IMG/VR virus record: IMGVR_UViG_3300047457_001195 | Location: 1-59,226 of that record | Direction: 5' to 3' (one strand) | Length of the DNA stretch: 59,226 bases | Source: a virus | Part shown: one piece after another, positions 1 to 59,226 of the stretch | Position numbering within the stretch: the first letter of the stretch is position 1 | Layout of the letters: each line of letters opens with the position of its first letter | Notes under the pieces: generated by a model | Databases searched by the model: none | Told to the model about the DNA's origin: nothing | What the model saw: the letters and a program-made list of their open reading frames with translations, nothing else | Translations under genes and position numbers: made by a program

Positions 1-1259
1 CCTCCTATAGTTCCATTACTGGTTTTTATATCTATAAATCCACCTTGTGATGTGCTGGTGTTTAATCTCTTAGCACTGTAGATATAAACAGACCCTGCTG
101 TAGGTGTTCCTGGTAGTGTTTCGTAACTTCCAATTACCACACTACCATATTGGGTAGAGGTTGAAGGCACAGTTTGATATAACCCAATAATTCCTTGGCT
201 ATATGCTCTTACATTACCAGGTGTTCCTCCCTGACCAGGTGTTCCTGCGTTAATTGTAACACTGCCTGCGTTTCTTAAACTTCCGACACCATCTGTTGCA
301 TTAATTGTAACACCGGCACCGTCTCCGTCTACTGTTGAACCTGCCTGCAATACTAAGGGTCCACCATTACCAGAACCAACTCCACCATCACCGCCTGTTA
401 TTGTTAATGTGCTACCATTGCTTCCTGCGGTTACATCAAAACCTTGAATTCTCGCAGTGGCTAATTTATTAGCATCTTGTTTTAATTTTAAATTATTATT
501 AATAGTAAGACTAAAAATATTAGTGCCTAAAATTGCACTGTCATTTGTGTTATTACTCAGTTGAATTGGGTGTGCGCTAGTAATTAGCCCCGACGAATAG
601 CTAATATTTGGACCGCTAACACTAATCGCTGCTCTAGCTCTAGCATCCGTATAGTATAAATTACCAGATTCTGTGACATTTAGTGTTGTTAGGTTAATTA
701 CTCCAGTTAAACCATTAACACTATCAACTGCCTGACTATAGCTAAACACCCCTGTAGATGTATTATAAACTAAGTCACCTGATGCACTAAGCTGATCTCT
801 AACATTGCTATTAGTCAAATAGCCTGCATCATTGGAAAATGCGCTAATATTAAGCGGTTGCGAGTAACTAATTACTCCAGTGTTTACATCATAACCCAAA
901 CTTCCAGTTACAGTAATTGCTGTTCTTGCACGAGCATTGGTAAAATACTTATTTGTAGTTCCTTCAACCAACGCATCTGTATTAACTGGACCGGATCCGA
1001 CTTGAGCGATAGTTTGTGCTACAAAGGCTGTAGTAGCAAGCTGGTTATTGTTTGTTCCTGTGCTTGCTGTTGGAGCCGTAGGAATTCCAGTAAAGGCAGG
1101 ACTAGCCAACGGAGCTAATGTATTTCCGCCTGCATTAACTCCGTCATGAACTACAACAGTCTTTCTTGTAGTATCTACTGTAACTTCACCAACCTGTCCA
1201 ACAAAACTGCTATGTTGAACCTGTGTTCCTCTTCTTAATTGCAGAACTGTTCTAGTCAT
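1..1259 (-). CDS. Tail-fibre-type protein, 3' end beyond window (partial)
   Basis: The minus-strand frame from the ATG at 1257-1259 stays open to base 1, giving 419 codons with no stop, so the C-terminus lies outside the window. The N-terminus (MTRTVLQLRRGT, then a GEVTVDTTRKTVVVHDG stretch) matches the pattern of the major tropism determinant N-terminal domain found on many phage fibres. The body is low-complexity Ser/Thr/Asn/Gly beta-rich sequence with repeated 'YYTDARARAAI' and 'YFTNARARTAI' units, usual in phage fibre shafts. The start is preceded by AAAAGGAAAGG, a good ribosome-binding site. It lies 11 bases after the stop of the RCC1 gene at 1271-3430 and is probably co-transcribed with it. 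The function is inferred to be virion host recognition; the tip domain cannot be seen. Confidence 0.75.
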   Translation of the reverse strand, partial: MTRTVLQLRRGTQVQHSSFVGQVGEVTVDTTRKTVVVHDGVNAGGNTLAPLASPAFTGIPTAPTASTGTNNNQLATTAFVAQTIAQVGSGPVNTDALVEGTTNKYFTNARARTAITVTGSLGYDVNTGVISYSQPLNISAFSNDAGYLTNSNVRDQLSASGDLVYNTSTGVFSYSQAVDSVNGLTGVINLTTLNVTESGNLYYTDARARAAISVSGPNISYSSGLITSAHPIQLSNNTNDSAILGTNIFSLTINNNLKLKQDANKLATARIQGFDVTAGSNGSTLTITGGDGGVGSGNGGPLVLQAGSTVDGDGAGVTINATDGVGSLRNAGSVTINAGTPGQGGTPGNVRAYSQGIIGLYQTVPSTSTQYGSVVIGSYETLPGTPTAGSVYIYSAKRLNTSTSQGGFIDIKTSNGTIG

Positions 1260-1270
1260 TACCTTTCCTT

Positions 1271-3430
1271 TTAATCACTAATTATACCATGCAGAGTATG
1301 TCTATCAACGATGAACCCCTGTGTCCTACCATATGGGCTACCTTGTATTGTATAAGCAGCGACAGACCTGTTTTCGTTATCACAACCACAGACTAATGCC
1401 TTACCCTGATCTGTTATAACTAAGTTTAAATCGGCACCACTTGACCCTTGACCCATAGCTCCTGCTATACGTGTATTAGCAGGTAATTTCATTGGTTGGA
1501 ATAATCTTGAATCGCCACCAGTTTCTGGGTTTTGATCAGTTGGATCATTTGAAATTCCAGACCAACCTAGTCCAGATCCACCATAAGTATTACGACCGCT
1601 AGCCCATGCACGACCTTCTTCTGTAATTAGAATTGGGTTTTTGTATACGTTGGCTGTTGTTGTAGCACCGGCTTCATACATGGTATTTGTCACATGAACT
1701 AGATTTTTCACACCTTCTACTAGACCCCAACTACCACTCATACCACCACTATACCACCAATAACCGTGATTAGCATGTTGTCCTAAGTTATAGTTAAAGC
1801 TATCACCTGCGGCAAATGTAAGCCCTGTATCACGTTGTCTTACATACATAGTATGTGCTATATCACCTACAACCCAGAAATTATCAATTTCTAGTTGTCC
1901 TGGTCCAGTGTTGGTAAACTTAGTCCAACGATAATAGTTTCTTTGAGTGTTAGCACTGCCTAATAGATGAATAGTAGGACTTAGACCTTGCTGTGATCTG
2001 CCTGCAAATATCAAGCTACCATCATTACATAAGATATAACTACCTCGTTCACCAGAAGTTGAATGATGATAATAAGTCATCTTCTTGATGCCGCCGTGTT
2101 TCTTCCAATTGTAACCTATTTTTGTAGGAATTGGATGAACGTTGGTAACGTTATTTGAATCCCCTAGTCCTAGTTCTCCAGTATAGTTACAACCCCATCC
2201 CCATAAATCACCATCTTCATCTATTGCTAGCACAGAGGTGTATTGATTTCCAATTAGCATGAAGTCCATGACACGTTTGTTTTGGAAAAACGTAGCAGGT
2301 ATACGGGTTGGAACTAATTTGTTGTTAAATTGATCACCACTAACTGTAGTGCTCTGACCGTGACCTAATTGACCAAATGCATTATATCCCCATGACCATA
2401 AACTACCATCATCACCTAAGGCAAAACAACTAGTAGTATTTTGTGTTCCACGGATACCATTATTACTAATATCTACCTTAATAATTTTAGTTTGATTAAA
2501 GCTCTTTTGAAGAGTTTCACCTATCCAACCCACAGTGCTCTGATTAGTGCATCTAACAGGATAGCTTCGGTTAGTAGTAGAATTATCACCTAATGAACCT
2601 TCACCATTATAACCACTAGCATAAACTTCACCATTATTAAACAAAAACAATGCTTGCCAATAATTCTTAACCCACTGAATGCATCTTGGGGTTTTTCCAT
2701 CTGGAGTAGGTAATCCAATATTACTTAATACTATCCCTAGACTGGGTCTAACTTGGCTGCTGCGCATCCAATCAACAAATGAAAATCCTGATGGAACCCA
2801 TTGATGAGTCCAACCACCTTGGAATCCTCTTCCTGAAACGTTATAAGAACTACCGTTACCCCAACCGCCTGTGCTCATACAATTGCCTAGAGCATCAATA
2901 ACCCCATACATATATCCATCGCAGGTCTGAACTGTAGGATGATCACCGTTGTTACGTGTCCATCCTAATGGTGAATTATTAGGATAGCTCACCATATAGT
3001 TTCTTTTTAGAGATTGATTAACGTTTTGGAATATTTGTGTCCAGTATGTAGTGTCTTCGACCCAAGTATTTCTTACGCCGCCTACCTTGCATAGATATAA
3101 ATCACCACCTACTCTTACTACATCCCCAGGCTTATATGTTCTATAAGGCATCCAACCACGCTTAAAATTAAACGCTCTCGCAATCTGTTTCCAATACTCT
3201 GGATTAAGATCGGGACGTTTATCAATAATCATTAATTTTGGCTGATTAGTTCTATAATTTTCTGTGCTGACACTGACATCCATTGCAATTTCATAATCTC
3301 GTGGAATATCTTTAATACAGACATATGAACTATTGTCGTATTGAACGACGTCATTTTTAGAGTAGACAACCTGAGTAGTCCATACTCCCTTCCATGTAAA
3401 TTTCAATAAACTAGTGTCAATAACGCCCAT
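1271..3430 (-). CDS. RCC1-repeat virion protein 1 with N-terminal wall/sugar-binding-like modules
   Basis: 719 residues. Two roughly 50-residue modules open the protein (KGVWTTQVVYSKNDVVQYDN and a second with GDVVRVGGDLYLCK). They resemble CBM5/12-type or phage baseplate attachment modules. From about residue 240 to the end come RCC1-type blades with the signature W-G-Y-N-x-x-G-Q-L-G (for example GSLWSWGYNAFGQLG and GDLWGWGCNYTGELG), which should fold as a beta-propeller. AGGAT lies about 9 bases before the ATG. It is the first of three paralogous propeller genes in tandem with the 129-residue gene at 3432. The context of fibre genes on both sides argues for a receptor-binding or adhesin role on the virion. 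RCC1's eukaryotic nucleotide-exchange function is not implied. Fold call strong, role inferred. Confidence 0.85.
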   Translation of the reverse strand: MGVIDTSLLKFTWKGVWTTQVVYSKNDVVQYDNSSYVCIKDIPRDYEIAMDVSVSTENYRTNQPKLMIIDKRPDLNPEYWKQIARAFNFKRGWMPYRTYKPGDVVRVGGDLYLCKVGGVRNTWVEDTTYWTQIFQNVNQSLKRNYMVSYPNNSPLGWTRNNGDHPTVQTCDGYMYGVIDALGNCMSTGGWGNGSSYNVSGRGFQGGWTHQWVPSGFSFVDWMRSSQVRPSLGIVLSNIGLPTPDGKTPRCIQWVKNYWQALFLFNNGEVYASGYNGEGSLGDNSTTNRSYPVRCTNQSTVGWIGETLQKSFNQTKIIKVDISNNGIRGTQNTTSCFALGDDGSLWSWGYNAFGQLGHGQSTTVSGDQFNNKLVPTRIPATFFQNKRVMDFMLIGNQYTSVLAIDEDGDLWGWGCNYTGELGLGDSNNVTNVHPIPTKIGYNWKKHGGIKKMTYYHHSTSGERGSYILCNDGSLIFAGRSQQGLSPTIHLLGSANTQRNYYRWTKFTNTGPGQLEIDNFWVVGDIAHTMYVRQRDTGLTFAAGDSFNYNLGQHANHGYWWYSGGMSGSWGLVEGVKNLVHVTNTMYEAGATTTANVYKNPILITEEGRAWASGRNTYGGSGLGWSGISNDPTDQNPETGGDSRLFQPMKLPANTRIAGAMGQGSSGADLNLVITDQGKALVCGCDNENRSVAAYTIQGSPYGRTQGFIVDRHTLHGIISD

Positions 3431-3431
3431 T

Positions 3432-3821
3432 TTAGAATCCTAAGCTAGTCAAATAGTTTGTAATTTCAGTATCTTTTGCGTTGATTGCAGTCTTAAAAGC
3501 CGCATTTGAATTTGCAGCCAATCGCATCATAGTAAATGTATCATACTGGCTTAAAAATCCATTTTTCATCTCACCTACTTTGGCTTGAAGGTAGATTAAC
3601 TTTGGAATTACATCCTGCAAAGAAGCCTTTTCTTCTGCGGTTTTATATTCTTTCTGATCATGCTTTGGATTCGCAGCTAGTGTAACCTTATCTGGGTTAT
3701 AACTAAAGTAATGAGAGCCATTATGATCACCTAAATGAAAATAATCTTCAGGAGTAGAATCAGCTGCTCTAGTTGGCATCGTATAGCTGTCAACTGCATC
3801 TTTATAACTAAAAACAATCAT
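3432..3821 (-). CDS. Small protein between RCC1 genes, possible fibre chaperone or adaptor
   Basis: 129 residues, not recognised. The first half is Tyr/Asp/His-rich. The second half (about residues 60-129) is predicted helical, ending in a segment with TFTMMRLAANSNAAFKTAI and a hydrophobic tail ITNYLTSLGF. A GAGGAT ribosome-binding site precedes the ATG. It is packed one base from the RCC1 gene downstream and four bases from the RCC1 gene upstream. A small mixed or helical protein between two large beta-propeller fibre genes could be a folding chaperone or a connector, as small tail-fibre assembly genes often flank fibre genes in phages. That is inference from position only. Confidence 0.7.
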   Translation of the reverse strand: MIVFSYKDAVDSYTMPTRAADSTPEDYFHLGDHNGSHYFSYNPDKVTLAANPKHDQKEYKTAEEKASLQDVIPKLIYLQAKVGEMKNGFLSQYDTFTMMRLAANSNAAFKTAINAKDTEITNYLTSLGF

Positions 3822-3825
3822 TTTA

Positions 3826-6156
3826 TTATCCTCTTGAATGTGAAATTACGACTGGTTGTTGGAAATATGCACCACGACCTGCATGTGTAGCATTATAACT
3901 TAAAATTCCAGTTTGATTTTGTGTGCTTGCTGGATTTGCGCAATTGTGACCGCCTGCCATTATCATACCGTTAGAGAAAATGAACCCCATGCCGGATGGT
4001 CTATTACCTGTATCATATTGAACTGCGAACGGTAGTAATTGTGTAACGTATTCACCGCAGGCCAAATAGCAATGTGCAGGGTTTCTAGTTGTTCCTGTTT
4101 CATCTAAGTTGTTGCTAGTTCCGATATAAGGGTTAAATCCACCATTGGTTCCTTGGAATAAAACTTTCCCACTGTCTAATAACCATACGCAATATTTATT
4201 AGTTCCGTTACCTCCTTGGAATCTAACATCCTTAATTCTATCAATCCAAGGAACAGCCACAGGAGTAGTAATAATTGCTGTAGTCGCATTACGACCGTTT
4301 ACATAACTAGCACTAGATCCTTGACCATGAACATAAGTAGCACCTGTATTAGTTCTTGTAAACACCTGATGATATTGAGGTTCACTGCCACTACCTAGGC
4401 CTAATAACCAAAAGTCAGTTATACTACCTCCAGGTGTAGCTGTTGTTTTAGTTAACTGTAGGTTGTTACTTGTCCCACCGTTTGCCGCTGTTCCTGTGCC
4501 ATTATATCCAGTATGCCATAAAAATCCGTTACCATCTAAAATCATAAATGCCTGGCTACCGTTATGACCAATCACTTGCCATTTTACAATACCGTTATTT
4601 GCTAGTGGATCCCAAGAACTCATTAATACAGGACGATTCTTTTGGTTAGTTGTTCCATCTCCGATCTGTCCAACGTTGTTATAACCCCAGGAGTATAAAT
4701 TATCGTCAGATGTTCTTGCATAACAGGTAGTATATTGACAATTACTCATTTGAATATCAATTACTCTTCTACCACCAAAATATTCTCTAGGGATTCTTGA
4801 AGCTCCTGCGGTGCTGTTTGTATGTCCTAATCCGAGCTGTCCATAACCATTATAACCCCATGTCCAAACATACCCGTCTTCATCTAGTGCCATACAACTA
4901 TGTATATCAGTTTGTTCATATCCTCCGAAGCTAATTTTTACTATCTTAACATCTTGTAGACCGATTACACGACGAGGAATTCCAATAGTTCCAGTTGTAT
5001 CTGCATCACCACGTTCACCGTATCCTCCATATCCCCAGCACCAAACTTCACCATTATTGAAAAGTGCGCCCGTCCAGGTCCACCCTTGTTCAACCTGTAT
5101 GACCTTGGGTGGCTCTCCGTCTGGAGTTGTCATCTTTCCTGTTCCACCGTTATCTCTACTATTCCACCATTCCCAATTATTAAATACCATTTCCTGCGGA
5201 TGGCTTTGAAGAACTTCACTAGCATCTCGACTTAGACCATGACTACCTGTTGAACCACTTCCTTGATTGAATAAACGACCAGATTGAGTAATCCATTTAA
5301 CACAATTCCAAACGCCCGGGGTTCCTGAAAATCCATGTGGGTATGGCCAACCAATAGGACCTCGGTTCTGTCCCCATGCAACAGACATATCTTCTGCTAG
5401 CCTATCGCCAGTCATTAATATTGTCCAATAATGCATAGTAGTAGGCGAAGTAGGAGCTTTACCTGTACTATCAGCAATAGCTAAGTAAGTTGATCCTTCA
5501 AATTCAATAATATCATTAGCATAATATTGAGTTCCGGAATTATATCTTCCCCTAAAAGAAGCACCACTGGTAACTTCATCCCAATACTGCCAACCTCTCC
5601 ATGTGAATCCTCTATTAAAACGTCCGATACTCAATCCACCTACACCAGAAGTTCCTGGAGCATAATAATATAATACACTAGGTGCATTACTGGCAAGGGT
5701 TAATGTCATAACACCATCAACCCCTGGAGTTCCTGTATAAGAAACTCCAGTAGTATATTCTGTTCCTGAATTGTTTGTTCCGTCGATTGTGGTGCTTAGG
5801 GCAAATCTCAAGTTAAAATTACTAACATCTTTCTGATAAAATCTATAAGTGAAACCAGGAAGTATAGTAATTTGTTGACTTCTATGTCCGTTGATAAAAA
5901 ATAATGACTGAGAACCGACTACTGTTACTGTAATATTATAGTCAATTACCTTATCAGGATCATAAGCAGTTCCATGGAAATTTGCTCTATCTCTTAGACC
6001 TGGTGAAAACTCGTTTGTAATTCCAGTTGGCTGAGCCTGCTTACAGATCCAAATTGCATTTTTAAAACTTACTACATCATTTAGAGCATAGGTAGATCCA
6101 GTTGCCCATGGACCTCTCCATAAAAATTTTAATTTACCTAAATCTAATGTTGACAT
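3826..6156 (-). CDS. RCC1-repeat virion protein 2 with cupredoxin-like insert
   Basis: 776 residues. It opens with a KLKFLWRGPWATGSTYALND module shared with its neighbours. About residues 70-180 hold a beta-sandwich segment resembling the cupredoxin-like domains of the proteins at 33337 and 55720, but with no copper ligands (its C-terminal strand reads LYYYAPGTSGVGG). A second attachment-like module follows near residue 205 (RGRYNSGTQYYANDIIEFEG). From about residue 260 onward there are seven or so RCC1 blades, such as GEVWCWGYGGYGERGD, GYVWTWGYNGYGQLGLG and NLYSWGYNNVGQIGDG. An AGGAT site lies upstream of the ATG. It is probably a receptor-binding or adhesin subunit; architecture is clear, function inferred. 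Confidence 0.85.
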   Translation of the reverse strand: MSTLDLGKLKFLWRGPWATGSTYALNDVVSFKNAIWICKQAQPTGITNEFSPGLRDRANFHGTAYDPDKVIDYNITVTVVGSQSLFFINGHRSQQITILPGFTYRFYQKDVSNFNLRFALSTTIDGTNNSGTEYTTGVSYTGTPGVDGVMTLTLASNAPSVLYYYAPGTSGVGGLSIGRFNRGFTWRGWQYWDEVTSGASFRGRYNSGTQYYANDIIEFEGSTYLAIADSTGKAPTSPTTMHYWTILMTGDRLAEDMSVAWGQNRGPIGWPYPHGFSGTPGVWNCVKWITQSGRLFNQGSGSTGSHGLSRDASEVLQSHPQEMVFNNWEWWNSRDNGGTGKMTTPDGEPPKVIQVEQGWTWTGALFNNGEVWCWGYGGYGERGDADTTGTIGIPRRVIGLQDVKIVKISFGGYEQTDIHSCMALDEDGYVWTWGYNGYGQLGLGHTNSTAGASRIPREYFGGRRVIDIQMSNCQYTTCYARTSDDNLYSWGYNNVGQIGDGTTNQKNRPVLMSSWDPLANNGIVKWQVIGHNGSQAFMILDGNGFLWHTGYNGTGTAANGGTSNNLQLTKTTATPGGSITDFWLLGLGSGSEPQYHQVFTRTNTGATYVHGQGSSASYVNGRNATTAIITTPVAVPWIDRIKDVRFQGGNGTNKYCVWLLDSGKVLFQGTNGGFNPYIGTSNNLDETGTTRNPAHCYLACGEYVTQLLPFAVQYDTGNRPSGMGFIFSNGMIMAGGHNCANPASTQNQTGILSYNATHAGRGAYFQQPVVISHSRG

Positions 6157-6168
6157 AAAAAAATCCTA

Positions 6169-8286
6169 TTAAAACCCTGCTAATGTAGTTAATAATGTTG
6201 CATTGGCGTTATCTTGCTGTCCTGCGCCATACATACTTGTTTGCAATTGGTTACCTCTACCATTAACCATAACCCTGCCTTCTTTATTTACCCATAATGT
6301 GGCGAAGTAATAGTTACCAGAATCATTGCCAAATCCCATAACATCTTCAAAATTTCCTATCATATCGCTAGCGCCTCTAACAGGTTGGAAAGCATATTGA
6401 GCTATTTCTTCAATGATATTTGAGTCTGCCCAGTTTTGGAATTGATTATTAGTTCCATTAGATAATTGACCTACGTTATTATCGCCTGCACCAAATCCTA
6501 GCCCATTATCTAATATTGCAAGCACAGAACATACATCGTCTTGGCCACTATATGCCATTCTTCTAACATTAACCATGTCATACAGAACACCGGCTACATT
6601 CATTTTACATTTATCAAATGTTGCCTGCTGTGTGGTTCCTGTTCCGCCTCTTGCTAACTGACCTCTAGCATTATATCCACATCCGTATAACACTGAATCT
6701 GCCGAGCTCTTAACATATAATGTAACCCTATTACCGCCACTACCTACCATCCACATATCAGATGCAACGCTATTAGCAATACTGCCAGGACCACTACCTA
6801 CGTTTACCCAAGTGTTTTGCTGAGTAGTATTGCCCAAGCCCATCCATGCGCTTCCTTGAAGTCCAGCGCAGTAAATTCTTCCTGTATCTGTTAATATAGC
6901 AGTAGATCCTTCACCAGTTGATCCATTCCATCTATCACTGTGGTTAATCTTAATGATATTACCTACACCACCACCACCAAATGAAACGGCAGTAACCTGA
7001 ATAGGTATGACCTTATTTACAGTGTCGCCTAGCCCTAGTTGTCCTTGCCCATTGAATCCCCACATCCATAGCGTTCCAGTGCTATCGACAGCAGCACTCC
7101 ATCCAGTTCTATTACCAAATGCCCAAATAGCTACAACATCATTGTTATTAAATCTTGAACGTGGAATTTTGGTAGGAATATTTCTACTGGTAGTAGAGTT
7201 GTCGCCTAGTTGTCCATAACCGTTATAGCCCCATGCCCAAATTTCACCGTTTTCATCAAGCGCCAATGTATGTCTAACATCATCAGGGGTCCCACATCCA
7301 CCGCCCATTGCAATTCTTTTGATTCGAATATTATAAAATAAGTGGTTAGATGTAGATACATTGAAAACGTTATTTAAAGTTCCGCCTACTCTAACAGGAT
7401 TACCTCTGTTTGATGTGCTACCATCACCGTTTTCACCGTTACCGCCATAGCCCCATGCAAATACTTCACCACTATTCATTAATACTGTATTACCTGAATA
7501 GCTTTTTTCCCATTGAATCACACGAGGTGTTGCATTATCTGGTGTGCTGTGAACTCCTGAACCACCATTACTAGTGCTTCTCCACCAGTCGTAGAAAACA
7601 AATGGTATAACATTAGCATTAGACGCTTGCGAGTTGTCTGTTATGCCCAATGATGAACTTTGACCTGTTCCCCATGTAATGCATTGCCCGTTTCTACTTA
7701 CATATCCAAGTGATAGAGATTCTACATTATTTTTATATCCGCCACCTTTATAAAACGGGCTATTATCAAATGCAATTCCTCGATTTGGTAATACTATTGC
7801 GCCATAATGGCTTTCACCATATACACCTAAATTGTATCCCCCTATCTGGCTACCGGCACTAGTTTGACTATTTAGAGCTGCTATTTGATTAATCGGAGTC
7901 CAGTATGCAGAATCGATAGGACCAATTGTTGGACTGCTAGTGTGTTGGTTTACACAAATATAACTTCTCGGAACTGATCTTACCAAGTTAAAATTTGAGT
8001 TTGAAGGAATCAATGTTCCTGATGTAATATGATTAACCACATCGCCTACTCTATATAGAGTTGAGCTAGTCCAGGTACTTCTAAAATTAAAAAAGCTACC
8101 AAAGATTGACCAATATGTTGAAGCATTAGGAGTAACGTCACCTGTGCTTCCAGGACCTACATCAGTTGTGCAGATATATTGTTGATTTCTAAATGTAACA
8201 ATATCATTCGCATAATATTGTGTAGAGGTAGAATGATCCCCTTTAATATCAAATCTAAGTTTCCCAAGTGTTACTGTAGTAGGCAT
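6169..8286 (-). CDS. RCC1-repeat virion protein 3
   Basis: 705 residues. It begins with the same attachment-type module (KLRFDIKGDHSTSTQYYAND) and a second one near residue 70 (FRSTWTSSTLYRVGDVVNH). At least seven RCC1 blades follow from about residue 190, including GEVFAWGYGGNGENGDG, GEIWAWGYNGYGQLGDN and GTLWMWGFNGQGQLGLG. The ribosome-binding site is AAGAGAT. It is 12 bases from each neighbour in one transcription unit. The three propeller proteins share layout but differ in loops, which suggests duplication followed by divergence of the recognition surface (inference). Confidence 0.85.
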   Translation of the reverse strand: MPTTVTLGKLRFDIKGDHSTSTQYYANDIVTFRNQQYICTTDVGPGSTGDVTPNASTYWSIFGSFFNFRSTWTSSTLYRVGDVVNHITSGTLIPSNSNFNLVRSVPRSYICVNQHTSSPTIGPIDSAYWTPINQIAALNSQTSAGSQIGGYNLGVYGESHYGAIVLPNRGIAFDNSPFYKGGGYKNNVESLSLGYVSRNGQCITWGTGQSSSLGITDNSQASNANVIPFVFYDWWRSTSNGGSGVHSTPDNATPRVIQWEKSYSGNTVLMNSGEVFAWGYGGNGENGDGSTSNRGNPVRVGGTLNNVFNVSTSNHLFYNIRIKRIAMGGGCGTPDDVRHTLALDENGEIWAWGYNGYGQLGDNSTTSRNIPTKIPRSRFNNNDVVAIWAFGNRTGWSAAVDSTGTLWMWGFNGQGQLGLGDTVNKVIPIQVTAVSFGGGGVGNIIKINHSDRWNGSTGEGSTAILTDTGRIYCAGLQGSAWMGLGNTTQQNTWVNVGSGPGSIANSVASDMWMVGSGGNRVTLYVKSSADSVLYGCGYNARGQLARGGTGTTQQATFDKCKMNVAGVLYDMVNVRRMAYSGQDDVCSVLAILDNGLGFGAGDNNVGQLSNGTNNQFQNWADSNIIEEIAQYAFQPVRGASDMIGNFEDVMGFGNDSGNYYFATLWVNKEGRVMVNGRGNQLQTSMYGAGQQDNANATLLTTLAGF

Positions 8287-8298
8287 ATTTTATATCTC

Positions 8299-11200
8299 TT
8301 AATAAGTTAGTTGTAATGTTCCATTCACTGACATAGCAATATTTGTCACCCTTGGATCATTAAAGAATGTAGTAAACGCACTACCATCTACAGTGCTATT
8401 TTCACTTCCTACATCTTTAACGTAAGTTAATAGTCCATCACTGTCAAGTGTTAATCCATGTAGTGTAGATCTGTTAACTTCATCTACATAGTTTTTATTT
8501 ACAAGATGATTACCAGTCAGTGCTGCCATTTGTGAGTATGTGGCAGTATAGTAGATATTAGTGCTTACATAGATCTTACCGGTTCCATCAGCAGATAAAA
8601 ATAAATCGCTGTTTGTGCCAGCTGTGGTTGTGAGTGTATCATTTTCAATATACAGTTTACCAGCTGTTAACACGTTAACAGTTAGACTATTAGATCCAGA
8701 ACCCAATTGACTATTAATATAAGTTCTAATAGCTCTTTGGGTAGGAACAATATTGTCACTATTTGCACTCATTGTTCCGTCAGCACTAAAGCTAAAGACT
8801 GTAGCACCTGTATTACCTAGTTGTAAGCTGTTCAAACCAGTTAGGTTAAATGAGCTAACATTCAATGTAGCTTGACCTGTAGCCTGATTAACTTGGAACA
8901 AGTCACCTACACTTAGGTTACCGTCTTGGTCAGTTGAAACATAAAACACACGACCATTATTCAAGCTCTTCTTTTCATTAGCTCTAACATAGTTTAATGT
9001 GCTCACACCTGGATAATTTGTAGAAGCAAAGTTTCCAGTTCCGATAGCTAGATAATCATGGCCAGTTAGTCGAACCTGACTAAACTTTTCATAAACTGCT
9101 GCTGTTGATCCCTGTAATAGTGGAGTAACTCTATCAATTGATGGACTGATAGAAACTGTTGCTGCACCAGTAATTGCATCATATGCAGTTGTTTCAATAA
9201 CTAAGAAGTTACCAGCTTGACCTGCAATAGTCATAATGCTACCAGGTCTTGGAGCCTTTGTAGTAAATCCTAGGAAATTAATTGAACTACCATACTGTGC
9301 AATTTCAGCGAATCCATTACCTGTCACACTGGTTACTGACGCAGTTAAGTATCCTGCACCTCTATTGCTAAAGGTTAATCTACTAATAGCACCATCTTTG
9401 ACTTCAGGTGTTAATGATGCTGCGCTGCTAGCTAAAGGATCAGTTATAGTAAATGTCGGCAGTGTTCCTGGTAGATAACCTTGACCACCATCAAATATAT
9501 AAACTGCACCAATAGTATCAGTTTCTGGATCAACTTGTGCAAATACTTTAGCAACTCTACTAGGACTATAACCAGTAGTGTTTACAACAACTTTAGCAAC
9601 GATTTCATACTTGGTGCTTTGGTCGAGCTCTGTTATGATAGCATCACCAGTTAATGTTTCCCATCCGTTGGTTCCGTCATCTTTCATGACATAAACGACA
9701 CGGGTAAATCCACTAGCACCATCTGTTACATAACTGTTCTTAACAGTTGCATATTGACCGCTACCTAAACCTTCTGTAATCAATATTCTCATTCCTAAAT
9801 ATTGATTATTTGTGTTCATTGAATCTGTAGCTGCCAATGCGAACCATACGCCGTTTCCGTTAGTTCCGCCTGTCCTACCAGTTCCTGTTACATATTGATA
9901 GTTTGCACCGCCGCTGTCGACAGTAATATGGCTTAGGGCGCCGTTGGTAAAGACTGGACTAGCTACCGCAGTTGTTCCACCTAATGGAGCACCTTCAAAT
10001 GTAACAGTTGCATTTGTGTAGTTTTGTCCTTGGTAATTCCATAAAACACCCAATACACGACCTTCGCCTGCTAGCACACGACCGACCTGTGCTTCTGTGC
10101 TTCTATTATTAACACTACCTGAATATCCTAGATCAGTTGGATCCAGGTCGCAAGCAACATCACCAAATGTTCCATAAGAGTTGTTACCATTTAATGCACG
10201 TAGAATACCACCTGTTTCAGTTAAGTATCCAATATAGGCATAATAGGTAAACACACTAACAAGTTCTGCTCTACCACCGTTTCTCGCCCAAATTGCAATA
10301 CCATCGTCGATGATCTGTGTGAAGTCATTTAGTGTCATTGACTTATAACCACTAGCATGTAGCGATCCGTCAATTAAAACACCAATAGCTCTAGTTCCAA
10401 ATACCGTACAGTTTTGAATGTATGGGCTTCGACTACTAATACTTCCTGTAGGATCTAAGCTAACATAACATCCAGATGCTGTAGTGCTTGGCCAAACTGA
10501 GGTTACTCGTTGAACACCGCTACCTGATGGAACCTGAACTCCTGTAAATTGTCCGGTCAATCCCATCATAGTCATGTTTCTAATAACGGTAGCATTATTA
10601 ACCAACCACATTCTACTTCTATTATTAGGTGTTATTCCATCGTCACTAATACCTTGACTTGCATATCTAAAGTTTAGGGCTGCTTGTCTTGAATAGCTGT
10701 TACCACCATAAATTAAATCGTTAACAACAGCTTCTACAAATTTTCCTGTATCTCTAGGACTTGTAGCATTTGTATAACCATAATTGGTTAGTAAGAAGGC
10801 TGCTGCCTCTTCTCTTAAGAATGTCTTATTAGCTAAAATTTGTGTTCTAGCATTAAGCTTGTACGGATCAGCAGTAGCAGGACCAGCAGCAACAATACCA
10901 GGTATTGCACCACCACTCATAACATTAGTGATAGTTCCAAATAAGTTTACTACAGTGCTCACAGCAGAAGCTGTGGACATTACACCCATTTGCAATTGTT
11001 GAACTGATGTCTGATAGGTAGTTGTCCATAGTGTATTCATCATTACATTAGAAACAACATCCTTAATGTAATTAATGGTAGCTACACAACTAGTGGTTAA
11101 AGCACTAAACTCAGTGCCTGGCATTACTGTAACTGAACGAAGTTCATCACCTACAATACTTACACCTGGCGGAACACGAATAGGTAGCTGCTCTCTATAT

Positions 11201-12471
11201 GTTCCTGTCTTAACAAAAATTGCTCCGCTTGTTACAACAGATGTTGCATATTTGATTGTTCTAAATGGACGATCAATTGTTCTACCATAATCTGATTCAT
11301 CTTCACCATTTGGAGCAACATACCAAACATTGTCAATTTGTCCAAATTCTTCATAGCGTGGTTCAAGGCTTGGCGTTGGAGAATTAACATATCTTGCCTT
11401 TAGAACCATGCCTTCTTGCACAGCGACTCCCTCAGGAGTTCCGTTGGCCATACTTAGACCAATAACTGCACCTGAATTTGATCTATAAGCAATATCACCT
11501 CTCTGAGTTAACACTGCTCCTACGCTGCCCTGAGCTAATAAAGTCCAATATGTGCTATTAGGAGGCATTTGGTTAGTGTTGACTGCGATAGCAATATAGC
11601 TATTACTATTTTTCTCAACAACATCACCAGGAGCGTATGAAGTGTTCGATGCCCATGTGCCTCTTGGATTTAGTCCTTTTAAGACTAAAGTCCAGTAGTT
11701 TGAGTTTACACCTGTAGTTCCAATATAGGGTTGAACATTTGTGCTATCAACTCTAGCAACATAGGCATATCCGCCATATTGAACAACATCACCTGTTTTA
11801 TAATTTGTGCTTGTTGTCCATGCATCTCTAACATTAAATCCAGTTGTTAATACATCCCAATAGGCTGTTTCTGTGCTAGGAGTTTTATTAACGTTTTCCT
11901 GAATAGAAACATAATTATAACCACCATAGGTTACAATATCCCCAACAGCGTATTGTCTAGAATTATCCCAACTATCCTCAAATTGTAAACCTTGAACAAA
12001 CTCATCAAAATAATTAGGATTAAATGTAGAAGTGCTAGTATGTTTTTGTGTTACGATAAAAACGTTAGCATTATACTTAACTAGATCATTTAAAGTATAT
12101 GTAGTAGCTGTGGTCCAAACACCCCTAAAGTTTACACTAGGAATATATAGATCCCAGTTACTGATGTTGTCCTCTAAGGATGCTCCACCTGTATAAGCTG
12201 TTTTACAGATATAAAGGTTTCCACCTGCTTGAGCAATGTCACCTACTTTGTAAAATGTCCCTGCAACGAAATCGTTTTTCCATTCGGTTCCACCTGTCAT
12301 TATCTGCCAATTTGCTTGGTTGGCAGGAAGTGTAGCACCACTGGTATGACTTACAATACATATATAGGAATAACCACCATAGCTTACGATATCATCTTTA
12401 TAATAAGCTTGATTGCTCTGCCATGGTCCTTTCCATACTAATTTAATTCTACCTAGTTTGAACTCAGCCAT
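8299..12471 (-). CDS. Large tail spike: six attachment modules plus right-handed beta-helix
   Basis: 1390 residues. Six tandem modules of about 50 residues occupy roughly residues 5-320, each following W-x(4-6)-Y-x-x-(G/N)-D-(I/V/L)-V-x-(Y)-x-x-x-x-Y (for example TTSTNYKTGDVVQYGGYAYV). About residue 385 starts VWYVAPNGEDESDYGRTIDR followed by PFRTIKYA and PPGVSIVGD, the hallmark opening of phage right-handed parallel beta-helix spikes of the pectate-lyase fold. The C-terminal 250 residues are Ser/Thr/Asn-rich fibre sequence. Its N-terminal modules match those of the RCC1 genes, so the virion may use one docking domain for alternative tips. Whether the helix cleaves polysaccharide cannot be judged. 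AAGGAT precedes the ATG at 12471. Confidence 0.85.
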   Translation of the reverse strand: MAEFKLGRIKLVWKGPWQSNQAYYKDDIVSYGGYSYICIVSHTSGATLPANQANWQIMTGGTEWKNDFVAGTFYKVGDIAQAGGNLYICKTAYTGGASLEDNISNWDLYIPSVNFRGVWTTATTYTLNDLVKYNANVFIVTQKHTSTSTFNPNYFDEFVQGLQFEDSWDNSRQYAVGDIVTYGGYNYVSIQENVNKTPSTETAYWDVLTTGFNVRDAWTTSTNYKTGDVVQYGGYAYVARVDSTNVQPYIGTTGVNSNYWTLVLKGLNPRGTWASNTSYAPGDVVEKNSNSYIAIAVNTNQMPPNSTYWTLLAQGSVGAVLTQRGDIAYRSNSGAVIGLSMANGTPEGVAVQEGMVLKARYVNSPTPSLEPRYEEFGQIDNVWYVAPNGEDESDYGRTIDRPFRTIKYATSVVTSGAIFVKTGTYREQLPIRVPPGVSIVGDELRSVTVMPGTEFSALTTSCVATINYIKDVVSNVMMNTLWTTTYQTSVQQLQMGVMSTASAVSTVVNLFGTITNVMSGGAIPGIVAAGPATADPYKLNARTQILANKTFLREEAAAFLLTNYGYTNATSPRDTGKFVEAVVNDLIYGGNSYSRQAALNFRYASQGISDDGITPNNRSRMWLVNNATVIRNMTMMGLTGQFTGVQVPSGSGVQRVTSVWPSTTASGCYVSLDPTGSISSRSPYIQNCTVFGTRAIGVLIDGSLHASGYKSMTLNDFTQIIDDGIAIWARNGGRAELVSVFTYYAYIGYLTETGGILRALNGNNSYGTFGDVACDLDPTDLGYSGSVNNRSTEAQVGRVLAGEGRVLGVLWNYQGQNYTNATVTFEGAPLGGTTAVASPVFTNGALSHITVDSGGANYQYVTGTGRTGGTNGNGVWFALAATDSMNTNNQYLGMRILITEGLGSGQYATVKNSYVTDGASGFTRVVYVMKDDGTNGWETLTGDAIITELDQSTKYEIVAKVVVNTTGYSPSRVAKVFAQVDPETDTIGAVYIFDGGQGYLPGTLPTFTITDPLASSAASLTPEVKDGAISRLTFSNRGAGYLTASVTSVTGNGFAEIAQYGSSINFLGFTTKAPRPGSIMTIAGQAGNFLVIETTAYDAITGAATVSISPSIDRVTPLLQGSTAAVYEKFSQVRLTGHDYLAIGTGNFASTNYPGVSTLNYVRANEKKSLNNGRVFYVSTDQDGNLSVGDLFQVNQATGQATLNVSSFNLTGLNSLQLGNTGATVFSFSADGTMSANSDNIVPTQRAIRTYINSQLGSGSNSLTVNVLTAGKLYIENDTLTTTAGTNSDLFLSADGTGKIYVSTNIYYTATYSQMAALTGNHLVNKNYVDEVNRSTLHGLTLDSDGLLTYVKDVGSENSTVDGSAFTTFFNDPRVTNIAMSVNGTLQLTY

Positions 12472-12489
12472 TACTCATAATCCTTATTT

Positions 12490-13020
12490 TTATTCAGTTA
12501 TAGATCCGCAATCAATTATAGTATTAGGTATTTCAATGTCACCGACTGATCCTAAATCAGTTACTAATTTGTTTTCTAACGGACCAGTTTCTACAATTGT
12601 ACCTAAATCTTTGTCTCCTGTAAGCAGATTCTCAAGAGCTACTATATCAGAATATCCTTCACTATAGTTATAAACACTATTTATTCTGGCACTAAAATTT
12701 CCTTCTTCGTCAATATAGTAGAAAATATTACGACTATCCCACTTAAATTGCTCATAAAACAGGTTATCATAGACAAGATTATGCTCTAAATCACGACCTT
12801 CGAAAAAATCTACACCAGGCTCAAAAGTTTCAAATAATTTATTACCAGGCACATCTATACTAGGAGTTTGTATTGTGATAACATCAGATTGTCCATCTGT
12901 TTTAACCTTATATAAGGTTAAAAACCCGTCTTCATCATTTCTATTTAGACCATAGAAATACAAACTTCTATTAATCAGCTCGTTCTGATCTGGTTCGCCC
13001 TTTGGATAATACGTGCTCAT
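12490..13020 (-). CDS. Acidic virion-associated protein of unknown function
   Basis: 176 residues, not recognised. It is rich in Asp, Glu, Asn and Tyr, with no membrane segment. The middle (about residues 65-125) has alternating aromatic and acidic residues (FKWDSRNIFYYIDEEGNF), suggesting beta strands. The C-terminus holds repeated D-L-G-T / D-L-G-S phrases. A clear AGGAT site lies 9 bases before the ATG. It sits between the large spike gene and a set of small beta-rich virion genes with gaps of 11-18 bases, so a tail or baseplate accessory role is likely by position alone. Confidence 0.65.
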   Translation of the reverse strand: MSTYYPKGEPDQNELINRSLYFYGLNRNDEDGFLTLYKVKTDGQSDVITIQTPSIDVPGNKLFETFEPGVDFFEGRDLEHNLVYDNLFYEQFKWDSRNIFYYIDEEGNFSARINSVYNYSEGYSDIVALENLLTGDKDLGTIVETGPLENKLVTDLGSVGDIEIPNTIIDCGSITE

Positions 13021-13031
13021 TTTATTCTATC

Positions 13032-13361
13032 CTATGTTATTACCACATAACTTAATGAAACGTGTAAACTATTAGGCTGTGAACTTTTTACTGAAATCTT
13101 ACTGGTAGGTCCTAACACTAACCTCTCACCATTAGTTACAACCTTGAATGTAGCTTGGCTTGGCAACGAAATTGACATCAAATAATTTCCTACTGTAGGA
13201 GTAGCATCTGTCATAAAAACATCAAAATTACAGTCATTACCGCTGGCATTAGTTACATTAAATCCAACAATGGTTATTCTTTCAGCAGCACCGGCAGTAA
13301 GAACATCTGTAACCGTTAGTCCGATTCCTGTTACAACTTTATTATCAAATCTTGTTGGCAT
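13032..13361 (-). CDS. Small beta-rich virion protein
   Basis: 109 residues. The sequence is a run of short beta strands with Thr/Val/Ser alternation (TGIGLTVTDVLTAGAAERIT), no cysteine cluster and no membrane helix. Small proteins of this look accompany tail-fibre genes in many large marine and freshwater phages, where they are thought to be tail or head decoration subunits. AGGAT precedes the ATG. It is tightly packed with neighbours at 13020 and 13364. The specific role is unknown. Confidence 0.65.
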   Translation of the reverse strand: MPTRFDNKVVTGIGLTVTDVLTAGAAERITIVGFNVTNASGNDCNFDVFMTDATPTVGNYLMSISLPSQATFKVVTNGERLVLGPTSKISVKSSQPNSLHVSLSYVVIT

Positions 13362-13363
13362 TT

Positions 13364-13729
13364 TTATCCTAGAATTAATGAATTTAATACTGAATCGTCT
13401 GTAAGTGCTGTGAAGCTAGCAGCATTAACAGTGACAAAAATCTGTTTGGCCTGTGATGCCCAATTAACGGCTTGATTGTTGTTTGAGCTAGAATAAATTT
13501 GAAGTCGCTGGACTGAATTAGAAGCAGTGCTATATCTCCCTACACCATTTTCCCATGATGGACCTAGAACTTCGGTAACACCATAATCAACAATACTATT
13601 ATCAGGTATAGCAGATAAAAATGTAATAAACCCCTGTGGGGCACCCCCTAAAACATATGTTCCAGTTCCTGTTGATGCAGTTGCTTCTTTAACACGATCT
13701 GCTCTAAATTTTTGAGGGTAATCTGCCAT
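13364..13729 (-). CDS. Tail-associated protein of the 'DRVKE-TGTGTYxLGGA' type
   Basis: 121 residues. The N-terminus (FRADRVKEATASTGTGTYVL, then GGAPQGF) and the later WENGVGRY follow a pattern I associate with phage tail proteins that open DRVKE-x-(S/T)-x-T-G-T-G and carry a WExG-x-G-x-Y element. The rest is beta-rich. Its ATG touches the stop of the 134-residue gene upstream (shared base 13729), indicating translational coupling. It is probably a virion surface or fibre-adaptor domain. Family resemblance is from memory of the motif, not from a search. Confidence 0.7.
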   Translation of the reverse strand: MADYPQKFRADRVKEATASTGTGTYVLGGAPQGFITFLSAIPDNSIVDYGVTEVLGPSWENGVGRYSTASNSVQRLQIYSSSNNNQAVNWASQAKQIFVTVNAASFTALTDDSVLNSLILG

Positions 13730-14133
13730 TATGGGTTATTCAGCGTAATAGATAATGTTATTCTAATTTCATCCCCAGCATTAGCGATTTGAATAGGTGC
13801 ATTGGTAAATCTGTTGGCAAAAAGCAATGATCCAGATGTAGATTGAATAACGTAGTATCCATAGATATATCCTGCTGCTCCGGTGAAAGTGAACGTGATT
13901 TGTGGATAGCTAGCCGAGCTAGGATCTCCAGCAGTAAATGTAAAATTAGCCGGGGTCAAAGTAACTGAAGCATAACCATATCCGCTGGCCTCTGTATAAT
14001 CTGCTGCTACGTCAGTTTTAGCAGGTGTTTTATTATTGGTATAAAGTTTAAGAACTAAACTTTGAGGCGCAGTGTTATTCACTATGTTTCTTAGTGCGAT
14101 TACTTCTCCGGCATTGGCGAAAACTATGGGCAT
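13729..14133 (-). CDS. Small beta-sandwich tail protein
   Basis: 134 residues. The arrangement SLVLKLYTNNKTPAKTDVAA, then a SGYGYASVTL element, is typical of short phage tail proteins that carry an L-x-L-Y-x-N-x-x-x-P element and an SGYGY turn. No membrane segment. The start is supported by TTAAAGGTTC upstream and by a GATAAATA late-promoter-like motif at 14159-14166. It overlaps the next gene by one base. It is probably co-expressed with the two small virion genes that follow. Confidence 0.7.
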   Translation of the reverse strand: MPIVFANAGEVIALRNIVNNTAPQSLVLKLYTNNKTPAKTDVAADYTEASGYGYASVTLTPANFTFTAGDPSSASYPQITFTFTGAAGYIYGYYVIQSTSGSLLFANRFTNAPIQIANAGDEIRITLSITLNNP

Positions 14134-14158
14134 AATGAACCTTTAATCTAATAAATTT

Positions 14159-14166
14159 TATTTATC
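14159..14166 (-). promoter_or_regulatory. Late-promoter-like GATAAATA
   Basis: The minus strand reads GATAAATA, seven of eight matches to the T4 late consensus TATAAATA. It lies in the 34-base gap between two virion genes, with the expected start about 20 bases before the ATG at 14133 and an SD sequence between. T4-like late promoters have only this -10 type element. Confidence 0.45.
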
Positions 14167-14167
14167 T

Positions 14168-15157
14168 TTACAAAAGTGTATATTTGAATTCTACACTCAA
14201 CCCAGACCCTGGTTGAACCTGGGTTCCGACTTGAACAACATCTACAGTGAGATAGTCATCAACTACCATATTTATGTTAACATTTACTTCAGTTTTAACT
14301 GTGCCAGTTGATATAGTAATTTGATTAACGGATGAACCATTTTGATTAGTCGATACCACAATGTCGCTATCAGCCGATGACGCTACTCTGCCTATAATTT
14401 TATAGATGTTTATAGGAGCAGGTGCGTGCCATCTAATCGTTCCGGTCTTTAAATTAAGAAATCCGTCTTGGTATAATATTACACTTTTGCTAACATCAGT
14501 GGTGCTAATCGTTCCGTCGCCGTTTATAACTAATCCATTACCAATCTTCACTGCACCAACTGTGGCTGTGGTGGCTGTATTGATGCTGAATGTTAGAGAT
14601 TTAGCAGTTCCAGATGTTAGAGCAACTATTCTAGTCCCTGTGCTGGCTACAAAATTTACAGTGTCTAGACCTTCAGCAACAAGTCCAGGACTTCCATCTA
14701 CATTCCAATTTTTAAAAGTAGAATTAATTGCTACTTTAGCAACACCATTGCCTAAATTTGTGACATCAAATCCACTATCAGCATCAAAGCTCAAGGTGGT
14801 TACATTGGTAACTGTGTTAGTTAGGGTATTATTAGTGGTGCTAAGAGCAACTTTTAAAGCTTCAACAGCTGGAACTGAAACCTTTACAGCCCCTCCACCT
14901 AAATTAGTAATACTAAAGTTACTATCAGTATCAAATCTAATAGCAGAAATTTGTCCAACTTCATTAAGTATGCTTCCGCCCTGTATGTTACTGACGCGAA
15001 GAGGTTGGACTGAGATTACCGATGTGTTAGTTCCTACGACCTGCTTAAGAAATATTTTACCGTCGTAGGTATTAATTGCCAGTTCGCCCAGATCTAAATC
15101 TGAGGGAACTGGAATCTTTGAAGGGACACTACTTCTTTTAAGTTTTATCTTATTCAC
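14168..15157 (-). CDS. Fibre protein with K-R-S-S (Mtd-type) N-terminus
   Basis: 329 residues with a GTG start (15155-15157). The N-terminus KIKLKRSSVPSKIP, then DLGELAINTYDGKIFLK, is the phage fibre attachment pattern (I-x-L-K-R-S-S ... GELAxNxxDGKxF). About residues 90-140 (TNTVTNVTTLSFDADSGFDV) are closely similar to the region just after the N-terminus of the collagen-like fibre at 18381-25835, so the two share a neck domain. The C-terminal 90 residues form a beta-rich tip. No SD sequence is visible; a UUCG hairpin at 15163-15180 sits immediately upstream of the GTG. It is a virion fibre by similarity of layout. Confidence 0.78.
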   Translation of the reverse strand: MNKIKLKRSSVPSKIPVPSDLDLGELAINTYDGKIFLKQVVGTNTSVISVQPLRVSNIQGGSILNEVGQISAIRFDTDSNFSITNLGGGAVKVSVPAVEALKVALSTTNNTLTNTVTNVTTLSFDADSGFDVTNLGNGVAKVAINSTFKNWNVDGSPGLVAEGLDTVNFVASTGTRIVALTSGTAKSLTFSINTATTATVGAVKIGNGLVINGDGTISTTDVSKSVILYQDGFLNLKTGTIRWHAPAPINIYKIIGRVASSADSDIVVSTNQNGSSVNQITISTGTVKTEVNVNINMVVDDYLTVDVVQVGTQVQPGSGLSVEFKYTLL

Positions 15158-15162
15158 AAATT

Positions 15163-15180
15163 TTCACACCGAAGTGTGAA
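15163..15180 (-). promoter_or_regulatory. Ultra-stable C(UUCG)G hairpin before a fibre gene
   Basis: The minus-strand RNA reads TTCACAC-TTCG-GTGTGAA: a perfect 7-bp stem with a cUUCGg tetraloop. CUUCGG hairpins are known in T4 intergenic regions. It is not followed by a T-run on either strand, so it is unlikely to be a rho-independent terminator. It ends six bases before the GTG start of the 329-residue fibre gene, so it may protect the mRNA end or influence initiation. Confidence 0.7.
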
Positions 15181-15188
15181 TATTTATC
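15181..15188 (-). promoter_or_regulatory. Late-promoter-like GATAAATA
   Basis: The minus strand reads GATAAATA, overlapping the TGA stop of the gene at 15187-17505. The expected start point falls in the first arm of the UUCG hairpin, so a transcript from here would begin near that hairpin. Single-element match only. Confidence 0.4.
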
Positions 15189-17505
15189 AGTATGTTCCGC
15201 CGTCTAAATCTGCGTATTCTAAGGCAGTTCCATCTGCACTAACTTGTAGAACTGTTCCCGCAGCACCTTTGGTTAATTTAGATAGACTTCCACCGATATT
15301 ACCCACAAGTAAGTCATAGGCAGAGTAGCTGGTAAAACCTGTTCCACCATAACTTGCTCCTACTGTATTAGCTTGCCAGGTTCCTGAAGTAATAGTTCCT
15401 ACTGTGACAATACTGGTTTGGCCAGTATAGCTCGAAGCAATATCAATAGAGTCTGCGTTAACAGTGATTCTACCAGCAGTTCCACCTATATCCAAAACTC
15501 CTAGGCTATAAGTTAGACCAGCACCAGCAACACTGCTGGCTAATTGAACATTGTCATTAGAAACTTCGATACCATTTGTAGCATTGACAGAAAATACATT
15601 ACCTGTTAATGTAAGTCCATCACCGCCTATGTAGGTTCCAGCTCCACTAAACTGCGTAAACACAATCGGACTAGAACCAACTGTTGCAACTTCTTCAGTC
15701 TGTACCCAACCTGTATCACCGTTGACCTGACCATGAACAACAAATATAAAGTCGCCGCCTGCTAAATCTGCAGGTTGATTCATATCCTCTGCACGAGTGA
15801 ATGTTGTTGCGTTTGTTCTTATATAAACACCGTTATAGGCAGTTGTAGTTTCATTCTTAACTAGAACACGATCACCATTCACTAGTGAATATCCGTCCAA
15901 TGTGTTTAATGCAGAACTGAATGTTAAGTAGTCACCTACACCATTAGTTACTGTCGTATAAGTAACAGTTCCGCCAACTGATAAAGCCAATGTCTGCGTG
16001 GTCGCTGCATCAGCAGCAAAGTGAGTGTGCAGACCTTGTGCTACACTATCAACATAGTATTTGGTAGCAGCATCTTGATCATTTTGTGGTTCAGCAAGGT
16101 TTGTCAGTCTAGCATTGCTAAACTGGATTGTTGCTGAATTTTGTGTAACGATTGTAAATGTAGCTGTGTTTAGTGCTTCAATTGTATAATCATAGATTTT
16201 AACATTATCAACGGTAACTTCTGTTAGTCCTGATAAAACAGTGCTTGATGCCCCAAGGCTTATTGAAGTTGAGCCAATAGTAACTGCGCTGTTGGCTAAT
16301 TGTGTATTGCTTATTCCACCTGTCTTTACGCTAACATTACCGTCAGTTACACTAAAGGTAGAGCTAGTGAATCTAGCAACGCCCAGTGTCGACCAAGTTG
16401 CTGTGCTAACAAATAAATCAATTTTACCCGAACTGTCGTCATAGGTGCTGGTAATATTTTGGGTTACATTTCCTGTAAACAATCCACCAGCAATGTCTTC
16501 AATTCTTTCAACTTGGAGATTAACTGCACCGCTACTTACACTGAAATCAGTAGCATCAAAGCTAGCAATACCTTTAGTGCTTGTTGAAGCATTGTTAATT
16601 GCTACATCACCATTAGTTACTGTAAAATAACTTGCAGCGAAGCTGGCAATACCTTTATTAGCTGAGCTTGCGTCCTCACCACTAATAGTGATTGTGTTAT
16701 TAGTTACAGCAACATCAATGCCTTCTCCACCGTTAACAGCTAGTGTATCATTTAGTAGAGATACCGTATCACTTCCTGTATCACCGGAAATTGCGAGCTG
16801 TGAACTACTTTGCTGCCAAGTGGTTCCTCCTACTCCGTCACTGGTAAGAACATACCCGCTAGTGCCAGTGCTATTTGGTAAGGTAAACCAGTTATTGATA
16901 CTGATTTTACCGGTTCCATTTGTGGCCAAAACTAAATTGGCATTACTTGCGGTATTACTTATAGTGCTGCCATCTATCTGAATATTATCAGTGGCAAACA
17001 TTCCTGTAATAACTAGTTTATTATTAGCGGCATCCCATAATAGATTTGACGTATCAGCTAGTTTTCCACCAGTTGAAGCAAAGACCAAGCGACCATTGGT
17101 TAAATTTTCAACAGTTAAATCGTGCCCGGTGCTGACAACTACGCCACCAGTTCCGTTTGGTGTTAATGTTAAATTACCATTAGTATCTGTTGTGCTAATA
17201 TCATTACCGTTAATGGTAATATTATCAACATTAAGAACATCAATCTTACTGTTTGAATCAACAATTAGAGCGCTGCCTGCTGTCACTGTTCCAGCAACAT
17301 GATCCAGCAAGTCAGTGAAATATTTTCCACCTATGACAAAATGGTTAGCAGCATTTCCGCCGGTTTCAGACCCCATACCTATGTATAATCGATCTCCCCC
17401 GTTAGCCTGTGTTCCTGACAACGATGAATATGCTAATTCACCTGCGGCCAGTGTAGCTGGATTTCCTGCTACTGATGAACGTTTAATTCTAATAACTGAT
17501 GCCAT
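15187..17505 (-). CDS. Long tail fibre with K-R-S-S N-terminus
   Basis: 772 residues. The N-terminus (IRIKRSSVAGNPATLAAGEL) is the phage fibre docking pattern. Residues 100-430 are Ser/Thr/Asn/Val-rich repeats including two similar blocks (KGIASFAASYFTVTNGDVAI and KGIASFDATDFSVSSGAVNL). About residues 470-500 read NDQDAATKYYVDSVAQGLH, then a VKNETTTAYNGVYI block, a tip-proximal module frequent in T4-like fibres. The protein ends in YADLDGGTY, a short C-terminal motif also seen in modified form on the next two genes. GGAG lies 8 bases before the ATG. It is a virion fibre with high confidence; its receptor is unknown. Confidence 0.82.
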   Translation of the reverse strand: MASVIRIKRSSVAGNPATLAAGELAYSSLSGTQANGGDRLYIGMGSETGGNAANHFVIGGKYFTDLLDHVAGTVTAGSALIVDSNSKIDVLNVDNITINGNDISTTDTNGNLTLTPNGTGGVVVSTGHDLTVENLTNGRLVFASTGGKLADTSNLLWDAANNKLVITGMFATDNIQIDGSTISNTASNANLVLATNGTGKISINNWFTLPNSTGTSGYVLTSDGVGGTTWQQSSSQLAISGDTGSDTVSLLNDTLAVNGGEGIDVAVTNNTITISGEDASSANKGIASFAASYFTVTNGDVAINNASTSTKGIASFDATDFSVSSGAVNLQVERIEDIAGGLFTGNVTQNITSTYDDSSGKIDLFVSTATWSTLGVARFTSSTFSVTDGNVSVKTGGISNTQLANSAVTIGSTSISLGASSTVLSGLTEVTVDNVKIYDYTIEALNTATFTIVTQNSATIQFSNARLTNLAEPQNDQDAATKYYVDSVAQGLHTHFAADAATTQTLALSVGGTVTYTTVTNGVGDYLTFSSALNTLDGYSLVNGDRVLVKNETTTAYNGVYIRTNATTFTRAEDMNQPADLAGGDFIFVVHGQVNGDTGWVQTEEVATVGSSPIVFTQFSGAGTYIGGDGLTLTGNVFSVNATNGIEVSNDNVQLASSVAGAGLTYSLGVLDIGGTAGRITVNADSIDIASSYTGQTSIVTVGTITSGTWQANTVGASYGGTGFTSYSAYDLLVGNIGGSLSKLTKGAAGTVLQVSADGTALEYADLDGGTY

Positions 17506-17516
17506 TTATCGCTCCA

Positions 17517-17819
17517 TTAATATTCGCCCGCATCGACGTTTTGTTGATCCAAGGTTGTGCTTGCTTTCCACTTATTTATATCGGTTTTATAAACTAGAAC
17601 CGACCCATTTGTGAGTTCTGTAATGTCTACATCAGTGGCCATATTGGCCAAAGTGTTATGATTTTCAGTGTAGGGAATGTCATTCCAATGGTTTACACCG
17701 TCCCCAACTTTGAACTTTTTAGTGTCAAGCTCAATACAAAGCTCGCCTTCTGCTATTACAGGATTGGCAGAAGACCATTGAGAAGCTGTCCCTCGACGAA
17801 GTTGTATTTGTACAGGCAT
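17517..17819 (-). CDS. Mtd-N domain mini-fibre
   Basis: 100 residues made almost entirely of one domain: IQLRRGTASQWSSANPVIAE followed by GELCIELDTKKFKVGDGVNHW. This is the recognisable N-terminal domain of the Bordetella phage major tropism determinant family, normally the virion-docking part of a longer receptor-binding protein. Here it is followed only by about 40 residues and a C-terminal NVDAGEY. There is no SD sequence; a perfect TATAAATA ends 8 bases before the ATG. It may be a capping or adaptor subunit, or the remnant of a longer fibre. The gap to each neighbour is about 11 bases. Confidence 0.75.
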   Translation of the reverse strand: MPVQIQLRRGTASQWSSANPVIAEGELCIELDTKKFKVGDGVNHWNDIPYTENHNTLANMATDVDITELTNGSVLVYKTDINKWKASTTLDQQNVDAGEY

Positions 17820-17827
17820 AATTATGT

Positions 17828-17835
17828 TATTTATA
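17828..17835 (-). promoter_or_regulatory. Perfect TATAAATA close to a start codon
   Basis: The minus strand reads TATAAATA with 8 bases between its last A and the ATG at 17819. If used as a T4-type late promoter, the message would have about 3 bases of leader. The same octamer occurs inside the coding region at 17574-17581, so chance matches exist. Confidence 0.4.
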
Positions 17836-18376
17836 CGTATCCAGCATCAAAATTAGTGATGCCACCGTAGATGCTATCAGCATATCCGCCATCTAAATTA
17901 TATAAAACTGTGTTTGCGGGGCTAAATTCTAGTCCCGAACTGCTGGAATTTACTGTAACAACATAACCAGCAGCTCCTACATAACTATTCGGAGTATCGG
18001 TAAGGGCTAGAAAACTTGTAACACCAGATCCTGTTCCACCGCCTCCACTGGCAAAAGAAATTTCAGACCAATTAGCCTCAGCATTTGGCATAGCACCGGT
18101 AATTTGACTGCGGATTTCTCCGGGTAATAGAGCATAGGTATAATATGTTGAGCTAGTTCTAGTATAGCCACTGGCAACATATCCATTTTTTAAGAATACA
18201 ATCATACCTTCAGATATGCGCTGACCATATATGTCTGTTAGCTTATCTCCTGCGCCACCGGAAATGCTTTGTAGACCACCCCTTAACTCAGTATCAAGTG
18301 CGATTGGCGCTGCACCAGTAGGACTCCAAGTTCCCGGCCACGTGTTTCTCGTTAAACCACTGTAATCAACTGGCAT
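17831..18376 (-). CDS. Virion protein with D-G-G-Y / D-A-G-Y C-terminal repeats
   Basis: 181 residues, no named family recognised. About residues 45-100 resemble a small beta domain (GQRISEGMIVFLKNGYVASG) found among phage fibre accessory proteins. A glycine linker (GGGGTGSG) follows, then SFLALTDTPNSYVGAAGY, a segment typical of fibre shafts, and a C-terminus with YNLDGGYADSIYGG and NFDAGYV. The start has AGGAT upstream. It is packed 4 bases from the collagen-like fibre gene and may be its partner (inference). Confidence 0.68.
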   Translation of the reverse strand: MPVDYSGLTRNTWPGTWSPTGAAPIALDTELRGGLQSISGGAGDKLTDIYGQRISEGMIVFLKNGYVASGYTRTSSTYYTYALLPGEIRSQITGAMPNAEANWSEISFASGGGGTGSGVTSFLALTDTPNSYVGAAGYVVTVNSSSSGLEFSPANTVLYNLDGGYADSIYGGITNFDAGYV

Positions 18377-18380
18377 TTTA

Positions 18381-21300
18381 TTATCCTATATCAACATAAG
18401 TTTGACCTGGTTGCAGAGTTATTCCATATAAAGAATAGTTTTCTGCAACATAACCTGCGCCCGGGCTGTCTGGTTGAAGGGCAACTGTTCCTGTGGTTAT
18501 TGCAACATCGCTTAACAAAGAAGCAGAAGCGCCTGTTCTAAAACTAGTAGGTTGCGAAGCACTTGTTCTTATTCCAAACCAGAATCCTCTTGGCACAGCC
18601 TGTGTATTATTTACAAAACTAGAAAATACTTTAACCTGATTAGCTAATTGAGTAACTGTGCTTTTAAATCCGAACCCATTAACAATATCTGCTCGTTGAG
18701 GAACAAAGCTAGTGGCTGTGCTCCATGTCCAGAAGCTTGGATATGTAAAAGTTGTAGAAGGGTTAGAAGTTGTATTGGTTACAGTGGCAGCATAACTCGC
18801 ACCGGTTACAGCTACAGGTCTTGTAAATGTTGTGCTATTTGTCACTGTTCTGGTATCACTGGTATTATTTTTATGCACAGGGGTTGTAAACACAAATGTT
18901 CCTGATCCTATAGGATTTGAAACTGAACCACCGCTAGCTGTTACTGCATTTAAGTAGTTAGCAGAATTAGTTATTCCAGTAATAGATACAGTATAAGCTA
19001 CGTCAGTATAGCGTCCTAAGAATGTCTGACCTGTTAAGCTACCTAACGAAACCCCCATAGTAGGTGTAGCCCAATTTATATTGAATGTAGCACTAGATGT
19101 ATTATATGGTTGTTCGATGCTATTATTTGTATAGTTAAATGCAACTCGACTACTAGCCGAACCTCCTGAAATTGTAGTTGAATAAGGACGAATCCATCCA
19201 TTAGTAAATGATCTAGTCCAATCTACACCACCGGCTGGTGTGGCACTGTAACTTCCAGCTGTAAATGTTCCTAATGCTGCTACAAATCCTGTTATACTGC
19301 TTATAGATAGAACACTACTAATATAAGATTCTGTAAAGTCTGTAGGATTATCAACACTTACACTAAATCCAGTTGCAGCAACATCCCAGTTTAAAGAACT
19401 GCTCGGTAATGGCGAAGCAGTAAATGCTGGAGTAAATGTAGCGATAGTTAACCTTAACAAATTATTCGAAAACTCAGCAGTTCTTACAGGTTGAACACCG
19501 ACACCATCATTATATCCTGTTAAAATTCTATAATTACCCGAAGTTGTCCAAACTAAAGAACTATCACCTTGCGGTCCAGTTACCCCTTGCGGTCCTTGTG
19601 GTCCTTCTGGTCCAGTTGGCCCAGTTACGCCTTGTGGCCCTTGCGGACCAGTTACTCCTTGTGGCCCTTGCGGACCAGTTACGCCTTGAGGGCCTTCTGG
19701 TCCAGTTACTCCTTGTGGCCCTTGTGCTCCTTGCGGTCCTACAGGACCGACAATAGTTCCTACATCAGTCCATGTTCCTGATCCATAAACCCAAAGATGT
19801 CCATCATTTGATGTAATATAACCGTCACCGTTATTACCTATATAAGGATAAGGCAACCCTGCTTGTGTAGATGTTGATCCAATAATAGTAACACTGGTTC
19901 CATCATCACCTTTAGGTCCGCTAGGTCCAGTTGGTCCTGTTACACCTTGTGGGCCTTGTGGACCAGTTACACCTTGTGGTCCTTGTGGTCCTGTTACGCC
20001 TTGTGGTCCTTGTGGTCCAGTTACACCCTGTGGTCCTTCTGGTCCAGTTACACCCTGTGGTCCTTGTGGACCAGTTACGCCCTGTGGTCCTTGTGGTCCG
20101 GTAACTCCTTGTGGTCCTTCTGGTCCAGTAACTCCTTGTGGTCCTTCTGGTCCAGTTGGTCCAGTTACACCCTGCGGTCCTTGTGGTCCAGTTACACCTT
20201 GTGGTCCCTGCGGTCCAGTTACACCTTGTGGTCCTTCTGGTCCAGTTGGTCCAGTTACACCCTGCGGTCCCTGTGGTCCGGTAACACCTTGTGGCCCCTG
20301 CGGTCCGGTTACACCTTGTGGTCCTTCTGGTCCGGTTGGTCCAGTTACGCCCTGCGGTCCTTGTGGACCAGTTACACCTTGTGGTCCTTGTGGTCCTGTT
20401 ACGCCCTGCGGTCCTTGTGGTCCGGTTACACCTTGTGGTCCTTCTGGTCCGGTTACACCTTGTGGTCCTTGTGGTCCGGTAACTCCTTGTGGTCCTTGTG
20501 GACCAGTTACGCCCTGCGGTCCTTCTGGCCCAGTTACACCTTGCGGTCCCTGTGGTCCGGTAACACCTTGTGGCCCTTGCGGACCGGTTACTCCTTGTGG
20601 ACCTTCTGGTCCTGTAACTCCTTGCGGTCCTTGCGGTCCTGTAACTCCTTGCGGTCCTTGCGGTCCTGTAACTCCTTGTGGTCCTTGTGGACCTTCTGGT
20701 CCAGTTACACCCTGAGGTCCTTGCGGTCCAGTTACACCCTGAGGTCCTTGTGCTCCTTGAGGTCCTTGAGCACCAGCAGGACCGACAATCTGTCCTACAC
20801 TTGTCCATGTATTGCTGGCATAAACCCAAAGATCGCCATCGGATTCTACTATATAACCGTCACCGGGTTGACCTAAGTAAGGAAAAGGAAGTAACGAGTC
20901 TGTGCTTGTAGATCCTACAATTTTTACACTAGTTCCATCATCTCCTTTAGGTCCACTAGGGCCTGTTGGTCCTGTAACGCCCTGCGGTCCAGTTACGCCC
21001 TGCGGTCCTTCTGGTCCAGTTGGTCCAGTTACACCTTGAGGTCCTTGTGGTCCGGTTACACCTTGCGGACCTTCTGGTCCTGTTGGTCCCGTGACACCTT
21101 GTGGACCTTGTGGACCAGTTACACCTTGTGGACCTTGTGGACCAGTTACACCTTGTGGACCTTCCGGTCCAGTGACGCCTTGCGGTCCTTGTGGACCAGT
21201 TACTCCTTGTGGACCTTGTGGACCAGTTACTCCTTGTGGACCTTCCGGTCCAGTGACGCCCTGCGGTCCTTGTGGTCCAGTTACGCCTTGAGGTCCCTGT

Positions 21301-24300
21301 GGGCCAGTTACACCTTGTGGTCCTTCTGGTCCGGTTGGTCCAGTTACACCTTGTGGACCTTGCGGTCCTGTAACTCCTTGTGGGCCTTGAGGACCGGTAA
21401 CGCCTTGTGGGCCTTGAATTCCTTCTGGTCCAGTAACTCCTTGTGGTCCTTCTGGTCCAGTTGGTCCAGTTACGCCCTGTGGTCCTTGTGGACCAGTTAC
21501 TCCTTGTGGTCCTTCTGGTCCAGTTGGACCGGTAACGCCTTGTGGACCCTGTGGTCCTGTTACGCCTTGTGGTCCTGTTACGCCTTGTGGTCCTTCTGGT
21601 CCAGTTACACCTTGTGGGCCTTGCGGGCCGGTTACACCTTGTGGTCCTTCTGGTCCGGTTACACCTTGTGGTCCTTCTGGTCCGGTTACACCTTGCGGTC
21701 CTTGTGGTCCGGTTACACCTTGTGGACCTTCTGGTCCAGTTGGTCCTGTTACGCCTTGTGGGCCTTGTGGACCAGTTACGCCTTGAGGACCTTCTGGTCC
21801 AGTTGGTCCAGTTACGCCCTGTGGTCCTTGTGGACCAGTTACTCCTTGTGGACCTTCTGGTCCAGTTGGTCCAGTTACGCCCTGTGGTCCTTGTGGACCA
21901 GTTACTCCTTGTGGACCTTCTGGACCGGTTACACCTTGAGGTCCTTGCGGTCCAGTTACTCCTTGTGGTCCTTGCGGTCCTGTAACTCCTTGTGGACCTT
22001 CTGGACCAGTAACTCCTTGCGGTCCTTGTGGACCAGTAACTCCTTGTGGTCCTTGCGGTCCAGTTACACCTTGTGGTCCTTCTGGCCCTGTTACACCTTG
22101 TGGTCCTTGTGGCCCAGTTACACCTTGTGGTCCTTGCGGTCCTGTTACTCCTTGTGGACCTTCTGGTCCGGTAACTCCTTGAGGTCCTTGTGGTCCGGTA
22201 ACTCCTTGAGGTCCTTGTGGTCCAGTTACACCTTGTGGTCCTTCTGGTCCAGTTACACCTTGTGGTCCTTGTGGTCCTTGTGGACCAGTTACACCTTGTG
22301 GTCCTTGTGGCCCTGTTACGCCTTGAGGGCCTTCTGGTCCTGTTGGTCCTGTTACACCTTGTGGTCCGGTAACTCCTTGTGGTCCTTGAGCTCCTTGTGG
22401 TCCTTGAGCTCCTTCTGGTCCGACAATAGTTCCTACATCCGTCCATGTTCCTGATCCATAGACCCAAAGATGTCCATTATCAGAGGTAATATACCCGTCC
22501 CCGTTATTACCTACATAAGGATAGGGTATTCCTGCCTGGGTAGAGGTAGTTCCAATAATAGTAACACTGGTTCCGTCATCACCTTTAGGTCCGCTAGGTC
22601 CAGTCGGACCTGTAACACCTTGTGGTCCTTCTGGTCCAGTTACACCTTGTGGTCCTTGTGGCCCAGTTACGCCCTGCGGGCCTTGTGGTCCTGTTACACC
22701 TTGCGGTCCTTCTGGTCCCGTCGGACCTGTAACACCTTGAGGTCCTTGTGGCCCAGTTACACCTTGTGGTCCTTGTGGTCCGGTTACACCTTGTGGTCCT
22801 TCAGGCCCAGTTACACCTTGTGGTCCCTGCGGTCCTGTAACTCCTTGTGGTCCTTGTGGTCCGGTTACACCTTGTGGTCCTTCAGGCCCAGTTACACCTT
22901 GTGGTCCCTGCGGTCCTGTAACTCCTTGTGGTCCTTGTGGCCCTGTTACACCCTGCGGTCCTTCTGGTCCAGTTACACCTTGCGGTCCTTGTGGCCCAGT
23001 AACTCCTTGTGGTCCTTGTGGCCCTGTTACACCTTGTGGTCCTTCTGGTCCTGTTACACCTTGGGGTCCTTGTGGACCAGTAACTCCTTGTGGTCCCTGT
23101 GGACCTGTAACACCTTGTGGTCCTTCTGGTCCAGTTACGCCTTGTGGCCCTTGTGGTCCAGTTACGCCTTGCGGTCCCTGTGGTCCTGTTACACCTTGCG
23201 GTCCTTCTGGTCCAGTTACGCCTTGTGGCCCTTGTGGTCCAGTTACACCTTGCGGTCCCTGTGGACCCGTTACGCCTTGTGGTCCTTCTGGTCCTGTTGG
23301 TCCAGTGACACCTTGTGGTCCCTGTGGTCCGGTTACACCTTGTGGTCCTTGTGGCCCTGTTACGCCTTGAGGGCCTTCTGGTCCAGTTGGTCCAGTGACG
23401 CCTTGTGGTCCAGTTACACCTTGCGGTCCTTGTGGTCCGGTTACACCTTGTGGTCCTTGTGGTCCAGTTACACCTTGAGGTCCTTGCGGACCGGTTACGC
23501 CCTGCGGACCTTCTGGTCCTGTTGGTCCAGTAACACCTTGTGGTCCTTGTGGTCCAGTTACACCCTGCGGTCCTTCTGGTCCTGTCGGACCTGTTACGCC
23601 TTGGGGTCCTGTTACACCTTGGGGTCCTATAGGACCGACAATTGTTCCTACATCAGTCCATGTCCCTGATCCGTAAACCCAAAGATGTCCATCGTTGGAT
23701 GTAATATAACCGTCTCCGGCAATTCCTCCGTAGGGATAAGGTAATCCTGCCTGTGTAGACGTAGATCCAATAATAGTAACACTGGTTCCGTCATCCCCTT
23801 TAGGTCCGCTAGGTCCAGTCGGGCCAGTTACACCTTGTGGGCCTTGTGGACCAGTTACACCTTGTGGGCCTTCTGGTCCTGTTACGCCCTGTGGTCCTTG
23901 TGGTCCAGTTACGCCCTGCGGTCCTTGGGGCCCAGTAACTCCTTGTGGTCCAGTTACGCCCTGTGGACCTTCTGGTCCGGTTACACCTTGTGGGCCTTCT
24001 GGTCCGGTTACACCTTGAGGTCCTTGCGGTCCAGTTACTCCTTGTGGTCCGGTAACACCTTGTGGTCCTATTACATTTCCAGCATTAAAACTTCCACCGT
24101 CGTCGGTATAAACAATTAAATCACCATTAAGATCTACATCAACATTTGTTATGCTTACGCCGGATGGACCTGTAGGTCCAGTAACACCTTGCGGTCCTTG
24201 TGGTCCAGTTACACCTTGCGGTCCTTCTGGTCCTGTTGGTCCAGTTACACCCTGCGGTCCTTGTGGTCCAGTTACACCTTGCGGTCCCTGTGGTCCAGTT

Positions 24301-25835
24301 ACACCTTGCGGTCCTTCTGGTCCTGTTGGTCCAGTGACGCCTTCTGGTCCAGTTACACCTTGTGGTCCTTGTGGTCCGGTTACACCTTGCGGTCCTTCTG
24401 GTCCTGTTGGTCCAGTTACACCTTGTGGTCCTTGTGGTCCGGTTACACCTTGTGGTCCAGTAACACCTTGCGGTCCTTCTGGTCCTGTTGGTCCAGTGAC
24501 GCCTTGTGGTCCTTGTGGTCCAGTAACACCTTGTGGTCCTTCTGGTCCTGTTGGTCCGGTTACACCTTGCGGACCTTGTGGACCAGTTACGCCCTGCGGG
24601 CCTTGTGGTCCTGTTACACCTTGTGGTCCTGTTACACCTTGTGGTCCTTGAGCTCCTTCTGGGCCTACTACTGTTCCTACATCAGTCCAAGTTCCCGATC
24701 CATATATCCATAAATGACCGTCATTTGATGTAATATAACCGTCACCGTCTATTCCCCCGTAAGGAAATGGTAATCCAGCTTGAGTTGATGTAGTGCCTTT
24801 TAAGGTTATACTAGTCCCGTCTTCTCCTTTAGGTCCGCTAGGACCGGTAGGTCCAGTTACACCTTGTGGTCCCTGCGGTCCTGTAACTCCTTGTGGCCCT
24901 TGTGGACCAGTTACACCTTGTGGTCCTTCTGGTCCAGTTACACCTTGTGGTCCCTGCGGTCCTGTAACTCCTTGTGGACCTTCTGGTCCGGTTACACCTT
25001 GCGGTCCTTGTGGTCCAGTTACACCTTGTGGTCCCTGCGGTCCTGTAACTCCTTGTGGACCTTCTGGTCCGGTTACACCTTGTGGTCCTTCTGGTCCGGT
25101 TGGGCCGGTTACACCTTGCGGACCTTGTGGACCGGTAACTCCTTGCGGACCTTGTGGACCGGTAACTCCTTGCGGACCTTGTGGTCCGGTTGGGCCGGTT
25201 ACACCTTGTGGTCCTTGTGGACCAGTGACTCCTTGTGGTCCCTGTGGACCAGTAACTCCTTGTGGTCCCTGTGGACCAGTGACTCCTTGTGGTCCGGTTG
25301 GTCCACCGCTAGGACCAGTTGGCCCAGCAGGACCTGTAGGACCGACACTGCCTGTTACAAGGCTACCATTTACATATATTCCTCCGCCAATAACACTTAC
25401 TGTATTTCCGCCTAGAACAAAGGTGCTAGAGCTCAAATATAGACTATAGAAAGGACTTGTAGGACTACCTATATTAAAAGTTCCCGGAATGCCAGGAACA
25501 ATATTTGTTAAAACATTAGTTAGGTCAGTAGCCGACGAGCCCCCGCTGCCGCCTTTTAAAACAACTTTAGCTTGCCCGTTCCCAACATCGACAACATCAA
25601 AACTAGCTTCATCAAATGTAAGAGAAGTAACATTTGTTACTGTGCTTGTAACAGTATTGCTTGAAGAAATTAGAGCTATTTTTAGGCTGCTAATTAGCTT
25701 ACCACCAGGAGTTACATCGTCTCCCAGTCTTAGCTCACCTAATACCTCGTCATACCATATGGTTCCCTTAGGACCTACCCAAGATGAGGCCTCTACGGTT
25801 ATAACTCTGCCTGCTTCTATCTTACGTATAGGCAT
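18381..25835 (-). CDS. Giant collagen-like fibre protein (2484 aa)
   Basis: Residues 1-45 ([17 protein letters not shown]) form a docking domain, followed by a neck shared with the 329-residue fibre. From about residue 165 to 2090 the chain is Gly-X-Y repeats, dominated by G-P-Q-G-V-T and G-P-Q-G-P-Q, the pattern of phage and bacterial collagen triple helices. Five near-identical inserts of about 55 residues (opening [14 protein letters not shown], later [19 protein letters not shown]) and one unrelated shorter insert interrupt it. About 390 C-terminal residues form a Ser/Thr/Asn-rich tip. It should be a long trimeric rod with periodic knobs on the virion. AGGAG precedes the ATG. DNA-level near-identity of repeats predicts length variation; assembly collapse is possible here. 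Confidence 0.88.
19560..25330 (-). repeat. Gly-X-Y coding repeat tract
   Basis: Short direct repeats of about 18-36 bases, coding G-P-Q-G-V-T units, fill this part of the collagen-like gene on the minus strand. Synonymous sites (GGT, GGA, GGC, GGG; ACA, ACT, ACG) vary from unit to unit, which argues for selection on protein sequence and some age, though several multi-unit blocks are nearly identical. Globular inserts lie at about 19740-19925, 20765-20955, 22415-22595, 23620-23810 and 24660-24840, with a smaller unrelated one at about 24060-24170. Confidence 0.9.
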
Positions 25836-25859
25836 TTGGGCTCGCTCCTAGTTGGCCCT

Positions 25860-26114
25860 TTACGGCAGTTGTTTTGTATCTGGATCTACTTCGTCTTGTG
25901 TTAGATCTGCGATAACAGGGCTTAATTTACCCTGATCTGCCTTTTGAAGTTCAATCTGTTGCTGTAATGGGGGAACCATTACAGGATCTTGCTTTAATTG
26001 TGATGGATCTGCCGGCTCGTCCTTGTTATTTTGACCCATTTCTAGTTCTGGATCACCGTCACCATTAATTTTTATGGTTATTGGAACATTGATTACAAAT
26101 TCTCTGGCTCTCAT
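25860..26114 (-). CDS. Small Pro/Gln-rich virion-associated protein, MRAREF N-terminus
   Basis: 84 residues, not recognised. It begins MRAREFVINVPITIKING, then turns acidic and Gln/Pro-rich (DPVMVPPLQQQIELQKADQG) with no membrane segment. The opening is like that of the 100-residue gene at 29184 (MRATEI) and the 81-residue gene at 40238 (MRIQEL), suggesting a shared N-terminal signal. A CATAAATA motif ends 8 bases before the ATG and no SD sequence is seen. It lies between thermonuclease/membrane genes and the collagen fibre. Confidence 0.6.
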   Translation of the reverse strand: MRAREFVINVPITIKINGDGDPELEMGQNNKDEPADPSQLKQDPVMVPPLQQQIELQKADQGKLSPVIADLTQDEVDPDTKQLP

Positions 26115-26121
26115 AATAAGG

Positions 26122-26129
26122 TATTTATG
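26122..26129 (-). promoter_or_regulatory. CATAAATA close to a start codon
   Basis: The minus strand reads CATAAATA, ending 8 bases before the ATG at 26114. It fits the NATAAATA late-promoter pattern reported for T4-like phages of cyanobacteria. One of several such motifs lying within 10 bases of a start codon in this window. Confidence 0.35.
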
Positions 26130-26312
26130 TTAGTGAATCATTCCGAACCATACTATCGCTGCGACAATTAATAAGGGAATCCACCAGGATATAAAGTATC
26201 CAGTTAATAGGCAAATATTCAGCCATGCTAGATGATAAAGGTGGTAAAACCAAGGTATATTAATTACACCAAGAAGTTTTTGCTTCACCGAAATATTCTC
26301 TTGCGTAACCAT
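26130..26312 (-). CDS. Possible small membrane protein
   Basis: Up to 60 residues ending in a long hydrophobic stretch (LICLL-type helix around residues 31-40 and WWIPLLIVAAIVWFGMIH at the end). The only ATG (26312) overlaps the thermonuclease 3' end by 53 bases and has no SD sequence, so translation may begin later at a non-ATG codon or be coupled to the nuclease. The hydrophobic C-terminus and Trp-rich belt look like a real membrane protein rather than a shadow frame. Function unknown; the start is uncertain. Confidence 0.45.
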   Translation of the reverse strand: MVTQENISVKQKLLGVINIPWFYHLYHLAWLNICLLTGYFISWWIPLLIVAAIVWFGMIH

Positions 26313-26694
26313 TTTTTATTAATTCTGCTCTTAGACTTACACCGTTAAGAATTAGATCACCTAAGACCCGCCCACCAAACTTATCCCATCCATATAGAAC
26401 AACCTGATGTTTTTGTGTAGAGGCTACTGCATTTTTTGTAAAGGCTGTAGCTGCCTGTCCACGCTGATCTTCTGAAGGACATTGTGCTCTAAATCCCTTT
26501 TCAGGTGTGTCTACTCCAAATACACGCACCGCTAGCTCCGGCTTTAATGGTGCTGGCAAGAACGGTGCTGCGATTACCACAGTGTCTCCATCATTTACTC
26601 TAACAATTTTAGCATCATAGGTTACACCCTGTGGTGTTTTTTGTGCAAATGCCAATGCTGGTAGCATTGCTAATAATACTAATAACTTTTTCAT
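26260..26694 (-). CDS. Secreted thermonuclease (SNase family)
   Basis: 144 residues from the ATG at 26692-26694. A longer in-frame start at 26748 is rejected because this one starts a clear signal peptide (MKKLLVLLAMLPALAFA, cleavage after residue 17) and has AAAGGATTG upstream. Staphylococcal-nuclease residues are visible: Asp35/Asp37 in VNDGDT, Arg57 in VRVFGVDTPE, Glu65, and Arg109 in DKFGGRVLG. Two cysteines (72 and 143) could form a disulphide after export. It should hydrolyse DNA or RNA in the periplasm or outside the cell. Its place among tail-fibre genes is odd; it could be virion-borne or could degrade competing incoming DNA (inference). Confidence 0.85.
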   Translation of the reverse strand: MKKLLVLLAMLPALAFAQKTPQGVTYDAKIVRVNDGDTVVIAAPFLPAPLKPELAVRVFGVDTPEKGFRAQCPSEDQRGQAATAFTKNAVASTQKHQVVLYGWDKFGGRVLGDLILNGVSLRAELIKNGYAREYFGEAKTSWCN

Positions 26695-26704
26695 TATCAA
26701 TCCT

Positions 26705-28042
26705 TTAATAAATTTCACGCCATTGCATACTAACTCGAGCAGTGCCATCGGCAGATCCTATGTTAGAAACAACAACAACAAAAACTTCACTGCTAGTGCT
26801 CGAATAATTTTGAACAATGTAATTCTTTTTTGCTGTGCTAGGTAAGTTGCTAGGAGGTGCACCAGCTGATTTTTGGCTTCCTTGAGTAGTAGCCGCTAGA
26901 TATCCTCCATCAATTTGTTCACCCCCAGTAAAGGCAGTAGCACTATCATTATATTCAACACCACTGCCATCATTAACACTAACCCAGTTAGTAGATGTAG
27001 TAAGAAAACTAGAATCTGGTAACTTAATCAATTTCCATTCCATATTTTCCTGTGTGCCAAAAATGTTAACATTACCCATTCTAGCAATCATTCTATTAGG
27101 ATAACTTCTAAAAGTATTTTTTAACCTAATAGCCAATATAGGAACTGTGGTTCCATCTAACATGGTTCTAGCTGTAGGGCTGTTTATACTCCAATCTTGC
27201 CCTGCTTCTAAATAACCGCCTTCTGATATAACAGTAGAGCATATTTGATCAAAATACGCTACAGTGGCAGTAGACGTTGTCATTATTTCACATCTTACAG
27301 GTAAATTAGGATTACTCATGTATACCGTAGGTAAATTATTTGAATGGTGAAAGCTATGACAAGGAACATAAGAGCCTTCATGAACAAATCCCACTGTAAC
27401 AGTGCCAACTCCTAACCATTGAAATTCTATAAAAGTTAATTGTGTTTTTGTAATATCTAAATTAAACAAACTTCCACCTGTGCCGTCGCAGGTGTCTATA
27501 TTCCATTCAGATTGTGGTTTACGAGTTTCCTCTGTAATACCATTAACGAAAGTTCTAATTACCCAACTCAATTGACCGTTACCAGATTGCTCAAAAAATA
27601 TTCCATTATTACTATCAAAATAACCAGTTCGTTTGGTTACCCCAGGTGTAGCAGAATAAAAATTAAAACTAGAAAGTATCTGTTGGCTCTTTCCTGGCAT
27701 ATAGTGGTGGTAAAACTTAGTTTGATGAATTACTGTGCAGGTATTAGAGCTAGTTGTTTGCAATCTAGCACAAGCTTTGTTAGGCTGGAAAGTTACACTA
27801 CCACCATTAGGCATATAATCTACAAAATTAGGATCTAATCCATAAAGATGTTTATAATCGCCAAGTGTAAACGGAGAACTCATTCTTAAGCGACCAAAGG
27901 CATCGCTTTGTCCTACCTTCAATGTTGTTCTAAGAACTGGTTGTCCTAAAGCATTATATTCCATAGACTTATGGACATTAAGAAGATTTCCTTCTTGTGG
28001 ATGTTCATAATTTGTAGAATTTTGATAACGATCTACGGCCAT
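26705..28042 (-). CDS. Virion structural protein, 'GQSDAFGRLR' type
   Basis: 445 residues. About residue 44 the sequence reads VGQSDAFGRLRMSSPFTLGD, a phrase I recognise from conserved structural proteins of large tailed phages. The body is beta-rich with aromatic pairs and no catalytic signature; the C-terminus ends in VSMQWREIY. No membrane segment. No strong SD sequence is visible before the ATG at 28042. It ends 10 bases before the thermonuclease start. It is probably a tail or fibre-network protein; the precise location on the particle is unknown. Confidence 0.7.
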   Translation of the reverse strand: MAVDRYQNSTNYEHPQEGNLLNVHKSMEYNALGQPVLRTTLKVGQSDAFGRLRMSSPFTLGDYKHLYGLDPNFVDYMPNGGSVTFQPNKACARLQTTSSNTCTVIHQTKFYHHYMPGKSQQILSSFNFYSATPGVTKRTGYFDSNNGIFFEQSGNGQLSWVIRTFVNGITEETRKPQSEWNIDTCDGTGGSLFNLDITKTQLTFIEFQWLGVGTVTVGFVHEGSYVPCHSFHHSNNLPTVYMSNPNLPVRCEIMTTSTATVAYFDQICSTVISEGGYLEAGQDWSINSPTARTMLDGTTVPILAIRLKNTFRSYPNRMIARMGNVNIFGTQENMEWKLIKLPDSSFLTTSTNWVSVNDGSGVEYNDSATAFTGGEQIDGGYLAATTQGSQKSAGAPPSNLPSTAKKNYIVQNYSSTSSEVFVVVVSNIGSADGTARVSMQWREIY

Positions 28043-28083
28043 AGAATAATTTCTAAATTAAAATTGATAAACATAGTCACAGG

Positions 28084-29184
28084 TTATACCCCATACCTGC
28101 TTCTTGTAGCCCTAAATGTAATGTCTATTTCATCTGCTGTCATTGCTCGACTATAAATCATCTGTTCGCCAAGACTACCTATGTAAGGATAGCTACCTGT
28201 AGGGTTTACTCCACCTGCGGTAAATGCTGAACGACCAAACCAAACTTCTTGATTGTTAGTGACCAATTGCGGATTAGCAAGGGTTTCATTAGCTTGAACT
28301 TTTAAAACATTATCAACATACAGATAAAGCTTTCCTGCTACAGTATCTCTTACAAATACAGCCATATGCCACGAATTATCAGCACAATTAGTTGCAGTCT
28401 GGATCCCTTGCGCTGTAGATGGAGAAGATGCTATGTCTCCATTGACGGTGCCATTGGACAACCAAATACGATAATTCCATGGACCTCCTGCTGTTGTTTC
28501 TTTTGAAACAATCATTCTAGGCACAACTGTATCATTACTACATTTAAACCAACTCATTACTGTAAAATTAGTAGCTGTAATAGACTGATTCATATCAATG
28601 TAATCATTATTACCGTCAAAGGTTAAGGCCTTATTAGTATATCCTACACCATTCGTTAACGTTCCAGTATAAGCATTTATTGACAAATCTGTAATACTAG
28701 TTCCCGAACCTGGATAACTATCTGTTGAAGAAGGATCTAAATACATTTGAAGACCTGATCGGGGAATATCAACCCACGGGCGTCCTACTAATAACCCATT
28801 AGGGTTAGAATTGTTAGTTGATGTATTTCCAAGATACTTTGTGGGTAACTCGTTCAGATCATAGATAGATCTTCGACCATCAAAAGACCTAGTAGCAGCA
28901 GCAATTTCAAGTTTCTGTATTTGCCTAGATTCCTTATCTCCAGATTGAATGGGTGTGCAAACTATGACGTCTCCATCTACAATTCCTAATGAGGAAAAAT
29001 TAGTAGCACTATTACTAATGCTATTGATAGAAGGGTCTTGATATAGACTTGCTTTATAGTAAGAAGAACTTAACCCTTCAGCAGTAGAAATCGTAGTTAT
29101 AAGATTATTAAAAGTAACTGTTGCTAATGTTACTGTTGCGCTGTTCTTGCTTCCTAGTAAACCCCAATAATAAAGGACTGCCAT
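28084..29184 (-). CDS. LamG-domain (concanavalin-like) virion protein
   Basis: 366 residues. Residues 145-355 carry a laminin-G-like fold: GLQMYLDPSSTDSYPGSG, a FDGNNDYIDM element, FTVMSWFKC and later SLGEQMIYSRAMTADEID, the standard order in the LamG_3 family. Such domains bind sugars or glycoproteins. The N-terminal 130 residues are unique. Its ATG overlaps the 100-residue gene by one base (29184). Probable function: glycan binding on the virion surface. The fold call is strong; the ligand is unknown. Confidence 0.82.
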   Translation of the reverse strand: MAVLYYWGLLGSKNSATVTLATVTFNNLITTISTAEGLSSSYYKASLYQDPSINSISNSATNFSSLGIVDGDVIVCTPIQSGDKESRQIQKLEIAAATRSFDGRRSIYDLNELPTKYLGNTSTNNSNPNGLLVGRPWVDIPRSGLQMYLDPSSTDSYPGSGTSITDLSINAYTGTLTNGVGYTNKALTFDGNNDYIDMNQSITATNFTVMSWFKCSNDTVVPRMIVSKETTAGGPWNYRIWLSNGTVNGDIASSPSTAQGIQTATNCADNSWHMAVFVRDTVAGKLYLYVDNVLKVQANETLANPQLVTNNQEVWFGRSAFTAGGVNPTGSYPYIGSLGEQMIYSRAMTADEIDITFRATRSRYGV

Positions 29185-29486
29185 TATTCTGCCCTATGTT
29201 GATGAGCTGGAAATAAACTGACGCTATCAGATCTCATATCAGCTGGATTCTTAGGACCATTCCAGCCTCCGCCTGCATCTACTGTCACACTATTAATACT
29301 AGCTACCTTTTCTGCTGGACTATTATTATACATTTGTTCATGCTCTTGACTGAGTAGGTCAAAGATTTGCCTAAAGCGATTGGTATCGACTCCAGTTTCG
29401 ATGGCATCCAATGAGCTGTGTTTTTCGTTGCAATCTATTTGATCAATAAGATCTAATACACCTCTAATAATTTCAGTAGCTCTCAT
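29184..29486 (-). CDS. Small virion-region protein, MRATEI N-terminus
   Basis: 100 residues, not recognised. The first 60 residues look helical (MRATEIIRGVLDLIDQI), then SQEHEQMYNN and a Gly/Pro/Asn linker; the C-terminus is VSLFPAHQHRAE. It shares the MRA-x-E opening with the gene at 25860. It is joined to both neighbours by one-base overlaps (29184 and 29486), so it is translated in step with the LamG protein and the YadA-like fibre. Possibly an adaptor or chaperone for these fibres (inference). Confidence 0.65.
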   Translation of the reverse strand: MRATEIIRGVLDLIDQIDCNEKHSSLDAIETGVDTNRFRQIFDLLSQEHEQMYNNSPAEKVASINSVTVDAGGGWNGPKNPADMRSDSVSLFPAHQHRAE

Positions 29487-31855
29487 TATCCCTTAACCCA
29501 TAAAGCCTGAACCCAAGTCTTACTGATACCAGGTTCTATAAACTGAAACCCACCGGATCCTTGATTCACTCTAATATCAGCGTAATCTCCAGTTCCGTTC
29601 AGATATACTAGACAACTTCCATATTGTTGTCCACCTTGACCTATCCAGCTAGAGCCTATATTTTTATATAAGTTTCCATTTTTGTATACCATTAGGCTTA
29701 CATTAGCACTCCAACTGCCGCTCCACTGAATATGGCAAGTAATATCGTACCAGCCACCTAAAGTTGGAGCTAGTCTATTAAATCCGCTAGCCGTATTCCA
29801 ATCAGTTCCGATATTGCCTGTTCCGCTAGTGTTATCGAACGGAACTAAGGTAACTGTATTTGCGGCAACTCCAAAATTTCCATTACTGTTATACATCCAA
29901 ACATCTGTAATATCAGAGGTTCCGCCTCCGCCACCGCCTGCTGCTTCTAATGTAGTTGTTCTATAGGCTAATTCATCTATAGCACTAGAAACAGTTCCAA
30001 CTGTTGGACTGCCAGTCCAATCTGCTGGATTGGTAGGAACATAATTAATGGCACCAGTGATTCCTAGACTGCTAATAACCACTGAATCAGTGAATTGATT
30101 TCTAACGGTCAAAGTTCCTGTGTTGATACTAATAACGAAATTATCATTGGTTCCAGTTATAACATTTGTGCCGGTGAATGCAGTAGCTTGTTCTGTTCCA
30201 TTTGGAAAAACTATATTTCCGCTATTATTAAAGGTCCATGTTTTATTTGGTTCACCTAAAAATATTTTAAACTCGCCGCCAAAGTCGACTCTTACTCTTA
30301 AAGACCCTGTAGAAAGATAAGTGCCGTCGCCGTATTCAATGTCAGAATTGTTAGGGAAGGTAAAACTCTTGTTTAGAGAATCTAATGACCAGGCATTAAG
30401 AAAATCACCAGATTGTATAAGGCCATTTCCGCTTGGAAGTTTAATTGTGTCGCCGATAACTTCGAATGTTAGGGGCAGGTAACTGCCTAGCATATCTATT
30501 TCTGTTGTTATTTTGTAAGAACTTGAAGTAGCATATGGAACATAGACAGAAGCACCGGTGCTGGTCGTTCCATCTGGGAATTTTACAATACCACTAGAAG
30601 ATGTTGTCACTTCCTTTGTAGCAGGATTATAATATAATAGAGAAGTTGTTGTGTTACCTGATGTATCTGCTCGTATAGGATCTATAAACAAACCAGCGGA
30701 AGAACCATCTAATGCAGAACCACTGGCATTGATAACAATGCTATTCGCAGGCTGATTACTGGCTCCTGCAAAATTTCCTATGGCTACAGCATATTGGCCT
30801 TGGTATGAAGAGCCTGCTAAAGATCCTACGGCTACAGCACGTTGTCCCTGACTATAAGCGCCTGCTAAATTACCTATGGCTACAGTTTGTAATCCTTGAT
30901 CTTGGTATCCTGCATTATTTCCTACAGCTACAGATGATGTGCTCTGATTAGTATATCCGGAACCTACCCCTACAGATACAGCATAAGATCCTTGATTAGT
31001 AGTTCCAGCATTTAATCCTAAAGCAACAGAACCTGTACCTTGAGTAATTCTTCCTGCTCTAAATCCTATGGCTATTGCTGCCGCGGATTGAGTGTTTTCT
31101 CCTGCATTATTTCCTACAGCTATACTATTACCACTTTGATTGATTAAGCCAGCACCCGACCCTAAACTAAATGAGCCTAAACTGTTGTCCTTGAATACTA
31201 CATTGTTTGGTAATGTAAGTGCTCCGTTGTTACCGAATACCCAAGTGTTAGGAAAAGGATTATAAGTGTTTATATGAATGTTTCCTTGCCCGCCACTTCC
31301 TGCTGACAGAACTAGAGTAGAGGTATCAACTGCTGCTATTTCATTACCTTGAACATAAATTTGACCGCCTTCAAAATCTGGAAATAAAACATAAGGAGCA
31401 CCGCCGATTATAAGTTCTAATTTAGCAGTTCCATTTACTAGTGTTGATGTAGTAACAGGGGCACCTGTGACCTGACTTCCATTTAATGTTAGATTTCCAT
31501 TACTTACACTTAGGGCTGTTCCGCCTATATAAATTGTCGATGTCCCTACATAAAGGCTGCGCCACTGACTGCTTGTAGATCCTAAGTCATAGGTAAGATT
31601 TGAAGTAGGAAGAACATGTGAACTTATTGTAGCAGTAAGGTATCCTCGTAGTGCGTGATTTCCCCACCCGTAAGCTGAATTCCAATTTGAAATATTATTA
31701 CTAGTTATAGAGCTGGCTGTCCCTGTTGTGTAAACAGGATCTGTCTCTGCTGCCGATGAAGCACGCCACCTTATTCCGTCGTAGGTATATAAGACTCCGT
31801 TAGTTCCGGTATAAATCTGACCTACTGAAGCCGATGATGGAAAATCTAATGCCAT
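29486..31855 (-). CDS. Tail fibre with YadA-like head repeats and C1q-like tip
   Basis: 789 residues. The N-terminus (PSSASVGQIYTGTNGVLYTY) is a phage fibre docking pattern. About residues 229-372 hold nine repeats of 15-16 residues with the core (S/A/T)-(I/V)-A-(V/I/L)-G-x-x-A-G-x-x-x-Q, the same periodicity as the left-handed beta-roll head repeats of trimeric autotransporter adhesins such as YadA. The last 140 residues (GGWYDITCHIQWSGSW, later YLNGTGDYADIRV) resemble a C1q/TNF-type jelly-roll. Shaft, roll and jelly-roll together describe a trimeric receptor-binding fibre. The ribosome-binding site is TAGGAT, with a CATAAATA motif upstream. Confidence 0.82.
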   Translation of the reverse strand: MALDFPSSASVGQIYTGTNGVLYTYDGIRWRASSAAETDPVYTTGTASSITSNNISNWNSAYGWGNHALRGYLTATISSHVLPTSNLTYDLGSTSSQWRSLYVGTSTIYIGGTALSVSNGNLTLNGSQVTGAPVTTSTLVNGTAKLELIIGGAPYVLFPDFEGGQIYVQGNEIAAVDTSTLVLSAGSGGQGNIHINTYNPFPNTWVFGNNGALTLPNNVVFKDNSLGSFSLGSGAGLINQSGNSIAVGNNAGENTQSAAAIAIGFRAGRITQGTGSVALGLNAGTTNQGSYAVSVGVGSGYTNQSTSSVAVGNNAGYQDQGLQTVAIGNLAGAYSQGQRAVAVGSLAGSSYQGQYAVAIGNFAGASNQPANSIVINASGSALDGSSAGLFIDPIRADTSGNTTTSLLYYNPATKEVTTSSSGIVKFPDGTTSTGASVYVPYATSSSYKITTEIDMLGSYLPLTFEVIGDTIKLPSGNGLIQSGDFLNAWSLDSLNKSFTFPNNSDIEYGDGTYLSTGSLRVRVDFGGEFKIFLGEPNKTWTFNNSGNIVFPNGTEQATAFTGTNVITGTNDNFVISINTGTLTVRNQFTDSVVISSLGITGAINYVPTNPADWTGSPTVGTVSSAIDELAYRTTTLEAAGGGGGGTSDITDVWMYNSNGNFGVAANTVTLVPFDNTSGTGNIGTDWNTASGFNRLAPTLGGWYDITCHIQWSGSWSANVSLMVYKNGNLYKNIGSSWIGQGGQQYGSCLVYLNGTGDYADIRVNQGSGGFQFIEPGISKTWVQALWVKG

Positions 31856-31875
31856 TATATTATCCTAATTATCTA

Positions 31876-31883
31876 TATTTATG
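31876..31883 (-). promoter_or_regulatory. Late-promoter-like CATAAATA with SD downstream
   Basis: The minus strand reads CATAAATA in the 23-base gap before the YadA-like fibre. The expected start point is about 15 bases before the ATG, leaving room for TAGGAT. This spacing is what a normal T4-type late promoter would show. Confidence 0.45.
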
Positions 31884-33336
31884 GTACAATTAAATAGGGA
31901 ACGTGTTCCGATCGCAATGCTTGTGTATTACTTCCACCAAATGGGTTAGCAGATTGTATTCTTTGTAGATTATAGGTTGGAACAGTAAATGCACCTGTAT
32001 AAACTCCGATGCCCTTAACTATGCGTAGGTTCGTAATGTATCCTCCAAATGCCCCTGAATCCAATGAAGTCGGTCCCTGTTTACCTATCGTAAAAGTAGA
32101 GCTAGTATCAGTTAAACTAGTAGTAAATGCAACTCCTGCACCATTTAGTAGTGAACCATTCCTGAATATATAGACCTGCCCTAACCTTCTAACAATAGCC
32201 CAATGGGTCCATAATTTATAATAGCTAGACTTGGCTACTGTTGCAAGAGTTGTAGTAGTAGCACCATTATGTAACAATATATCAGCATTTAATCCAGATA
32301 TAGAAAAGCTAATACCTAAGGTTGGGTTAGAAGTAGTTCCATACCACCACGGGCTACTAGATTGATTATTGTCTGATGAATATGCGAACCATTCTATAAC
32401 GAAATCGTTGGTTCCAAAAGACATTCCGCTGTCTCCGGGAAAGGATGCCGAACTGCTACTAGCTCCATTTAACAGTATACTTCCTGATTGGTTCCCTGTA
32501 AAAGGACTAGACGAGCTTAGCCTGCACCCCGACAATGTTATAGCGTCATTAAACGCTGTTGACTTTGTTTGAGTTACTGTTCCAGCTTTAGGAGTAACTA
32601 TAGATGTTGCACTTGCATCATAGAGAATTTGCCCTGTTGGGCTGGTCATCAGTAGCTTAGAATTCGCTGTAGTTGATAATGGATATTTAGGTATTTGAAT
32701 GACAGCATCGTTTAAGTTATAAAGTGTAGAACCGATGGTTACACTGAGATTATATAGCTTACCAATTAAATTATTTGTAACACCCACGCCTAAGGCGTTC
32801 CTCCAGGTTCCTATTAAAGTAGGAGGAACATTATAATTATTAAGGTTTTCAAACAGGTTTTCTGGACTGCGATATCCGTTGATCCATGCAGCAAGTTGTC
32901 CTACGCCATTTCTACATATGGCTATGTGATACCAGGTATAGGCTTGCCAAACTTGTCCGGGAATAGCTTGAGATGGTATTGTTATTCGGTTATTAGTGAT
33001 AAGATAATTATTAATATAAATTGCATCCTGAACATGTAAAATAGCAAGACCGCCTAGCAAAGACCCACTGCCTATAATTGCTTGACCATTTACATGAACG
33101 ATATCATCAATCCACTGAACATTACTAAATCTTACCCAATATTCTATTGTAAATGGCTGGGTTCCAATTGCAGGTAGGTTAGCCACATTAAGGCTTGACA
33201 TCTTAGCTGTATCGCCAACAACCAAAAGTTCTCCTGCTGTTTCCCCAAATACTAGACTATTTGAATTAACAATTTTACCTCTAAAGCCGACAATGGGTTC
33301 TGACTGTGTCAGAACCATTTGTGTAATACCGGTCAT
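31879..33336 (-). CDS. Double LamG-like virion protein
   Basis: 485 residues with two concanavalin-like domains. The first (about residues 50-205) contains QPFTIEYWVRFSNVQWIDD and YTWYHIAICRNG. The second (about 285-455) contains MSFGTNDFVIEWFAYSSD, LWTHWAIVRRLGQVYIFRNG and GGYITNLRIVKGIGVYTG. Both follow the LamG_3 strand order, and Y-T-G-x-F-x-V-P is a common ending of such phage domains. Its ATG at 33336 directly follows the stop of the next gene. A sugar-binding role on the virion is likely; no enzyme residues are evident. Confidence 0.8.
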   Translation of the reverse strand: MTGITQMVLTQSEPIVGFRGKIVNSNSLVFGETAGELLVVGDTAKMSSLNVANLPAIGTQPFTIEYWVRFSNVQWIDDIVHVNGQAIIGSGSLLGGLAILHVQDAIYINNYLITNNRITIPSQAIPGQVWQAYTWYHIAICRNGVGQLAAWINGYRSPENLFENLNNYNVPPTLIGTWRNALGVGVTNNLIGKLYNLSVTIGSTLYNLNDAVIQIPKYPLSTTANSKLLMTSPTGQILYDASATSIVTPKAGTVTQTKSTAFNDAITLSGCRLSSSSPFTGNQSGSILLNGASSSSASFPGDSGMSFGTNDFVIEWFAYSSDNNQSSSPWWYGTTSNPTLGISFSISGLNADILLHNGATTTTLATVAKSSYYKLWTHWAIVRRLGQVYIFRNGSLLNGAGVAFTTSLTDTSSTFTIGKQGPTSLDSGAFGGYITNLRIVKGIGVYTGAFTVPTYNLQRIQSANPFGGSNTQALRSEHVPYLIVP

Positions 33337-35256
33337 TTAGATCAATCCAGTTCCGTTAACAAACCAAACATTATTTTCAACTTTCATTATAGTTGCCATT
33401 CCATTTGATGTTAACGATCTCGGGCCTGTATCAGAAGTTCCTGCTAGAAGCAAGGTCACACCCCCTGCGGGAGAAATATTAATAGTTCCATTTCCTCGTA
33501 GAATTATACTTATAGCAGATCCTATAGGAAATGGCACAGTTAAACTGTTAGGAATAGTTACAGTTTGTATTCCACTGGCTACAGTGCTGTAGATATGTTT
33601 ACCTTGATCACTTAATGATAATGTGTAATCAGTGCTAGTGCTTATTTGAGGAACTACTAGATATCCTACCTGTAGCTGATTTTCATTATTTTGTGGAACA
33701 CTACCAGTTACAGTTCCACCGGTTACATTAGTTGCATTTGTAGCAGATCCGGCAAAAGCGGATGATAAAGAGGAAACAGCAAAATTAACTAGAGTTTGGG
33801 TGCCTAAAAATGCAGTCGTTTGTATACTACCGTCGCTAAATGCCAATGAAGACGATGTGCTCACTAACTCAATTGATCCTAATCTAAAAGCACCATAAGT
33901 TCCTGTGAAAATCCCATTAGTTTCTATACCGTTGTTAAACCATTCTAAATTCTTCGATGCATTGTCTAAAACCAAAGCCGCTGTTTTATCTGATCCTGAG
34001 TCGTAATAGTGCAGTCGGAATCCTACATCTAATCCGTCATTAAAGGCCCATTGAGCATCTACTCCACCTGGTGGAACATGAACTGAGATCAAATTATCTG
34101 TAAAATAAGTATTTGTGCTAGCCACATAGGTAACAGTGGTCTGAAAGGTAACCGGACCGTTAAACAGACTCGATCCGTTGACCTGTAGCCCACTAAATGT
34201 CACAGAGCTTGTTGTATCTAACGCTTGATTAGCACCAGGACCTTGCGGTCCTTGAGGGCCTGTAACCCCTTGTGGGCCTCTATCACCGCTGGTTATTATA
34301 GAAATTACGCCCTGCATGTTTCCGTAATTTTGCGAAACATAGTATAAAGTAGACGGTGAAGAAGTTGGAACTGTAAAAGTTACAGTCCCCGTAGCTGTTC
34401 CATTGTTAGTAACTCCGTTACTGTATCCAAAACCTACACCTGTAGCAGGGGTTGTCTTAATCCAAAATGGCGTTCCGGGGGCATTAACATTAAAATAATA
34501 AGTATAACCTCGTATTAATGTTAATGCAGGATCGTCTGAACCATCAATGTTAAAAGAAGCAACACCCGTAGCAGTAACAGTAAAATTCAAACCTCCTAAT
34601 AAACCTTGAACTCCACTAGGTCCTGAAGGTCCTGAAGGTCCACTTGGACCAGTTAAGGGTTGACCATTCGCTGTTAGTTGTCCATCTTGGTATGTTATAG
34701 TTGCCGAAGTTAATTGAATGTAATTGCTTATATGAAGTGCCCGAAAAGCTTGCCCATTTGTGCCTATATTATAACTTGCATCTGAATCAGGTAGGATATC
34801 TGAATTTACGTTTAACAGGTTACCGCTACCTCCGCTACCTCCGGAACCGGTTCCAGCATCAACCCAATAATTATCATAATAGATAAAAAGTTTTCCTAAT
34901 GTTGTATCAAACCATGTGGTTCCTGTTGAAGCATCTATAGGAGGACTAAGACCAACATGAGTGGTTCCGATTGGAATACCGTTGTAGGTTAAATTCCCCA
35001 CAGTATTAACAGCAATTAACCTATTATCTAAATAAATGGCATTATCAATATAGGCATTATTCCACTGTCGTGCTATGTTTCCGAGATTGTAAGTTTGGTG
35101 TAAGGCGGGAATAATATTATAATATTGTGTGCTTGTTCCTACAGTTGTAGTAGACAATTCTCCAAAATTATTGTTAACTTTAACAAATGCGGCACGAATG
35201 CTATCTCCATCTCCGGAGTTAGCGCCAGATCCTGTGTTTATATATTGAATAGCCAT
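33337..35256 (-). CDS. Fibre with collagen stretch and degenerate cupredoxin-like domain
   Basis: 639 residues. The N-terminal 200 residues are a fibre shaft (FVKVNNNFGELS is a common phage fibre opening). A short collagen stretch (GPSGPSGPSGPSG) starts at residue 203. Residues 222-322 form a cupredoxin-like domain whose copper ligands are replaced: Thr262, Ser308 and Tyr311 stand where the homologue at 55720 has His, Cys and His; only Met314 remains. A second Gly-X-Y stretch ([14 protein letters not shown]) links to a C-terminal tip. It is virion-associated with good confidence; copper binding is unlikely. Confidence 0.8.
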   Translation of the reverse strand: MAIQYINTGSGANSGDGDSIRAAFVKVNNNFGELSTTTVGTSTQYYNIIPALHQTYNLGNIARQWNNAYIDNAIYLDNRLIAVNTVGNLTYNGIPIGTTHVGLSPPIDASTGTTWFDTTLGKLFIYYDNYWVDAGTGSGGSGGSGNLLNVNSDILPDSDASYNIGTNGQAFRALHISNYIQLTSATITYQDGQLTANGQPLTGPSGPSGPSGPSGVQGLLGGLNFTVTATGVASFNIDGSDDPALTLIRGYTYYFNVNAPGTPFWIKTTPATGVGFGYSNGVTNNGTATGTVTFTVPTSSPSTLYYVSQNYGNMQGVISIITSGDRGPQGVTGPQGPQGPGANQALDTTSSVTFSGLQVNGSSLFNGPVTFQTTVTYVASTNTYFTDNLISVHVPPGGVDAQWAFNDGLDVGFRLHYYDSGSDKTAALVLDNASKNLEWFNNGIETNGIFTGTYGAFRLGSIELVSTSSSLAFSDGSIQTTAFLGTQTLVNFAVSSLSSAFAGSATNATNVTGGTVTGSVPQNNENQLQVGYLVVPQISTSTDYTLSLSDQGKHIYSTVASGIQTVTIPNSLTVPFPIGSAISIILRGNGTINISPAGGVTLLLAGTSDTGPRSLTSNGMATIMKVENNVWFVNGTGLI

Positions 35257-35357
35257 ATGAATTCAAATTCCCGGATAATTTGCTTATTTAGTTGCTCTTT
35301 ATGGTATTCTTGTGCTATACTCTAAGTTGTTGTTAAACCCCTATATAAATATGTAAA
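35257..35357. promoter_or_regulatory. Divergent promoter region, fibre gene versus HNH gene
   Basis: A 101-base gap between minus and plus genes. On the minus strand, ACTAAATA at 35285-35292 could drive the fibre gene. On the plus strand there is a sigma-70-like pair, TTGCTC at 35292-35297 and TATACT at 35316-35321 with an 18-base spacer, and a separate TATAAATA at 35344-35351. No SD sequence is visible before the HNH gene's ATG. Confidence 0.5.
35344..35351 (+). promoter_or_regulatory. Perfect TATAAATA seven bases before the HNH start
   Basis: The plus strand reads TATAAATA; its last A is seven bases from the A of the ATG at 35358. Use as a T4-type late promoter would give a nearly leaderless message. 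Confidence 0.45.
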
Positions 35358-35867
35358 ATGACTTGTTTAATCTTAAATGCAGATGCTGCACCTATATCAC
35401 TAGTTCCTTTAAGCACAATAAGCTGGGAAGAGTCTATAAAATACCTAGTTTCTGATAAGGCAACCGTATTAGAATGGTATGACAATTGGGTTGTCCGTAG
35501 TCCTACTTGGTCTACGCAGGTCCCTGCTGTTATGATTCTTAAAGAATACCAAAAAAAGAAGTCTAGTGTGCGCTATAGTAAGCACAATGTATTCTTGCGA
35601 GATCAGTATCGTTGCCAATATTGCGGCGTTGATGTTAATAAACGAACTGCTACATTAGATCATATATTACCGATTAGTCACGGTGGTAAAACACAATGGG
35701 AAAATACCTGCTGTAGTTGCGGAACATGCAACAGCAAAAAAGGAAATGATCGTAAGATTAAACCTAAAATGAAACCTTACAAACCAAGCTACTACGAGCT
35801 AGCCGAAAAACGTCGGGCTATGCATTGGGATTTCCTACATCCAAGCTGGAAAGATTACATAGGTTAA
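35358..35867 (+). CDS. HNH endonuclease
   Basis: 169 residues. The HNH core is complete: Cys86-x2-Cys89 (YRCQYCG), Asp101-His102 (TLDHILPISHGG), Asn116 and Cys121-x2-Cys124 (SCGTCNSKKGN), forming one zinc site and the catalytic His. The N-terminal 80 residues match the extension common in phage and bacterial stand-alone HNH proteins. It should nick or cut DNA; in phages such genes are either homing endonucleases or packaging/host-DNA cleavage enzymes. It is alone on the plus strand and converges on IF-1 with a shared terminator. No intron or intein is apparent nearby, so a homing role is not supported from this window. Confidence 0.9.
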   Translation: MTCLILNADAAPISLVPLSTISWEESIKYLVSDKATVLEWYDNWVVRSPTWSTQVPAVMILKEYQKKKSSVRYSKHNVFLRDQYRCQYCGVDVNKRTATLDHILPISHGGKTQWENTCCSCGTCNSKKGNDRKIKPKMKPYKPSYYELAEKRRAMHWDFLHPSWKDYIG

Positions 35868-35888
35868 AAGGGCCCTAAGGGCCCTTTT
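35866..35888. terminator. Bidirectional rho-independent terminator
   Basis: AAAAGGGCCC-TAA-GGGCCCTTTT is a perfect 10-bp stem with a 3-base loop, with T-runs on both strands. It lies between the convergent HNH (+) and IF-1 (-) genes and overlaps the end of the HNH stop codon and abuts the IF-1 stop codon, so one element ends both transcripts. Confidence 0.92.
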
Positions 35889-36106
35889 TATTTGTCTCTA
35901 TAAACTATACGCCCACGAGTTAGATCATAAGGGCTCATTTCTATTTTTACTCTATCACCGGTTAGAATTTGTATTTTGTTCTGGCGCATCTTACCGCTAA
36001 TATGTCCAAGGACCACAGGTCCTTGTTGTAATTTTACCCTAAACATTGCGTTGGGCAACACTTCTTGGACTTCTCCGTCCATACTGATTACATCATCTTT
36101 TGACAC
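35888..36106 (-). CDS. infA: Translation initiation factor IF-1
   Basis: 72 residues, exactly the bacterial IF-1 length, with an S1-type OB fold across the protein. Diagnostic stretches are all present: [39 protein letters not shown] and GRIVYR. In bacteria IF-1 binds the ribosomal A site during initiation. The start is GTG at 36106 with AGGAG upstream, inside the end of the preceding gene. A phage-borne, full-length IF-1 could bias host ribosomes to phage messages, many of which here lack obvious SD sequences (inference). It is downstream of the ligase and 80-residue genes and probably shares the ligase promoter. Confidence 0.93.
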
Positions 36107-36349
36107 TTAAGTTTCTTCTCCTTTTAATCCTTTTAATACAAGTTCTTTAGCCCGCTTATCTAACAATCTCTTTTCTTCTTCCATTAATTTAGCAGTCCAA
36201 GTCTGCAGAATTTCTAATACAGCCTGATTACCTTCATCAGTAAAATAGCAGTATTTTTCACCAAATTCGCTGTAGTTGTAGAACCTACGGTCCTTGGCTA
36301 ATTCTGCAATACTGCCGTATAAAATATTCTTTAATGCCGCTTTGTCCAA
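36107..36349 (-). CDS. Small protein between ligase and IF-1 (TTG start)
   Basis: 80 residues from TTG at 36347-36349, one base after the ligase stop, with GGGG about 12 bases upstream. The only in-frame ATG (36442) would overlap the ligase by 92 bases in a region where the ligase frame is clearly real, so it is rejected. The protein (LDKAALKNILYGSIAELAKD, then FYNYSEFGEKYCYFTDEGNQ) is mixed alpha/beta with a helical Lys/Glu-rich C-terminus (MEEEKRLLDKRAKELVLKGL). No family recognised. Its place suggests translational coupling to the ligase. Confidence 0.65.
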   Translation of the reverse strand: MDKAALKNILYGSIAELAKDRRFYNYSEFGEKYCYFTDEGNQAVLEILQTWTAKLMEEEKRLLDKRAKELVLKGLKGEET

Positions 36350-36350
36350 T

Positions 36351-37670
36351 TTACATTTTTTCCCCTGCTGTAAATCCGCGGAACCGTAGGAAACGTGGAA
36401 ACCTAAGCGAGTAAGAACCATCTTGATTTTGAGTAATAGCATCTGCCCTAACCTCTACTACTTGACCAGGTAGCGTATCACGCCCTGTCCAAAATGTATC
36501 ACGGTCAGAGTCACTAAAACCCGAACCACAGTTAACTCGGATTGCCTTGTCGTCATCCACACCTTCCAAGACCAATGCACCAAGTCGGCCCACATTCCTC
36601 CCTGTGCCCTCTTCAACCTCGATAACTTGAAGTGATACTTCGATGAAAGGTTTCTGTTTAAGCCACGAAGTTGATCTCTTACATTCATATTTGGCATCCG
36701 GATCCTTGATCATAATACCTTCGAAACCCTGTTCGATGGCATCTTTGTTAAATTGTTTAAATTGTAACTCACCTACATAACTGTCTAGGTCAATTTCTTC
36801 CTGCGGAATGATATCAATGTTTCCAATTTTGTCAAAGATCTTACGCATTCCTTTGAGCAGATTGGTTCTACGACGCTGTCCTAGAACACTGCGTCCTGCT
36901 TGAAATTCACTGAGTGGCAGTATATCAAACAGCATTAGCCTAGCATCATTGGCTTGCACGTTATCTTTACGATGAACCTGCTTCATCAATGCTTGAAAAC
37001 TTGAACTGACTATTTCACCATCAAGAACCATAGGTCGCTCGATGAGATCGATATTGGCCAAGATGCTGTCAGTGATATGACTAAAGTTCTCAAGAATTTT
37101 ACCATTTCTGCTATATTGTGTTACAGTGCGATTAGGTGGATCTACTATGGTAATTACCCTAACACCATCTAATTTTGGTTCTAGCAGTTTCTTACCTGTG
37201 ATTTTCTTTTCATGATTAGCTCCATCGTGTGCTAACATACATTCGAATACTGGCACAGGTTGAATATTATTGAAACGACCTTTAAGGACCTTATTCACAG
37301 TTTTTTCACTGACTCCGCAACGTAGGTCCTTAATAAGGATACGACGATACCAATTATTCCACTGGCTTTGCTTGCTGGCAGTTAAGGCTAACTCAATGGC
37401 ATCTCTAGCATCATGCCCAGTTAATTGGCGTGTGCTGAGTAATTTCAGCAATTCTTCAAATGCAGCCCAGGGAAGACCTTGTCCATCTGGACCGCTATGG
37501 CTAGGAATCTTTTTGACACCGAAAGTAGAATACGGGCTAAGGGCCCAACGAATTCCATTAAACAATTCCTGATGGTCTTGCTCTGCTTGATGTTCTAATA
37601 TTGCTTCTTTGTTTAATCGGCTTGGATGTGTTTCCAAAGCGCTGATTACACTTTCACAAGGATCTTTCAT
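36351..37670 (-). CDS. ATP-dependent DNA ligase
   Basis: 439 residues from the ATG at 37670, close to the T4 gp30 size. Nucleotidyltransferase motifs are in order: motif I EPKLDGVR with the adenylated Lys166, motif III VLDGEIVS, motif IV EGIMIKDPDAKYECKR, motif V WLKQK, followed by an OB-fold domain ending in RFPRFLRFR. It seals nicks in phage replication and repair. An upstream in-frame ATG (37736) is rejected because the -35 and -10 boxes of a perfect sigma-70 promoter (37704-37732) lie within that extension. The first gene of a ligase - 80-residue protein - infA transcript. Confidence 0.92.
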   Translation of the reverse strand: MKDPCESVISALETHPSRLNKEAILEHQAEQDHQELFNGIRWALSPYSTFGVKKIPSHSGPDGQGLPWAAFEELLKLLSTRQLTGHDARDAIELALTASKQSQWNNWYRRILIKDLRCGVSEKTVNKVLKGRFNNIQPVPVFECMLAHDGANHEKKITGKKLLEPKLDGVRVITIVDPPNRTVTQYSRNGKILENFSHITDSILANIDLIERPMVLDGEIVSSSFQALMKQVHRKDNVQANDARLMLFDILPLSEFQAGRSVLGQRRRTNLLKGMRKIFDKIGNIDIIPQEEIDLDSYVGELQFKQFNKDAIEQGFEGIMIKDPDAKYECKRSTSWLKQKPFIEVSLQVIEVEEGTGRNVGRLGALVLEGVDDDKAIRVNCGSGFSDSDRDTFWTGRDTLPGQVVEVRADAITQNQDGSYSLRFPRFLRFRGFTAGEKM

Positions 37671-37690
37671 AGAATTTGATATCGTGTTGT

Positions 37691-37732
37691 TAATGATATC
37701 ATTATTATATGGTAGATTAGGTGATTTGTCAA
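37691..37732 (-). promoter_or_regulatory. Perfect sigma-70 promoter with palindromic start site
   Basis: Minus strand: TTGACA (37727-37732), 17-base spacer, TATAAT (37704-37709), both exact consensus. The predicted start point at about 37697 falls in a perfect 14-base palindrome TAATGATATCATTA (37691-37704), which could be an operator. It should fire with unmodified host RNA polymerase, hence early in infection. Confidence 0.88.
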
Positions 37733-37739
37733 GCATTAG

Positions 37740-38057
37740 CTAAATTGTGAAACTTTCGCCACATCCGCAACGTCCTGTTTCATTTGGATTTATGAATTCA
37801 AATCCTTCATTCAAACCGCGTCTTTGAAAATCAATAGTAATGCCAGCCAGATAAGGTTGGTGTTTTGGATCAATAAAAATCATCACATCATTATGATGAT
37901 ATAGGGCTAGTGTTTCATCTAAGATGTCAACATATTCCAAAACGTAGGCAAGTCCGGAGCAACCTGTAGTTTTAACACCAATCTTAATGCCAAGACCTTT
38001 ACCTCGTTTAGCTATCAACTCTTTAATTTTATCAGCAGCTTCTATTGTGGTTTTCAT
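37740..38057 (-). CDS. iscA: Fe-S carrier protein IscA
   Basis: 105 residues, matching bacterial IscA (about 107). The three A-type carrier cysteines are present: Cys33 in TTGCSGLAYVLEY, Cys97 and Cys99 in GRCGCGESF. The 'RGKGLGIKIGVKTTGCSG' stretch and 'GLNEGFEFINPNE' mark it as IscA rather than ErpA or SufA (family knowledge). It accepts clusters from the IscU scaffold and passes them to target enzymes. Its start overlaps the oxygenase stop by four bases, so it is translated with iscU and the oxygenase. Complete and without damage. Confidence 0.93.
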   Translation of the reverse strand: MKTTIEAADKIKELIAKRGKGLGIKIGVKTTGCSGLAYVLEYVDILDETLALYHHNDVMIFIDPKHQPYLAGITIDFQRRGLNEGFEFINPNETGRCGCGESFTI

Positions 38058-38677
38058 AGAATAAACAATTCCGACTCTTCTGACCCGAGTCTTCCTCTAA
38101 CAAAATAATTAAAGGCCACACAATATCTTTCAATAGAACTTTCGTTATAGTTAACTGCATGTGAAATATGCGATGGAAAGATAACAATTTGATTATTCTT
38201 TGGCTTTACGTATTCTCTAGTGTTAGTATACATTGTGGTCTTATCTGACGGGATCTGTAATTGTGGATAATGTGTGGTGCTATTTCTATTTACAAAAATT
38301 AAATCACCAGACTCATCATCTACATTAAGATAAACAATACCACTTATTATAGAATTAACATGATAATGGCTATTTGCATGATCTTTGTGTCTGTGTTTCA
38401 TTGCCCAGGACGATGTCATGTAAAACTCTACATCGTCTTTAGGGTTAAAAACTTCTTTCACAAACTTATTCACATGCGCATCAATTATATCTCTCAACCC
38501 TGTTAAATTTTCATCGTTTAGTAATTGCCTATTTTTTGAAATATAACCGTTTTCGCTATTCGCCAAATGGTAATCTGTAGAAAAAACGTAGTGTTTCTCT
38601 TCGTTAGAAATTTCTAAATCAAATGCTGTATACAACGGGACAGGAAACATGGGAATCATTAAAAAATTATTATCCAT
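38054..38677 (-). CDS. 2-oxoglutarate/Fe(II) oxygenase inside the isc operon
   Basis: 207 residues. The pattern follows the phage-frequent 2OG-Fe(II) oxygenase family of the TIGR02466/PF13759 kind: early FPVPLY, then HYHVNSIISGIVYLN (candidate iron ligands His104/His106), SGDLIFVNR, FPSHISHAVNYN (distal His170 or His173) and Arg184 in ERYCVAFNY (2-oxoglutarate binding). The substrate is unknown. It overlaps iscU by 8 bases and iscA by 4, so all three are translated together. Members are common in T4-like phages of aquatic bacteria, but placement between iscU and iscA is unusual and points to a role tied to iron status (inference). Confidence 0.8.
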   Translation of the reverse strand: MDNNFLMIPMFPVPLYTAFDLEISNEEKHYVFSTDYHLANSENGYISKNRQLLNDENLTGLRDIIDAHVNKFVKEVFNPKDDVEFYMTSSWAMKHRHKDHANSHYHVNSIISGIVYLNVDDESGDLIFVNRNSTTHYPQLQIPSDKTTMYTNTREYVKPKNNQIVIFPSHISHAVNYNESSIERYCVAFNYFVRGRLGSEESELFIL

Positions 38678-39050
38678 TCTGCCTTTTCTTATAATCTGCT
38701 ATTGCTGCTTTGATGGCATCTTCGGCCAAAATTGAGCAGTGGATTTTAACTGGCGGTAGCGCCAACTCTTCTGCAATCGCTGTATTCTTAATTCCACCTG
38801 CCTCATCTAACGTTTTGCCTTTGACCCATTCCGTAACAAGGCTACTGCTCGCAATCGCTGAACCACAGCCATACGTTTTAAACTTAGCATCAGTAATAAC
38901 GCCATCTTCTACCTTTATCTGTAGTTTCATAACATCACCGCAAGCAGGAGCCCCAACCATACCAGTGCCAACGGCAGCATCAGATTTATCAAAACTCCCA
39001 ACATTTCTGGGATTTTCATAGTGATCTAAAACTTTATTTGAATATGCCAT
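38670..39050 (-). CDS. iscU: Fe-S cluster scaffold IscU
   Basis: 126 residues, nearly the E. coli length (128). Ligands and functional motifs are intact: Cys37 and Asp39 in APACGDV, Cys62 in YGCGSAIASSS, His104-Cys105 in KIHCSILAEDA, and LPPVK at 98-102, the HscA chaperone recognition motif. It should assemble 2Fe-2S clusters using a cysteine desulphurase; no iscS is seen in the window, so the host enzyme is presumably used. It starts two bases after the His-rich gene stop. Phage-encoded scaffolds are uncommon; intact ligands argue for function. Confidence 0.94.
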   Translation of the reverse strand: MAYSNKVLDHYENPRNVGSFDKSDAAVGTGMVGAPACGDVMKLQIKVEDGVITDAKFKTYGCGSAIASSSLVTEWVKGKTLDEAGGIKNTAIAEELALPPVKIHCSILAEDAIKAAIADYKKRQNG

Positions 39051-39051
39051 A

Positions 39052-39363
39052 TTATTGCCGTATTAAAACTTCTTGTTGAACACCATTTAAAATCATAATC
39101 TGTTTGGTATAGACAACTCCATCTATAATAACTTGATTTGGTTGTAAAGGTTGTTGAATTATCACAGGTTGCTGAACTACTACAGGATCAGGACGAGTAG
39201 CAGCATAAACAACTGCGCCACCAATTAACGCAGGCACAATCCAATGGTGAGCTGGAGGGCTATGCCAATGACGGTGAGCATGGTGTCTATGACCGTGATG
39301 ATGTGGGCTAGCTAATGCTAGACTACTTGCAGTTAGAGTCAGTGCAGCAATAAGAGTTTTCAT
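39052..39363 (-). CDS. Secreted histidine-rich protein
   Basis: 103 residues from the ATG at 39363, chosen because it starts a signal peptide (MKTLIAALTLTASSLALA) and has AAAGGAAAC upstream; an in-frame ATG at 39399, overlapping the upstream stop as ATGA, is possible but would spoil the signal. After cleavage there is a His cluster (11 His in about 20 residues, SPHHHGHRHHAHRHW), a hydrophobic stretch (IVPALIGGAVVYAA) and a Gln/Val/Pro-rich tail ending VYTKQIMILNGVQQEVLIRQ. The His run could bind metal ions (iron, nickel, zinc). First-in-line with iscU in one operon, so a metal role is plausible but unproven. Confidence 0.78.
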   Translation of the reverse strand: MKTLIAALTLTASSLALASPHHHGHRHHAHRHWHSPPAHHWIVPALIGGAVVYAATRPDPVVVQQPVIIQQPLQPNQVIIDGVVYTKQIMILNGVQQEVLIRQ

Positions 39364-39395
39364 AATAGTTTCCTTTACTATATATAACGCCTTAG

Positions 39396-39530
39396 TCATA
39401 CAACGGGTTTACTATCTTGGCGATCTAACCAATCTTTTATTTTAGTCTTAACAAGTTTGGCCCAAAATGGCTCTGGAAAATGCCAGCCTACAAATGCACC
39501 TACAAGAATCCAAAATGCTATATCAAGCAT
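39396..39530 (-). CDS. 44-residue membrane protein at the head of the isc operon
   Basis: A short gene, easily missed. ATG at 39528-39530, stop TGA at 39396-39398, with AAAGGAGGC just upstream, the strongest SD sequence of the operon. It encodes MLDIAFWILVGAFVGWHFPE followed by a basic tail (KLVKTKIKDWLDRQDS): one membrane helix with a cytoplasmic charged end. Its stop overlaps a possible upstream ATG of the His-rich gene. Function unknown; it could anchor or regulate the following products. Confidence 0.75.
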   Translation of the reverse strand: MLDIAFWILVGAFVGWHFPEPFWAKLVKTKIKDWLDRQDSKPVV

Positions 39531-39554
39531 ACAGCCTCCTTTGTTTATGACAAA

Positions 39555-39573
39555 TATTTATAGGCTATAAATA
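39555..39573. promoter_or_regulatory. Back-to-back TATAAATA late promoters (perfect inverted repeat)
   Basis: TATTTATA-GGC-TATAAATA reads as TATAAATA on both strands (minus 39555-39562, plus 39566-39573). The minus copy lies 25 bases before the 44-residue gene with an SD between; the plus copy ends six bases before the ATG of erpA, so its expected start point is the A of that ATG. It is the entire regulatory core of the 48-base divergent gap. Confidence 0.7.
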
Positions 39574-39578
39574 ATTAT

Positions 39579-39902
39579 ATGATCATTATTAGTGATTCAG
39601 CAAAAAAACGGATATTAGAGCTGTTAGCTGAGGAAAATAATCCAAGTCTTAAATTGCGCACCTTTGTCCAAGGTGGTGGTTGTTCTGGATTCCAATACGG
39701 ATTTACATTTGATGAAGATCAAGCAGAAGATGATTGGACCTTTCCAATCGATCATACTTTTCTTCTTGTTGACGCAATGAGTATGCAGTATATGGAAGGC
39801 GCAGAAATTGACTACAAAGAAGATATTAATGGAAGCCAATTTGTTATTAAAAATCCTAACGCTAAGACTACTTGTGGATGTGGATCTAGTTTTTCAGTAT
39901 GA
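39579..39902 (+). CDS. erpA: Fe-S carrier protein ErpA
   Basis: 107 residues. The A-type carrier cysteines are Cys35 ([16 protein letters not shown]), Cys99 and Cys101 ([12 protein letters not shown]). [13 protein letters not shown], then [16 protein letters not shown] and [15 protein letters not shown], is the ErpA signature and separates it from the IscA encoded divergently. ErpA delivers 4Fe-4S clusters to late acceptors. No SD sequence is visible; translation may be leaderless from the TATAAATA promoter just upstream. It overlaps the 112-residue gene by four bases (ATGA). Confidence 0.93.
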
Positions 39903-40237
39903 AGCCTTGGACGAGAAACGATACTAAAGATTGGATAGCTTCTGCTCAAAGCAGAATTGAAGATTTCAACTATTATCTAGGAAGAACTGTAGATTTTTGC
40001 GAGCAGCAAGGAATTTGGGAAAATCAAAAGGTTGTCATGTGCTGTCTCATAACCTGTATTTGGGTCAGCAGTATGCGGGAAGAAAATATTTCATTTCAAG
40101 AAATAATAGAAATTATGGGCATTGAGAACGAATATGATGAAGAAATAGAAGATAGGATATATTCTGTGTGTTCAGAATTTCAGTCCCTTGATCATGAAGA
40201 AATCCTGTCTTTACTAATAAAAGGTAGTAAGTGGTGA
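39899..40237 (+). CDS. Acidic helical protein coupled to erpA
   Basis: 112 residues, not recognised. Mostly helical and acidic ([18 protein letters not shown]), with five cysteines: Cys54, Cys64-Cys65, Cys69 and Cys101, of which C-C-x3-C (MCCLITCIW) lies in a hydrophobic helix. The ATGA overlap with erpA implies translational coupling. The clustered cysteines and the link to an Fe-S carrier make a cluster- or metal-related role conceivable, but there is no family evidence. Its stop abuts the convergent gene at 40238. Confidence 0.7.
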
Positions 40238-40483
40238 CTACTTTCCGTCGTAATCTTTTACAGGACCACCGTGTAGTTCACTTTTCATTTTTTTACCTTT
40301 AATACGAACCCCACTGCCCTTTTTACCTTGTTTGCCCGTACCTGCGGTATGATCGCTATCGTGTTTTAAAAGACCACGACTTACGCATTGGCTGTATCTA
40401 ACATTGCTCAATCTTGCCTTGCCTACAGAGCATTGGCTAGCTGTAGGTGCGGCGATTTTTTCTAATAGTTCCTGGATGCGCAT
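40238..40483 (-). CDS. Basic 81-residue protein, MRIQELLE N-terminus
   Basis: 81 residues from the ATG at 40481-40483; the longer in-frame start at 40546 would overlap the membrane gene upstream and is rejected. It opens MRIQELLEKI, comparable to the capsid-targeting peptide of T4 internal proteins (ending L-x-E, cut by the prohead protease), and is otherwise basic (KQGKKGSGVRIKGKKMKSEL) with two cysteines. AATAAATA ends six bases before the ATG and no SD sequence is seen. Possibly an internal or DNA-associated protein; inference. Confidence 0.6.
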   Translation of the reverse strand: MRIQELLEKIAAPTASQCSVGKARLSNVRYSQCVSRGLLKHDSDHTAGTGKQGKKGSGVRIKGKKMKSELHGGPVKDYDGK

Positions 40484-40488
40484 AAAAT

Positions 40489-40496
40489 TATTTATT
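40489..40496 (-). promoter_or_regulatory. AATAAATA six bases before a start codon
   Basis: The minus strand reads AATAAATA with its last A six bases from the ATG of the 81-residue gene, the same spacing as at erpA. Late-type transcription would begin at the start codon itself. Confidence 0.4.
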
Positions 40497-40824
40497 TGAA
40501 TAGTATCAAACTCATAATTACAGTTTGGGCACAGAAGCCCAGGCATATGGTTGCAATGTATAAAAAATTACGCTCAATAAGGCTTTTGAAGAATAATGTA
40601 ATTAAACCACTCCATACAAAAATCATAAGGTCAACGGATGGAAGTTTATCGTTTTGTGCCATAAGAACCGATAATAATGTAGGAATACTGGCTAAGTGTA
40701 ATAATATTATCGTGAGCCAGCCAAGAGTATGAGCACTAATATGTCCCAAGTGTTCCTTTATCCAAGTCCAAATAATTAAAGGTAACCCTTGGATAAATGT
40801 AGCTAATTTTTCAACATAATTCAT
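40492..40824 (-). CDS. Three-helix membrane protein, candidate holin
   Basis: 110 residues. Three hydrophobic segments are seen at about residues 33-55 (TLGWLTIILLHLASIPTLLS), 65-80 (VDLMIFVWSGLITLFF) and 88-108 (LYIATICLGFCAQTVIMSLI). Preceded by an amphipathic N-terminus (MNYVEKLATFIQGLPLIIWTW). It starts 8 bases after the SleB-type hydrolase stop in the same transcript. Small three-helix proteins next to a phage hydrolase are often holins, but holins share no diagnostic motif, so this rests on topology and position. Confidence 0.7.
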   Translation of the reverse strand: MNYVEKLATFIQGLPLIIWTWIKEHLGHISAHTLGWLTIILLHLASIPTLLSVLMAQNDKLPSVDLMIFVWSGLITLFFKSLIERNFLYIATICLGFCAQTVIMSLILFK

Positions 40825-40832
40825 TTAAGATC

Positions 40833-41390
40833 TCACTTATAAAAAATATGGCGGCCAATCTTAGCCACACGTTCCTTCTTCCATCCTGGATTTATATAAT
40901 CAGCATGAAAATATAATGCATCAGTTAGGCTAGGTAACCTAAATCCCTCAAGCAGAACCTTTTTAGCGACCTCCATGCTTTCGTCGTAGATTGCTGGATG
41001 CTTTGGGTTAAAGTTTACGGTTCTATCACAGACCCAGCTAAACTGGCATAATACTTTATCATAAAATATATTCTTTTGAAACACTACTTTACAGATATCA
41101 CCAGGAAAACGACCGTCGCTGTTGGCCCTGTTGAGAGTAACCTGCGCAACTGCAACTTTTCCTTCAAAAGGTTCTGCTCCTGCTTCGTGATAGATATTAC
41201 GAGCAAGGCAGGATAACTGTTTTTCTCTAACTTGTGCAGTAATCTTGTTTTCTTCTAAAACTTCTACTGACGATAATCTATGTCCTACGGCCCAAGATGC
41301 CAATTGAAAAATCAAAAAGGCGCCTAGCAGCATAAAAAATCCGCTCACAGCCGTAATAAACTTTTTTTGGCTTAAAATGTTTTCATCCAT
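40833..41390 (-). CDS. Cell-wall hydrolase, SleB type, with N-terminal signal anchor
   Basis: 185 residues. Residues 11-36 form a membrane helix (AVSGFFMLLGAFLIFQLASW). The catalytic domain is Hydrolase_2/SleB type: CLARNIYHEAGAEPFEGKVA with the likely catalytic Glu69, then VAQVTLNRAN, CQFSW, ALYFHADYINPGW and the ending RVAKIGRHIFYK. It should cleave peptidoglycan glycan strands. A signal-anchor would hold it in the inner membrane facing the periplasm, as in SAR endolysins. The SD is a full AGGAGG with 8-base spacing, among the strongest in the window, and a sigma-70-like promoter lies upstream. Probable phage lysin. Confidence 0.88.
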   Translation of the reverse strand: MDENILSQKKFITAVSGFFMLLGAFLIFQLASWAVGHRLSSVEVLEENKITAQVREKQLSCLARNIYHEAGAEPFEGKVAVAQVTLNRANSDGRFPGDICKVVFQKNIFYDKVLCQFSWVCDRTVNFNPKHPAIYDESMEVAKKVLLEGFRLPSLTDALYFHADYINPGWKKERVAKIGRHIFYK

Positions 41391-41441
41391 AAAAAGTCCT
41401 CCTTTTCTTCATAGGGTAAGATAATTTATGTAAAAGAAGCA

Positions 41442-41470
41442 AGTATAAGTTCTAAATACTAAAAAAACAA
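41442..41470 (-). promoter_or_regulatory. Sigma-70-like promoter for the lysis genes
   Basis: Minus strand: TTGTTT (41465-41470), 17 bases, TATACT (41442-41447). The -10 is one base off consensus, the -35 half-matched. It lies in the 91-base gap before the SleB gene, which otherwise holds only an AGGAGG SD sequence. Confidence 0.5.
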
Positions 41471-41481
41471 CTCATTTTGAA

Positions 41482-42036
41482 TCATTTTTTTCCTATTAGC
41501 ATGAATCTTTTGAATTGCCAATTAGGATATACAAACTCTTTTTCGCCTTGAAATACAATTTCCTCTAGGGGAAAGGTCTCTTTAAAATGCTCTAAAGACT
41601 TAAATTTAAACACATGATCATCATGTATCATGTCTGCACCTTGCAATGCTACCCAGGTTCCTTTGGTAATATTATTAAACCATTTTAAACTAGAGAAATG
41701 CTCAGTGCTAGTATTTACAACAAGATCAACCTGCCCATCTAAAAACTCTAAGCTATCACAATCTTCTGTATAGGCTTTAAATTGCCAATCCTGCCAAACC
41801 CAATTTTCATTAATCATATCTGCGATATGTTCGCAGCTAGGATCAACATCAAAACTTTGAATCTGTCCTACTTGAATTTTTCCTCGTGATAGTAGTAAAA
41901 AAGCAAATAGTCCATACCAGCCTCCGTAGACCCATATAGTATCAATACCAGCGAAAGCTTCTTCTAATTGTTCACAAAGCCAAAGTTTACTACCTATTTG
42001 GCCACTACTAAAGGCATCCTTTAACGGATCGTTCAA
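41482..42036 (-). CDS. Class I SAM methyltransferase-like protein
   Basis: 184 residues. A Rossmann pattern is visible: DTIWVYGGWYGLFAFLLLS in the motif I position (Gly-Gly-x-x-Gly, somewhat degenerate), IQSFDVDPSC with the acidic residue expected to bind the SAM ribose, and DLVVNTSTEHFSS as motif IV. No target-recognition domain. It ends the long minus-strand run that starts beyond 55 kb. The substrate is unknown; given the neighbours a small-molecule or sugar methylation is as likely as nucleic acid. Its start follows the next gene's stop by one base. Confidence 0.68.
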   Translation of the reverse strand: MNDPLKDAFSSGQIGSKLWLCEQLEEAFAGIDTIWVYGGWYGLFAFLLLSRGKIQVGQIQSFDVDPSCEHIADMINENWVWQDWQFKAYTEDCDSLEFLDGQVDLVVNTSTEHFSSLKWFNNITKGTWVALQGADMIHDDHVFKFKSLEHFKETFPLEEIVFQGEKEFVYPNWQFKRFMLIGKK

Positions 42037-42037
42037 T

Positions 42038-42703
42038 TCAAGCAGCCTTATAATGATATATTTGATGGCCCATATCTCTTTCTCCCCAAAGACATGGATA
42101 AGTTGCTATTACTTCAAGAGAGTTAAGTTCCCCCATCTTTCTAAAATCACGGTCCTTAGAAATGTCATGCTCAATTATAAACAAATCAGCATCGTCAGTT
42201 AACATAGGGCGAATATTATTAAAAAAATTCCAATGTGATTTCATTTGGTCGTCTACTAAAATTCTACATGTATTGGTAATTTCTTCTTGAGGTCTACCCG
42301 TCATAGATTCTAAGGTTTCTTGTAGATTAAAACTATGCGGAGGGTTCCCTATTACAAGATCCCATTTATAAGGAATATTAATATCTAGAATAGAATCTGT
42401 TACAAAACTATCTACCTTATCTATTAGACGATTAGAATTTACTGTTTCCTTAACACGTTCTATAGCGGTAGCATATGCATCCATAAAGGTAAAATGATTA
42501 CAAATTTCGAAACCTAGTAATTCAAATCCCATTCTGCCTGCACCTGAACACCATTCTAAACCATGTTCATAATTAGCCTTTCCACTTTCTAAAATTGCAG
42601 TATGGAGTGAAGGAAAAAATAAAGCACCTCCACCATCTAGATGAGGCTGAGTCTTTAGTTTCAAACCAGAAAGTAATAGCTCATTTATAATAGGTTCATC
42701 CAT
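42038..42703 (-). CDS. Methyltransferase with NPP motif
   Basis: 221 residues. Motif I is GLEWCSGAGRMGFELLG and motif IV is DLVIGNPPHSF, the N-P-P-(Y/F/H) type that binds a planar amide or amino group in N-methyltransferases (HemK/PrmC-like or N6-adenine types). About residues 150-215 contain a C-terminal strand set (DADLFIIEHDIS). Which of these substrates is used cannot be told. It overlaps the radical-SAM gene upstream by 8 bases, implying coupled translation. Confidence 0.75.
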   Translation of the reverse strand: MDEPIINELLLSGLKLKTQPHLDGGGALFFPSLHTAILESGKANYEHGLEWCSGAGRMGFELLGFEICNHFTFMDAYATAIERVKETVNSNRLIDKVDSFVTDSILDINIPYKWDLVIGNPPHSFNLQETLESMTGRPQEEITNTCRILVDDQMKSHWNFFNNIRPMLTDDADLFIIEHDISKDRDFRKMGELNSLEVIATYPCLWGERDMGHQIYHYKAA

Positions 42704-44234
42704 TTTTTAATCCTTTAGGTAAGTTTTCTGTATAAAAATCAGCTAATTCTGGAAAGACATCAGCGAAATTAAGATTTCTTCTTTTATCATATTGAAAAAA
42801 GTATCTGCTAAAATTCTCTCTATCAATTTTTAGCGCCTTCTTATCAATATTAGATCTATCTAAAAAGATAGATAAATTTCTTTCCATCTTAGCAATTTCG
42901 AAATCATAAAATCCGCAGAAGTTTTCAGTATTAGCGTGAGATTTCATAAAATTTATAGCATCAACAAAGTATTTTTCAAATTCTATTGGTAAAACTTGAA
43001 TGGCCATCCATCCTGGATTTCTTAAAAGTGGGATATCAAACCAAATACGTTGTCTAGGCGCAATTTCATAGTCCTCATGCTCGTGCCATTGATCTAAAAT
43101 TGGTATGAAACGTTTCCCTTGATTATCTCTAGAATACTTATTCCTCAATCCTAGGATATAAGCAAGGTAATCTTTTATTCTAGGAACACTTAGAGCATTA
43201 AATGTATTAATAAACGTTACGGTAGTATTAATAGTTTCGTTTAGCACGTAATGAATATTGTAATTCATTAATTTAAAATCTAAGCCTGTTCTAATATATT
43301 CAGCATGATCACCTACACTATCGACGCTGATAAACAATGCAAAATTTTTAAGCGCCATATTTACATACCAATTATTTCCAGCAGAGGGGTTAAACCTTTC
43401 TTTATTTTCCCAAATTTGTATTTCCTCAAGCCTTTTTAGCTTTTCTACAAATTTACGCATAAGCTCAGGCTTAGGCGGACATAGATTTGATGTAATGCTT
43501 ACTTCTAACCAACTATTAGGGTTTTCATAAATGTAGTCAAGAACCCTAAAGGTATTAACATCAATTAAAGGCTCACCTCCTGTAATTCTAAATACTTCTA
43601 ACTTTTTATATAAGCTAGGCCACCATTCCCAAAAAGCACGAAGATAAGGATTTTCGTCCTGTTTTACCTTAATAGGCATTAGCTTTTGCTTTTCTAGATA
43701 GATAATATCATTATGAAATGATTCATTTCCTTCTTTATCAATGATCTGAAATGGTCCATGCTCCTTTATTTCTTCTTCCCAAGTTGTGCTAAGATGAGGG
43801 CTGCAATACATACACTTAAAGTTGCAGGCTTGATTAAAATTAACTTCTACATATCTAGGATCAATATTGCCTGTATCTAGAGCATCAATAATATCAGCTC
43901 GTGCATTTTGAGCCCAATATTCTCCAGAACGATAAATCCTATCACTTCTTGATCCAGAATCTTCTATCTTCCAACAATAGCTACAACCTTCGGGTCTTTC
44001 GCCTTTAAGCATAAGGCTACGTTCATGCTTTTTTTGTTTAGTGTTATGCAGTGCGCTAGGATTAGATTTAAGTTCTTTTATATCAATCTTATGTAAAGGC
44101 GGATGATAACAACTATGAGTCATTCCATTAGTTAAGTGCATACTAACTTGTGCCCACTTTGCATAACACATGGTTTTAGAAATAAAAGACAATTGCTTTT
44201 CAGCTCGGTCAGCTGATTGATTATATTCACTCAT
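42696..44234 (-). CDS. Radical-SAM protein with N-terminal twitch domain (A)
   Basis: 512 residues. The radical-SAM cluster motif is Cys137-x3-Cys141-x2-Cys144 (QACNFKCMYCS), followed by RITGGEPL. Before it, residues 20-90 carry Cys23, Cys42, Cys84 and Cys87 (THSCYHPP and GCSYCW), the layout of a twitch/SPASM auxiliary-cluster domain placed N-terminal instead of C-terminal. This fits the NCBI 'twitch domain-containing radical SAM' family, which has many phage members with no known product. It is paralogous to the protein at 52505 (all four N-terminal cysteines are at the same residue numbers). It overlaps the next gene by four bases. Confidence 0.88.
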   Translation of the reverse strand: MSEYNQSADRAEKQLSFISKTMCYAKWAQVSMHLTNGMTHSCYHPPLHKIDIKELKSNPSALHNTKQKKHERSLMLKGERPEGCSYCWKIEDSGSRSDRIYRSGEYWAQNARADIIDALDTGNIDPRYVEVNFNQACNFKCMYCSPHLSTTWEEEIKEHGPFQIIDKEGNESFHNDIIYLEKQKLMPIKVKQDENPYLRAFWEWWPSLYKKLEVFRITGGEPLIDVNTFRVLDYIYENPNSWLEVSITSNLCPPKPELMRKFVEKLKRLEEIQIWENKERFNPSAGNNWYVNMALKNFALFISVDSVGDHAEYIRTGLDFKLMNYNIHYVLNETINTTVTFINTFNALSVPRIKDYLAYILGLRNKYSRDNQGKRFIPILDQWHEHEDYEIAPRQRIWFDIPLLRNPGWMAIQVLPIEFEKYFVDAINFMKSHANTENFCGFYDFEIAKMERNLSIFLDRSNIDKKALKIDRENFSRYFFQYDKRRNLNFADVFPELADFYTENLPKGLKNG

Positions 44235-45364
44235 TTTGCGTCTTTAAAAAGAGAATCAATTTTTCTATCTTTATCAATACTCTTGCCGCATTGATTCCAG
44301 CAAACACCTATGCTCTTAGATTTCCAACTCTTACTGTAAATATCCAATACCTTGCTGTCTAAAATTTCTTTTAGACTATGATGATGTAGACTGTTTTTAT
44401 TTTCCATTTGAGATTGAATTTCTTGAACTTGAATAGCTTCAGGGCTATGAGTTACAAGCATTCTGACACCAACAAAGCAGCACGGTAAAACTCTTCCCAA
44501 GGCATCTATATAAATTTCCACTACTGACCTATCATGATAAGGAACTGGAGCTTTTCTTGAGCTCATACAATCTATACTACCTTCTACCTTTATAGGAATA
44601 AATTTCGGAGCAATATATCTAGGATCAGCAGGAACATACGGCGGATATCCGTTGTTATTAGCATGTTCAATAACATAATCTAATTTAAGATTTTTATCGT
44701 ATGCTGGCATAGCCTGTCCGTCTACTCCAAAAGGATTTTTTAAGATAAAAATCATACCATGTTGATAGGCTAACTCCCTAGCCTTTTCTATCTGGTGAAC
44801 ATTGTGTTTAAATTGAAGGAAATCCCAATGTGCAAGAGCACCAGTTTCTACGTAGGCTAAAAGATTTTCCCAGACCCTACTCCACTTAACATTACGTCTA
44901 TAGATATGATTAGTATCCTCCAATCCATCTATACTAAATGTAATCACACGTTTGGGAATTACACCATTTACTGGTTTTTTTTGAGCAAATAACTCTCCTA
45001 TTTGCCTATATAATGTTTTAGATCGCAGTCCCCCATTTGTATTAACCTGTATGTTTCCTGGACTATGTTCTGCTATATATTCCAAAATTTTGTAGATATC
45101 CTTACAGGCCATAGGATCGCCGTAATCTCCACATAGCAACCAATAGTAAATGTTTGACATTATTTCCTTTGGGAACCATTTAACGAAATCTTCATAGGTT
45201 ATTTCAGTTTGAATAAGCCTTGGATCAGGAATAGGACTATTCATCATAAACCTAGTGCATCCTGGGCAAGCGGCATTACACTTGCTAGAAAGTTCTATGT
45301 GAACTGAAGATATTTTTTCATATCTCCATAATGGGTGTTTAGTGGTTATTGCCAAATGTTCCAT
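44231..45364 (-). CDS. Radical-SAM/SPASM protein (B)
   Basis: 377 residues. Radical-SAM motif Cys29-x3-Cys33-x2-Cys36 (SKCNAACPGCTRFM), then LLCGDYGDP in the GGEP position and TFSIDGL on a later strand. The C-terminus carries an auxiliary-cluster region: Cys266, Cys295-Cys296 (YIDALGRVLPCCF), Cys355 and Cys359 (GVCWNQCGKS), typical of SPASM proteins such as peptide-modifying enzymes. It differs from the other two in domain order. Its substrate is unknown. It overlaps the SGNH gene upstream and rSAM-A downstream, so all are made together. Confidence 0.87.
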   Translation of the reverse strand: MEHLAITTKHPLWRYEKISSVHIELSSKCNAACPGCTRFMMNSPIPDPRLIQTEITYEDFVKWFPKEIMSNIYYWLLCGDYGDPMACKDIYKILEYIAEHSPGNIQVNTNGGLRSKTLYRQIGELFAQKKPVNGVIPKRVITFSIDGLEDTNHIYRRNVKWSRVWENLLAYVETGALAHWDFLQFKHNVHQIEKARELAYQHGMIFILKNPFGVDGQAMPAYDKNLKLDYVIEHANNNGYPPYVPADPRYIAPKFIPIKVEGSIDCMSSRKAPVPYHDRSVVEIYIDALGRVLPCCFVGVRMLVTHSPEAIQVQEIQSQMENKNSLHHHSLKEILDSKVLDIYSKSWKSKSIGVCWNQCGKSIDKDRKIDSLFKDAK

Positions 45365-46401
45365 GTTTTTCTACAATAATCAGTTTTCTCTAGATGATGA
45401 TAAATTTCTTGAGCTAACAATCGATGTGCTTTGGAGCTAGGGTGTCCACAATTCATGATCCACTTTGTTTCACTTCCCCCATGTTCTCCACATATAGAAA
45501 GGTGGTTTAATGATGGATCATAGTTGTCTTCTTGACTTAATGCGAGAGTAAAAAAATTAGATTTCCCTTGAGGAGCAATAAATGAATTCCAATCAACAGA
45601 ATCAAATAAAAACTGATGATATCTATCAGGTTGAGAATCTTCTCGAATGTCTAGGATTTGTTTTTTTTGATCTCTGATTATCCTAGTTTTAGACATTTTG
45701 TAGAAATAGTCTGGGTTATAGTAATCATTGAATGCCGGGAAAGTGATTAATTTTGCATTATGATTTTTTACCCATGACGTCAATAGTTGATAATTTGTAA
45801 GGAAATTTAATGCTTCCCATTTCTCCGAATAAAGCTCTTGTGAAAATCCCTCTTGTAATTTATTCCAAGAGATAGTTTCATGGTTAGCATAAGAAGGCCA
45901 TGCAGTTCGGTAATAGTTATCGTGACTATTTTCATCGATTAGAATATCTAATCGATTGGCAGAAGTAGGGCAAAATACTACTATTATTTCATCAGCCTTT
46001 TTCCATTCAACAGGAACCAGAAATAGCTTCATAATACTAGATTTAAGGCCAGCTCCTGGGCTTCCGAAATTAATAGGTGTATATTCTTTTTTTAGGAAAT
46101 CTCTACATAAGATTGATGTGAAAGAATTCTCAACAAACATCTTGTCGAATTCTATATAGGAATAATCGTGATTGCTCATAATAAGTCCTGGAAATTTTTC
46201 TAATATTTTTTTACGTTCTATTACACTATAATTATTAAGAGTCCATGTTGCACCGTTAGAATACACAGGAGGGGAGCTGTCTAAGAGTTCTTGACTAAAC
46301 GCAGCTGATCCAAAAACAAAAGAACATCCTATAGATACAATAATTTTATTTGTTTGATCAAGACCTTGATTAATCGCTTTTACGCTTTTAGAATAGTGCA
46401 T
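45346..46401 (-). CDS. SGNH/GDSL-like hydrolase or acyltransferase (A)
   Basis: 351 residues. Block I is IIVSIGCSFVFGS (Ser of G-x-S-F), block II is NFGSPGAG, and the closing block is GHPSSKAHRLLAQEIYHHL with the likely catalytic His. Asn of block III is not clear. These enzymes add or remove acyl groups, often on sugars. It is a tandem paralogue of the next gene (shared EYTPINFG and C-terminal HP-x3-(A/G)H). It overlaps radical-SAM B by 19 bases and shares one base with its paralogue's end. Confidence 0.72.
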   Translation of the reverse strand: MHYSKSVKAINQGLDQTNKIIVSIGCSFVFGSAAFSQELLDSSPPVYSNGATWTLNNYSVIERKKILEKFPGLIMSNHDYSYIEFDKMFVENSFTSILCRDFLKKEYTPINFGSPGAGLKSSIMKLFLVPVEWKKADEIIVVFCPTSANRLDILIDENSHDNYYRTAWPSYANHETISWNKLQEGFSQELYSEKWEALNFLTNYQLLTSWVKNHNAKLITFPAFNDYYNPDYFYKMSKTRIIRDQKKQILDIREDSQPDRYHQFLFDSVDWNSFIAPQGKSNFFTLALSQEDNYDPSLNHLSICGEHGGSETKWIMNCGHPSSKAHRLLAQEIYHHLEKTDYCRKTWNIWQ

Positions 46402-47411
46402 TAGTTCCCCCGCAAATACTCAAAAACTAATCTAGCAAACAAATCATGACCTTTTTGTCCGGGATGACTACAAGGTGTCATCCAACCGAGCGGACTTCGC
46501 TTATTTTGAAATTGGAAATAAAACTCTTCTTTATCAGATAGATCAGGTTCATTCATCATACACATATGAGCCATTGTAAAATGTCCGTTGGGGTCAAACA
46601 TGAGATGCCACGGCCAGTGTTCTGCTAGAGATTCGGCATCATTGTCATGAATATAATGTGATTCATCTTTATACAACCAATTAGATTCTCTGCTAATAGT
46701 TTTTCTAAGAATAGATTTCATAATTGATTTTTCAAATCTTTTGTCAAAGGCAGGAGTAATTATTAGTTTGGCATTTTTATTTTGGCACCAACTTTCTAGT
46801 TCTTTAACAGCCAAATAAGATTCAATCATACCTGCTTTATCAGAAAAAACAGCTTCTGAATAAGCTCCCCAAAGTTTACCCATGGCAGAAGTTTCGTGCC
46901 CTTTGGGCAGACTAGGCCAGACAGTTTTAAACCAATTACCTGGTGTAGTAGCGGTGTCTTCAACGAAGTCAAATCTTTCTAGTGACGTTGGCATAAAAAT
47001 AATGATAAGTTCTTTTATCAAGTGCCAATTAATCTGAGGGTGCAGGTATAGCTGCTTTACCCTACCTCTATTAGATCCGCCTGCTTTTCCAAAGTTTATG
47101 GGAGTATATTCTCCCATAAAATATTTGTTCGCTAGAACATCTACAAAGGCGTTTCTAGCGCACATTTGAAATATCATAATTTGACTATTTTCAAGAATAA
47201 GGTCAGGATATTCCTTTACTATTCTTGCCTTGGTATTATCATCTGCTAGAATCTTTAAAGGATATCCAGGAGCTTCAAAGTGCCAATTATATTTTTCATA
47301 AAGATCATCATCTATAGCACCCTGCCCTTCCACAAATGAATCTCCTAGAGCAATTATTGCTTTATTTGTTTTAGCTAGACTATTGTTAATTTTCTGTATG
47401 TCTACTGGCAT
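46401..47411 (-). CDS. SGNH/GDSL-like hydrolase or acyltransferase (B)
   Basis: 336 residues. Block I IIALGDSFVEGQGA is canonical GDSF; block II NFGKAGGSNRG; C-terminal CSHPGQKGHDLFARLVFEYL supplies the His. Shared EYTPINFG and a similar length show duplication with the gene at 45346. GGGGGA precedes the start of that next gene. Likely an esterase or O-acyltransferase acting on a glycan (inference). It overlaps the gene upstream by 26 bases. Confidence 0.74.
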   Translation of the reverse strand: MPVDIQKINNSLAKTNKAIIALGDSFVEGQGAIDDDLYEKYNWHFEAPGYPLKILADDNTKARIVKEYPDLILENSQIMIFQMCARNAFVDVLANKYFMGEYTPINFGKAGGSNRGRVKQLYLHPQINWHLIKELIIIFMPTSLERFDFVEDTATTPGNWFKTVWPSLPKGHETSAMGKLWGAYSEAVFSDKAGMIESYLAVKELESWCQNKNAKLIITPAFDKRFEKSIMKSILRKTISRESNWLYKDESHYIHDNDAESLAEHWPWHLMFDPNGHFTMAHMCMMNEPDLSDKEEFYFQFQNKRSPLGWMTPCSHPGQKGHDLFARLVFEYLRGN

Positions 47412-48780
47412 TTTTATTAATATGATTAATCATTATTTCGTATAGATCAAAAACATAGGTTTCTGCTCTATTTTGAAAATGTCTAAAATTATACTTTAAT
47501 ATACCTTCTATATCGTAATACCATTTAAATTTTTCTTCTATACTAAATGATTGAATGCGACGCATTTCTTTAACAATATATTCCATCCTTTCAAATGTAG
47601 GTAGTTCATCGTAACCTTCATTGATATAAGGATAGAAAGTTTTATATCCTAATTTCCGTAAATTTTTTAGAACCCCCTTGCTACCGAGGATAATAAACGG
47701 ATGCTGACATGCTATAGGTTTAAATGTTTTTTCACTGATAAAACAGGTTCCTTCTGCATCACTACAGCTTGCTTCACTAACAACGCTGCACCATGTCTTC
47801 AAAGTTGTTATATCACTGATCTTAGAGATATATGCCCCACCATCACCACTTTCAAAATTTGATCGACCGTAGTTCTCGGGATTTTCAAAAGGCATTAAGG
47901 GCAATGTTAAATTTAATCTTTCAGCATCTTCGGGAGAAATAGATTTACCCTCATTATAGCTTTCTTGCCATGTGAATTTATTCATTGAAACTAGATTATC
48001 TCGAATTAAATCGGCATCGTGAAGATACTTATAAAACCATAAGCGATGAGGCCTAGTTCTTTTTTGTAAAATATTAAAAGTCTGTATAGCAGGAGGGTTA
48101 AACTTTTTAAAGGCCATTTGATAATCAAAATCTGGCAATTTTCTCATTACAATTTTGCCAGGGTGGGGTAATCCAAATTCGGTATACCCTCTTGATACTT
48201 CATATATAGCAAACTCAAAATGAGGCCATCCTACGACCAACATATCTGGTGGAACATTATGGGCTTCTGCCCATTGTCTGTATCTCTCTTCTGCTTCAAT
48301 GTCACCGGTAAAATACATAATCTGGCTAGGAGGAATACCGTAATCTTGACACGATGTATGGAACCAATCAAATAACCACGGAGCATGATAACCTTCATGT
48401 GTCTGATCTATGAGGAAAAAACCTTGCTTATTCCTTAGTAGCTCTAACATACTAGGATTTATAAAAGAAAACAAATTTTTATGATTAGGATTTTCTGGAT
48501 TTCCGCCATTACCTTTGCTGTCTGGTCCTGACCATAACCAAGGAGCGGGACCTACACTTATTGGCATGATAAATTTAAAATTGCCATAAGTAGGAGCATA
48601 CTTAATATCAACAATTTGTGGATAAGGTTTATTTAAAACTGGATTAGATTTAACCTGTCTTAGCATTGTAGAAGCTATAGGGCTTACTCCTACTCTAGGA
48701 TTTAAACCATTTTGCTCTCGGCAAGTGAGTAAATTTAATCCATCATATCCGACTAGTTTCTCAAAATAAAACCTTAACAT
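47386..48780 (-). CDS. Putative glycosyltransferase (A), phage family
   Basis: 464 residues. About residues 345-400 contain FISEKTFKPIACQHPFIILG, then LRKLGYKTFYPYINEGYDEL. The motif E-K-T-F-(K)-x-(I)-x(4)-P-F-(I)-(I)-x(7)-L-R-x-L-G-(F/Y)-K-T-F resembles the acceptor/donor region of GT10/GT47-like glycosyltransferases and is common in uncharacterised proteins of aquatic phages. No membrane segment. It shares the signature with the protein at 48780. Enzyme activity is inferred from this motif and from surrounding sugar-type genes. Confidence 0.6.
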   Translation of the reverse strand: MLRFYFEKLVGYDGLNLLTCREQNGLNPRVGVSPIASTMLRQVKSNPVLNKPYPQIVDIKYAPTYGNFKFIMPISVGPAPWLWSGPDSKGNGGNPENPNHKNLFSFINPSMLELLRNKQGFFLIDQTHEGYHAPWLFDWFHTSCQDYGIPPSQIMYFTGDIEAEERYRQWAEAHNVPPDMLVVGWPHFEFAIYEVSRGYTEFGLPHPGKIVMRKLPDFDYQMAFKKFNPPAIQTFNILQKRTRPHRLWFYKYLHDADLIRDNLVSMNKFTWQESYNEGKSISPEDAERLNLTLPLMPFENPENYGRSNFESGDGGAYISKISDITTLKTWCSVVSEASCSDAEGTCFISEKTFKPIACQHPFIILGSKGVLKNLRKLGYKTFYPYINEGYDELPTFERMEYIVKEMRRIQSFSIEEKFKWYYDIEGILKYNFRHFQNRAETYVFDLYEIMINHINKNASRHTEN

Positions 48781-49967
48781 TAGATTAGTCCCGGAGGAGG
48801 TTGATTTTGGGACAAAAAAGTATGATTTACGATATTTTTTAAAAATCCAAAATCTTCTGACATTTCAATTTTTGCCATTCGCTGCTTCATTATTTCAAGA
48901 TTATAATCTGCGATGGGTTGTAATTTATCAAGCAAATAAGCATACTCATTATCTGGCAAATTCCTTAATCTATCTAACTCACTAGCAACGGCTTCGAACC
49001 TGGTTTCTAAATTATCTATTTTGTCATATGATTCATCTATCCAGGGGTGAAAAGTTTTGAATCCTAGCTGTCTAAGTGCCTCTAAAAAGTTTTGAGATGA
49101 AACAATAATAAAGGGTCTGGAGCAAGAAATTGCCTTAAATGTTTTTTCAGTAGGAAAAGCCACTGAAAACCTATTAGGTTCTATGTGTTTCCAGTGCGGC
49201 CAAAACCAGTGCGGATCACATTGAGATTCTACAGTAACATTGATGCCAGAGGTCTGTATGAGATTATAAGTCACATCATTAAACTTCTGTTGAATATTAA
49301 CTTCTTTAAAAGTATAAGGTATTCCTGAGATCCAATCTAAAATCTTTTCAGTCATATTAAACCCCATTTCTTCTGCATCTTTAATTAATTGCTCATGGGG
49401 AAAAATTTTCATACCATAGGGATCAAGATTATTATAGGTATAATTAATATCTTTTAAAAGATCCTTATCTAGTAACCTTAAAAAAAAGTTTAATCTCCAT
49501 CGTTGGTAATTTCTACTCAACAGGCTGAAACGATTAATTATAGGTCGATTTGGCCTAGGATGGCAAATGCCCATCAATAAAGGCAAATGGCATACATGAT
49601 ATCCTATAAATCCAAAATCATTCATACTTTGGTTAAACCAATTTACCCAATTTTCATCTCCTAGGACAAAATAACATTGTCCAGGAGGAACCTCATGTTC
49701 TTTTAAAACGCTAACCCAAGCATCGATATCTGAATAATTAAAAAATTCGTCTGGATGAAAAATTAAAAACTTGCTAGTAGGATCGCTCCTTAGATGCTGC
49801 CAATGCCTCTCTTCTAAAAAATCTTTAATATGGAGTCCTCGAACAACAAAATCATGGCAGTCATACCAATATACATCATTTGGTCGGCAAGCCGAGTTCT
49901 TTAAATTTGCAAAGTATTGTCCTTGCAAATATCCGTGAGAGACATTAGTCTTTGTATAGATTTTCAT
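48780..49967 (-). CDS. Putative glycosyltransferase (B), phage family
   Basis: 395 residues. FPTEKTFKAISCSRPFIIVS followed by LRQLGFKTFHPWIDESYDKI is the same signature as in the 464-residue neighbour, so the two are paralogues with different N-terminal halves. The start of the upstream oxygenase overlaps its start by four bases, and its own stop shares a base with the next ATG. A role in building a surface sugar or modifying virion proteins is plausible; no proof of activity from sequence alone. Confidence 0.6.
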   Translation of the reverse strand: MKIYTKTNVSHGYLQGQYFANLKNSACRPNDVYWYDCHDFVVRGLHIKDFLEERHWQHLRSDPTSKFLIFHPDEFFNYSDIDAWVSVLKEHEVPPGQCYFVLGDENWVNWFNQSMNDFGFIGYHVCHLPLLMGICHPRPNRPIINRFSLLSRNYQRWRLNFFLRLLDKDLLKDINYTYNNLDPYGMKIFPHEQLIKDAEEMGFNMTEKILDWISGIPYTFKEVNIQQKFNDVTYNLIQTSGINVTVESQCDPHWFWPHWKHIEPNRFSVAFPTEKTFKAISCSRPFIIVSSQNFLEALRQLGFKTFHPWIDESYDKIDNLETRFEAVASELDRLRNLPDNEYAYLLDKLQPIADYNLEIMKQRMAKIEMSEDFGFLKNIVNHTFLSQNQPPPGLI

Positions 49968-50701
49968 GCTTGATCTCGTTTATCATAAGCTATTTTTTTG
50001 ATAGGATCATACCAATATTGACTTCTATGAGGGGGATCATCTTCCTTAAAAGTAGAATTGCTGGTATAGAAAAATAACCTAAATGTAGTCCTAGGTTTAT
50101 CTCTAGGACACATTAAGGGCTTTGTGTGTCCGTGCCATCCTAATTTGTCGTATTGCCAAATAATGCATCTATTGAAAAGACAATCTACATGAGTGACAAC
50201 ATTTTCTCTTTCTTTATCATAAAAATCTAAACCGCCGTTCCAACTAGGATCCCAATCAGGTGTTAGATAAATGATCATGCTGGCTGCTCTATGTAATTTT
50301 AGTGTGTCATTCCAATTAAAATCAGTATGTATTTTTAAAGTGTCTCCGGCGAATGATTTACTATATCCGGCACCGATAAGGTAAGGATCAGGAATCAATC
50401 CTTTAATACCTGTCATTTTTTCTAATCCAGCTAACGAACTTGCACTATGTAAATAGTTAGTGACTTCAAATGCCAGAGGTGTCTGATTGAGTTTGTTTAG
50501 CTCGATCATGTGACTACCATTTCTAGTAAATGTTCTCCATGTAGATTCATTAATAGATTGCAATTCTTGAAACATGTTTGATGCAACATCTACTGGAAGA
50601 AAATCATCAATTACAGTCATAGGGATAGGGCTAGCGCCAGCAAAATCTCTATCACCTTGATATATATCCTGTGTGAAAATATCAGTAAGATGTTTCATCA
50701 A
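49964..50701 (-). CDS. Prolyl-4-hydroxylase-like 2OG/Fe(II) oxygenase
   Basis: 245 residues. The double-stranded beta-helix oxygenase motifs are visible: His125-x-Asp127 (KIHTDFNW), the distal His190 or His192 (GWHGHTKPL) and Arg208 (RTTFRLFFY) for 2-oxoglutarate. MTVIDDFLP at the N-terminus is typical of the P4Hc group. It may hydroxylate Pro or Lys in a protein or a small acceptor. This window encodes about 1900 residues of Gly-Pro-rich collagen-like sequence, so proline hydroxylation of the fibre is an attractive but untested idea. It overlaps both neighbours by four bases. Confidence 0.85.
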   Translation of the reverse strand: MMKHLTDIFTQDIYQGDRDFAGASPIPMTVIDDFLPVDVASNMFQELQSINESTWRTFTRNGSHMIELNKLNQTPLAFEVTNYLHSASSLAGLEKMTGIKGLIPDPYLIGAGYSKSFAGDTLKIHTDFNWNDTLKLHRAASMIIYLTPDWDPSWNGGLDFYDKERENVVTHVDCLFNRCIIWQYDKLGWHGHTKPLMCPRDKPRTTFRLFFYTSNSTFKEDDPPHRSQYWYDPIKKIAYDKRDQA

Positions 50702-51474
50702 AACCCAAAGTGACCTTTGTTTATTACAGGATCATAATCATGAACAATGTGTTTAATAATATCCATTTGCTTTCCATAATCCTGAGTTTTTGTATCGAGT
50801 GCGTCAGCTAGTTTGTAATGTAGATCAATCAAGGACTTTTCTCTTTCAAAATCTAAATTGAACCCGAACCTATTTCTAATTCTTTCGTTGAAAAAATGTA
50901 GGTGACTGTTAATATCCCCGTGTCCATCATGGCAGCGTCCTTCAAAATTTGTATTAACTTCAATAGGAAAATAATCTAAATCAGGCAGAGCATTAAGGAA
51001 TAGATCCTGCATTTCTCGATTAAAGTCTCCTGCATCTTTGTCAAAGTCAGGCCCTCTGGGATACATATAGAAAGTAAACTGGTAATCCATATTAAACATC
51101 TTGTTAGCAGACAAAATTGCCACAGAGTTTTTCATAATATCATTATTCCAACTCCACCATCTATCGCAAAAGGAATCTCCGTATAATGGATTATGAAATA
51201 CACATCCTCCTCCAGACCACGAATCTGTATAACGATCTTCTCTTGTCCAAGTGGACCATTGAGTAATTACCAAGTCACGATCTGTTATTTTATATTTGAC
51301 ATCAGCTTCGACCATTTTGTGCATGATAGCAACATTACCTATGCCCATCTGAGCAAAATTGTAAATTGGCTTGTCAGTTGAATAACGACACATATCTGCC
51401 CATGTGGGCCATCTAAAATTAGTAAATGAACAGCCAAATATAAAAATTCGATCAACATCATTTAAAGTTTTCAT
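50698..51474 (-). CDS. SGNH-like protein (C)
   Basis: 258 residues. The N-terminus reads RIFIFGCSFTNFRWPTWADM, a G-C-S-F-T block I typical of an SGNH variant common in phage genomes; later NFAQMGIGNVAIMHK may be block II and HDGHGDINSHLHFF lies near the catalytic His position. It is distinct in sequence from the tandem pair at 45346-47411. The SD sequence AAGGAT precedes the ATG. Function inferred as sugar acyl hydrolysis or transfer; a loss of enzymatic activity cannot be excluded. Confidence 0.65.
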   Translation of the reverse strand: MKTLNDVDRIFIFGCSFTNFRWPTWADMCRYSTDKPIYNFAQMGIGNVAIMHKMVEADVKYKITDRDLVITQWSTWTREDRYTDSWSGGGCVFHNPLYGDSFCDRWWSWNNDIMKNSVAILSANKMFNMDYQFTFYMYPRGPDFDKDAGDFNREMQDLFLNALPDLDYFPIEVNTNFEGRCHDGHGDINSHLHFFNERIRNRFGFNLDFEREKSLIDLHYKLADALDTKTQDYGKQMDIIKHIVHDYDPVINKGHFGF

Positions 51475-51497
51475 TGTTAGATCCTTAATAAATTAAT

Positions 51498-52502
51498 CTA
51501 CATTAGTCTTTCAGACCAAGTTTTCGGTGTATACTGATTGGTAATTTCTATAGGGTAGTCATACTGAAATGTCCTTGGACCCTGTTGCTTAATATAGGCA
51601 ATAGTAGATTTTAATCCATCAATGAGAGTGGTTTTAGTTTCATATCCTAAAATTTGTCTGGCCTTATCTGCTGAACAAGTAGCATATCTAATTTCTCTAG
51701 GACGCTCATCCATATATGTAGGTTCTCCTTGAAATCCAGTTTCTTGAATTATCAATTTTGCCAAGTCGTTTATGGTAACAAATTCTTCATCAGGTCCTAT
51801 ATTAAAGATATCGTTTTTAATTGTAGGATCTAAAGCTAACTTTTCCAAACATGATATACAATCTTGAACAAAACTAAAACATCTCATTTGATTGCCATCT
51901 CCATAGATAATAGGAGGTTTACCCTGTAGAACACGATTAATCATTATACTCATTACGTTTCGAAATGGGTCATCAAATCTCTGCCTAGGACCAACAATAT
52001 TATGAGGTACGGCCACTATCCATTCCATATTATTCATAGGAGCCAACATCTTTAAAACATCTTCTGCTGCCACCTTGGCCACAGCATATGGATCAACAGG
52101 ACTTGGGGATTGTGTTTCTTTAAATGGGTAATCTTGATTACCATAACGTGCCATGCTAGAACAAAAAACAAAACGTTTTACCTTATTTTGAATAGCAGCC
52201 GAAATAGTTGCTACACTAGCACCAAAGATGTTTTTGGTGATAAAGTGCGGACTAAAGATACTTAGACCTTCATGAGCTGTAGCAGCAGCATGAATAACTA
52301 CATCAGATCCTCGCATGGCATAGACCATTCTATCTATGTCATTACAATCAATCTGATAAAATTTGACAGACTGATCTACATTGATCTTATAACCACCTAG
52401 AAGGTTATCATTACCTGTTACTTCGTGACCTAACTCTAACATTCGATCTGCTAGGTGACTACCCAAAAATCCTGCAACTCCTGTGATAAAAATTTTAGCC
52501 AT
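51498..52502 (-). CDS. NAD-dependent sugar epimerase/dehydratase (extended SDR)
   Basis: 334 residues. The Rossmann motif G-x-x-G-x-x-G is at residues 8-14 (FITGVAGFLGSHLADRMLEL), the catalytic Tyr139-x3-Lys143 in DPYAVAKVAAE, and Ser115-Ser116 in FVFCSSMARYG. The C-terminal half (RPREIRYATCSADKARQILG) matches nucleotide-sugar epimerases of the GalE/WbpP type. It should interconvert a nucleotide-sugar in the cytoplasm, feeding the glycosyltransferases nearby. Intact. No clear SD sequence; a GATAAATA at 52516-52523 lies in the end of the gene upstream. Confidence 0.9.
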   Translation of the reverse strand: MAKIFITGVAGFLGSHLADRMLELGHEVTGNDNLLGGYKINVDQSVKFYQIDCNDIDRMVYAMRGSDVVIHAAATAHEGLSIFSPHFITKNIFGASVATISAAIQNKVKRFVFCSSMARYGNQDYPFKETQSPSPVDPYAVAKVAAEDVLKMLAPMNNMEWIVAVPHNIVGPRQRFDDPFRNVMSIMINRVLQGKPPIIYGDGNQMRCFSFVQDCISCLEKLALDPTIKNDIFNIGPDEEFVTINDLAKLIIQETGFQGEPTYMDERPREIRYATCSADKARQILGYETKTTLIDGLKSTIAYIKQQGPRTFQYDYPIEITNQYTPKTWSERLM

Positions 52503-52504
52503 AA

Positions 52505-53905
52505 TTATATCTTGTTATTTATCGCCCTACATAATTCCCAGAAATTTTGCATCTCAGGAAATGTTTCTAGAAAGTTCTGACGGCGTCTTTGATCATATTG
52601 ACTAAACCAATTATAAAAATCTTTTCTTCCCTGTAGAACTTTAGGAGTGTTATAATTTACTGTGGCAAAATAATCTCTCACTCGTCTAAATCTCTCATAT
52701 TCTAGATCACTGAATTTGGTTAGGTCTTTGTCATCTCTATGCTGATCCATAAATGATAGGATTTTATCAAAGTATGGCAAGTATTCATCTTTGGGCAGAA
52801 TATGCATGTCGTATTGTAGAGGTTCCTTAAGATATGGAGTGTCAAATCTTATTTTACGCTTATTGAGAGAGCGTATGTCCTGTGTGTCAATGATGCCATC
52901 ATATGTCTTTCTCCACTCGAGTAGTTTTTCTAAAAAGTCTACGAACGATGTTACACTGAGAATATTAAAAGTACACATTATTGCTAACGGTCTTCCAGTA
53001 GTTCTGATAAAGGTATCTATATTTTTTTCCCAGGTTTCGATCTTTAGACCTGTTCTCATATATTCAGCACGCTTGCCCCAACTTTCCATGCTAGAAAATA
53101 CTTTTATATCTTTAACTTTCTTACCATCAATTAGGCTTTTTACTTTTTGACTAAATTTATCAACTATTCTAGGACTCAATCCCATATTGCTATTGAAGTT
53201 CAATTCCAGATTAGGTTTAGGATCACGTTCCAGAGAATCCATTAATTTCCAAGTTGTCTTATGCATCAATGGTTCACCGCCTGTTACTCTAAGAATGTTC
53301 AGAGTCTTACTCATTTCAGGCCACCACTTCCACCAAGCGGAAATATAAGGATTATTTTCTTCTTCGTATAACTTAAACCATCCGATATCATTGGCATGAT
53401 TGACTACATTCTTATAGGGACCAAACTGCTTGATCTCGCTATAATAACTACTCGAATGTTTGGGATGGCAGTATCCGCATTTAAAATTACATTCGCTGCT
53501 GAAGCTGATTTCTATATATTCTGGATTAACATCTTGGTCCCAGGGATTATTTTTTATAGCATCAAAGTATTCAGGTTTAAAAATAGCACCTGTCTTAATC
53601 ATCCTATCACTGATATGAGTCTTGCTCAATGCTTCCACATTCCAACAATATTGGCATCCAGGTGGTTTAGCTCCCACTAGCATCATTGCACGCTCTTTTT
53701 TCTTATGTAGAGTATTGTGTAGAGCACTAGGATTATCTGCCAATTCATTTAATGGTATAGAATGCGGCGGTGGATGATAACAACTGTGTGTTTCACCTAG
53801 ATGCATGTAAAGAGTCACATGATGCCACTTGGCCATGCAAAACGTTTCACTAACTTCGTTGGTTATGTTAATAACACGATTAATTCTTTTTATTTCTTCG
53901 CTCAT
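52505..53905 (-). CDS. Radical-SAM protein with N-terminal twitch domain (C)
   Basis: 466 residues. Radical-SAM motif Cys139-x3-Cys143-x2-Cys146 (SECNFKCGYCH), with RVTGGEPL later. The N-terminal twitch-type cysteines Cys23, Cys42, Cys84 and Cys87 (FCMAKW, SCYHPP, GCQYCW) are at exactly the positions of its paralogue at 42696. The two also share SALHN and a C-terminal FSQYD-(Q/K)-RR-(R)-(Q/N)-NF. It should bind at least two Fe-S clusters. It overlaps the glycosyltransferase gene upstream by 26 bases. The reaction is unknown. Confidence 0.88.
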   Translation of the reverse strand: MSEEIKRINRVINITNEVSETFCMAKWHHVTLYMHLGETHSCYHPPPHSIPLNELADNPSALHNTLHKKKERAMMLVGAKPPGCQYCWNVEALSKTHISDRMIKTGAIFKPEYFDAIKNNPWDQDVNPEYIEISFSSECNFKCGYCHPKHSSSYYSEIKQFGPYKNVVNHANDIGWFKLYEEENNPYISAWWKWWPEMSKTLNILRVTGGEPLMHKTTWKLMDSLERDPKPNLELNFNSNMGLSPRIVDKFSQKVKSLIDGKKVKDIKVFSSMESWGKRAEYMRTGLKIETWEKNIDTFIRTTGRPLAIMCTFNILSVTSFVDFLEKLLEWRKTYDGIIDTQDIRSLNKRKIRFDTPYLKEPLQYDMHILPKDEYLPYFDKILSFMDQHRDDKDLTKFSDLEYERFRRVRDYFATVNYNTPKVLQGRKDFYNWFSQYDQRRRQNFLETFPEMQNFWELCRAINNKI

Positions 53906-55685
53906 TGAAAACTTTTTTCAGTAGGTCATAGTCGTTGATATCTAGATTTTTATCTGCATAAGCCTGTGCATCTCTATAACCTAATAGAGCAAAATCAGCA
54001 TAATCAACGTGTGCAAATTTAGTATTCCAGATAGATAAATTTTGTTTAGATTGTTTATCTGTTTTTCTTAATAGCTTATAACATTCTCTAAATGCTGTTC
54101 GCCAAGTTGAAAATTCATCAGTGTTAAATCTATTTTCATTACTGATCTTATCTATAACTTTAATTCTAGTATTAAGTTCAGTGGTCATGTCTAGATAATC
54201 AATTTGCTTATCAAAAATACTTTTTGGAAATAACTTAACACCGCTGTGTCCATAACGTAGACCATTTACCGGATTGATAGAACTCCAAATATGAGTGCAA
54301 TTCCTATCAAACAGGTTAGGGGTAAAATTAAAGTTCCAGTCATCTACCAACCATGCATCGCCGTCGACTACCCAAAACATATCAGATTCACTTTGTTCTG
54401 CTGCGGTCTTATGTGCTTGGAAGATTCCTTTAATACCCATAATACGTTTAGCATTAGGTGCAAACTTCTGAACCCTAGACCAGTTTTCTTCAGCATTTGT
54501 CTCGTTATAGCTGATAAAGAACACATCAAAATGATCGCTGAGATTAGCAGGAAGATAACTATCCATGTAAAATTCCTTGCTATCCGATCTCATTGACTTT
54601 TTAACTGCCCAAACTCGGTTATAGTCTGTCTGCTTGGGATCTAACTCCCAAACAATTTTTTTATCCCAATCTTTTAACAATGGTCTATAATTAAACGCCT
54701 GTTCATAGTCTACATCAATAAAGTCAATATCAGGATTAACTTCTATATGCTCTACAGGCCTAGCATAACCCATGACTTTAACGCCTTCTGGTTCGTCAGT
54801 CCAGAGAACCTTGATTGCCCATAGGTCTTCACTGCCCTCCTCAAGATATTCCCTGTCTAAGAGATAAACATTTGCATAGCGCAGGTCATCCCAGGATGTT
54901 TGGCTGAGGTCGAGATCATAATCTACGATGCCTACACTGGAGTTATAGATTATTTCAGGATCTGGGGTGACTTGCCCGAGCCAATTCCATCCTTTGGTTT
55001 TTCTATATCTTGGTGTTACTTTAATGACCCATAACTTTTCATCTAGGTCCTTGGTATGGCTAGGATTCAAATAGTATGCATTATCATAGGCCAAATCCCA
55101 ATAGGCCGGACAAGCTTCTTCTAGTCTATAACCCAAATAAGGCAACTTTGGATTGGTTTCGACTAAGACTTGAGGAGTAAGGTAACCCATGTGCTTGGTT
55201 CCTTGACTTTTCCTACCCATTGGCTCACAGGTCATTACCCAAATCTCATCGTCAGTGGGATTAAACACAGGATCCATATACCAAATCAAGGTATAATCTT
55301 TGTCCCATGGTTCAGGCTCAAAGTTACCCAGTGGACTATCAAAAAATGTCATTGCAATATCAATGTCTGGATTCTTACGCCAACTATATTGAAGCTTGGG
55401 AATACGGATATCTATATAACCATTTTCTGGTTGCCAATTTTTTGGAAACAACTTGGCTAACCACTGATCTTGATAATGCCATACTATACACTGATCCTCA
55501 CAGTCCGGCACGTGATCAACAAGATGAGGCCAATTAGGATTTTCTAAATAGGGGTTCAGCACTAAACAGATGTTGAACTTGCTGGCTAATCCAGCTAACT
55601 TGACATCATATTCAATAGGGTCACCCTGGTATTGAATAGCCTCTACTTCTTCTTGTGTTAGTTTTGGAAATTTATCTAGGAACAT
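53880..55685 (-). CDS. Glycosyltransferase-type protein with four N-terminal repeats
   Basis: 601 residues. The C-terminal half (from about 380) looks like a GT-A glycosyltransferase: FDVFFISYNETNAEENW, then SDMFWVVDGDAWLVDDW with the metal-binding D-G-D at 441-443 and YGHSGVKLFP. The first 380 residues hold four repeats of about 65 residues of the form W-D-x-x-Y-x-x-x-(Y/W)-x-(L/M)-(D/N)-P/R ... (V/L)-W-(V/A)-(I/M)-K ... (K)-x-(M/L)-G-(Y) (starting near 127, 196, 265 and 340), not recognised as a named domain. No SD sequence; a hairpin (55690-55709) ends four bases before the ATG. Confidence 0.75.
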   Translation of the reverse strand: MFLDKFPKLTQEEVEAIQYQGDPIEYDVKLAGLASKFNICLVLNPYLENPNWPHLVDHVPDCEDQCIVWHYQDQWLAKLFPKNWQPENGYIDIRIPKLQYSWRKNPDIDIAMTFFDSPLGNFEPEPWDKDYTLIWYMDPVFNPTDDEIWVMTCEPMGRKSQGTKHMGYLTPQVLVETNPKLPYLGYRLEEACPAYWDLAYDNAYYLNPSHTKDLDEKLWVIKVTPRYRKTKGWNWLGQVTPDPEIIYNSSVGIVDYDLDLSQTSWDDLRYANVYLLDREYLEEGSEDLWAIKVLWTDEPEGVKVMGYARPVEHIEVNPDIDFIDVDYEQAFNYRPLLKDWDKKIVWELDPKQTDYNRVWAVKKSMRSDSKEFYMDSYLPANLSDHFDVFFISYNETNAEENWSRVQKFAPNAKRIMGIKGIFQAHKTAAEQSESDMFWVVDGDAWLVDDWNFNFTPNLFDRNCTHIWSSINPVNGLRYGHSGVKLFPKSIFDKQIDYLDMTTELNTRIKVIDKISNENRFNTDEFSTWRTAFRECYKLLRKTDKQSKQNLSIWNTKFAHVDYADFALLGYRDAQAYADKNLDINDYDLLKKVFNERRNKKN

Positions 55686-55689
55686 GTCT

Positions 55690-55709
55690 TTACAGTGATA
55701 ACACTGTAA
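55690..55709 (-). promoter_or_regulatory. Hairpin immediately before a start codon
   Basis: Minus strand: TTACAGTG-TTAT-CACTGTAA, a perfect 8-bp stem and 4-base loop, ending four bases before the ATG of the 601-residue gene. There is no T-run on either side, so it is not an intrinsic terminator. It occupies the position where an SD sequence would lie and could limit initiation or be a protein-binding operator. Confidence 0.65.
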
Positions 55710-55719
55710 TTATGCTAGA

Positions 55720-57684
55720 TTAACGTGGCAGATTCACTAAACTGGTTACTACACTATTGCTTTTGTCAAATCCTCTAAACATTTGAGTATTTGCTTCGTA
55801 GACATGAATGCGTCCATTCATGGGATTGTGATATTGACAAATATAGTATAGAGTAGAAGTTGACAGTGTATAGGGAACTGTGAATGATACATAGCCTGTG
55901 TCAGTTCCGTTATTGGACACTCCATTCACACCGTTAGTGACTCCCCCTATTGGTAGGTCTTTGATCCAAAAAGGATGCCCTGGAGAATTTACATTGAAAT
56001 TATAGGTAATGCCTTTGATTAGGGTAAGAGTTGGGTTAGTGCTTCCGTCAATAAGATAGGCGCTGGCTCCTGAGTTGGTCACTGTATAATCAGCGGTAAC
56101 AGAAATTATATTTCCTAAATCATCCCTAGGACCAGGATCTTTAAAATTTTGAGGAGCATTAAACTTGTCTTTAGGGCTATAGTAGTAAAAAGATCTAGTT
56201 AGTCGATCCAATGTTTGATTGACCGTGCTATCAGTGCTGGTTTCTCTTAGATCATTGAAATTAACGAACACGCTGCCATCGCTTGATTCTTCAATTATAA
56301 ACATAGACCCAGTGCTGGCATAATGGCCAAAATAATAATCATAGTTCCTTTGATCTGGTTCTTGTGTCTTTACTCTGTAGTCACCACTGAGATAGGTAGT
56401 GGCTGTGCCTTGCAAAGGAATTTGATAGACTGTTTGCCAAAAGGCAAATGGTATTTCTTGTCTGCCTTCCATAGGACTGAGATTGTCCACTGTAAACCAC
56501 TCAGCCAGTTCTTCCCTATAGGGGTCACTTTGATCAGCTCCGCTGCCTACACCTATGGTCAATGTTCTTTGTCCTGCTACAAAATCAACTCTCAAGCCCA
56601 CTATAGCATCGGGCTCTAATAACTTGGTCATGTAGGTCGCTGTGTTATAATTCAATGTGTAGTCTGGTTGATAGTTGGCAAAATTAGTGGCTGTGGTGGT
56701 CTGATATTGTGGATCAGTGGGACTTACTATCAAGGTGCTGGCATATAGCCCACTGCCCAAACGATCTCTCCATGGGTCAAACCTTACTGTGACTCGATTG
56801 GCACTGATAGCATCTACCCTCCATGCTGATGAACCTGACATACTGGCCGCAAACTCAATAACAGTTTCCGGGCTTTCAACTTCATTGACAAAGGCTATGA
56901 GCTGATAGGTAGCAGTAAAATTAAATCCAGGTAGGCTGGTATTGCCCACAAACCCTGCAGGTGTTAGGTTGTAATACCTATTACCACGCCCTACCACAGT
57001 AAGATCAACTCGGGTAAATGCTCCAGCTTCATTGGTATAAAAACCCATGTATTCATTAAACTGTCCATAATCTGTGCTGAGAAACTTCAAACCAAAACTG
57101 GCAGATTGACCCGAAGTCAATGACCACGGTGGACTAGAATAATTGGCCCCTGTATAGCTAGGCACTGCCTGCGTCATAAGATTGCTGAATACAGGCTCTG
57201 CAACTTCCAATGTGCCATTGCCCAAATTTGTTATGGTAACACGTCTGCTGGGGCTTTGACCCTCAGGAGTGGCATAGAACAATCTGTTGATAGGGCTAGT
57301 TGATGTATCTGTTATCTGCACACTGGCTGTGCCCGCAACTGTGGTGCTTTCAGGTTCACCATCTAACCAAGTGTATAGGGTTGCTGTTAGAGTTTCAATG
57401 CCCTCAGTGAATTGATCAGCGGTTATGGCTGTAAGAGCTAGAAACTGACTGGGCCACGGATAGGCCAACGTAGGGTGAAACAGCACAGCTTCGCTGAGAG
57501 GGTCAAGATCACCCAGGGCCTCTGTGACATCTTCTCCTGTGATATTGGTTCCAGATAATACCCCCTTGACCCATCTACCTGTGGTGCCATAATCAAAGGT
57601 TCCCACTGCTGTGATAGTCCAAGTTAGATATTCACCCTCGTTAACTGGATTTGGGCTAGGGGTTACTGTAAATGTCAAAGGCAT
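55720..57684 (-). CDS. Virion-type protein with Calx-beta-like and copper-type cupredoxin domains
   Basis: 654 residues. Residues 1-130 (FTVTPSPNPVNEGEYLTWTI) look like a Calx-beta or related Ig-like domain. About 150-235 resembles an ASPM/Hydin-type Ig domain (VTITNLGNGTLEVAEPVFSN). Residues 535-632 form a cupredoxin-like domain retaining a full type-1 copper ligand set: His570 (PGHPFWI), Cys616, His619 and Met622 (YYICQYHNPMNG). A paralogous domain at 33337 has lost it. AATAAATA ends seven bases before the ATG and there is no SD sequence. Probably an exposed virion protein; copper binding is predicted, its purpose unknown. Confidence 0.78.
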   Translation of the reverse strand: MPLTFTVTPSPNPVNEGEYLTWTITAVGTFDYGTTGRWVKGVLSGTNITGEDVTEALGDLDPLSEAVLFHPTLAYPWPSQFLALTAITADQFTEGIETLTATLYTWLDGEPESTTVAGTASVQITDTSTSPINRLFYATPEGQSPSRRVTITNLGNGTLEVAEPVFSNLMTQAVPSYTGANYSSPPWSLTSGQSASFGLKFLSTDYGQFNEYMGFYTNEAGAFTRVDLTVVGRGNRYYNLTPAGFVGNTSLPGFNFTATYQLIAFVNEVESPETVIEFAASMSGSSAWRVDAISANRVTVRFDPWRDRLGSGLYASTLIVSPTDPQYQTTTATNFANYQPDYTLNYNTATYMTKLLEPDAIVGLRVDFVAGQRTLTIGVGSGADQSDPYREELAEWFTVDNLSPMEGRQEIPFAFWQTVYQIPLQGTATTYLSGDYRVKTQEPDQRNYDYYFGHYASTGSMFIIEESSDGSVFVNFNDLRETSTDSTVNQTLDRLTRSFYYYSPKDKFNAPQNFKDPGPRDDLGNIISVTADYTVTNSGASAYLIDGSTNPTLTLIKGITYNFNVNSPGHPFWIKDLPIGGVTNGVNGVSNNGTDTGYVSFTVPYTLSTSTLYYICQYHNPMNGRIHVYEANTQMFRGFDKSNSVVTSLVNLPR

Positions 57685-57690
57685 GGTTAA

Positions 57691-57698
57691 TATTTATT
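57691..57698 (-). promoter_or_regulatory. AATAAATA seven bases before a start codon
   Basis: The minus strand reads AATAAATA, directly following the TGA stop of the 66-residue gene and ending seven bases before the ATG at 57684. The same arrangement as at the HNH, erpA and 40483 starts. Confidence 0.4.
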
Positions 57699-57898
57699 CA
57701 GTCGATCTGTATGCCCAATATGGCCGTATTGGTCGCAGAGCTGACCCAGGGTCTGACTGTGCCGTCTAGCTCCTGGGTGACCTGCATGGTGGGTCTGGGT
57801 GCGGCAATGGGACTAGAACTGATCCTATAGCCCACAGCAAAGGCTACTGTGGCTGTGATCACATAGTCTAGAGCATTGGTGCTTTGAAAAGTTGGCAT
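57698..57898 (-). CDS. Short hypothetical protein
   Basis: 66 residues, not recognised. It opens MPTFQSTNALDYVITATVAF with a mildly hydrophobic stretch (ITATVAFAVGYRI), then Pro/Thr/Val-rich sequence to VSSATNTAILGIQID. It is separated by one base from the long gene upstream and by 13 from the one downstream. Codon use is GC-richer than in genes below 55 kb, as in the gene upstream. It may be a small virion component by position. Confidence 0.55.
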   Translation of the reverse strand: MPTFQSTNALDYVITATVAFAVGYRISSSPIAAPRPTMQVTQELDGTVRPWVSSATNTAILGIQID

Positions 57899-57899
57899 G

Positions 57900-59226
57900 T
57901 TAGAATAATCCGAAAAATAACATCACAGGCACCAACCACCATGGCCTAGACCCACCCCCACCACCCTGTGTATATTCTGTAGTGGCTGCTTCATAGCTCA
58001 AGCCTGACACATTGGTCACTGCTGTGCAGGTAAGATTGGAACTGATCACAGGCGTGGTATAGGTCATGGTGGTGTTTACTAGACAATTAGTGGCTGTTAT
58101 GACAAATCTCAATCTTCTACTCTGTTCAAAGGAGGCCTGATCACGTGTGGCTGCTATTACAATGCTGATGCCCGTGGTAGCACTGGTCCAGGTAGTCACT
58201 GTGGTTTGATAACTGGGGTTGACCCAATCCGATCTATCATAGGCATACTCTAATGCTGAACTGGATCTTAGCTCCGTGATCCATGTAGACCACATGGCAC
58301 TACTGGTAGACACTGAACTCACTGCCACGTTTGCTGCCTCGGGCTTTATGGATATGGTGTGTTGGGCTCGATCTGTTATGGCTTGGGTTAGCCCTATGGG
58401 ATCAGGGCCTTTACGACCCGACCATATGTCTATCCAACTGACCTGATGATCCTGCTCTCCATCCCAGGTCCACCATCCATTGACAGCACTGAGGCTACCC
58501 CCATTGGGCCCTGTGTAGAGATCTAGATAACCGGGTATGACGGCTGAATATCGGGCTGAACCCCCATCTATGCTGACCTTGACTGTGGTGGCCGTGCTCA
58601 ATACTGTCTGACCTTGCTCTATGCCCACTACCAACTTGGTAGAATAATCCCCATAGTGTAGTCCCACAAACTGATAGGGCGTGCCCTGTATACTGGGATC
58701 CTGAGTCAACATACTGGGCTGCCCTGCCACTGCTTGACTGAAGAAATAATCTTGACTTTCTGGGGAACGAACACCACCATAGGGATCTGTGGCCCAATTC
58801 ACATGATAGATGGGCCCACGACCCCCACCTACTCCATTTACTGATAAAGGAACTGTGACCCAACTGTCTAGGCTGCATTGAAACTGATACTGATCCAAGC
58901 CCAGGGGCTGAGCCTGCGCTAGCCCAGGCATGAAGGGCTGTATGACAAATTCACTGCCCTGATTGAAAAAGGCCGAGGCCAAATAGGTCTGAGGCCACTC
59001 TGCTTCTACCTGCATGGTGATGGTGGCCGTGCTTGAAATACCCCAGGGCTGTGTGCGTGTGCTGATGCCCTGATCAAATATTTGATCACAGCCTGACTGC
59101 TGAACTAGGCTGTTGGGATGACAGTTATAACGCTGTGCCTTGACTGAATCTACTAGCGTGATTAATCTGCTTAGAGTGGCAGTGGTGATTTGACTGCCTG
59201 TGTTGACCACTAGAGCGTCAGTCCAT
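57900..59226 (-). CDS. Virion-type protein, 5' end beyond window (partial)
   Basis: At least 441 residues. An in-frame GTG at 59210 exists, but the frame stays open to the window edge and the residues before the GTG (WTDALV) read naturally into the rest, so the true start is probably outside. The body is Thr/Ser/Val-rich and beta-like (WISST-type strands, TWTSATTGISIVIAATRDQA). The end is striking: a Gly run (QGGGGGSR) followed by PWWLVPVMLFFGLF, a short hydrophobic tail ending the protein. No enzyme motif. The base composition is clearly richer in G and C than the rest of the window. Confidence 0.65.
   Translation of the reverse strand, partial: WTDALVVNTGSQITTATLSRLITLVDSVKAQRYNCHPNSLVQQSGCDQIFDQGISTRTQPWGISSTATITMQVEAEWPQTYLASAFFNQGSEFVIQPFMPGLAQAQPLGLDQYQFQCSLDSWVTVPLSVNGVGGGRGPIYHVNWATDPYGGVRSPESQDYFFSQAVAGQPSMLTQDPSIQGTPYQFVGLHYGDYSTKLVVGIEQGQTVLSTATTVKVSIDGGSARYSAVIPGYLDLYTGPNGGSLSAVNGWWTWDGEQDHQVSWIDIWSGRKGPDPIGLTQAITDRAQHTISIKPEAANVAVSSVSTSSAMWSTWITELRSSSALEYAYDRSDWVNPSYQTTVTTWTSATTGISIVIAATRDQASFEQSRRLRFVITATNCLVNTTMTYTTPVISSNLTCTAVTNVSGLSYEAATTEYTQGGGGGSRPWWLVPVMLFFGLF

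Follow-up and report, generated by a model that had tools for sequence, protein, structure and literature searches.

Large aquatic phages carry islands in the tail region that are rich in sugar and radical-SAM genes, and the purpose of these islands is a guess. The host recognition cluster (HRC) of pelagimyophages and cyanomyophages is presented, in the accessible text of its description, as a hypervariable island lying within the structural region; it contains tail fibres, numerous genes for glycosyltransferases and sugar metabolism, and radical-SAM cassettes that are gained or lost between close relatives (PMC7029224). T4-like environmental viral genomes, according to the accessible part of another report, encode IscU and A-type carriers together with up to 12 radical-SAM genes (PMC5332604). 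In chlorovirus PBCV-1, the virus-encoded glycosyltransferases that modify the capsid work in the cytoplasm; the product consists of a conserved core glycan with virus-specific additions, and methylation of the terminal sugar is an additional activity of one enzyme (PMC7826918).

We analyzed a viral stretch of 59,226 nucleotides (IMG/VR record IMGVR_UViG_3300047457_001195; hereafter, the window), in which 13 minus-strand ORFs occupy positions 41482-55685. As an earlier note made from the sequence had it, these genes run without gaps: each ORF touches or overlaps the next, or is separated from it by 23 bases at most. This 14-kb block is a genuine gene cassette, and the grouping is far above chance: the same arrangement is seen again in dozens of contigs. 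The flanks are indeed lysis and structural genes. Downstream lies an endolysin (cell wall hydrolase, 40833..41390, minus strand; Hydrolase_2, PF07486, E = 8e-25), adjoined by a candidate three-TM holin with three hydrophobic segments (40492..40824, minus strand). On the other side is a tail-fibre-like virion protein, VIR654 (55720..57684, minus strand), which contains the phrog_677 baseplate wedge tail-fibre connector domain and has an ATAAATA motif just upstream; a scan with this single protein yielded no confirmed relative. Fibre genes are located at 3-35256, placing the island among structural genes and beside tail-fibre genes. VIR654 is immediately upstream of GT601, the first gene of the island, in G001, G002, G005-G007, G011, L135 and L145, whereas in G003, G004 and G008 the two are not adjacent.

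The block resembles the HRC in its position among structural genes, in its non-syntenic content on a conserved backbone, and in combining glycosyltransferases with radical-SAM genes (PMC7029224, accessible text). The suggestion that the system is undescribed is not supported in that form, given that hypervariable islands with these two classes of genes, next to tail-fibre genes, have been published for pelagimyophages. However, the HRC is defined by VrlC and gp14, with fixed bookends unnamed in the accessible text, whereas here the cargo is bracketed by GT601, a twitch radical-SAM enzyme and a 184-aa protein, MT184, in nearly every intact copy, beside the endolysin. This frame seems to be new. 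In Pelagibacter phage Mosig EXVC030M (MT647606), the tail-adjacent island resembles the islands studied here in its place between the tail-fibre and VrlC genes and in encoding MoaA-like proteins, a sugar aminotransferase, a carbamoyltransferase, an epimerase and a full-length MT184 homologue; it differs in that GT601 is absent by tblastn, the MT184 homologue is only 27-28% identical, and the gene order is different. Similarly to the T4-like viral genomes, the window encodes Fe-S assembly proteins at 37740-39902 alongside many radical-SAM genes, although the accessible text on those genomes describes neither an island for glycan synthesis nor a frame of GT601 and MT184 (PMC5332604). On sequence reading, the Fe-S genes are two A-type carriers (37740-38057, minus strand; 39579-39902, plus strand) and an IscU-like scaffold (38670-39050, minus strand), possibly a supply for the radical-SAM enzymes. 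An IscU gene is found near the endolysin in 6 of 6 loci with MT184 compared to 0 of 22 without it, a difference confounded by kinship; within the island clade, no link was seen between the number of radical-SAM genes and IscU.

Comparison with relatives shows a consistent order: virion gene, GT601, at least one twitch radical-SAM gene, variable cargo, MT184, endolysin. Among the 33 virus contigs in which MT184 lies just before the endolysin, 32 have GT601 in the same orientation 1.4-24.1 kb upstream, and in the sole exception the contig ends after a further 2.2 kb. Kinship among the contigs means that these counts are not independent; clustering at 90% MT184 identity gives 24 of 25 clusters. 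The gene that follows GT601 encodes a twitch radical-SAM enzyme in 19 of 26 loci and MT184 in the remaining 7; in a separate lineage, MT184 directly abuts GT601 (−28 to +3 bases). The space between GT601 and MT184 is filled by twitch radical-SAM enzymes and interchangeable sugar-chemistry cargo. The closest backbone relatives, G001, G002 and L143 (ligase 88-92% identical), have no cargo in common with the block, whereas the more distant phages (ligase 70-75%) share seven block genes (L114), six (L173) or three to four (L172), in L173 and L114 as a run largely in conserved order. In relatives, the same slot contains DegT aminotransferase, RmlC, UDP-sugar dehydrogenase, cytidylyltransferase/phosphomannose isomerase, C-methyltransferase, a cobalamin-type radical-SAM enzyme and, adjoining MT184, a carbamoyltransferase. 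The earlier note would have abandoned its reading if the genes proved to be independently acquired in relatives; half of this is observed, in that the middle is exchanged, but it is exchanged as cassettes within a fixed frame. That the block is an exchangeable cassette in such a frame is almost certain.

GT601 (53880..55685; 601 aa), the conserved start of the island, matched no family or Pfam entry; its alignment gave no meaningful match in a PDB profile search, and tblastn against named phages found nothing. Its AlphaFold model (pLDDT 88) bears out the repeat-bearing glycosyltransferase of the earlier note, with a GT-A fold and four N-terminal repeats of ~70 aa, the repeat number varying from 0 to 7 in relatives. 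Foldseek matches were GT-A enzymes including RmlT, TarS and WrtF (E 3e-4, probability 1.0), and D441 and D443 of the DxD motif are invariant; GT601 is thus predicted to be a GT-A glycosyltransferase. The many GT-A enzymes matched include, weakly, a PBCV-1 capsid glycosyltransferase (E 1.5e-3).

All three radical-SAM genes that had been noted are genuine. Against the N_Twi_rSAM (twitch) family, NCBIfam NF033640, with a curated cut-off of 170 bits, rSAM1 (42696..44234, cargo) scores 295.1 bits and rSAM3 (52505..53905, directly after GT601 and a conserved member of the frame) scores 301.2 bits; the two are 33% identical. The third, rSAM2 (44231..45364, cargo), with 59.5 bits, falls below the cut-off and is not a family member, but matches PF04055 (E = 1e-4) and, weakly, SPASM (E = 0.02) in its SPASM-like C terminus. 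The CX3CX2C motif is present in both rSAM1 and rSAM2. Relatives of rSAM1 are 70-71% identical in L172 and L173, and that of rSAM2 is 65% identical in L172; with rSAM3, tblastn against named phages gave only weak, partial matches. The co-occurrence of families, a check proposed in the earlier note, is exact for GT601 and the twitch enzymes: proteins above the NF033640 cut-off are encoded in 43 of 43 GT601-bearing contigs and in 0 of 7 GT601-less contigs. In five contigs, exemplified by L135, the two are fused in one 981-aa ORF. Among bacteria, in the phylum of the sole bacterial MT184 match, the twitch family was found in 1 of 296 genomes.

These observations bear on two other readings of the block. 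An insertion hotspot could have gathered unrelated metabolic genes that do not act together, as the widely different cargo of neighbours and the small radical-SAM complement of some loci (one or two genes in L145 and L009) would allow; set against the exact co-occurrence and fusion of GT601 with the twitch enzyme, the co-inherited runs in L173 and L114, and the uniform theme of sugar chemistry, this appears highly improbable. The radical-SAM enzymes could also make a ribosomal peptide product or alter the backbone of a virion protein (D-residues, crosslinks), with glycosylation as a side branch. SPASM/twitch radical-SAM enzymes often act on peptides (PMC11002830), and the L135 fusion might reflect a common protein acceptor. 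However, none of the block proteins exceeded the cut-off of a RiPP maturase family, and a peptide or glycopeptide product, the latter offered as one option in the earlier note, is made less likely by the gap-free layout of the block, which leaves no space for a small precursor gene; overall, we consider this explanation improbable. The other option, a glycan pathway, is supported by a co-inherited gene set whose theme is sugar activation, transfer and radical chemistry, and is probably correct.

The conserved end of the island, MT184 (41482..42036, TTG start), has orthologues 57-65% identical in relatives. Genes for MT184 relatives were found in no fewer than 344 virus stretches and, among bacteria, on a single genome contig. 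Of the two methyltransferases previously noted, this is the doubtful one: Methyltransf_25 of Pfam matches 1 of 10 orthologues (E = 0.035), and a PDB profile search with the alignment gave no meaningful match. The profile matches, over the full length, a 'putative methyltransferase' of Pelagibacter phage Mosig (hhalign probability 97.4), and MT184 may accordingly be a methyltransferase, an assignment that is weakly supported by sequence. It shows no similarity to the MTS family by hhalign, and Pfam matches to MMACHC and rhamnosidase (E ≥ 0.002) were regarded as noise. The other, MTS221 (42038..42703, cargo), is a class I methyltransferase of the MTS family (PF05175, E = 6e-7), with relatives in L105, L154, L163 and L164 only.

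Among the remaining genes, the epimerase and the oxygenase were both recovered as described. EPI (51498..52502, cargo, ATAAATA upstream) is an NAD-dependent nucleotide-sugar epimerase/dehydratase (PF01370, E = 9e-45; phrog_540) with a 72% identical relative in L114, and the 2OG-Fe(II) oxygenase (49964..50701, cargo, TTG start; 2OG-FeII_Oxy_3, PF13640, E = 3e-12) has relatives 61-65% identical in L173 and L114. The three SGNH-like proteins of the original reading retain the catalytic-type residues Ser and His, but Pfam GDSL models match none of them and only 1 of 15 members of the set (E about 0.003). Gly, Ser, Arg and His columns are invariant across these 15 sequences. SGNH1 (45346..46401) and SGNH2 (46401..47411, cargo) are paralogues, 28% identical over the full length; SGNH2 has 44% identical relatives in L114 and L173 and no tblastn match in named phages. 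In the short SGNH3 (50698..51474, cargo), the G-x-S and His columns are invariant in alignment A7. The likeness of the two glycosyltransferase-like paralogues is confined to the C-terminal EKTFK domain (38% identity over 96 aa), the remainder of GTL1 (47386..48780, cargo) and GTL2 (48780..49967) being not alike. Neither matched a sequence family, nor did their alignment give a meaningful match in a PDB profile search. For GTL1, with no tblastn match in named phages, a modest AlphaFold model (pLDDT 64) matched trehalose-phosphate synthase and UDP-GlcNAc 2-epimerase in Foldseek (best E 2e-3, probability up to 0.99), so that it is probably a GT-B glycosyltransferase. In L114 and L173, relatives of GTL1 are 45% identical and those of GTL2 about 40%.

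Of the 575 proteins encoded by the islands, 349 of them non-redundant, none has three or more hydrophobic segments, and a single marginal segment was seen in 2; the same test found the flippase and polymerase of E. coli K-12 rfb. Signal peptides called by a crude test were regarded as false positives, because they were limited to first strands of Rossmann or SGNH proteins, the N termini of a few radical-SAM enzymes, and two fragments at contig edges. The phage islands thus share nucleotide-sugar enzymes and glycosyltransferases with the O-antigen (rfb) cluster but are devoid of its membrane flippase and polymerase. Of 52 window genes, 10 are preceded by the TAAATA motif, VIR654 and EPI among them, compared to 1.0 expected, and 34% of opposite-strand island genes have their own ATAAATA compared to 0.7% at random. 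These late-promoter-like motifs suggest late expression. Scans for sigma-70 sites and terminators gave numbers about equal to those in shuffled sequence.

The island might instead remodel the O-antigen or capsule displayed by the infected cell, with unusual sugars and cytosolic transferases feeding the host export machinery, to block superinfection or the loss of progeny to debris. The cargo is similar to the genes that serve O-antigen sugars (DegT, RmlC, UDP-sugar dehydrogenase), and the authors of the pelagimyophage study interpret the glycosyltransferases of their island in this way (PMC7029224, accessible text). The lack of a flippase, polymerase, initiating transferase or membrane acyltransferase among the 349 non-redundant proteins counts against remodelling but is compatible with host-glycan modification through host export, because the glycosyltransferases of O-antigen synthesis, too, are cytosolic. 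Judging from the late-promoter-like motif and the virion and lysis neighbours, expression would come when a surface change is of little use, and we regard this possibility as rather unlikely. Phage DNA glycosylation is well established, and all the enzymes look cytosolic, as would be expected if radical-SAM and glycosyltransferase steps hypermodified bases of phage nucleic acid against restriction. However, the cargo yields activated sugars rather than modified nucleotides, the nearest folds of GT601 are glycan and protein transferases, and the tail and lysis location with late-type motifs is late for replication-coupled modification, making this explanation very improbable.

The best explanation, which we hold at about even chances, is that the block represents one of many alleles of a hypervariable phage island, expressed late, that encodes a wholly cytosolic glycan pathway, most likely for decoration of the virion; for the virion as the target taken separately, the balance is likewise even. 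The acceptor would be cytosolic, most likely a protein of the tail or fibres, for example VIR654, encoded just upstream; on it, GT601 would attach or extend the conserved portion of the glycan, with the repeats helping to dock the acceptor. The cargo would make and modify nucleotide sugars (through the epimerase here, and through aminotransferases, isomerases and dehydrogenases in relatives), and GT-B-like enzymes, the 2OG oxygenase, radical-SAM and SGNH proteins, and methyl transfer would extend and tailor the glycan. The twitch radical-SAM enzymes may oxidise, epimerise or deoxygenate carbons of the sugar (or of the acceptor), MT184 would cap the product, and the swappable middle would set its structure. 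In its way of working, the proposed pathway resembles capsid glycosylation of PBCV-1, which is a eukaryotic virus.

The fixed frame of GT601, twitch radical-SAM and MT184 gives these islands a definable boundary and a testable core, and allows them to be recognized in metagenomes. If the product is a virion glycan, coat chemistry would be diversified by cassette exchange, which is relevant both to host range and to an uncharacterised enzymology of radical-SAM proteins that act on sugars or proteins; cassette swaps would allow related phages to change their surface chemistry fast. More tentatively, and with somewhat less than even confidence, we envisage a widespread, phage-specific, modular virion glycosylation, in which GT601, with its variable repeat number, would start the glycan on a tail protein, radical-SAM enzymes, in some cases fused to GT601, would carry out carbon chemistry on the glycan as it grows, MT184 would cap it, and the middle cassette would be swapped to alter coat chemistry. 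If true, bacteriophages would possess a counterpart, with radical chemistry, to the capsid glycosylation of chloroviruses.

The window, 59,226 bases long, is a virus record of IMG/VR. Its interval 41482-55685 is packed with 13 minus-strand ORFs whose neighbours overlap or are separated by at most 23 bases, which bears out the earlier note's description of a 13-gene block without internal gaps. The gene families that the note had named were recovered, with limits: there is one NAD-dependent epimerase (51498..52502), one 2OG-Fe(II) oxygenase (49964..50701), one MTS methyltransferase and two clear twitch radical-SAM proteins (NF033640, 295 and 301 bits; cut-off 170), the third being a more distant radical-SAM protein, and the other island proteins gave no significant Pfam or PHROG family match. 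The AlphaFold model of GT601, the 601-aa repeat-bearing glycosyltransferase (53880..55685), is good (pLDDT 88) and resembles GT-A transferases, among them RmlT, TarS and WrtF (E ~3e-4, probability 1.0); both aspartates of its D-x-D motif are invariant across 12 relatives, and its N-terminal part consists of four ~70-aa repeats, with a copy number of 0-7 in relatives. For GTL1 (47386..48780, 464 aa), the model is modest (pLDDT 64) and the nearest structures are GT-B enzymes. The SGNH proteins, barely detected by the Pfam GDSL models, retain Gly-x-Ser and His (15 relatives). The 184-aa bookend protein MT184 (41482..42036) is weakly methyltransferase-like; in hhalign it aligns end to end with a Pelagibacter phage Mosig protein annotated as 'putative methyltransferase' (probability 97.4).

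Gene order in the related virus contig IMGVR_UViG_3300021963_007890 (G001) follows that of the window (virion protein 39%, GT601 46%, MT184 56%, endolysin 80%, DNA ligase 92%). Between GT601 and MT184, G001 carries seven radical-SAM genes, all scoring with NF033640; the window's epimerase, SGNH, GT-like and oxygenase genes are all absent from that interval. Among 11 mapped loci (the window, G001 and nine other records that contain both GT601 and MT184), the order GT601, twitch radical-SAM, variable cargo, MT184, endolysin was observed in nine, window included, with the endolysin adjoining MT184 or lying within four genes; G010 and G011 keep the order of GT601, radical-SAM and MT184 and have no same-strand endolysin beside MT184.

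A profile scan with MT184 matched 344 virus stretches, from which 80 loci were kept, and a single contig from a bacterial genome (34% identity). GT601 lies upstream on the same strand in 32 of the 33 contigs that have MT184 followed by an endolysin (distance 1.4 to 24.1 kb, median 15.6 kb), the sole exception having 2.2 kb of sequence upstream, and in 24 of 25 clusters when MT184 is collapsed at 90% identity. A second lineage has GT601 directly against MT184 (spacing -28 to +3 bases). Of 26 loci, 19 have a twitch radical-SAM gene immediately following GT601, and the other seven have MT184 there. Across 50 MT184 contigs, a twitch radical-SAM over the cut-off was present in all 43 that bear GT601 vs. 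none of the 7 that lack it, a co-occurrence given no p-value because the contigs are related. L135 contains a natural fusion, a single 981-aa ORF (1629-4574) in which a twitch radical-SAM domain is joined to a GT601 that has three repeats; the same fusion recurs at identical coordinates in L136, L137, L139 and L142, probably one phage type assembled several times. MT184 homologues also occur in other phage contexts (L138, L155, L157, L170, L181, L183 and L184), on contigs with neither GT601 nor a twitch radical-SAM, where a solo role is possible.

The nearest backbone relatives of the window (G001, G002 and L143; ligase 88-92%) have no cargo in common with it except distant twitch paralogues, whereas L173, L114 and L172, with ligases only 70-75% identical, have more. 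L173 carries six window genes in the same order: rSAM3 (52505..53905, 66%), oxygenase (61%), GTL2 (48780..49967, 39%), GTL1 (45%), SGNH2 (44%) and rSAM1 (42696..44234, 71%). L114 has counterparts of all six, although its second twitch gene is only 40% identical to rSAM1, and of the epimerase (72%); L172 has rSAM1 (70%), rSAM2 (44231..45364, 65%), SGNH2 (36%) and a distant GTL. Thus, judging from these gene sets, the island interior is swapped between phages and parts of it travel together, as a pathway would. Cargo elsewhere includes DegT aminotransferase, RmlC, TPP-dependent enzymes, cobalamin-type radical-SAM, UDP-sugar dehydrogenase, C-methyltransferase and a cytidylyltransferase fused to a phosphomannose-isomerase-like cupin; in G008, a carbamoyltransferase is encoded between MT184 and the endolysin. 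G001 has a second sugar-gene group (L008, ~109.8-117.0 kb), placed by its contig coordinates at a long distance from the island and comprising an aminotransferase (phrog_3139), a phrog_11199 protein and three epimerase-like genes.

Beside the radical-SAM-rich island, genes for an IscU-like scaffold and a pair of A-type Fe-S carriers (37740-39902) are conserved in G001 at 75-88%. All 6 endolysin loci that include MT184 have IscU, vs. 0 of 22 that lack MT184, a difference confounded by kinship, and IscU did not track radical-SAM number within the MT184 group; an earlier study already links phage-encoded Fe-S assembly to the presence of many radical-SAM genes (PMC5332604). Among these Fe-S genes lies a second 2OG-Fe(II) oxygenase (38054-38677; phrog_81, PF13759), with no similar gene in the G001 stretches compared. 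A 110-aa protein with three hydrophobic segments (40492-40824) adjoins the endolysin and is a holin candidate. The tail-fibre region includes three large proteins (1271-8286) whose PHROG matches are named 'regulator of chromosome condensation' (RCC1-like repeats). Positions 18381-25835 encode a 2484-aa collagen-like repeat protein (1179 aa in G001); GC there is ~0.55, compared with 0.39 for the surrounding sequence, and long antisense frames stay open. The G001 gene preceding the counterpart of the tail-fibre-like virion protein VIR654 (55720..57684) contains an apparent Hint/intein-like stretch, read by eye (L003:3-779, CFTGPTLVRMADGSRRAIRDIKIGDRVWN); window sequence 57900-59210 stops where that stretch would begin.

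Among 575 island proteins from 67 loci (349 non-redundant at 80%), no protein reaches three hydrophobic segments, and a single marginal segment is seen in each of two; applied to E. coli K-12 rfb, the same test picks up its polymerase and flippase. Therefore, no surface-polysaccharide membrane step is encoded in the islands. In the window, 10 of 52 genes have TAAATA, a T4-late-promoter-like core, in the 45 nt ahead of their starts, vs. 1.0 expected (ten-fold enrichment); the epimerase and VIR654, the gene that precedes GT601, are among the ten. Over the window as a whole (1-59226), the motif is depleted (39 vs. 83 expected). Among the MT184-endolysin relatives, the longer ATAAATA (0.7% at random) precedes few plus-strand cargo genes (2.2%), and it often precedes island genes on the opposite strand (34%) and those beyond the endolysin (17%), a distribution that fits one long late transcript. 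Together, the absent membrane step, the late-type motifs and the tail-gene neighbourhood favour an acceptor on the virion; these observations are also compatible with an island product that modifies a host glycan exported by host machinery.

Pelagimyophages have a hypervariable 'host recognition cluster' containing tail-fibre genes, glycosyltransferases and radical-SAM cassettes that vary from one close relative to the next (PMC7029224), and the window island belongs to this broad kind. No description of the GT601/twitch/MT184 frame was found in the literature searched, which covered few subscription papers, so this is not proof of novelty. The nearest functional parallel is chlorovirus capsid glycosylation, which is cytoplasmic, performed by virus-encoded enzymes and built of a conserved core with variable additions (PMC7826918). 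The earlier note's proposal of a modification system for a glycan or glycopeptide on the virion or infected cell is partly supported. The comparisons show the anatomy of the island, its fixed frame, the exchange of its cargo and the lack of membrane steps; a glycan product, a virion target and the individual reaction steps are inferred. Most likely, the island is an exchangeable, late, cytosolic glycan pathway that decorates the virion.
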